From: a virus
IMG/VR virus record: IMGVR_UViG_3300050821_005947
Coordinates: 1-20,758 of that record
DNA: 20,758 bases
Strand: one strand, 5' to 3'
Positions within the stretch are counted from its first letter, which is position 1; each line of letters begins with the position of its first letter. Below the pieces are notes generated by a model, which was not told where the DNA came from, ran no database searches, and saw only the letters and a list, made by a program, of their open reading frames with translations. Position numbers and translations under genes: made by a program. Positions 1 to 20,758 of the stretch are shown here, piece by piece.

Positions 1-779
1 ACCTGTCCTTCGCCCTCCTCGCGGACGAAGGGGATACAGATGGCGTCCTTCGGAGAAGAGGCGAAGCCAATGGCGTCCACCACTCCCCACCCCTCGGTAT
101 CGCATACGAGGAGTTCCGGCTCTTTGAGCGAGGAGTGGAACCACTCGCGGACATCCTTGAGGGATGGTTCAATGAGGGTGTTCCATGTGGCCTGTCTCCA
201 TGCGGGGCTTCGCCCCGCCACTCGTTTGGCGCGCTTGAAGTCCTGGACTACGACGAACCTGTGGGGCCACTGACGTAGTACGTCCGCTGGATGGAACGTC
301 GGGATAATCCATGGGCCTTCTGGGGAGGGCTTAAGCTCACTACCGCGCCATTTCGTGATGCCGCTTTTATCGCAAAGCGCCCAGAGGGGAGTTCCACCCA
401 GACATAGTATGAGTCTCGGGTGATGGGTTGCCAAGAGATGCTCAAGATGCTGGATGCCTTCGATGATGGGCGGCCTGGGCCATCGACCACGGAAGGGCGG
501 GATGCCTTCTTTGCGCGCAAGCGTGACTCCTGGGAAGAACTGCTCGATGTCATTGTGGATCCACTTCCCTCTCTTGTTCACGCTCGGTGGGCGCTCGTGG
601 GCGACGTTGGTGTAGAAGAAGTCGCTGGGGTTCCAGCCGCTTTCAGCGAGCATGCGGTCCAGTTCTTGGCCAGACGCGCCTACGAATGGAACCCCTTGGG
701 CGACTTCATCCGCACCGGGGGCTTCGCCCACTATCCAGTAGGGCGACCTTGGGTCGCCTTTTTCAATCCATCGGGCCAA
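1..779 (-). CDS. UDG-like domain fused to family A DNA polymerase 3'-5' exonuclease (3' end beyond window)
   Basis: Translated leftward, the frame is open to the window edge (259 codons visible). Residues about 16-44 read IVGEAPGADE then GVPFVGASG and DRML, the first motif of family 4/5 uracil-DNA glycosylases. LILCLGGTPLWAL (about 123-135), a WRG motif (144-146) and TFHPADVLR (161-169) complete the UDG fold. After a linker, LLVCDTEG (about 217-224) with later IGFASS and CIPF matches Exo I (DxE) of the DNA polymerase I proofreading domain, so the polymerase domain should lie beyond position 1. UDG-like N-terminal domains on family A phage polymerases are known, for example reported for SPO1-type phages. 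No Fe-S cysteine cluster is seen. The start is uncertain: I chose TTG at 779, just before the conserved region. The frame is open further up, to an ATG near 971. It is last in the visible replication operon and overlaps the upstream gene by 17 bases. Confidence 0.8.
   Translation of the reverse strand, partial: MARWIEKGDPRSPYWIVGEAPGADEVAQGVPFVGASGQELDRMLAESGWNPSDFFYTNVAHERPPSVNKRGKWIHNDIEQFFPGVTLARKEGIPPFRGRWPRPPIIEGIQHLEHLLATHHPRLILCLGGTPLWALCDKSGITKWRGSELKPSPEGPWIIPTFHPADVLRQWPHRFVVVQDFKRAKRVAGRSPAWRQATWNTLIEPSLKDVREWFHSSLKEPELLVCDTEGWGVVDAIGFASSPKDAICIPFVREEGEGQ
191..218 (-). repeat. Mini-hairpin + GACAGG element, copy C (inside the polymerase gene)
   Basis: Plus strand: CCTGTC at 191-196, five bases, then a perfect 7-bp inverted repeat (202-208 with 212-218) around a TTC loop. 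On the coding minus strand it is a GAA-loop hairpin, then ATGGA, then GACAGG. It lies in the stretch coding for the linker between the UDG-like and exonuclease domains. It shares stem length, loop and GACAGG with copies at 1481-1512 and 7705-7737. Confidence 0.6.
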
Positions 780-975
780 CTTCGAGCCTAGTCGTGAAAG
801 AGGGCGGCTGCCACTTGGTGAACTCGATGCGGCCCTCGCAGGCCCGGCAGTGGTTGGAGATTGTGTTCTTCTTGGAGGCGCCCTTTGCGCCAACAATGAC
901 CCAGCACTCAGGGCTTTGATTGCAGATATTGGGCCGACAGCGCTCTCGGGAGAGCCGTGCGAACTGTTCATCCAT
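763..975 (-). CDS. Small Cys-rich protein, possible zinc ribbon
   Basis: A 70-residue protein starting MDEQFARLSRERC. It has cysteines at about 13, 18 and 24 and a CRAC pair at about 42-45, a spacing compatible with a small zinc-binding knuckle. The family is not recognised. Its ATG overlaps the stop of the upstream DUF6378-like gene by 8 bases and its end overlaps the UDG-polymerase start, so it is translationally coupled inside the replication operon. Because the UDG frame is also open through this stretch, part of it could instead be a polymerase N-terminal extension. The cysteine pattern and operon packing favour a separate gene. Confidence 0.55.
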   Translation of the reverse strand: MDEQFARLSRERCRPNICNQSPECWVIVGAKGASKKNTISNHCRACEGRIEFTKWQPPSFTTRLEVGPMD

Positions 976-1477
976 TGTTGATGTCTCCTTCTGCAAGCTC
1001 CCCTGCACAGGCGGCGTAGCCCGCGCCATCCACGTAGTCATCGATGTTGTGCTTGCCACAGTACCGGCGGGCGACCTTCATGGCCTCCAGCATGTTGGTC
1101 ACATCGAGGGCGGTGAGCGGGGTGTGGGTGCCGTCCCGGAGGATGCGCATCTCCAGGATGCCGTTCCATGCCAGGGCGATGTTCTTGAAGTGCAACACCT
1201 TATCACCGTGGGTGACTTGGCGAGGGCCTTCCACGAGGCGAGCGGCTTCGAGGCAGATCGTGGCGGCGTTGTTGGTCTTCTTGAACTCTTCGAGGGTGGA
1301 GTGGATGTCTTGGCGAATGAGGACCTGTTGCGTGGCGTCGAGCCACACCATGTGCCCCTGTGGGCAGATCACTGTTGCTAGCCCATGATCCATGACTACT
1401 TGGTGGGCATCCCTGTTGAAGGTGCCAACGTCAGGGGGGCATTTAGGGCAGTAGAGGTTGTCAAGATTTGGGGGCAT
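968..1477 (-). CDS. DUF6378-like phage protein with N-terminal zinc ribbon
   Basis: A 169-residue protein. The C-terminal half (about 90-162) contains GDKVLHFKNIALAW, LTALDVTNMLEAMKVAR and DDYVDGAGYAA. This is the pattern of the phage DUF6378 family (a variable lead, an ALAW-like helix, a DVxxMxxxxKxAR helix, then a DxYxDxAGY motif). The family is widespread in phages and has no established biochemical role. The N-terminal part carries CPKC (10-13) and CPQGH (38-42), a likely zinc ribbon, so this copy looks like a zinc-ribbon/DUF6378 fusion. The start has AGGA 7 bases upstream. The leader just upstream carries a GAA-loop mini-hairpin plus GACAGG element (see the repeat at 1481-1512). The gene sits between the putative ssDNA-binding protein and the polymerase. 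Confidence 0.65.
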   Translation of the reverse strand: MPPNLDNLYCPKCPPDVGTFNRDAHQVVMDHGLATVICPQGHMVWLDATQQVLIRQDIHSTLEEFKKTNNAATICLEAARLVEGPRQVTHGDKVLHFKNIALAWNGILEMRILRDGTHTPLTALDVTNMLEAMKVARRYCGKHNIDDYVDGAGYAACAGELAEGDINNG

Positions 1478-1480
1478 GGA

Positions 1481-1512
1481 CTGATCCTGTCATAACGGGG
1501 CCTTCGGCCCCG
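1481..1512 (-). repeat. Mini-hairpin + GACAGGATCAG element, copy A (leader of the DUF6378-like gene)
   Basis: On the minus strand a perfect 7-bp stem with GAA loop (1512-1496) is followed by TTAT and GACAGGATCAG. The ATG of the next gene comes three bases later. The AGGA of this block probably serves as its ribosome binding site. The block GACAGGATCAG is identical at 7705-7715. No T-run follows the hairpin, so it does not look like a terminator. Confidence 0.65.
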
Positions 1513-1579
1513 GCCTGGGAAAGGAAGAGCCCCGACACTCCGTCGCTCGGGACAACACGCCTTCGGTCTAGCCTAGGCC

Positions 1580-2113
1580 CTAGGCCGAGCCGTTCTTCGC
1601 CTTGTGGGCCTCGCGACCCTTGGCGAGGTTCATCACCCTGGCCACCTCTGAGAACTTCCGCCCACTCCCATCAGTGGCGTCTCGCATCTTGGTGATGACC
1701 CAGCCCTCCTGGTGTTTGAGCTTGTTGAAGTTGAAGCCCTTGTCGTTGTTGAGGCCGACGGCGAGCATCAGGTCTTTGAGCCCCTGGGAGCGATTGGTGG
1801 ACCAGTCAATTGTCGTGCCGGGCTCCCCCGCGACCCCTGTGAGGTCCACGATGATGCCTTGCCTGACCTCGATCTTGTCCATGTTCAGCTCCTTCTTGAG
1901 GTTCGGGTCGTTGAGCGACCACGTTACCTCGACCGACATGCAGTGGCGGCCCTGGAAGCTGTCCCTGTACTCTTCCATGGAGCGTCCGCTGAGCGCCACG
2001 ATCTGTGCCGCGCTCTCCGTCTTGTCCGGGACGGCTTTGAACTCATAGTCAACCTTGGTGGCGTCAATTGCCGTTTGGGCAAAGGCGTCGAAGTCAAACG
2101 TTCCGCTGGCCAT
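1580..2113 (-). CDS. Putative phage ssDNA-binding / OB-fold accessory protein
   Basis: A 177-residue acidic-to-neutral protein with alternating beta strands. Its central DWSTNRSQGLKDLMLAVGL followed by LKHQEGWVITKM and a GRKFSEVARV strand resembles the DUF669-type and related OB-fold proteins that phages encode beside recombination ATPases. The assignment is by pattern and context only. It stands downstream of a Sak4-like ATPase and a Cas4-like nuclease, where a cognate ssDNA-binding protein is commonly found. The start is ATG 2113 with GAAAGAGG about 10 bases upstream, inside the previous gene, which it overlaps by 20 bases. An intergenic stretch of about 100 bases rich in CTAG follows the TAG stop. 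Confidence 0.5.
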   Translation of the reverse strand: MASGTFDFDAFAQTAIDATKVDYEFKAVPDKTESAAQIVALSGRSMEEYRDSFQGRHCMSVEVTWSLNDPNLKKELNMDKIEVRQGIIVDLTGVAGEPGTTIDWSTNRSQGLKDLMLAVGLNNDKGFNFNKLKHQEGWVITKMRDATDGSGRKFSEVARVMNLAKGREAHKAKNGSA

Positions 2114-2291
2114 TGTTGGTAACCTCTTTCAGTTGGAGTGCACTCTCAGTGCGGTTGGCGCGACGGACGCGGCGCACGTAGCGCACCGCATCATCGCAGA
2201 TTTGTGCCCTTTTCCATCCTTGGAAGGAGGGCCGGTCTAGGAAGCCTAGGGCGTCTAGGACGCGCTCTAGGTGTTCCATGGCCTCGTTCAT
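2094..2291 (-). CDS. Small basic helical protein, unknown function
   Basis: 65 residues starting MNEAMEHLERVLDALGFL. It is predominantly helical, with a basic patch RYVRRVRRANR near residues 37-47. The family is not recognised. Its ATG overlaps the upstream stop (ATGA) and its 3' end carries the ribosome binding site of the ssDNA-binding-protein candidate, so it is tightly built into the operon. The basic patch could bind nucleic acid, which is inference only. Confidence 0.6.
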   Translation of the reverse strand: MNEAMEHLERVLDALGFLDRPSFQGWKRAQICDDAVRYVRRVRRANRTESALQLKEVTNNGQRNV

Positions 2292-2980
2292 AGTGCCCAG
2301 TCCAACGACCGGGCGATGTTGGGATCATACTCGACACCGATGTCTGGCCACTCCATTGGCTCCACGCCAGGGACCAGCCCCGCTGGGGGCCATGTGCCAC
2401 CGTGGGCCATGGGCGGACCTTGGATGATGTCCCACTTGGGCGGCGTCACGGCGACGAAGGACCGAGAGCCTTCCCAGCCCATCGCGCCGGGGACCCAGCA
2501 GTAGTTGACCTTTTGCTCGATGAGCTGGTCCAGCATGACGCCAGGAGCGTAAGCACCGATGAGCCAGGAGTGCTTAAAGAGGACCGTGTCCATCATGTAC
2601 CAATAGTTGCCGGCCACGTTCATCCAGCCCTCGGAGGACGGGCTGTCGTCCAGGGCCGGGAAGAGGGCACTCTTTCCAGTGGGGACGATGCCTTCGAGCC
2701 GCCCCCCTGGGGAACACATGGCGATGAATGCGTTGCCGTCATAGGTCCCGGCCGCTCCGCCCTGTAGGGCACGATCCGCAGTGGTCTCCCAGATCAGCCC
2801 TGTGTGCTTGCCCCGCGCCTTGATCGCGGCATGCTCCTCCGGGGAGTAGTTCTTGCAGTACCGCATGAAGAAGTCAAACTCCTCGCACTTGGCGAGGTAG
2901 GGCTCGATTGAGGTGTCCAGGTCTATGCCCCGGAGGATGACCATTGACGAGGACCCGGTGGATGTCATCTGTGCGCTCAT
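2288..2980 (-). CDS. Unknown protein between Sak4 and the ssDNA-binding candidate
   Basis: 230 residues, soluble, with a strong start (AAAGGAG seven bases before ATG 2980). The N-terminus is polar (Ser/Thr-rich), the middle has many aromatic residues (NYWYMMD near 125) and the last third is Pro/Trp-rich (KWDIIQGPP, GGTWPPAG, MEWPDIG). I see no ATPase, nuclease or zinc-finger motif and do not recognise a family. The start overlaps the ATPase stop by four bases (ATGA) and the end overlaps the next ATG, so it is co-translated with the recombination proteins. A recombination or replication accessory role is inferred only from position. Confidence 0.65.
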   Translation of the reverse strand: MSAQMTSTGSSSMVILRGIDLDTSIEPYLAKCEEFDFFMRYCKNYSPEEHAAIKARGKHTGLIWETTADRALQGGAAGTYDGNAFIAMCSPGGRLEGIVPTGKSALFPALDDSPSSEGWMNVAGNYWYMMDTVLFKHSWLIGAYAPGVMLDQLIEQKVNYCWVPGAMGWEGSRSFVAVTPPKWDIIQGPPMAHGGTWPPAGLVPGVEPMEWPDIGVEYDPNIARSLDWAL

Positions 2981-3801
2981 GTTGATGCTCCTTTGAAGAT
3001 TTGCGAGAAGTCTGGTGCTAAGGTGGATGAGAGTGGAAGCGCCCTCCTCTTTGTAATGCCACTTGCCATCGAGGGCTCATTGGACCAGTAGTAGCGGCCG
3101 TCCTCGCAATAGGCGGTGACTAGCTCATCTGGCATCTTGCGGATGTGAGGCGCGGCCCGTTGGCCTATGACATCGAGCGTTGTACCAATCGAACCAGTAA
3201 TTGGATCCACCTCGCGGTCCATGTGGGCGGTAGCAATTGCACTGCATTTGGTCTGTCCAAAAAAGAGCCGCAGAAAGGACAAAAGGAAACCAATGGCAGC
3301 GAAGTACTCGGGTTTGGAAGGTACCGGCTTTCCGCCCACCACACACTGCATGACCATAGTGCACAGTGGGGACAGTGAGTCCATGACGATGGCTCTCTCA
3401 GGGGACCACTCCGCGGCATCTCCATACTCCGTTCCACACGCATCACAGGTGAAGTTCTTGCAGATGGCGAAGAGTTCCATGAAGCCGGTGTAGGAGGACT
3501 TCTTTGGATCGGTCCTGGAGATGGCATCTGCGACACTGTCGTTCTGCAAGATGCGGACGAAGGAGGAGATGGTGTCCCATGTCACGTTGGTCGGGAAGTG
3601 GTAGTGGACATGGAGACCTTGCTTGCACCCATGAGGACCGAAGATGGCTTGGTGGCCGGGCTCCATGGAGATTACGAAGGTCTCTAGACCTGCGCCTTTG
3701 CGGACCACACCATCGGTGTCGGCATATTCAGGCAGCAGGGTGAGGATTGATTGGGTCTTTCCGCTCCCAGGGAGACCCTGGACGATGACGTTGGTCTTCA
3801 C
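2977..3801 (-). CDS. Sak4-like RecA-fold ATPase (phage recombination/annealing)
   Basis: 274 residues beginning at GTG 3801, which overlaps the upstream TGA (GTGA) and has GAGGTGCAGGA just before it. The P-loop is GLPGSGKT at 9-16. Walker B is AIVMDSLS at 136-143. IATAHMDRE at about 188-196 fits the sensor-like AH motif of the AAA_24/Sak4 group of short RecA-like ATPases. A C-x4-C-x2-C cluster (C113, C118, C121) may bind metal in an inserted loop. Sak4 proteins assist single-strand annealing with a phage ssDNA-binding protein. The neighbouring Cas4-like nuclease upstream and ssDNA-binding candidate downstream fit that module. Residues are intact and the length is usual for the family. Confidence 0.75.
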   Translation of the reverse strand: MKTNVIVQGLPGSGKTQSILTLLPEYADTDGVVRKGAGLETFVISMEPGHQAIFGPHGCKQGLHVHYHFPTNVTWDTISSFVRILQNDSVADAISRTDPKKSSYTGFMELFAICKNFTCDACGTEYGDAAEWSPERAIVMDSLSPLCTMVMQCVVGGKPVPSKPEYFAAIGFLLSFLRLFFGQTKCSAIATAHMDREVDPITGSIGTTLDVIGQRAAPHIRKMPDELVTAYCEDGRYYWSNEPSMASGITKRRALPLSSTLAPDFSQIFKGAST

Positions 3802-3986
3802 TCCTGCACCTCATTGGCTTGTTCGCTCTCGGTGGAGAACATTAGGGTGTAGCCCCCATGATAGGTGGCGATGGAAATCTCCCGCCGGGTGGCATCACCT
3901 CCAGTGACCCGGCGGACTAGCTTCGCGCCGAAGTCCTTTATGAGGCCCTGGACATCGTCCTGGGTGAGCTTGATCTCGATATGCAT
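3798..3986 (-). CDS. Small protein between nuclease and Sak4, unknown function
   Basis: 62 residues (MHIEIKLTQDDVQGLIKDFG...). The start region alternates strand and helix and the C-terminal tail is acidic. It is preceded by AAAGGA about 11 bases before ATG 3986. The ATG overlaps the nuclease stop (TGATG) and the end overlaps the GTG of the ATPase by four bases. It is not a recognised family. The tight coupling argues that it is expressed with the nuclease/ATPase pair. Confidence 0.65.
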   Translation of the reverse strand: MHIEIKLTQDDVQGLIKDFGAKLVRRVTGGDATRREISIATYHGGYTLMFSTESEQANEVQE

Positions 3987-5023
3987 CAGTCATTGGTCCT
4001 TTCAAGGGGGTTCCACCGCTCAACGACGAAGCGCTCAAGGTCCGGCACCTGGGTGTCGCAGATGTCTTCCAGGAACTGGCAGGACCGGTTGTAGGCGTTG
4101 CAGGCGTGGCCAAAGGATTGGCCGAAGGGGTGGGCCTGGGCCAGGACCTCTCCGAGGTTGTGCTGGATGAATGCGAGATAGGACTCCATCATCTGGAGGA
4201 CATCGCTCTGGAGCTGACGTAGCCAGCGCTCGATCTTCCAATTAGCGCGGTCCACTAGGGCCTCGGCGTAGTGGCACTTTGTCTTCAAGACCTGGATGCC
4301 ATGGACCAAGAACTGGTTCATCTTCATCCCGTAGCCCTGGGCGAGCCAACAGTAACCGGTGAACTGGCCCCGCAAGCGCCACTGGGAGCGCCAATTGTCG
4401 CTATCAACGTATGAGCCTGTGGACTTGTCATCAAGACCGAATAGCACTCCGAAGCGGTCTAGCACCGCGTCAAAGCGGCCGGCGTAGACTAGTTGCTCCC
4501 CGGTGACCGGGTGGAAGCACCCCGGGATCGGTCTGGCTCCGCTAAACTCCACCATGGGGTGGCCGTTGACGAGGGCCAGTTGCTGCATTGGGTCGTCCAG
4601 GGGCCATTCACCGAAGTACCCATGATGGGCCATGAGGCAGCCCTCCAGGGTCTTGGCTTCCTGGCCACGCGACATGGGGGCGGGGAGGGGACCTTCGGCG
4701 GCCCACTTCTTGATTACATGCTCCCCACCCTTGGTGAGGGCCTGTATGGGGGAGAGGCCCTCGACTGCATAGGCCACTTTGGTAGCCTCAAGGCCAGAGG
4801 CTAGCACTCCGCCGAAGACAAGGTCAATGGACTTGCCCACTACAGGCTGGAGGTGCTCATCAAGCTGGGACTTGCGGAGGCCCTGGATGTGAGAGCGGAA
4901 GAAGGAGTGAGGGCAGGACCACCACGCCTCCCGCATGGTATTGTCGATGACCATCGGGAAGGGGAACATCTCTAGGAGCTGTTCGCGGCTCATCTTGTGG
5001 CTCATTTGGCTAGTTGCTTTCAT
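3986..5023 (-). CDS. Cas4/RecB-like PD-(D/E)XK nuclease with probable Fe-S cluster
   Basis: 345 residues. The catalytic core is visible as E159, GRFD at 182-185, LDDK at 197-200 and the QFTGY helix at 220-224, matching motifs I-IV of PDDEXK_1 nucleases (Cas4, AddB/RecB C-terminal domains, phage exonucleases). One cysteine near the N-terminus (C37, in SCPHSFFR) and three near the C-terminus (C308, C315, C322, spaced x6/x6) reproduce the four-cysteine arrangement that holds a 4Fe-4S cluster in Cas4-type enzymes. The likely role is 5' or 3' end resection of phage DNA to supply single strands for the Sak4/SSB pair encoded downstream. The ATG at 5023 lies inside the upstream gene (14-base overlap). 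Alternative internal ATGs exist at residues 7 and 11. Confidence 0.82.
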   Translation of the reverse strand: MKATSQMSHKMSREQLLEMFPFPMVIDNTMREAWWSCPHSFFRSHIQGLRKSQLDEHLQPVVGKSIDLVFGGVLASGLEATKVAYAVEGLSPIQALTKGGEHVIKKWAAEGPLPAPMSRGQEAKTLEGCLMAHHGYFGEWPLDDPMQQLALVNGHPMVEFSGARPIPGCFHPVTGEQLVYAGRFDAVLDRFGVLFGLDDKSTGSYVDSDNWRSQWRLRGQFTGYCWLAQGYGMKMNQFLVHGIQVLKTKCHYAEALVDRANWKIERWLRQLQSDVLQMMESYLAFIQHNLGEVLAQAHPFGQSFGHACNAYNRSCQFLEDICDTQVPDLERFVVERWNPLERTND

Positions 5024-5279
5024 CTTGTGCGGCAGAGGCGCGGAACATATCTTGCATCTGGTCCATGGTGAGCGCAGAGGCGGCCTTTGTTGCTTTGGCC
5101 TTGGCCTTGGTCACCGTGGACAAGTGTTTGGCCCTGGACTCGCGTCCACGCTGGATGGATAGGATCAAGGCCCGGTAGCGGTCGGGGGTGACCGGCTTCC
5201 CATTGGCCACATCGAGTCGGGCATCTGCTAGCGCAATCTGCGCCTCGGTCTCGTCTTCGATGATGTCAGTGCGTTGCAT
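5010..5279 (-). CDS. Small helical, Ala/Lys-rich protein, unknown function
   Basis: 89 residues. The first half (DARLDVANGKPVTPDRYRALILSIQ) forms two helices around a VTPDRY turn. The second half is Lys/Ala-rich (TKAKAKATKAAS), possibly nucleic-acid binding. Small proteins of this shape occur in phage early operons, but I cannot assign a family. It starts at ATG 5279, a few bases after the stop of the tiny membrane peptide, and overlaps the nuclease start. Confidence 0.65.
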   Translation of the reverse strand: MQRTDIIEDETEAQIALADARLDVANGKPVTPDRYRALILSIQRGRESRAKHLSTVTKAKAKATKAASALTMDQMQDMFRASAAQDESN

Positions 5280-5281
5280 GT

Positions 5282-5371
5282 CTACCTACCGGAGAGGATG
5301 ATGTACAAGAGGAGTAGGACTAGCGAGGCGATCCAAGAGACGAAGGTGGCCCAGCCAAGGATGCTAGTCAA
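5282..5371 (-). CDS. Tiny single-pass membrane peptide (29 aa, TTG start)
   Basis: A short frame begins at TTG 5371, overlapping the stop of the RHH-like gene (GTTGACTAG), with GAAGGTG as ribosome binding site inside that gene. It reads (M)TSILGWATFVSWIASL followed by a Leu/Ile run ending ILSGR, that is, one hydrophobic helix with a basic C-terminus. It fills the only gap between its two neighbours. It falls below usual gene-calling length, so the call rests on ribosome binding site, packing and hydrophobicity. Confidence 0.5.
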   Translation of the reverse strand: MTSILGWATFVSWIASLVLLLLYIILSGR

Positions 5372-5600
5372 CGCTGTTCACCTTCTGCTTTTCGAGCCAC
5401 AGGCGCAGGCCCTCCTCCACAACGCGGGACCACCCATAGGGCGGCATCATGCCAGTGTGAGGGTCCAGGCACAGCAATTTGATCTGCCGATGGAGTTCCA
5501 TGGACATGCGGAAATTGACGTTGATGGTTTGGGAGGTAGGGAGGCCGTCCGGTCTTACAAGACGAGGCATTTCCGCGTTGCCCTTTAGTTGGTGGACCAT
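5364..5600 (-). CDS. Putative ribbon-helix-helix-type small protein
   Basis: 78 residues from ATG 5600, or 68 from the internal ATG at 5570, which has AAAGGG 11 bases upstream and is the better start. The core runs TINVNFRMSMELHRQIKLLC then GWSRVVEEGLRLWLEKQK: one strand followed by two helices, as in CopG/Arc-type DNA-binding proteins. The loop between the helices is longer than usual, so the assignment is tentative. As the first gene after a 109-base gap in the recombination block, it could regulate that block. I see no clear promoter in the gap 5601-5709. Confidence 0.5.
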   Translation of the reverse strand: MVHQLKGNAEMPRLVRPDGLPTSQTINVNFRMSMELHRQIKLLCLDPHTGMMPPYGWSRVVEEGLRLWLEKQKVNSVD

Positions 5601-5709
5601 GCCGGGTCGCTAGTCCGGTCTCAGCGCTCTGTGGCTGGTGCAGCTTACACTACTGGCCCATGAAAAGTGAGGGTTCCTATCTCCGTTTACCCACAACCGA
5701 AGAGCGGGC

Positions 5710-6180
5710 CTAGCCCTTGTTTAGCTCGTCAAGCTCGGCTTGGTTGAGGGCGTCAGCCTCGGCCTGGGTGTCAGGGGAGCCTTCATAGCCGTCCGGGGGT
5801 GCGGCGGATGTGTCGGAGCCAGCTTCGGAGGGTGACGGAGCGGGCTCTGGCATAGGCCCCTCGTTGATCGGCTCCCCCGGCGGAGGTACCATCCCCTCTT
5901 GAACCGGCAAGGGAGGAGGGGGCGGAGGCTCCACCGAGGGCGGAGGAGGCGGAGGAGGTGGCGTGGCCTCGTTGGCCAGCTCATCACTCACACCTAGCGG
6001 GGCCGGCGCTGCCGGGGTGGCATTCGCCCCCATCGCGACCACATGCGCATTGGTGCCCTCCACCATGGCTAGGAGCTTCGCTAGTTCCTCCTCGGTGTAG
6101 GTGAACGCGCCGCTAAAGAGATGGGCCGAGTTGTCTGGAATGGCGGCGAGCTGGACCTTGATATCGTCTAGGATGGCCAT
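5710..6180 (-). CDS. Proline-rich acidic protein, unknown function
   Basis: 156 residues from ATG 6180, which has CAGGAG about 10 bases upstream. A GTG at 6231 directly after the upstream stop is possible but lacks a ribosome binding site. The N-terminal 50 residues are ordinary (MAILDDIKVQLAAIPDN...). From about residue 70 it becomes low complexity, with two Pro runs separated by SVE, then a Pro/Glu/Ala/Gly-rich acidic tail ending AELDELNKG. The tail should be disordered. Such tails can act as flexible linkers or scaffolding-like segments, but nothing here identifies a role. It lies second in the left operon behind promoter 6722-6695. Confidence 0.65.
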   Translation of the reverse strand: MAILDDIKVQLAAIPDNSAHLFSGAFTYTEEELAKLLAMVEGTNAHVVAMGANATPAAPAPLGVSDELANEATPPPPPPPPSVEPPPPPPLPVQEGMVPPPGEPINEGPMPEPAPSPSEAGSDTSAAPPDGYEGSPDTQAEADALNQAELDELNKG

Positions 6181-6231
6181 CTGGCTTATCTCCTGGTCAG
6201 TGTAGAAAGGGACACCTTGGAAGCTTAACAC

Positions 6232-6606
6232 TTACTTGCCTTGTGGCATGAAGCACGCTTCACAGAATGGCACACTCATAGTGTGCACCTTGATCTCGCG
6301 AGGGAGGGCCAAGGCGCTAGGAGCACTCTCCCGGCGCATATGAACGCTATTGGCGTTGGCCTCATACCTCACGAGGAAATTGGGTTGGGGAGCGCGATAC
6401 GTGCACCCGCACTCACAATAGTAATCCATCACGACCATGACGAGGGCCTGGGCAGGCTTTGGCTCGATGGCCTTAGCCATCAAGGCCTGGGTGCGCTGGG
6501 CCTTGGCCTTGCGCTCTTGGTTGATGGCGTGACGCTCGCCCTCGGCGAGGAGCTTTAGCAGGGGCAGCGAGGTGGAAGAAAGTGGACTAGGAGCCGGCTG
6601 CGTCAT
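6232..6606 (-). CDS. Cys-rich early protein, putative zinc-binding
   Basis: 124 residues from ATG 6606. The frame is open up to 6744, but that extension would run across a clear promoter (6722-6695), so the shorter start is preferred. An AGGAG lies 13 bases upstream, which is long spacing. The middle is a charged helix (GERHAINQERKAKAQRT). CECGC at about 66-70 and CEAC near the C-terminus make two Cys clusters typical of a zinc ribbon. No family is recognised. It is the first gene of the left operon. Confidence 0.6.
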   Translation of the reverse strand: MTQPAPSPLSSTSLPLLKLLAEGERHAINQERKAKAQRTQALMAKAIEPKPAQALVMVVMDYYCECGCTYRAPQPNFLVRYEANANSVHMRRESAPSALALPREIKVHTMSVPFCEACFMPQGK

Positions 6607-6694
6607 GGGAGGGGGGTGGCTCCTAGTCCAAGTTGATAGGAGGAATGCGCCATGGAGCGCAGCACGCGTCGGGGGACCGCCGAGTGCACTTGCA

Positions 6695-6722
6695 ATTATA
6701 TATAGGGCGGGGGGATATGCAA
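6695..6722 (-). promoter_or_regulatory. Sigma70-type promoter of the left (replication) operon
   Basis: Minus strand: -35 TTGCAT (6722-6717), 16-base spacer, perfect -10 TATAAT (6700-6695). Transcription would start near 6688, about 80 bases before ATG 6606. It sits immediately downstream of the terminator of the previous unit. The -35 context CTTGCATATCCCC recurs, with one change, at 9716-9704. Confidence 0.7.
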
Positions 6723-6760
6723 GAGGCTCGCAAGGCTGCGTCACTATGCCTCATGCACGC

Positions 6761-6794
6761 AAAAAGAGAGGCCCCGTAGGGCCTCCCTCTCTGG
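6761..6794 (-). terminator. Factor-independent terminator of the 6827-7369 unit
   Basis: On the minus strand a stem of about 10 bp with a 2-base bulge (GGCCC paired with GGGCC around TACG, extended by AGAG/CTCT) is followed by five T (6765-6761). It begins about 33 bases after the stop codon of the 180-residue gene and separates it from the next promoter. Confidence 0.75.
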
Positions 6795-6826
6795 TTGTGT
6801 CAACGCTAGGCCCCATAGGAGGCCCG

Positions 6827-7369
6827 CTAGGCCGCCTTAAACATGCCCGCGATATCGAGGGCCGGCTTCGGCGCTTTCGAGGCCGCATCGCCCGCCGCCT
6901 TGGCGCGCTCGGCGAGGATCGCTTGGACCTTCGCATCGATCTCCGGATGCTTCCGAAGTGCCATGGTCTGGGTCTTAGCAAACGACTTCATCTGCTCACT
7001 GACCACGTGGACAGGAAGGTCAAGGTGCTGGGCCACTGCCTCATGGAAGGCACTCGGTTGGGCCGGGCCACTGGAGCGGCCTGGGGTGAAGGTGCCTTCC
7101 TCGATCTCCTTGAGGAGCGCGTTGTGGGCATCCTCGACTGAGGGAGGGGTCGCGTCCGGTGCGTTGGGAGTGTACCTGGAGGCCAGATACATGCCGTAGC
7201 CACGAGCGACTAGGAATGCCTTCATCTTCGGCGGGAACTTGGTGGTGTCGATCATGATGGTGTTGGTGATGGGCTGGTTGCCGCCGTCGGCCGGCTTGGG
7301 GCCGAACACGGCCAGTTCGAGCTTGCCGTCAAGGTGGACGGTTTGCTGGGCGAGCTTGGTTTTGGACAT
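6827..7369 (-). CDS. Unknown protein in its own promoter-terminator unit
   Basis: 180 residues from ATG 7369, chosen for GGAG seven bases upstream. An upstream in-frame ATG at 7414 falls on the predicted transcription start. The N-terminal 70 residues are beta-rich (QTVHLDGKLELAVFG, NTIMIDTTKFPPKMKAF). A variable Pro/Ser linker follows at about 105-120, then a helical C-terminal half (FHEAVAQHLDLPVHVVSEQMK, IDAKVQAILAERAKAA). No known motif is seen. It is the only gene in the window with its own near-consensus promoter, palindrome and terminator, so it is probably expressed strongly and separately. A DNA-binding or host-takeover protein is possible but not shown. Confidence 0.75.
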   Translation of the reverse strand: MSKTKLAQQTVHLDGKLELAVFGPKPADGGNQPITNTIMIDTTKFPPKMKAFLVARGYGMYLASRYTPNAPDATPPSVEDAHNALLKEIEEGTFTPGRSSGPAQPSAFHEAVAQHLDLPVHVVSEQMKSFAKTQTMALRKHPEIDAKVQAILAERAKAAGDAASKAPKPALDIAGMFKAA

Positions 7370-7398
7370 TGCGTGTCTCCGCGATTGCGAGTGGTGAG

Positions 7399-7414
7399 GT
7401 GCCATTGTTGGCAC
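7399..7414. promoter_or_regulatory. Operator-like palindrome at a transcription start
   Basis: GTGCCA (7399-7404) and TGGCAC (7409-7414) form a perfect 6-bp inverted repeat around four bases. It lies exactly where transcription from the promoter at 7450-7421 should start, a classic repressor position. As RNA it would be a short 5' hairpin before the ribosome binding site. Confidence 0.4.
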
Positions 7415-7420
7415 TAGAGG

Positions 7421-7450
7421 GTTATAAAGGAGTGTCTAGAGGGATGTCAA
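7421..7450 (-). promoter_or_regulatory. Near-consensus sigma70 promoter for the 6827-7369 gene
   Basis: Minus strand: consensus -35 TTGACA (7450-7445), 18-base spacer, -10 TATAAC (7426-7421). The -35 overlaps the end of the upstream Cys4 gene (stop codon 7449-7447). Confidence 0.75.
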
Positions 7451-7611
7451 TCATTTCTTGCGTGAGGGTACTCACAATTCTGGTAGTTGCGCTTGCAAGG
7501 AAGCTCCCCGTTGCGGCACTTCCAGCAGCTATGGTTTCGGAAGATTGGCGGCTTGTTCTCGGCGACAGCCTTGTTGTAGGCATCCCGCAGATAGGTGTCC
7601 AGGTCATCCAT
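7447..7611 (-). CDS. 54-residue four-cysteine (zinc-ribbon-like) protein
   Basis: Begins ATG 7611 with a strong GGAGGA seven bases upstream and reads MDDLDTYLRDAYNKAVAENK, then CWKC (29-32), C39 and C46 before the tail YPHARND. The C-x2-C-x6-C-x6-C arrangement in 18 residues suggests one bound zinc. No family is named. It overlaps the tiny membrane protein upstream by 8 bases. Its first codons (MDDLD) and ribosome binding site resemble those of the gene starting at 9448. Confidence 0.65.
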   Translation of the reverse strand: MDDLDTYLRDAYNKAVAENKPPIFRNHSCWKCRNGELPCKRNYQNCEYPHARND

Positions 7612-7753
7612 GTAGCTTTCCTCCGATGAGGCACACTAGGACCACTAAGATGAGGGTCATGAGGATGCCTAGGCAAAAGGGTAGTAGGGTGCGGGCATAG
7701 CGCCCTGATCCTGTCTTAAAGGGAAGCTTCGCTTCCCCGCCCCCTAGGTTCAC
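7604..7753 (-). CDS. Tiny membrane protein (49 aa if GTG start)
   Basis: An open frame ends at TGA 7606-7604 with a strongly hydrophobic segment, FCLGILMTLILVVLVCLIGG, then KLHG. The start is unclear: GTG 7753 (49 residues, no ribosome binding site) or ATG 7660 (18 residues). The first 18 or so codons cross the mini-hairpin/GACAGG element, which may therefore be regulatory rather than coding. It overlaps the next gene's ATG and carries its GGAGGA ribosome binding site. I infer a one-helix membrane peptide similar in type to the one at 5282-5371. Confidence 0.4.
   Translation of the reverse strand: MNLGGGEAKLPFKTGSGRYARTLLPFCLGILMTLILVVLVCLIGGKLHG
7705..7737 (-). repeat. Mini-hairpin + GACAGGATCAG element, copy B
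   Basis: On the minus strand a perfect 7-bp stem GGGAAGC/GCTTCCC with GAA loop (7737-7721) is followed by TTTAA and GACAGGATCAG (7715-7705). The core contains GCGAAGC, known as an unusually stable DNA mini-hairpin. The 11-base block is identical to 1491-1481. Six bases later an ATG opens only a nine-codon frame. Confidence 0.65.
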
Positions 7754-7763
7754 AATGTGAATG

Positions 7764-8177
7764 TTAAGTGGGTTTACGCGCATTTGCCTTTTCCTCCTCC
7801 TCTAGGGCATCGGCAGCGAGTTGGGCCTTGTGTCCGGCCCATGCAACGGCAAGGGCAGAACGCGTCAGCACGAGGTAGTGACGCGGGACCGTGGATGGCT
7901 TGCTGATGGCGCTCGTGAGGCTGTCATCCTTCATTACAGAGCAGGACAACGATTGGCCGATGTTGGTCGCCTTCACAGCTACGTCGTATTTGGGATCATC
8001 CGTGTCCTGCGTGACGATGTTAGCGATGACCTTGCGGTGGTTATAGAACTGGCGACGTGCCAGCATGGCCTTGCCGAAGGGCATCGGTCCTATGCGGATT
8101 GGCCGGTCAAGGGGAGCCTTGTAGGCGGCCTCGATCAGGTCAAAGTATTCCCGAGGGATGGTGGCTAATATAGACAT
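7764..8177 (-). CDS. Unknown 137-residue phage protein
   Basis: Starts ATG 8177 after GGGAGCTAAC (good ribosome binding site). Helix-rich: EYFDLIEAAYKAP at the start, a basic FGKAMLARRQFYNHRKV stretch near 34-50, and an Ala/Glu-rich C-terminal helix ending EEEEKANARKPT. It has one Cys and no metal motif. No family is recognised. It abuts the stop of the upstream 120-residue gene within two bases, so it is in the same operon. Confidence 0.7.
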   Translation of the reverse strand: MSILATIPREYFDLIEAAYKAPLDRPIRIGPMPFGKAMLARRQFYNHRKVIANIVTQDTDDPKYDVAVKATNIGQSLSCSVMKDDSLTSAISKPSTVPRHYLVLTRSALAVAWAGHKAQLAADALEEEEKANARKPT

Positions 8178-8178
8178 G

Positions 8179-8541
8179 TTAGCTCCCTGCTTGCTGGTTG
8201 GGACAATTGATGACGTTACATGCTGGGTCTCGAAGCTTGTTGCACATTGGGCAGCGTGAGCGGCGGATGTGGTCTAGGCCCTGGAGGGAGCCACTGAGAC
8301 TGGTCAAGCGCTCAGTGAAGTAGCTTGTTGCCACTATCTCAGCTTGGCCCGGATCGAAGCGCCCGGAGGTGATACAAAGGGCGGCCATTTCCAGGCCAAG
8401 GAAGATGACATCTTCCGGGGTCATCGCTCCTAGTTGACTGGCCTGTAGGGCCAGTTGCGTTGCCGTAAGGGTAAGTGCGGCGATGCGATCCTTGCTTTGC
8501 AACAGAGCAAGGTTGCGGGGCATCTTAGGGACTTGTTGCAT
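8179..8541 (-). CDS. 120-residue protein with C-terminal zinc knuckle
   Basis: Starts ATG 8541 with GGAGGA seven bases upstream. The N-terminal two-thirds are helical and hydrophobic (LTATQLALQASQLG, EDVIFLGLEMAALC). The C-terminus has CPMC (97-100), C108 and C113, a four-Cys cluster (C-x2-C-x7-C-x4-C) that should bind zinc. Function is unknown. Confidence 0.7.
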   Translation of the reverse strand: MQQVPKMPRNLALLQSKDRIAALTLTATQLALQASQLGAMTPEDVIFLGLEMAALCITSGRFDPGQAEIVATSYFTERLTSLSGSLQGLDHIRRSRCPMCNKLRDPACNVINCPNQQAGS

Positions 8542-8575
8542 TGGTTCCTCCGATGTTGCACCGATGGCGATGCTG

Positions 8576-8603
8576 AATGGGCCACCCCGCGAGATGGCCC
8601 ATT
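8576..8603. repeat. 9-bp perfect inverted repeat in the intergenic gap
   Basis: AATGGGCCA (8576-8584) and TGGCCCATT (8595-8603) are separated by ten bases, in the 88-base gap between the genes ending at 8630 and starting at 8541. There is no T-run on either side, so it is a messenger hairpin or a protein site rather than a simple terminator. Confidence 0.5.
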
Positions 8604-8629
8604 GGGCATTGTCACTTTGGCTAAAGGCC

Positions 8630-8833
8630 CTACATCTCCGTTAGGGTGAAGAAGATGAGCAGCAACCATGCCATCGTGCCGATGGCTCCAGCGAGCCACA
8701 TCCGCCATTCGTGCCATAGAGGGGAAAGCGGTATGGGCTCCCCGGCGCGTAGGCGTTGACGATCTAGCTTGAGGGCGGTTGTGATCTCCTCCTCTAGGCG
8801 CTCTATGAACGGCGTGGGATTGTCTAGGGCCAT
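8630..8833 (-). CDS. Small C-terminally anchored membrane protein
   Basis: 67 residues from ATG 8833, preceded by AGGAGG. It is a charged helical N-terminal part (FIERLEEEITTALKLDRQRL) followed by one transmembrane segment at about 45-65 (WLAGAIGTMAWLLLIFF) and a short tail. That makes it a tail-anchored, single-pass protein. No family is recognised. The start lies directly after the upstream stop. Confidence 0.7.
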   Translation of the reverse strand: MALDNPTPFIERLEEEITTALKLDRQRLRAGEPIPLSPLWHEWRMWLAGAIGTMAWLLLIFFTLTEM

Positions 8834-8835
8834 GG

Positions 8836-9024
8836 CTAGTCCTCCTTGTTCATGAGAGTGGGATCATATCCACAGGCATCATAGAACCTGCTACGCTTGA
8901 ACAAAGGATTGTCCCGCGCGAACATGTCAGCAAGCTCTATGACGAGCGCCGGCACGTTCTCACGATGATTGGCTTTGATGGTCTTAGCAATGGCCACATA
9001 GTGGCGCTTGGCGAACATGGTCAT
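8836..9024 (-). CDS. Small conserved-type phage protein (MFAKRHY...DNPLFKRSRFYDACG)
   Basis: 62 residues from ATG 9024, with AGGAGG eight bases upstream. The pattern MFxKRHYxAIAKxI then LADMFARDNPxFKRxRFxxACG matches a short helical protein common in phages and prophages of Proteobacteria. I know of no proven function. Its ATG overlaps the stop of the basic 49-residue gene. Confidence 0.75.
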   Translation of the reverse strand: MTMFAKRHYVAIAKTIKANHRENVPALVIELADMFARDNPLFKRSRFYDACGYDPTLMNKED

Positions 9025-9170
9025 GTGGTGATCCTCCTAGGTGGTGACTTGTTTCCGGTGACGCGCTCCCGCTCCTCACGTTGGAACTTGAGCCGCGCAT
9101 ACTGCTCTGGGGTGTAGCGCTTGTTGGCCGATTGAGGCTTGACCTTGCGCTGTGGCTTGGGGTGCTTCAT
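9021..9170 (-). CDS. 49-residue highly basic protein
   Basis: ATG 9170 to TGA 9021 reads MKHPKPQRKVKPQSANKRYTP, then EQYARLKFQREERERV and a basic tail. It is rich in Lys/Arg, so a nucleic-acid-binding role is plausible but unproven. Both ends overlap neighbours by four bases (ATGA at 9170/9167 and at 9024/9021), which strongly supports it as a real gene despite its size. Confidence 0.65.
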   Translation of the reverse strand: MKHPKPQRKVKPQSANKRYTPEQYARLKFQREERERVTGNKSPPRRITT

Positions 9171-9448
9171 GGGATGGCAACTGGCCACTTCATGCGTACC
9201 TCATCGCGCGTATTGGTGCCGACGATGACCATGCGAAGTTCGCTGTTGATATAGGCCCGCTCGCAACCAAACCAACGTGAGCCGCGCGTAGTGACAAGCT
9301 CTAGTGCTGTCATGTCATTTTTGATTGGCGAGCGAGGATGCGTTCCTGGCGGATGCGAGATAGCGTTCGTGACCGGACAGAGCTTCATTGCTTTAGGAAC
9401 AATAACGCGGTCTGGCGTGTAACGTGGTGTCATGTCTAGGTCATCCAT
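9167..9448 (-). CDS. Unknown 93-residue protein
   Basis: Starts ATG 9448 with AGGAGG eight bases upstream, right after the stop of the first gene. Begins MDDLDMTPRYTPDRVIVP. The C-terminal half is strand-rich (WFGCERAYINSELRMVIVGT). An internal MTALELVTTRG segment resembles the MTALDLARQQ start of the neighbouring gene, hinting at shared ancestry of these small proteins. No family is recognised. Confidence 0.65.
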   Translation of the reverse strand: MDDLDMTPRYTPDRVIVPKAMKLCPVTNAISHPPGTHPRSPIKNDMTALELVTTRGSRWFGCERAYINSELRMVIVGTNTRDEVRMKWPVAIP

Positions 9449-9461
9449 TGTTTACTTCCTC

Positions 9462-9632
9462 CTATTCTGGGAGTGGCAGGTTGTTGCGCTCATCCGACAC
9501 TGCCTTGATGAATGCACTATCAGCATCAAGGTCGGTTCGGCGGATGTTAGCAAGCAAGCGCACCTTGACGCCTGCCCGGAACATGTTGTCGCCTGCGTTG
9601 TATTGCTGGCGCGCTAGATCAAGTGCTGTCAT
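9462..9632 (-). CDS. First gene of the early leftward operon, 56 residues
   Basis: ATG 9632 is chosen because it follows GGAG and lies about 50 bases after the predicted transcription start. The frame is open further upstream (to 9842) but crosses the promoter. Reads MTALDLARQQYNAGDNMFRAG, then LLANIRRTDLDADSAFIKAV and an acidic tail. Small and helical, function unknown. It shares the MTAL(D/E)L motif with the next protein. Confidence 0.65.
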   Translation of the reverse strand: MTALDLARQQYNAGDNMFRAGVKVRLLANIRRTDLDADSAFIKAVSDERNNLPLPE

Positions 9633-9686
9633 TTGAAGTGGTCTCCGCGAGGTGGTTGCCAGTGCCTCTGTGAAGAGGCTGTTTAT

Positions 9687-9715
9687 CTTATAGGCGCGTG
9701 CGTGGGGAAATGCAA
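9687..9715 (-). promoter_or_regulatory. Sigma70-type promoter of the early leftward operon
   Basis: Minus strand: -35 TTGCAT (9715-9710), 17-base spacer, -10 TATAAG (9692-9687). The -35 context CTTGCATTTCCCC nearly repeats that of the promoter at 6722, suggesting a co-regulated class. Confidence 0.65.
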
Positions 9716-10178
9716 GCGCTTTGTGTGACCCGTAATTCAGTATGGAGGGGAGGTGTGGTGCGCAATGGCTCGCGTAAGACCGGTTTGGGAGAGTTATCTG
9801 GCCACATCTGTGGACTGAGAGAGTGATTTTTATTTTACACATATATATTGCGGATCGCCCATATTACACATGACGCGCGAGATAGATCAGCTGATGTCCG
9901 GCGATGCAGGAATGCAGTTCTTCTTGCAGCACACACCTTACATCCATACCGCACTACGGTCGAACATGGCGCTTGCATTTGGCTAACTCTACTCATTTTG
10001 CACCAACTCCTCATCTCGAGGCCACTTGGTCCATAGATACTCTAGGAGCGCCGCTGAGTGCCATCAAATCTGGCGCATGGAATGACACTGGCCACTCTTG
10101 AGGCCACTCAGTGAGCTTCCTAGAGCCTGCAAGAGCTAGCTCTACCGCTATCATCAGCCTAGCTTACTATAGGCCAGT

Positions 10179-10304
10179 ACTTGAGTGGTCTACTTGCTAT
10201 CACTTGGCCACCACTATGCCCTCTACTTGGCCTATACATGAGTACTACCATCTAGTCTAGTCAAGTGGTAAGAACTACTTGATGACTACTCGACTAGACC
10301 AAGT
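10179..10304. repeat. Cluster of ACTTG/CAAGT words (iteron-like)
   Basis: ACTTG starts at 10179, 10192, 10202, 10225 and 10277, and its complement CAAGT at 10262 and 10300: seven copies in 126 bases. Most extend to TACTTG. Random expectation for this 5-mer on both strands over this length is well under one. The spacing is irregular (10-37 bases), so this is a binding-site cluster rather than a tandem array. Confidence 0.55.
10255..10299. repeat. Nested inverted repeat (cruciform-capable)
   Basis: The outer arms GTCTAGTC (10255-10262) and GACTAGAC (10292-10299) enclose an inner 9-bp stem, 10261-10269 with 10274-10282 (one G-T pair), around loop AAGA. The inner and outer arms share two bases, so they could be alternative structures. 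Confidence 0.55.
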
Positions 10305-10312
10305 AATAGGAA

Positions 10313-10328
10313 GTGAGTAAGCACTCAC
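10313..10328. repeat. Short perfect hairpin GTGAGT-AAGC-ACTCAC
   Basis: A perfect 6-bp stem around a four-base loop, directly before the G-rich run. There is no T-run. It may be a protein site or a structural boundary of the control zone. Confidence 0.5.
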
Positions 10329-10337
10329 TCACGGAGT

Positions 10338-10354
10338 GGGCGGGGCGGGCGGGG
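10338..10354 (+). promoter_or_regulatory. G-quadruplex motif upstream of the rightward operon
   Basis: GGGCGGGGCGGGCGGGG: four runs of at least three G with single-C loops on the plus strand. This is the form expected to fold most stably. It sits about 160 bases upstream of the rightward promoter. Confidence 0.6.
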
Positions 10355-10496
10355 TGGCCTGGCCCCCATAGCCCTATCTATATATTCTAAACCCACCCCC
10401 AGGACGAGCACCAATTTGGAACTTTAGTGGCCACTCGCGGCGCTCTTCGAGCGGCGCACTTGCATTTCACAATGGCCTTGACATCGGCCACGGCGC

Positions 10497-10525
10497 TTGA
10501 CCACTGGCCTCTTGCACTATATATA
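10497..10525 (+). promoter_or_regulatory. Sigma70-type promoter of the rightward (late/packaging) operon
   Basis: -35 TTGACC (10497-10502), 17-base spacer, -10 TATATA (10520-10525). Transcription should begin at about 10531-10533, right at ATG 10532. The -10 region TTGCACTATATATAGGACGG closely matches plus-strand sequence at 6690 (TTGCAATTATATATAGGGCGG with one inserted base). Confidence 0.6.
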
Positions 10526-10531
10526 GGACGG

Positions 10532-10702
10532 ATGTGCAACCCGTTCGCCATCCGGCCACCGAGGCACCGCACCACGGCGGAACTCCTCCGTCAGTGCGAC
10601 TTCGCTAGGGCCTTGCCGCGCCAAGCCGAACGGCTCGTGGAGGAGGCGGAGCGTGCCATCTCGGCAGAGCGCCAGGAGGAGCTAGAGGATGTCTCTGGCT
10701 GA
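10532..10702 (+). CDS. Small helical protein preceding the small terminase
   Basis: 56 residues from ATG 10532 (AGGA seven bases before). The frame is open to 10427, but that start lies upstream of the promoter. MCNPFAIRPPRHRTTAELLRQ, then a long charged helix (QAERLVEEAERAISAERQEEL). Function unknown. Its last 14 bases overlap the small-terminase start. As predicted, the message would have almost no 5' leader. Confidence 0.55.
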   Translation: MCNPFAIRPPRHRTTAELLRQCDFARALPRQAERLVEEAERAISAERQEELEDVSG

Positions 10703-11369
10703 CCTCGTCACGGAGAGCATGATCTACCAGGAGCCGGTGCGGCGCCTAACGGCTAAGCCATCTCCACATCTCAGTGACGAGGTCAGGGCCAAGGCACATG
10801 AGGTCCGTCGAGCCAACGCTGGGTTTGTCCAACCCCTGAGTGCCAAGTGGCTCACCATCATGTCCCTCCAGATGCGCGGCCACACCGCTGAGGCCATCGC
10901 TGTACAGATGGGCACCTCGAAGGCCACCATCTCAGCAATCACCCGGACTGAGAAGTACCGCAACGCCCTCCATGAGCGCTTGGCCAAGTACGACGATGAT
11001 CTACTTGCCCTCAAGCCCCTCGCCATTGATGCGCTCTCTCGCGGTCTTAACGACCTCGATGGCAACGTCGCTCTGCGAGCGAGTGACCAATTCTTCCGCG
11101 TTACAGGACAGGGAGCGCCTTCCAGCCAAGGAGGGCCAGTGAGCGCTGTTGAGGTCGCAAAGGCCCTCATCGCCCAGCACGTCGAGGTCCACATCCATCA
11201 AGGAGGTGGCGGTAGTGAGGTTCTTCATTACAAGGGTCCAACAGATGGCCCACGACTCTATAACGCGGTTGGAGCAACGCTTGACCACGACGGAGGAGAA
11301 CTACCAGAAGCACCTGGACGATTGCTTGACCAACCGGGGCGAGATGAGGGTGGTGGTGCAGAACCTTAG
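10689..11369 (+). CDS. Terminase small subunit-like protein (HTH)
   Basis: 226 residues. KWLTIMSLQMRGHTAEAIAVQMG then TSKATISAITRTEKYRNAL (about 53-94) is a helix-turn-helix with the look of phage small terminase DNA-binding domains. It is followed by a helical oligomerisation-like region (DLLALKPLAIDALSRGLND, ALRASDQFFRVTGQG). The C-terminal approximately 50 residues are Gly/Pro/Asp-rich and overlap the next gene out of frame. It lies in the same operon as the large terminase but several kilobases away from it. It would recognise packaging sites on phage DNA. A regulatory HTH protein is the alternative. Confidence 0.65.
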   Translation: MSLADLVTESMIYQEPVRRLTAKPSPHLSDEVRAKAHEVRRANAGFVQPLSAKWLTIMSLQMRGHTAEAIAVQMGTSKATISAITRTEKYRNALHERLAKYDDDLLALKPLAIDALSRGLNDLDGNVALRASDQFFRVTGQGAPSSQGGPVSAVEVAKALIAQHVEVHIHQGGGGSEVLHYKGPTDGPRLYNAVGATLDHDGGELPEAPGRLLDQPGRDEGGGAEP

Positions 11370-11541
11370 CTCTGACATCAAGCACCTCGACAACAAGCTG
11401 GACAACGTCAACGCCGAGCGGAACCGCCAACACGCCTCCAACCTGAAGCTCCTCGTTTCCACGCTAAGTGGAGTTCTCCTCCTGTTGTTGAGTGGCCTAG
11501 GTGCGGTCGCTTACGCTGTCCTAGAGAAGGTCATGAAGTGA
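11215..11541 (+). CDS. Coiled-coil protein with C-terminal transmembrane helix (XhlA-like type)
   Basis: 108 residues from GTG 11215, chosen for GGAGGT seven bases upstream. An ATG at 11245 is the alternative. A heptad-like helix runs from about 12 to 78 (ITRLEQRLTTTEENYQKHLDD, VVQNLSSDIKHLDNKLDNVN), then one TM segment (about 81-102, LLVSTLSGVLLLLLSGLGAVAY) and a short basic tail. This architecture resembles hemolysin XhlA-like lysis accessory proteins. Its position before the holin supports a lysis role. It overlaps the terminase reading frame by 155 bases in another frame. The first residues are the less certain part. Confidence 0.65.
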   Translation: MRFFITRVQQMAHDSITRLEQRLTTTEENYQKHLDDCLTNRGEMRVVVQNLSSDIKHLDNKLDNVNAERNRQHASNLKLLVSTLSGVLLLLLSGLGAVAYAVLEKVMK

Positions 11542-11780
11542 CCCTACAAGATCCACACGCCACTGGCCCAGATCCAGGGCACAATCTGGACCAAGCCAGG
11601 GCCAGCCGGACCACCGGTACAGCCGCAGGTCTAGCCAGTGCAATTGTTGTTGTGAGTGACCAGCTCCTAGTCCAGTTCGCCCACCTCCAGCTCTCCACCG
11701 CCCTCTGGGGAGCCGTCACCGTCATCCTCACCTACTTTCTGGGCCGCTGCCTCCACCTCCCAACAGGGGACAACCAATGA
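11538..11780 (+). CDS. Putative two-helix holin
   Basis: 80 residues from GTG 11538, overlapping the upstream TGA (GTGA). After a polar N-terminus come two hydrophobic segments, about 28-45 (AAGLASAIVVVSDQLLVQF) and 52-70 (ALWGAVTVILTYFLG), linked by a short turn, then a polar tail. Size and topology fit class II holins, which open the inner membrane at the end of infection. No endolysin is visible beside it, so it is named by topology and context only. Confidence 0.65.
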   Translation: MTLQDPHATGPDPGHNLDQARASRTTGTAAGLASAIVVVSDQLLVQFAHLQLSTALWGAVTVILTYFLGRCLHLPTGDNQ

Positions 11781-12076
11781 AGCGCTTCCTTCCACTTACC
11801 CTAGTCTTAGGTCTATGCGCGTGTAGTCAGCTCTCTAGTGTGGTGAGTGATGCCCAAAAGGCCTGCACCGCCGCCACTCCGGTCCTCAACGTGGCCACCA
11901 GCTCCACAAACCCTACGGCACAGCAGCTAGGCTACAGTGGCCAAGTATTATGCACGGCGGCCGCCACTGGCAACGCCCCTACCGCCGACGCAAACACGCC
12001 TAACTGGCTGGGCACCGTGGTGGGCGACATCCTACCCCTGATCCAAGTCGGCATGGCGGTAGCGCCACTCCTATGA
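11777..12076 (+). CDS. Lipoprotein, possible outer-membrane spanin component
   Basis: 99 residues. MKRFLPLTLVLGLCAC is a signal peptide with a lipobox (LGLC or LCAC), so the mature protein starts at a lipidated Cys. Two later cysteines (about 30 and 59) could form a disulphide in the periplasm. The C-terminus is hydrophobic (DILPLIQVGMAVAPLL). Directly behind the holin, a lipoprotein suggests an Rz1-like spanin subunit, but there is no Pro-rich Rz1 signature, so this is inference. ATGA overlap with the holin stop. Confidence 0.65.
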   Translation: MKRFLPLTLVLGLCACSQLSSVVSDAQKACTAATPVLNVATSSTNPTAQQLGYSGQVLCTAAATGNAPTADANTPNWLGTVVGDILPLIQVGMAVAPLL

Positions 12077-12363
12077 GGCGCACCCTCACTATCTGCTTCG
12101 CTGCCACTTTAGCAGTGTGGGGCCTCAAGGCTATGGGGGCGACCCAGTGCCCAACTGGCCAGTTCATGTTCGCCTTCGCCCAACCGCCGTCTAGCTGTGC
12201 GAACGTCAGTGCAAGCGCCCTAGGCCCCTTCGCCGCCAGGATCCTCCTAGGCACCCAGGTAAGTGGCAACGCCGTGGCCATCCCAATGGGCAATGAGTTC
12301 GTCTTCAGCGGCACCACGCTGCACATCACACCGCCCCTCGTAGCCAACTTCGGAGGCCTTTAA
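12073..12363 (+). CDS. Exported small protein, unknown function
   Basis: 96 residues. A basic start MRR plus hydrophobic core (LTICFAATLAVWGLKAMGA) forms a Sec signal peptide with likely cleavage after GA near residue 23. The mature part of about 73 residues has two Cys (CPTG, SCAN), suggesting a disulphide, and short beta strands (FVFSGTTLHITPPLV). No family is recognised. The start overlaps the lipoprotein stop (ATGA). Second of five export-signal genes in a row. Confidence 0.65.
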   Translation: MRRTLTICFAATLAVWGLKAMGATQCPTGQFMFAFAQPPSSCANVSASALGPFAARILLGTQVSGNAVAIPMGNEFVFSGTTLHITPPLVANFGGL

Positions 12364-12884
12364 TGGAAGACTTCAACAGGGCATGGTCTTCGTTCATGCG
12401 CCTTGCCTCCTTCACCGTCTTCTTGTGTCTTGTTGCCTGCGATCTTGCCCATGCGGCCGGCACTGGGAACAACTTCATCACACCACAGACCCCGAACCGT
12501 GGCTGGGCCTCCTTCGTCCAGGGCACAGACAGCGCTGGCACCTACAAGACCATCTACACCGGCGGCACTAACGGCTCGCTCTGCAAGGCCCTGATCGAGA
12601 CCAACAACGATGCCTCGGCCACGCACCTAGTCACCGTCCAGCTCGTCATCGGCGCGGCCAAGATCGGAGGCACCGCAGTCACTACAGCGAGCAATGATGG
12701 CTTCGCCAACGGTGTCCCGCCCAAGAACTTCATGCTCGCTACCATCTGGCCCGGCCTCCCTCTGGACAGCGATGGCAACCCGTTCATCTTCCTAGCTTCT
12801 GCTGACACCCTCCAGGCCACCTTTGCCACCTCACTCACCGCCTCCGACCAGATCAACCTCTACGCCAAGTGCGATGACTACTAA
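12363..12884 (+). CDS. Exported beta-rich protein
   Basis: 173 residues, ATG 12363 with GGAGG about seven bases upstream. A signal peptide follows a short charged lead (MRLASFTVFLCLVACDLAHAAG). The mature part, with phrases like GTYKTIYTGGTNGSLCKALIE, VTVQLVIGAAKIGG and LPLDSDGNPFIFLA, has the repeated-strand look of small beta-sandwich or jelly-roll proteins found among phage virion surface and receptor-interaction proteins. The export signal makes a virion role doubtful. The N-terminal CysLeuValAlaCys could alternatively be a lipobox. Its stop overlaps the next ATG. Confidence 0.65.
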   Translation: MEDFNRAWSSFMRLASFTVFLCLVACDLAHAAGTGNNFITPQTPNRGWASFVQGTDSAGTYKTIYTGGTNGSLCKALIETNNDASATHLVTVQLVIGAAKIGGTAVTTASNDGFANGVPPKNFMLATIWPGLPLDSDGNPFIFLASADTLQATFATSLTASDQINLYAKCDDY

Positions 12885-13749
12885 GCGCCTCCTCGCCTGC
12901 GCCTTTGCCGCCCTCATCGGCGGCGTCCTCGTTGCCAAGGCGGACTACTTCTCGTACAACCTCCATGGGCGACTAGAAGACAGCGTCACCCGTTTTAACA
13001 AACAAGCGGCCAACCTGCTCCCCATACCACGTGGCTACATCGCTGGCTGCACCACCTCACCATCATCTGTCACTATCCTCCAGATCACTGGCTGCTACAG
13101 CGTTGATAGCACCAACGCCGTGGTGATGAACCAGACCTCGACCTTCACCAAGTCTACCGCAGGTTCATGGACGGCAGGAAGTGGCAACAACGGCATGGGT
13201 GCCGGCCTCACTATTGCATTCAACACTTGGTACCACGTCTTCCAAATAGTCAATGGTGGTCTAGTTGATTATTATTTCGACACCAATGTGGGCGCCGCCA
13301 ACGCCCCCGCCGGCACGACCGCCTTCCGCCGGATTGGCTCATTCCTCACCAACGGCAGCTCCCAAATCATCTCCTTCAGCCAGAACGGAGATGAGTTCCT
13401 TTGGTTGGCCGCAATCGCTGATATCACGACATCGACGCTATCTACCACCGCGACATTATTCACACTGAGTGGAGTCCCGCCTGGAGTCAAAGTCAACGCG
13501 CTGATGCGCGGTGGCGTTGCAAATTCGGGTACAGTTGATATACTCATAAATTCTCCTGACGAGACAACTATAGCAGGAGGATCGATAGGTAGTAACGCAA
13601 ATATAGTTGCGCCCTCTCTCGGTGGTGCTTTTTCGATTTCTATTCGCACGAATACCACTCAACAGATACGGGCTGTGGCAGGAGGTGCTTCTACGACCCT
13701 AGATGAATTTACCTACGGTTGGATCGACACTCGTGGTAAGAACAATTGA
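12874..13749 (+). CDS. Exported beta-rich protein, possible adhesin/fibre-like
   Basis: 291 residues from ATG 12874 (an upstream open extension to 12823 lies inside the previous gene). Signal peptide MTTKRLLACAFAALIGGVLVAKA. The mature part is Ser/Thr/Gly/Asn-rich with many short strands (FNTWYHVFQIVNGGLVDYYFDT, FRRIGSFLTNGSSQIISF). This region reads like the C-terminal domains of phage fibre proteins, where WYHVF and FRRIGSF motifs recur. Codons shift toward A/T in the last 240 or so bases (from about 13500), which suggests domain exchange. Function unknown. Confidence 0.65.
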   Translation: MTTKRLLACAFAALIGGVLVAKADYFSYNLHGRLEDSVTRFNKQAANLLPIPRGYIAGCTTSPSSVTILQITGCYSVDSTNAVVMNQTSTFTKSTAGSWTAGSGNNGMGAGLTIAFNTWYHVFQIVNGGLVDYYFDTNVGAANAPAGTTAFRRIGSFLTNGSSQIISFSQNGDEFLWLAAIADITTSTLSTTATLFTLSGVPPGVKVNALMRGGVANSGTVDILINSPDETTIAGGSIGSNANIVAPSLGGAFSISIRTNTTQQIRAVAGGASTTLDEFTYGWIDTRGKNN

Positions 13750-14846
13750 TAAGGCTAGGTCTACTCATGTTGGCCCTTCTTAGTGCCCACAATGCGACAG
13801 CCCAGCCCGTCGTGCAGCAATACACCTTCACTCTGAACAACGCCCCACTCTTCGGTGGTAATCCAAAGACTAACCAGACGATGGACCAAGCTTCGTGCCA
13901 AGCAATTCTAGCAAACATCCAATCCACAATGCCAAGTAGCTACACAATCACCACAACGGGAATGCCCAACACTTTGTCATGGTACGATCCAGACACTAAG
14001 ATTGGTGTGACCGATACTTGTCTAAAGGACCCTCGTGGTCTCCACCGCACCCATGTAGCGAGCAATCAGATCATAGGCACACCTTCTCCTGTCGCTCTCC
14101 CAACATCCCCGATGGTCATCGTCGCCGATGGGCAGAGTTACTTCGGGAACCGTATAGACGAGTTAATGATCGCCGCCCCTGGTGTTATCGGTTACCCATA
14201 TCTCTACCCAGATCAACCATCCACTGGTGGCACCCTCCAGTACCAGGACCCAGACCCAATGACTGACGGCCAAGGCGGTAATGTCCTGACACGCCTCGCT
14301 ACTGAGCTAGTAACATCTGGCAAGGCCACAGGCGTAGTAGCTGGCTCCGTCGCCCTTGGCGGCTCCTCCATCGTCCAGCACCTCCCCGGCACGCCTCAAT
14401 ACATCAAGGCCGAGGCTTACCTGCGCGCCCTAGGTCATGGTCTAGGACTAATACCCACATATATCCTATGGGATGAGGGCCAAACTGCGACGTTCGCTGG
14501 CATCTCCACAGCAACCTGGGTTGCCGACTTCGAGGCAATCGTCGATGGCTACAATGAGGACATGGGCCTCACATCCACCAAATGGGTAGTGGCGCAGGAG
14601 AGCCTAGGCTACGGACGCCCAGCTACATATGGGGCCTTTAACGCCGCTGACATCATCTCAGATGTGGAGAGCGCCCTCAACATCCGCGCCGCCCAAGCCG
14701 CAGTAGTTGGCTACAATAGTGGCCAGGTCCTAACCGGTCCCGACATGGATGCGCTCATAAAGGAACGCTTCACACTTGACGGTGTGCATCCAGACGGTGT
14801 AGGAGCGAGCCTCCGGGCCGCTGCTTGGCTACCAACATTAAACTAG
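13746..14846 (+). CDS. Secreted SGNH-type esterase (sialate-O-acetylesterase-like)
   Basis: 366 residues from TTG 13746, overlapping the upstream stop (TTGA). Signal peptide MIRLGLLMLALLSAHNATAQ. An N-terminal domain with two Cys (51, 92) precedes an SGNH hydrolase: ADGQSYFGN (127-135, Ser131), AGSVALGGSSI (199-209), LWDEGQTA (241-248) and LDGVHPDGVG (344-353, Asp345 and His348). The GQS block and WxEGxxD-like block III place it nearest the carbohydrate acetylesterases that trim O-acetyl groups. It should act outside the cytoplasm on a sugar coat or on peptidoglycan. In block III, Thr follows EGQ where Asp is common. It could modify the host surface, or help lysis or adsorption. Confidence 0.7.
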   Translation: MIRLGLLMLALLSAHNATAQPVVQQYTFTLNNAPLFGGNPKTNQTMDQASCQAILANIQSTMPSSYTITTTGMPNTLSWYDPDTKIGVTDTCLKDPRGLHRTHVASNQIIGTPSPVALPTSPMVIVADGQSYFGNRIDELMIAAPGVIGYPYLYPDQPSTGGTLQYQDPDPMTDGQGGNVLTRLATELVTSGKATGVVAGSVALGGSSIVQHLPGTPQYIKAEAYLRALGHGLGLIPTYILWDEGQTATFAGISTATWVADFEAIVDGYNEDMGLTSTKWVVAQESLGYGRPATYGAFNAADIISDVESALNIRAAQAAVVGYNSGQVLTGPDMDALIKERFTLDGVHPDGVGASLRAAAWLPTLN

Positions 14847-14855
14847 GAGTATGAA

Positions 14856-15203
14856 ATGGCCGGACCAGTCAAAGGCACACTCCGTCAGCTAATGCGATCC
14901 AATCAGCCAGTGCCTAGTTGGGTGGTGGCCTCCACCTGGGTGGATGTGGTCGCGATCACAGCCGGAACAGCCTCTAACTATACCGTCCCAACTGGCATCT
15001 CCTGCCTACGCCTCACACCCACTGTGAGCCCCGTCTATGGGAGCTTCGTCGAGACCGCCGTCGTGCCCACTGTTGGCGTCACGACTGGCACGGCCTCCTT
15101 CCCGGTTCCGCAAGGACTGGAGATCGTCGCGCCTAATGATGGAGACACGCTCAGCCTGATCTGCGCCTCTGCCTCGGTCGTCACCATCGAGGGCTGGGCC
15201 TAG
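14856..15203 (+). CDS. Small beta-rich phage protein
   Basis: 115 residues from ATG 14856, preceded by AGGAG. No signal peptide. After MAGPVKGTLRQLMRSNQPVPSW it is strand-rich (VAITAGTASNYTVPTG, CLRLTPTVSPVYGSF, SLICASASVVTIEGWA). It resembles a minor structural or head-associated protein, and the family is not named. It sits just before the large terminase and, unlike the five genes upstream, looks cytoplasmic, which fits a virion component. Confidence 0.6.
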   Translation: MAGPVKGTLRQLMRSNQPVPSWVVASTWVDVVAITAGTASNYTVPTGISCLRLTPTVSPVYGSFVETAVVPTVGVTTGTASFPVPQGLEIVAPNDGDTLSLICASASVVTIEGWA

Positions 15204-15205
15204 GC

Positions 15206-16783
15206 GTGTCTAGCCCATTCCGCCCCGTCATCGAGACCCTGTTCAAGATCGTCAACCGTAGTGGCGAGACAGTCCCTTTCGTGCTCAACGACCAACAAGC
15301 ACAGCTCGATGCCGACTGGTCTAGGCGCAACCTCATCACTAAGCTCCGCCAACACGGCGGCATCTCCTCCTATGTCATCGCTCGTTACGCCGCTAAGTGC
15401 ATCTCAATGGAGAACCGCAACTGCGTCCTCGTCAGCCATGAGGCCGAGGCCACCTCACGCCTACTCAACAGGGCGCGGTTCATGGTCACCCACATGCCGC
15501 CTGACATCCGCCCACCGAAGCTCGACCGCGACAGCACCAGGGCGATGTACTTCTCTGAGACCAATTCCTATTTCTACATCGGCACCGCTGGGCAGAAGAC
15601 CTTCGGCCACGGTGACACCATCACGGACTTACATCTGAGTGAAGCTGCTAGGTACTCCCACCCTGAACAGATCCGCGACGGTACATTCCCCGCCGCTGAG
15701 CAAGGCGAGATCACCATTGAAAGCACTGGTGATGGGATGGGCAACTGGTTCCACCAGCAGGCCATGCTCGCCCGCGAAGGGATGGGCTTCAAGCTCTTCT
15801 TCTTCCCATGGGTCGGGGTGCCCTCCTGCACTCTAGCCCTCACTGACATCGCGGCTGAGTATGTGCTCAACAACCTGAGTGAGGAGCTAGAGGAGAAAGT
15901 CCTCTACAGCCTAGGCATCTCCCTAGGCCAGCTCGCCTGGAGGCGCGAGCGCATCGCCGAGTTCGGTGGTGACCTCACAAAGTTCAAGGAAGCCTTCCCT
16001 CGCACCTTCGAGGAGTGCTTCCGTCCGGCCGGCCTCTCGTTCTTCCCCAAGGTCAACTACAAGGAGACCAAGGCTTGGCGACAAGAGGCAAAAGGTTTGC
16101 ACGTCTTAGAGGGCCATCCGCGAGAGCGCGGGCGGTACGTTTTCGGCGCAGACGTAAGCGCTGGCACCGGGAATGACAACTCCACCATCATCGGCTTCGA
16201 CCTAGACCTAGGGGAGCAAGTCCTTGCCTTCGCCGCCAATGACCTCGCCCCGCATGAGTTCGGCCTCCAGGTCAACGAACTTGGTCGCCGGTTCAACCAC
16301 GCCTACGTCAATGTCGAGCGCAACACCTTCGGTCTTATGGCGCTGGAACGCCTTGTTGCTACTTACCCTCTTGATCGCCTCCATCGTGGGTCTAGTGCAG
16401 CTCAATCCAGCCAACAGATCATGGTACATCCCCTCCACAACTACGGCACTCTTGTAAGTGAGTCCACTCGGGGTCTGCTCATCAGCCACGCCAGGATGAT
16501 GCTCGTGGACTGGACCATTCATGACCCGCTCCTATATACGGAGCTAAGCAACTTCGTCGAGAACAAGACCGGCAAGTACGAGGCCGGCCCGGGCACCAAG
16601 GATGACCGCGTCTTCGGCTGTTGCCACGCCCTTGTCTGCGTCGAGAGGGCCGAGATCGCCACCTACATCCCCGTACCGAAGTCCTTCAGGACCACGGTTG
16701 ATCCGTTCTCCTGGGAGGGCCTATTCAAGGGCCACGACGGTCCCTCCGTCAACGAATACGGCTTCTCCACCAGGTTCGGCTAA
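15206..16783 (+). CDS. Terminase large subunit
   Basis: 525 residues from GTG 15206. The ATPase has the terminase-type Walker A KLRQHGGIS (46-54, K-x-R-Q-x-G-x-S form), Walker B ITDLHLSEA (139-147) and coupling motif IESTGDG (171-177). The RNase H-like nuclease has ADVSAGTGNDNS (D316), VNVERN (E371) and DDRVFG (D466/D467) as the acidic metal-binding residues. It powers DNA entry into the procapsid and cuts the concatemer. Full length with all motifs intact. The start has a poor ribosome binding site and lies two bases after the previous stop, so coupled translation is likely. Confidence 0.93.
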   Translation: MSSPFRPVIETLFKIVNRSGETVPFVLNDQQAQLDADWSRRNLITKLRQHGGISSYVIARYAAKCISMENRNCVLVSHEAEATSRLLNRARFMVTHMPPDIRPPKLDRDSTRAMYFSETNSYFYIGTAGQKTFGHGDTITDLHLSEAARYSHPEQIRDGTFPAAEQGEITIESTGDGMGNWFHQQAMLAREGMGFKLFFFPWVGVPSCTLALTDIAAEYVLNNLSEELEEKVLYSLGISLGQLAWRRERIAEFGGDLTKFKEAFPRTFEECFRPAGLSFFPKVNYKETKAWRQEAKGLHVLEGHPRERGRYVFGADVSAGTGNDNSTIIGFDLDLGEQVLAFAANDLAPHEFGLQVNELGRRFNHAYVNVERNTFGLMALERLVATYPLDRLHRGSSAAQSSQQIMVHPLHNYGTLVSESTRGLLISHARMMLVDWTIHDPLLYTELSNFVENKTGKYEAGPGTKDDRVFGCCHALVCVERAEIATYIPVPKSFRTTVDPFSWEGLFKGHDGPSVNEYGFSTRFG

Positions 16784-16789
16784 GGGCTG

Positions 16790-18055
16790 ATGTACCGCAT
16801 CCTCATCATCTCCAAGGAGGGCGACGGCCTCGGCATTGGCCAGCGCCTAGCCCAAGAGGGATGCGACGTTGATGTCTGGGTAGAAGAGGAGCGCTTCAAG
16901 GAAGCCGGCAAGGGCATGGTCAACCGGGTCACCACTTGGGAGCCAGCAAGCAAGTTCGCCGACCTCATCATCCTAGACTGTGTTGGTCTTGGCAAGCTCG
17001 AACCTCAGCTCAAGGCACTCAATAAGCCCATCCTTGGCTGCTCCGCAGTCCTGGACAAGATCGAACTAGACCGAGGTCTAGGAATGGACCTCTTTCGCAA
17101 AGCGGGCATAGCCATCCCTGAGACCCACAACTTCACCTCCACAGCTGAGGCGGACAAGATCGTCCGATCCCTAGAATGGAAGACTGGCTTCGTCATCAAG
17201 CCGAATGGGAACGTAAGTACGGCCAAGACTATGGTCGTCAAAGATCAGAAGCAATGGGACCGCTGTTTGTCGATGATCTCCCCAGACAGCAGTGGCATAG
17301 TCCAAAGGGTCTTGAATGGCATCGAGGTATCCACGGAGGGCTGGTTCAACGGGCGGGAGTTCCTGAAACCGATGAACCACACCTTCGAGGAGAAGAGGTT
17401 CCTGGCGGGCAACCTGGGCCAGAACACCGGCTGCATGGGGAACGTGGTCCTCAACGCCGGGGACGGCAATCGCCTCACGAAGGAGACAGTGGAGCGCCTA
17501 GGTGGTTTCCTCGCTCAGGTCGGCTACCGGGGTCCGTTTGACATCAACTGCATTGTCACCGAACAGGGGGCCTTCGCCCTAGAGGCCACCTCCAGGATGG
17601 GCTACGACGCGGTGGAGGCCTTGGCAGAAGGCTTGAATGAACCCCTTAGCGACCTCCTCTATGACGTAGCTCTTGGCACCAGGACCAAGATGGACCTCAC
17701 CGACCAGACCATGATCGCGGTGCGGCTCTCCATCCCTCCGTGGCCCATGCGCAAGCCCGACAAGGACTCCCTAGGAGAGCCCGTCAATGGCATCGACGAA
17801 AAGACAATACCTCATCTATTCATCACCGACCTGTATCGTGACCGCGAAGGCTACAAGACAGCCGGCGGTGATGGTGTGTTGCTCAAAGCTACCGCCATCG
17901 GAGCACCTCGTGAAACTGACCTCGTCGGTGAAGCTCGCAAGAGGGTTTATCGCCTACTTGACGCCATCTCGGTGTCGTCCAAGCAATACCGCATAGACAT
18001 CGGAGAGCGGGTCTCGGGTGAGGTGAAGCAACTCAAGGAATGGGGCTGGTTGTGA
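16790..18055 (+). CDS. PurD-like ATP-grasp ligase
   Basis: 421 residues from ATG 16790 (AAGG just upstream). The order of motifs follows phosphoribosylamine-glycine ligase. There is an N-terminal Rossmann-like part (MYRILIISKEGDGLGIG), FVIKPNG (134-140, ATP-binding Lys137), GIEVSTEGWFNG (177-188), EEKRF and NLGQNTGCMG (208-217, compare NTGGMG in PurD), and FALEATSRMGYDA (262-274) where PurD has a GluPheAsnXArg metal and substrate block. The Asn is replaced by Thr and the following GlyAspProGlu is absent. ATP-grasp chemistry (acyl-phosphate, then amide or ester bond) is likely, but the acceptor is probably not phosphoribosylamine. Its place between terminase and portal is unusual. A role in base, surface or small-molecule modification is open. 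Confidence 0.7.
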   Translation: MYRILIISKEGDGLGIGQRLAQEGCDVDVWVEEERFKEAGKGMVNRVTTWEPASKFADLIILDCVGLGKLEPQLKALNKPILGCSAVLDKIELDRGLGMDLFRKAGIAIPETHNFTSTAEADKIVRSLEWKTGFVIKPNGNVSTAKTMVVKDQKQWDRCLSMISPDSSGIVQRVLNGIEVSTEGWFNGREFLKPMNHTFEEKRFLAGNLGQNTGCMGNVVLNAGDGNRLTKETVERLGGFLAQVGYRGPFDINCIVTEQGAFALEATSRMGYDAVEALAEGLNEPLSDLLYDVALGTRTKMDLTDQTMIAVRLSIPPWPMRKPDKDSLGEPVNGIDEKTIPHLFITDLYRDREGYKTAGGDGVLLKATAIGAPRETDLVGEARKRVYRLLDAISVSSKQYRIDIGERVSGEVKQLKEWGWL

Positions 18056-18501
18056 TTACAGATTTAGTATACTTCACAAGTAGATGTACTTTGGTTTATA
18101 AGACGAAATTGTTAACTCCTTGTTGGGAATGGCAATTAGCAGTAAACAATAAAGGTTACGGAGTTATAAATGCACGTGGAGGTGGCTCGTCTTTCGCGCA
18201 CAAACGCTTATGGGAACGGCATAATGGGACTGTACCTACTGGACTAGTCCTTGGCCATGTATGTAGAAATGCACGTTGTATTAATCCATTACATGTTAGA
18301 CCAATTACCCCAAAACGAAATAGTGCTGAAACAGATTATGTCCGCCCAATTCAAGTAATGTGTGGAAATGGGCATGTTATGGACGAGGAGAACACATACA
18401 TCTACAAAAAGCGTGGTCTTATTGAGCGTGCTTGTAAGATATGTAGACGGTATAACTTGCAAGTTTCTAGATGGAGGCGGCGTTATGGCGGAAGGTTATA
18501 A
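18040..18501 (+). CDS. HNH homing-type endonuclease (AT-rich insertion)
   Basis: 153 residues from ATG 18040; GTG 18052, overlapping the ligase stop, is the alternative. CWEWQ, GYGVIN, AHKRLWERHNG (His54) and GHVCRNARCINPLHVRP (72-88, His73, Asn82, His85, two Cys) are the HNH_3 fold of phage homing endonucleases. A C-terminal CGNGH and CKIC pair adds a zinc knuckle. Such enzymes cut an uninfected relative's genome to spread their own gene. GC falls to roughly 40% here against about 60% on either side, and codons are A/T-ending: clear signs of transfer. It sits neatly between two genes, overlapping both, and supplies the portal ribosome binding site. Confidence 0.85.
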   Translation: MGLVVITDLVYFTSRCTLVYKTKLLTPCWEWQLAVNNKGYGVINARGGGSSFAHKRLWERHNGTVPTGLVLGHVCRNARCINPLHVRPITPKRNSAETDYVRPIQVMCGNGHVMDEENTYIYKKRGLIERACKICRRYNLQVSRWRRRYGGRL

Positions 18502-20251
18502 GAGCGCTGATGTACCAGATTTAGAATGGTGGATCAACCAGATCACCCAGGGCATCGCCTTTCGCAAGAAGTACGCCTATGAGGAGAAGTGGTCCACATG
18601 GCGGTCATGGAACCGTGGTCAATTTCAGAGGGGCCAGATCCCCGACAACATCTACTTCAAGTTCATCCGCTCTCTCGTCCCCCGGACGTACTTCCGCAAC
18701 CCCTCCATCGCCATCAGCGCCACCAAGCCTGGGCTGGACTACTTCCTCCTCTCCAAGCTCCTTGAACGTGTGGACAACAAGCTCATGGATCACATGGGCA
18801 TCAAGGGGCAGATGAAGTCAGCCGTGCTCAAAGCCACCATGTTCGGCACTGGATTTATCTTCCGGGGCTACGGCTCAGAGTTCGCTCACACCCCCATTGA
18901 CATCACCACCCAGGAGCCCGATGCTGGTACCAGGAAGATGCGCAACCGGGTCGAGTACAATGACCTGATCCGGGACAACCAGCCCTGGGCACTAGATACC
19001 CATCCTGGGAGTGTGATCTTCCCAGCCTACACGCCCAATGTTCACGCTGCTCGATGGGTCTGTCAAGAGATCATCCGCTCCAGGGACGATGTCCTCGATG
19101 ACCCCCGGCTGGAGAACAAGGACGGCCTCGAACAGGCCATGAAGGGCCAGAAGGCTGGCAAGCTCATCGCCTCCGGGATGGATGATAGGACAAGGAGCGG
19201 CATCCGTCTATGGGTGGTGAGGGACAAGAAGACCGGCCTCGTCTTCGTCCTCGCCCCGTACACGCCCAATGGCATCCCCAACACGATGGTCAAGCCGATG
19301 TTCCTGGAAGAGGACAAGCTCCAGCGCAACGGCAGGCTGCCCTGCTATCCACTCATCTTCAACGAGGATGACGAACAGTGCTGGGGCGTCCCGGACAGCA
19401 TCATCATTGAGCCACAACAGTACGAGATCAACGAGATCAACACCCAGATCAGGTCCCATAGGCGAGTGCTGCTCAAGAAGTTCTTGTACCAACGCGGCAT
19501 GGTTGATCCGGATGAGCTAGACAAGCTCCTGGCCGACGACAACGTCAACATCGGCATCGCCGTCCAGGATGTGACCGCTGTTCGTCCGATGGAAGCCGGT
19601 GGCCTCCCCCCTGGCCTAGTCGAGGGCAAGCAGCTCATCAACCAGAACGTCCAGGAACTCCTCGGCTTGGGTGTGAACCAGTTCGGTGAATACGCGCCGG
19701 GCAGTGCCGACAGGTCCGCTACTGAGACCCAAGTGGTGAACCAAGCCTCTCAAATCCGCACTGATGAACGCCGCGATGCAGGTGCCGACCTCATCACAGA
19801 CCTCATCACTGATATGAACGACGACATCACCGAGTATTGGGGTGAGGAGATGTTGGCCGATGTGGCTGGCCCCGCTGGTGTCCCCATCTGGATCAAGTTC
19901 CAACCAGAACTCCTCCGCAACGCCTCGTGGGATGTGAAGGTGGACCCAGACAGCTCCGTGCCGTTGACAAAACAGTACAAGGAACAAAAGGCCCAACAGG
20001 TCTACGCCACCCTCTATGGGAAGAACCAATCTGCCAACCCGGAGGAGCTGACCAGGTGGTACCTTAGTGAGATGTACGGCACCGAGGCTGATAGCATCAT
20101 CATGAACCCGGCCATGAACACCACCCCGCAGAACCCCATGAGCCTGCCCCAAGCTATGCAGCACATCCAGCAGCTCCCGCAGAGTGCACGTGCAGCGGTC
20201 GGCCAACCCCAGGGCAACGTAGTCCCTGGCCCAGGCGCAGTGAGGCGATGA
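18485..20251 (+). CDS. Portal protein
   Basis: 588 residues from ATG 18485 (GGAGG seven bases upstream, inside the HNH gene). The frame is open to 18362 but that part lies in the foreign insertion. The opening LEWWINQITQGIAFRKKYAYEEKW, a central IYFKFIRSLVPRTYFRNPSIAI, a conserved CWGVPDSIIIEPQQYEINEINTQ helix region and an AdrSATETQVVNQASQIR-like stem helix (about 450) are typical of phage portal proteins. Portals form the 12-subunit ring through which the terminase packs DNA. The Pro/Gln-rich end (QPQGNVVPGPG) is probably flexible. Adjacent to the terminase apart from the ligase and HNH genes. Confidence 0.85.
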   Translation: MAEGYKSADVPDLEWWINQITQGIAFRKKYAYEEKWSTWRSWNRGQFQRGQIPDNIYFKFIRSLVPRTYFRNPSIAISATKPGLDYFLLSKLLERVDNKLMDHMGIKGQMKSAVLKATMFGTGFIFRGYGSEFAHTPIDITTQEPDAGTRKMRNRVEYNDLIRDNQPWALDTHPGSVIFPAYTPNVHAARWVCQEIIRSRDDVLDDPRLENKDGLEQAMKGQKAGKLIASGMDDRTRSGIRLWVVRDKKTGLVFVLAPYTPNGIPNTMVKPMFLEEDKLQRNGRLPCYPLIFNEDDEQCWGVPDSIIIEPQQYEINEINTQIRSHRRVLLKKFLYQRGMVDPDELDKLLADDNVNIGIAVQDVTAVRPMEAGGLPPGLVEGKQLINQNVQELLGLGVNQFGEYAPGSADRSATETQVVNQASQIRTDERRDAGADLITDLITDMNDDITEYWGEEMLADVAGPAGVPIWIKFQPELLRNASWDVKVDPDSSVPLTKQYKEQKAQQVYATLYGKNQSANPEELTRWYLSEMYGTEADSIIMNPAMNTTPQNPMSLPQAMQHIQQLPQSARAAVGQPQGNVVPGPGAVRR

Positions 20252-20442
20252 TGTGGGAACTAGTCCACTATGAGGGCGAGCGTCGGGTCCAGCCGCTTCC
20301 CATGTTGAAGCCCTTTGAGTCACGAGAAGAGGCCGAGAAGACTGCCCTCCAGATGAACGGGGCTTATGCTCGTTCACAGAGACCGAAGAAGATGGTCAAT
20401 GACAAACGCCGCTGGCACATAGAAGTGGAAGAGGTCCGATGA
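20248..20442 (+). CDS. Small basic protein downstream of the portal
   Basis: 64 residues. A double ATG (20248/20251) overlaps the portal stop. MMWELVHYEGERRVQPLPML then a helix FESREEAEKTALQMNGAYARSQ and RRWHIEVEEV, which looks like a compact alpha-beta fold. No family is recognised. It is likely co-translated with the portal. Confidence 0.65.
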   Translation: MMWELVHYEGERRVQPLPMLKPFESREEAEKTALQMNGAYARSQRPKKMVNDKRRWHIEVEEVR

Positions 20443-20744
20443 GCACCACATGGCGCACCAAGATCAAGCGTGGGGATGGGCGGCCCAACTGCAATCATCC
20501 TTCGGATGAACCTTGTACTCTCTGTGATGAGGACCGCCAGCGCGCCCACAACCGCCCGATCCAGGCCCCCTCCACATGGTCTTTCATGGTGGACACCTAC
20601 GAGCACATGTTCCACCCATGGGAACGTCCATATGAGATAACATCGAGGCAACAGCTCCGTGAGGAGTCCATTAAGAGGGGTGTTGTGTCCAAGCAGCTCA
20701 AAGAGTCCACCATCTTCAAATCCGATCCCGATAGGTGGGTTTAA
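20439..20744 (+). CDS. Small Cys-rich protein, unknown function
   Basis: 101 residues. An N-terminal CNHPSDEPCTLC (18-29) forms a three-Cys cluster with a nearby His, a possible zinc knuckle. It is followed by YEHMFHPWERPYEITSRQQLRE and ESIKRGVVSKQLKEST. The segment ITSRQQLREESIKRGVVSKQL resembles a short motif in small proteins encoded beside phage portals, with no known function. Start ATGA overlaps the previous stop, and TAA ends 14 bases before the window edge. Confidence 0.65.
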   Translation: MSTTWRTKIKRGDGRPNCNHPSDEPCTLCDEDRQRAHNRPIQAPSTWSFMVDTYEHMFHPWERPYEITSRQQLREESIKRGVVSKQLKESTIFKSDPDRWV

Positions 20745-20758
20745 GCTCTTGCAATTCA

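Follow-up and report, generated by a model that had tools for sequence, protein, structure and literature searches.

Five consecutive genes of the viral window (the whole stretch of 20,758 nucleotides that was analysed) very probably encode Sec-type signal proteins, two of which, 12874 and 12363 (genes and products are named here by the first position), would be exported counterparts of tail-fibre-cluster proteins, most likely folded in the periplasm with one disulfide each.

Layout and export signals of the block

The five late ORFs occupy positions 11777-14846 of the + strand and each overlaps the next by 1-11 bases (Table 1), which is the arrangement described by the initial annotation. Directly 3' of the block, a signal-less ORF is followed by the gene for the terminase large subunit, so that the block forms part of a late or packaging operon, as had also been proposed; the holin placed upstream by the same annotation was not recovered, the ORF at 11538 having no family match and that at 11248 matching a holin PHROG only with E 0.28. 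A megablast search of the late region against phages returned nothing of use, and the only terminase relatives with an upstream region were L034, which ends at this gene, and three contigs at 19% identity.

Table 1. Features of the exported block and its flanks
Feature	Position	Strand	Basis
Small ORF, hydrophobic C-terminal half (by eye), upstream of block	11538..11780	+	Gene order
Putative lipoprotein, 99 aa	11777..12076	+	Rule-positive signal, lipobox-like LCAC
Predicted exported protein, 96 aa	12073..12363	+	Rule-positive signal
Predicted exported jelly-roll protein, 173 aa	12363..12884	+	Signal-bearing homologues, AlphaFold model
Predicted exported fibre-head protein, 291 aa	12874..13749	+	Rule-positive signal, sequence relatives, model
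Fibre-head domain, 12874 residues 50-291	13021..13746	+	Alignments A1, A2, A6; fold matches
Putative exported SGNH/SASA-like esterase, 366 aa, TTG start	13746..14846	+	Rule-positive signal, motifs
115-aa protein ending block, signal-less (rule-negative)	14856..15203	+	Signal rule
Terminase large subunit, downstream	15206..16783	+	phrog_2, E 3e-12; 71% identical in L034

Export signals were scored with a self-written rule that considers n-region charge, hydrophobic core and -3/-1 cleavage residues; on E. coli K-12 proteins, whose three classes were assigned from gene names, it was positive for 20/23 exported, 2/51 cytoplasmic or flagellar and 4/20 inner-membrane proteins. Within the window, the rule picks four of the five block proteins (11777, 12073, 12874 and 13746) and none of the 27 other likely genes, hand-picked from 147 ORFs. 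The fifth protein, 12363, is negative when read from the first ATG, which gives an n-region of net charge 0, and positive from an in-frame ATG at 12396; the earlier claim of signals on all five thus holds by rule for four, and for 12363 from the internal start only. Crude ORFs of viral, bacterial and isolated-phage loci, some of them overlapping, give a background of 142/2100 positives; with independent genes, this frequency makes five consecutive positives a chance event of about 1.4e-6, and of 5e-5 across 33 genes. Among 103 annotated CDS from six isolated-phage stretches, the eight positives comprise three tail-fibre-cluster genes, one esterase, BcepC6B gp24 (annotated as a spanin) and three membrane-protein-like products.

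Similar blocks recur in contigs read as podo-, sipho- and myophage-like; those of L153, L155 and L156 are placed among genes read as tail or baseplate genes, and single signal-bearing genes of the same sort are found in the isolated phages BcepC6B, PBR31 (orf035, by rule) and P26218 of Rhodoferax sp. IMCC26218 (gp24, likewise by rule). An origin of the signals by chance or artefact was rejected on the basis of the E. coli calibration, the lack of positives elsewhere in the window and this recurrence. By their Sec-type N-termini, the five proteins look truly exported, one of them as a lipoprotein-like product.

The signal peptide of 11777, MKRFLPLTLVLGLCA, is followed by the lipobox cysteine 16, in agreement with the lipobox noted initially; the protein has further cysteines at positions 14, 30 and 59 and a hydrophobic C-terminus, and weakly matches the Rz-like spanin phrog_16495 (E 0.11). 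In 12073, for which family and sequence searches found no homologue, the signal precedes a short segment with two cysteines that is fibre-linker-like by eye only. The last protein of the block, 13746, looks like an SGNH/SASA-like esterase: its motifs GQS (129), GGSS (205), WDEGQ (242) and DGVHP (345), which we take to be the named blocks of this group, include both the catalytic Ser block (GQS) and the Asp-x-x-His block (DGVHP), and its mature part has two cysteines. The esterase call is backed by these motifs and by a tblastn match to a SASA-like ORF of a phage contig (27% identity, E 1e-3), but not by curated families or structures, as Pfam, PHROG, NCBIfam and PDB gave no useful match; a direct scan of viral contigs with 13746 and PDB sequence searches likewise returned nothing of use.

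A fibre head and a jelly-roll behind signal peptides

Sequence and predicted model identify 12874 as a tail-fibre head, a domain found at the C-terminus of phage fibres, placed behind a signal peptide. The signal (residues ~1-22) and the head (about residues 50-291, with cysteines 59 and 74) are separated by some 27 residues, and no shaft or recognisable virion-binding domain precedes the head; in tail fibres whose C-terminal heads share sequence with residues 50-291, such as the Rhizobium phage Palo tail fiber, the head sits instead on a shaft and a virion-binding part. Relatives at 32 viral-contig loci match within residues 32-291, and 28 of them lie in ORFs of 320-1296 residues. Another 30 matches are isolated-phage records; in three of the six opened (L038, L039 and L040), the gene is directly or closely behind tail or baseplate genes.

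The model of 12874 (pLDDT 85, pTM 0.80) has a fibre-head fold that matches predicted phage tail fibres (BFVD, E 1.1e-17), BPP-1 Mtd (Z 9.6 over 101 residues) and, with residues 149-261, the Bdellovibrio fibre tip Bd2133 (Z 8.4 over 100 residues); XepA scores Z 5.4. The model of 12363 (mean pLDDT 78), a predicted jelly-roll, comes closest to a phage capsid cement protein (Z 9.5), with YomS at Z 7.6. The best PDB values (9.6, 9.5 and 8.4) are little above 7-8, the typical range according to the tool's note.

The signal region of 12363 is MRLASFTVFLCLVACDLAHA, and cysteines 74 and 170 belong to its mature part. Homologues in L153, L154, L155 and L156 bear signals and occur in several kinds of tail-gene neighbourhood, as read by eye, while a signal-less homologue (L119 9364-9774), a prophage gene just 5' of a fibre gene, starts close to where the mature protein is expected to begin. 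An IAAC string in the hydrophobic core of the L156 homologue and LVAC in 12363 would be compatible with lipidation in this family. A direct viral-contig scan with 12363, as well as phage searches with 12363 and its L153 homologue, gave nothing of use. At the level of sequence, 12874 and 12363 each correspond to a tail-fibre-cluster protein that is signal-less in other phages, here equipped with an export signal.

The combination of a signal peptide with a phage-fibre-like part has a bacterial parallel in the Bdellovibrio MAT proteins (Bd2133, Bd3182), which, in the available portion of their description, are trimeric adhesins behind a signal peptide, some with Peptidase_S74 (PMC10769870). Unlike the block, with its place in a phage late operon, the MAT proteins come from a predatory bacterium that uses them in prey entry; by description, moreover, a conserved ~130-aa beta domain follows their signal, compared with the short stretch before the head in 12874.

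Paired cysteines accompany the signal

Signal-bearing and signal-less fibre heads differ in their cysteines. Recurrent pairs, chosen post hoc as all column pairs common to at least two rows, occur in 7/10 signal-bearing but only 2/94 signal-less heads, and the pair of 12874 is absent at its columns from all 94 of the latter; three of the ten signal-bearing heads have no recurrent pair. These 104 heads were left from 112 because eight rows had duplicate names, and relatives had been kept at one step as the best 80 of 130. At the level of whole proteins, even non-zero cysteine counts characterize 20/21 exported proteins versus 3/21 neighbours, with starts and genes hand-picked and both L154 and L155 5767-6075 left out; the latter looks exported by eye and is rule-negative. 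The exported protein L155 7413 has 11 cysteines. In the annotated-phage control, the even non-zero class includes 6/8 rule-positive and 19/95 other CDS, and among 100 rule-positive proteins from a crude listing, 53 have an even non-zero count, 28 an odd one and 19 no cysteine.

The counts for the heads and for exported versus neighbouring proteins are raw, without correction for relatedness. On the head tree, signal-bearing proteins show hardly any clustering (8 changes of the label against a shuffled mean of 9.6, with 33/500 shuffles as low), and starred branches yield only four independent pairs, in which cysteine pairs agree with the signal in 2.6 of 4 on average and are never opposite, a number at which the sign test cannot reach 0.05. 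The joint occurrence of signals and paired cysteines in these families argues for genuine export and for disulfides formed in the periplasm, the oxidising compartment where folding of the proteins is most likely to take place.

These data also bear on the idea that the N-termini are uncleaved virion helices or membrane anchors. Although the rule's positives among E. coli inner-membrane proteins allow for such cases, several homologues combine a charged n-region, a core and Ala-x-Ala-like ends, cysteine pairing follows the signal, and the signal-less 12363 homologue begins near the expected mature N-terminus, so that we consider this explanation very improbable.

Possible roles of the exported set

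The nearest described parallels are proteins acting at the envelope or tied to lysis, in line with part of the initial annotation, where exclusion, receptor trimming, biofilm release and lysis stood as candidate roles. In the available portions of the respective papers, gp40 of Xanthomonas phage PBR31 is an SGNH esterase with a signal peptide, suggested by its authors to aid lysis (PMC10975493, whose main text has the term once, for gp40), and XepA of PBSX is reportedly exported while the phage develops and is not part of its particles (PMC6834076). Like the putative esterase 13746, gp40 is an exported phage SGNH-type esterase, located near lysis genes; unlike 13746, it stands alone and on the other strand. 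XepA and SPbeta YomS are phage beta-sandwich proteins like those predicted in the block, but with a Gram-positive host and a weak fold resemblance only. Burkholderia phage BcepC6B gp19, a 'tail fiber protein' with a rule-positive signal, a tail-fibre PHROG match and four mature cysteines, is a single gene rather than part of a five-gene block, lying between a signal-less tailspike on its 5' side and the holins. T5 Llp and Cor, small phage-encoded exclusion lipoproteins that mask a receptor from the periplasm, offer a possible functional model; no sequence link to them was found, and the block consists of several adhesin-like proteins plus an esterase. Other sources, as far as their available text goes, concern lysis proteins, mainly endolysin signals (PMC3765740, PMC10820202, PMC6116005), a DsbA-phage link that is an effect on host capsule and not fibre folding (PMC10249906), and rV5 proteomics, where 'signal peptide' occurs only in a reference title (PMC3606486).

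Based on the five adjacent signals, the fibre-head homology and fold of 12874, the relatives of 12363, the cysteine pairing, the gp40 and XepA precedents and the lack of a recognisable virion-binding domain in 12874, we tentatively prefer a reading in which the phage exports, late in infection, a set of adhesins and an esterase that would mask or trim receptors. The block proteins would pass through the inner membrane and work together outside the cytoplasm: 12874 and 12363 would bind a glycan or receptor of the host surface, from the periplasm and, once lysis has occurred, on envelope debris, 13746 would strip acyl groups off the same glycan, and the 11777 lipoprotein would anchor the set or help open the outer membrane. 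With receptors masked or trimmed, the dying cell and its debris would not trap progeny. Counting against this model, exported blocks adjoin tail genes and not known exclusion genes; no exclusion-family match was obtained for seven proteins in PADLOC, a library built for defence systems, and NCBIfam gave nothing useful.

Textbooks treat tail fibres as products of the cytoplasm. The premise that virion proteins lack Sec signals is nevertheless weakened, two of the five block proteins being homologues of the tail-fibre cluster and whole fibres of relatives being signal-bearing. Fibre and decoration proteins might thus mature and form their disulfides in the periplasm and dock on tails at holin/endolysin lysis, which we regard as possible, if rather unlikely; the initial annotation had counted presence in virions as a refutation of its reading. 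In three contigs of 41-44 kb (G001-G003), every recognised fibre-like ORF carries a signal and none of 30 signal-less proteins checked has a tail-fibre PHROG. The check is weak: 12 of the 30 have no match at all and the signal-bearing fibres of L074 and L111 likewise escaped PHROGs, so that a signal-less fibre of divergent sequence could have been overlooked, and real genes may be masked in the ORF lists, for which the longest ORFs were kept. Residues 26-199 of L043, following its signal, match the N-termini of signal-less tailspikes of other phages; since the signal-bearing fibres of G001-G003 are seemingly their only ones, the two observations together fit a virion role better. Signal-bearing proteins of L041, L044, L073 and BcepC6B moreover match tail-fibre or tail PHROGs, Collar or Peptidase_S74, and the capsid cement match of 12363 points the same way; phage searches with the N-termini of L111 and L015 gave, respectively, nothing of use and one short match of no use. 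In P22, heads can be joined to tailspikes in vitro, which also favours docking. On the other hand, 12874 offers no recognisable means of binding virions, a signal-less tailspike accompanies the signal-bearing gene in both BcepC6B and PBR31, docking would be inefficient through dilution at lysis, and nascent surface glycan could catch the exported heads. We are doubtful of a class of tailed phages whose receptor-binding fibres and decoration proteins are Sec-exported, closed by disulfides in the periplasm and mounted at lysis, with the block as a multi-part version.

It is improbable that the block is a lysis accessory module, in which 11777 would act as a disruptor of the spanin type and its exported neighbours would help breach the envelope, as has been proposed for gp40 and XepA. 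The adjoining small hydrophobic ORFs, the faint spanin similarity of 11777, the role suggested for gp40 and the fold similarities between 12363 and YomS and between 12874 and XepA would fit such a module; yet unrelated jelly-rolls score in the same Z range, no endolysin or proven holin adjoins the block, and the related blocks of L153, L155 and L156 have tail or baseplate surroundings.

In summary, the exported relatives of tail-fibre-cluster proteins hint that such proteins have a function, or a way of being assembled, that has gone unrecognised. Signals and matching cysteine pairs on fibre heads recur in several tail-gene contexts, which suggests that various phages deliver adhesins to the envelope. 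Such delivery would serve either an exported programme that guards progeny and receptors or a part of virion assembly located outside the cytoplasm, and both readings bear on the annotation and use of phage adhesins.

Gene order and export signals

The window, an IMG/VR virus record of 20,758 bases, contains a plus-strand gene run that begins at ~10.4 kb and includes the five-gene block. As the initial annotation had described, all five overlapping ORFs of the block are present; the overlaps between neighbours measure 1-11 bases. Its attribution of an export signal to each of them holds from the called start for four of the five under our own signal-peptide rule, and for 12363 solely from an in-frame ATG at 12396; by comparison, 0/27 other likely genes in the window are positive. 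When benchmarked on E. coli K-12, the rule was positive for 20/23 exported, 2/51 cytoplasmic or flagellar and 4/20 inner-membrane proteins, and its background was 142 positives among 2100 crude ORFs from the loci compared (L-numbers).

Features of the window
Feature	Position	Strand	Basis or context
Possible Rv2525c-like glycoside-hydrolase lysin	2288-2980	-	Pfam E 0.064 only; far from late genes
Sak4-like annealing protein, near PD-(D/E)XK exonuclease-like gene	2977-5023	-	phrog_124 E 3.2e-7; phrog_1218 E 4.6e-4
Candidate small terminase subunit	10689	+	phrog_2538, E 0.085 only
Two short ORFs, each with a hydrophobic stretch towards the C-terminus	11248, 11538	+	Upstream of five-gene block
Five-gene block (13746, putative esterase)	11777, 12073, 12363, 12874, 13746	+	
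115-aa protein without signal	14856	+	After five-gene block
Large terminase TerL	15206	+	phrog_2, E 3e-12
PurD-like ATP-grasp protein	16790-18055	+	TIGR00877 E 3.6e-20 (below its cut-off); PF01071 7.6e-11
HNH endonuclease	18040-18501	+	Between ATP-grasp and portal-position genes
Gene in portal position	18485	+	Position; no clear family match

The nearest relative found, L034, stands at 71-74% for large proteins from TerL onward; it begins inside TerL, so that the block region is absent from its sequence and comparison there is impossible. The ATP-grasp gene, 72% identical in its L034 copy, lies between TerL and the portal-position gene and is unusual content for a packaging module. The HNH gene looks like a recent insertion, because L034 has a 77-aa membrane-type ORF at that place. 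On the minus strand, the Sak4-like and exonuclease-like genes are perhaps an early recombination pair.

Fibre heads and jelly-rolls with and without signals

A relative of 12874 is encoded in 32/33 candidate viral-contig stretches, the match covering the C-terminal 200-250 residues of ORFs that are 320-1296 residues long in 28 of the 32. Thirty isolated-phage records also match, and in three of the six inspected (L038, L039, L040) the gene follows tail or baseplate genes, immediately or at a short distance. Structure prediction, advocated in the initial annotation for 12363 and 12874, yielded a good model of mature 12874 (mean pLDDT 84.9, pTM 0.80). In BFVD the model matches tail fibres that are themselves predictions, such as that of Rhizobium phage Palo (E 1.1e-17). 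It also aligns with BPP-1 Mtd over 101 residues (Z 9.6, rmsd 2.6) and with the tip of the Bdellovibrio Bd2133 fibre over 100 (Z 8.4, rmsd 2.9). By its relatives and its model, 12874 is a predicted fibre head.

Further scans yielded 130 viral-contig relatives, of which the best 80 were retained, and 20 in bacterial genomes. With duplicates removed, 10/104 heads carry a good signal near the N-terminus: those of the window, L111 (contig of L017; L008 is near-identical), L041 (contig of L015), L094, L042, L043, L044, L074 and, from bacterial genomes, L122 and L129. Since the signal label requires 8 changes on the head tree, at least four of them forced by well-supported branches, the signal was gained or lost several times. 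For some proteins with a signal, other parts of the sequence certify a fibre identity, namely L041 6902 (tail-fibre phrog_4492, E 1.4e-28), L044 4480 (tail PHROG, 3e-19, and Collar domain), L073 4626 (Peptidase_S74, 1.8e-11) and phage BcepC6B gp19 (tail-fibre phrog_11393, 2.3e-14); a PHROG search of ten proteins left 5/10 without any match. After its signal, the L043 protein matches the N-terminal parts of tailspikes that lack a signal, in Vibrio, Shewanella and Thalassomonas phages and, from residue 16 of the tailspike, in phage PBR31.

Other arrangements were also observed. L073 4626-6215 combines in one protein a signal peptide, fibre-like repeats, a Peptidase_S74 chaperone and a hydrophobic C-terminal stretch, as if the chaperone were membrane-anchored. 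The L129 (6123-7166) and L122 (9683-10729) heads, in bacterial genome contigs, may lie outside prophages, since in L129 a YD-repeat-like ORF (by eye) immediately follows. L052 has three more consecutive rule-positive genes (5035-6954), its own 12874-type fibre being without signal, and the late operons of L074 (1937-2335; phrog_3188, E 9.7e-15) and L042 (1501-1902; 1.1e-14) encode a GroES-like co-chaperonin.

12363 is modelled as a jelly-roll (mean pLDDT 78). In fold comparison the cement protein of Helicobacter phage KHP40 ranks first (Z 9.5), and many more jelly-rolls come after it. The 12363 relatives in L153, L154, L155 and L156 carry a signal; the Herminiimonas contig L119 encodes a 136-aa version without one, and the next gene downstream is a fibre with a 12874-type head, likewise without a signal, in the window's gene order. 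Like the 12874 heads, this family switches between signal-bearing and signal-less forms. Plain Sec cleavage is the favoured prediction for the family because the L153, L154 and L155 homologues have no lipobox, and lipidation is possible because the hydrophobic core of the L156 homologue contains IAAC and 12363 contains LVAC. With tail types and identities read by eye from sequence, five rule-positive genes of L153 lie amid siphophage-like tail genes, six of L155 alongside podophage-like ones, and five of L156 adjoin P2-type baseplate V, W and J.

Cysteine pairing and the site of action

Each mature protein of the block has exactly 2 cysteines. Among the heads, four column pairs, picked after looking, recur with cysteines in at least two rows: three only in signal-bearing rows (3/10, 3/10 and 2/10 vs 0/94 each) and the fourth only in signal-less ones (2/94). 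A recurrent pair is thus present in 7/10 signal-bearing vs 2/94 signal-less heads (Fisher 1.9e-7, ignoring relatedness and the post-hoc choice of pairs). In the 12363 family, Cys74 and Cys170 occur together in 4/5 signal-bearing members (L153 has a different pair) and not in L119. Across the window, L153, L155 and L156, cysteine counts are even and non-zero in 20/21 exported vs 3/21 neighbouring proteins, or even with zero allowed in 20/21 vs 8/21. Disulfides formed in an oxidising compartment would predict such even counts.

In six annotated isolated-phage stretches, 8/103 CDS are rule-positive. They include PBR31 orf035 (labelled a 'putative structural protein'), P26218 gp24, BcepC6B gp19 and the esterase gp40 of PBR31; each of these four has either 2 or 4 cysteines in its mature form. 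The first three are directly behind the tailspike or one gene beyond; the C-terminal half of orf035 resembles the C-termini of Pectobacterium and Klebsiella phage tail fibres, and gp24 was assigned to the fibre cluster solely by position. The main text of the PBR31 paper mentions a signal peptide once, for gp40 (PMC10975493), and in open-licence literature, mostly at title or abstract level, we found no paper that deals with Sec signals on the fibres of tailed phages. Phage-type fibres with signals can serve as extracellular adhesins, as described for the Bdellovibrio MAT proteins (PMC10769870), which are bacterial, unlike the phage-encoded block.

Two readings of the block's role are compatible with these data. 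In one it would be virion material taking the Sec route, which we consider somewhat the less likely. In three contigs of uncertified completeness (40.8, 41.1 and 43.9 kb), every recognised fibre-like gene carries a signal; a PHROG check of 30 of their signal-less proteins, which detected 0 tail fibres, lends this weak support, because 12 had no match and the fibres of L074 and L111, which bear signals, likewise went unrecognised by PHROGs. However, the 12874 head of the window has no recognisable virion-binding part, the esterase is exported alongside it, and BcepC6B and PBR31 each have a separate, signal-less tailspike. For these reasons we tentatively favour a set that would work outside the cytoplasm and not be part of virions, by analogy with what is reported for XepA (PMC6834076).

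Follow-up and report, generated by a model that had tools for sequence, protein, structure and literature searches.

Two haloarchaeal proteins, rrnAC0307 and Hlac_1553, lack GARS_N, the Mg2+ sites, the Asp of the GDPE segment and the N-terminal P-loop, and neither was considered a GAR synthetase (Brown et al. 2011, PMC3261824). In phages, amidoligase/ATP-grasp peptide-bond modules with unknown substrates were described for the LUZ24-like phages and PhiM6 (PMC3890496, PMC6256558). Viral surveys name purD itself as an auxiliary metabolic gene (PMC12043954, PMC11097641). No description of a phage PurD-like protein in a packaging module was found in the part of the literature covered, and an earlier mention may exist in the literature on ATP-grasp amidoligases.

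The window, i.e. the whole stretch of DNA analysed here, is a virus fragment of 20,758 bases from IMG/VR (IMGVR_UViG_3300050821_005947). On its plus strand, positions 16790 to 18055 hold an intact reading frame of 421 amino acids with an ATG start, which was assigned to the PurD-fold ATP-grasp proteins by Pfam/NCBIfam, profile and structure searches. The gene of the terminase large subunit (TerL; 15206-16783, plus strand; phrog_2, E = 3e-12) ends 6 nt upstream of this start. The original prediction had placed the gene between terminase and portal. TerL and a homologue of the portal were found on the two sides, but an HNH endonuclease gene (18040-18501, plus strand; PF13392, 33 bits; phrog_826, E = 3.6e-31) intervenes before the portal, and its 5' end overlaps the final 16 nt of the ATP-grasp gene. 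This free-standing HNH gene occupies exactly the short overlap by which the ATP-grasp stop is joined to the next start in relatives, most of which have no HNH insertion between the ATP-grasp and portal genes. The portal-type protein (18485-20251, plus strand; 18485 is the likely start, the longest reading frame opens at 18362) is a homologue of the protein that is conserved downstream in the relatives. It has no PHROG or Pfam match of its own, and was labelled by position, length and the call made in the original prediction. At the other end of the window, a region on the minus strand (3-971) was judged by eye to be uracil-DNA glycosylase-like; Pfam matches to uracil-DNA glycosylase and DNA polymerase A were obtained in genomes of relatives.

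Pfam analysis of the ATP-grasp protein returned GARS_A with 42.6 bits (cut-off 27) and GARS_C with 19.9 bits, below its cut-off of 34.8, and no match to GARS_N. The NCBIfam purD model (TIGR00877) scored 72.2 bits, about a quarter of the equivalog cut-off of 288. A profile of the family reached solved PurD structures with E = 7e-45, so that the proposed relation to PurD is far above chance. The AlphaFold model of the window protein, built from an alignment of 77 relatives, had a mean pLDDT of 96.5 and a pTM of 0.93. The best 15 PDB chains in a Foldseek search were all PurD, as were the best 13 entries with VIA (Z 31.5-37.5 over 376-394 residues, rmsd 2.8-4.3). Other ATP-grasp enzymes (PurT, PurK, biotin carboxylase) trailed PurD with Z of 26 or lower. 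PHROGs hold no family for the window protein or for its homologue from Manatee Spring. The best viral model in BFVD reached a TM of 0.47, and no PurD-type protein was found among the viral models there. In a phylogenetic tree, 77 family sequences were separated from 13 true PurDs with 100% SH-aLRT support. Since the family forms a separate clade and the motifs on the phosphoribosylamine (PRA) side are replaced, the window protein, for all its predicted full PurD fold, is no GAR synthetase, and the proposal of a ligase other than PurD was borne out. It looks like a putative ATP-dependent amide-forming ligase.

The motifs of the same 77 family sequences were compared with those of 13 true PurDs. 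The predicted ATP-grasp motifs FVIKPNG, NTGCMG and EATSRMG were found at residues 134-140, 212-217 and 265-271. Lys137, Glu179, Glu265 and Arg269 occur in 77 of 77 sequences, i.e. the ATP lysine, the metal-binding glutamate and the phosphate arginine of the ATP-grasp fold are all present; Lys202 and the C-terminal YRxDIG of PurD are retained as well. Along the gene (all coordinates on the plus strand), E92-L-D-R95 (17063-17074) corresponds to E-x-S-K of PurD, with Arg95 (77/77) for Lys (13/13). It is followed by FVIKPNG with the ATP-binding Lys137 (17189-17209; Lys also in 13/13 PurDs), and by the signature G-I-E-V-S-T-E-G-W-F-N-G (17318-17353), comprising Glu179 of the catalytic core and Gly184, Trp185, Asn187 and Gly188, which are retained by the pseudoenzymes described below. 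N-H-T-F-E-E-K-R-F (17375-17401) includes the family-specific Asn196, Thr198 and Glu200, and Lys202; G-Q-N-T-G-C-M-G-N (17417-17443) is the equivalent of GPNTGGMG in PurD. GP-F-D251-I-N253-CIV (17531-17557) carries Asn253 at the third metal-ligand position, L-E265-A-T267-S-R269-M-G-Y-D-A (17579-17611) is the metal and phosphate motif in place of EFNxRxGDPE from the PS00184 region of PurD, and YRIDIG (17987-18004) is the C-terminal motif common to PurD.

The exchanges against PurD are consistent throughout the clade. GGREHA is lost, its R-E-H (12-13 of 13 PurDs) being mostly D-G-L in the family; the Asp of PurD is replaced by Glu200, Tyr/Phe by Asp251, Gly by Asn253, the Asn of E-x-N (13/13) by Thr267, and DPE (13/13) by Y-D-A (Y 66/77, D 56/77, A 62/77). 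Asp251, Asn253 and Thr267 are invariant (77/77). The replacement of Glu-Phe-Asn by Glu-Ala-Thr and the absence of GDPE, both noted originally, are therefore traits of the whole family and no quirk of the window. In profile alignments, Asn253 aligned with a Glu of PurT and a Glu of biotin carboxylase on the strand preceding the metal-binding glutamate, and Thr267 with a Ser of PurT and an Asn of biotin carboxylase. In those enzymes, the aligned residues are metal ligands. Judged from these alignments, the metal triad of Asn253, Glu265 and Thr267 appears to be rearranged, not lost. A changed metal motif had been taken as the sign of a new acceptor. The change of a metal ligand was found, but the exchange of Asn for Thr seems to be compensated by Asn253 and does not indicate another acceptor; better evidence for a different acceptor comes from the loss of the PRA-side motifs GGREHA and GDPE.

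A genuine PurD that serves purine synthesis as an auxiliary metabolic gene would agree with the full-length PurD fold, the C-terminal YRxDIG and the naming of purD in the surveys cited above. It is nevertheless highly improbable in view of the model score of 72 against 288 and the replacement of GGREHA, E-x-N and GDPE; a close match to PurD with all acceptor residues conserved did not turn up. Moreover, 10 of 14 cellular genomes carrying a family member, prophage carriers included, already own a true purD, and no other purine genes were detected when parts of four phage records were scanned with Pfam.

Scanning of IMG/VR with two patterns yielded at least 566 relatives, and the same kind of scan yielded 22 true PurDs; the ratio is only rough, as the scan patterns differ and the contigs are redundant. 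Among 50,697 named phage records, the sole member found was the uncultured Manatee Spring genome MW202796. Named phage records with matches of 21-31% (MT83xxxx, OR84xxxx and similar) were not counted as family after inspection of three. These three (OR846666, MT835991 and MT835784) carry true purD on unverified, unannotated contigs labelled as phage, and may represent bacterial contamination. Cellular members are patchy (one in 148 genomes of one order, eight in 192 of one phylum), and occur as solitary genes amid unrelated housekeeping genes. No recurrent partner was found among the genes adjoining them, with the possible exception of a GNAT acetyltransferase. GNAT-like genes recur near or beside family members in a phage, in gammaproteobacteria and, judged by eye only, in a candidate-phylum genome (L014:15930-16340, L154:11248-11739, L155:11248-11724, L316:2708-3295), which may be chance. 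In one small-genome bacterium, two cellular family members lie in tandem (G318:C3:252306-254942, locus L313).

In the part of the tree that contains the window, the genes of TerL, ATP-grasp protein and portal come in this order almost without exception. The distance between the TerL stop and the ATP-grasp start is at most 60 nt in 32 of 40 loci, and the gene downstream often starts within the last codons of the ATP-grasp gene. As a guard against bias, loci were collected by a portal profile alone. Of the 65 loci with room upstream, 63 had the ATP-grasp gene between TerL and portal; the profile was built from loci carrying the gene, so that this sampling reaches only the nearer portals. In the remaining two, from related phages (L369, L382), TerL directly precedes the portal and the ATP-grasp gene is naturally absent. 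Median pairwise identity across 33 loci was 43% for the ATP-grasp protein, 39% for TerL and 42% for the portal protein, and ATP-grasp distances followed those of TerL and portal with Mantel r of 0.77 and 0.88, respectively (0 of 999 permutations). The suspected link to the packaging block is thereby confirmed. Within one large part of the tree, and only there, the gene holds a conserved place and evolves together with TerL and portal; physical contact with either protein does not follow from gene order alone. In one sub-lineage, a variable gene is located between the ATP-grasp and portal genes (L067:7650-8669, L068:10407-11771, L076:11250-12410); one of these is DUF6932/nucleotidyltransferase-like, the others are without a family match.

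It had also been asked whether homologues always reside beside terminase and portal. This is true of the window's part of the tree, but not of the deeper branches, in which the gene is found at the distal end of the late genes, after putative internal virion proteins and before tail-fibre or lysis genes, nor of the solitary cellular members. The packaging position is therefore a trait of one large group and not of the whole family, and the ancestral protein is unlikely to have had the task of binding TerL or portal.

A ligase for DNA base hypermodification had been suggested originally. The vicinity of terminase would fit this, and ATP-grasp ligase chemistry is plausible for the attachment of amino acids to bases. 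However, the thymidylate synthase/hydroxymethylase family (PF00303) was detected in none of 22 related phage records of 37-52 kb (the control was positive in 9 of 14 genomes), no base-modification genes were found when portions of four phage records were scanned with Pfam and PHROG at E = 1e-5, and pseudoenzymes occupy the same place. The suggestion was not upheld, and we consider such a function very unlikely.

Active-site integrity was scored over the 63 portal-linked genes at 15 positions that are invariant or near-invariant in the family. Fifty genes retain 14-15 of these positions, and 13 are changed at 8-15 of them; no locus falls between one and eight changes. The 13 pseudoenzyme genes are intact reading frames of 356-407 amino acids in the same location between TerL and portal. 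On the portal tree and the TerL tree alike, loss of the active site amounts to four changes, three of which are forced by well-supported branches; it thus arose about four times independently. One pseudoenzyme clade comprises eight diverse members with 100% support and long inner branches. Two close pseudoenzyme pairs gave a dN of 0.11 with a dS of 1.8 or saturated, which indicates purifying selection where it could be tested. A second copy of the gene was not found in the pseudoenzyme records examined, one of which covers 38 kb. Pfam analysis of six pseudoenzymes returned GARS_C only, the GARS_A signal being gone. One pseudoenzyme was modelled with a pLDDT of 92.1 and keeps the PurD fold (Z 28.5-33.1); active members were part of the underlying alignment, and this biases the model towards the same fold. 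Since the pseudoenzymes are intact, in place and under purifying selection, catalysis seems to be dispensable while the protein is retained.

Residues common to active and pseudoenzyme types (Leu5, Ala17, Glu23, Gly184, Trp185, Asn187, Gly188, Phe195, Leu241, Gly248, Ala294, Pro331, Tyr387 and Leu415) may outline a scaffold or interface. Those lost together in the pseudoenzymes include Arg95, Thr182, Glu183, Asn196, His197, Thr198, Glu200, Lys202, Thr213 to Cys215, Asn218, Asp251, Asn253, Glu265, Thr267 and Arg269, and likely outline the catalytic and acceptor pocket. Thr182, Glu183, Asn196, His197, Thr198, Cys215, Asp251 and Asn253 of this set are family-specific.

These data bear on two further explanations. 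The protein might act by catalysis only, modifying a specific virion or packaging protein, with the pseudoenzymes decaying or given an unrelated new role. Operon coupling and the retention of 14-15 of the 15 positions in 50 of 63 loci speak for this reading; we regard it as improbable, since a diverse, fully supported clade of eight pseudoenzymes with long inner branches and a dN/dS well below 1 in the testable pairs do not fit simple decay. Somewhat less improbable, and still rather unlikely, is a soluble ligase of small molecules. It would join an amino acid to an amine such as a polyamine or another amino acid, and release a late-infection metabolite, e.g. a DNA counter-ion or a wall-active compound, without a target in the virion; the packaging linkage would then reflect the timing of expression. 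The closest relatives by fold, PurD, PurT and PylC, use small molecules, solitary cellular members without phage genes occur, and a second phage lineage has the gene elsewhere in the late region. Against this, pseudoenzymes kept in the same place under purifying selection require a non-catalytic role, and conservation and co-divergence of the protein equal those of its structural neighbours.

The explanation we favour, with about even confidence, is that some phage lineages have built a PurD-derived ATP-grasp protein into the core of their TerL-portal packaging/head module, where it serves as a scaffold besides its catalysis. A lineage of purine-synthesis enzymes would have been co-opted by phages, with loss of the PRA motifs and conservation of the nucleotide and acyl-phosphate core. 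Catalytic members, that of the window included, would phosphorylate a carboxylate with ATP and then transfer the acyl group to some amine that is not phosphoribosylamine; most probably, the enzyme would do so when attached to a protein of the head or of the packaging machinery. Lineages with a pseudoenzyme would have kept no more than the part played in binding or scaffolding. A more specific version, which we put forward tentatively as a possibility, is that the active forms use ATP-driven amide ligation to place a covalent modification on a head or packaging protein, and that in several lineages the chemistry was later dropped, leaving the fold in service as a TerL-portal scaffold. The most economical reading is that of two roles in one protein, which would be a putative non-PRA amide ligase and also a structural or binding component of the late module, the latter role outlasting the loss of catalysis.

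If this explanation is correct, phage packaging modules have a component, derived from a central metabolic enzyme, of which no earlier description was found. Its natural catalytically dead versions would separate the two roles of the protein, and pairs of active and inactive forms would make the question directly testable. Many purD calls for auxiliary metabolism in viral metagenomes might then be wrong, which touches claims of virus-boosted host purine synthesis; given the counts in IMG/VR, the purD genes of the two surveys (PMC11097641, PMC12043954) may be members of the family described here.

The fold and the class of chemistry are already known; a PurD-derived core gene of the packaging module with natural pseudoenzymes was not found described. 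The LUZ24-like phages and PhiM6 share with the window family the possession of phage-borne ATP-grasp ligases, but the ATP-grasp protein of the LUZ24-like phage UFV-P2 has 291 amino acids, is encoded among early genes together with an amidoligase and a glutamine amidotransferase and not between TerL and portal, and is not described as PurD-type. For rrnAC0307 and Hlac_1553 the diagnosis is the same as for the phage family; these are cellular archaeal genes, likened here by description only. PurT and AccC are likewise ATP-grasp enzymes that work through an acyl-phosphate and bear a metal ligand on the strand that precedes the glutamate, and PurT has E-x-S instead of E-x-N, but they share only 9-14% identity, use other substrates and give a clearly poorer structural match (Z of 26 or lower). 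With PurD (GARS; PF02844/PF01071/PF02843), the family shares the whole fold, the NTGxMG loop, YRxDIG and the equivalents of Lys137, Glu179, Lys202, Glu265 and Arg269; it differs by the replacement of GGREHA, the Lys of E-x-S-K, the Asp of DHKR, the Asn of E-x-N and GDPE, by its separate clade and by its position in a virion module.
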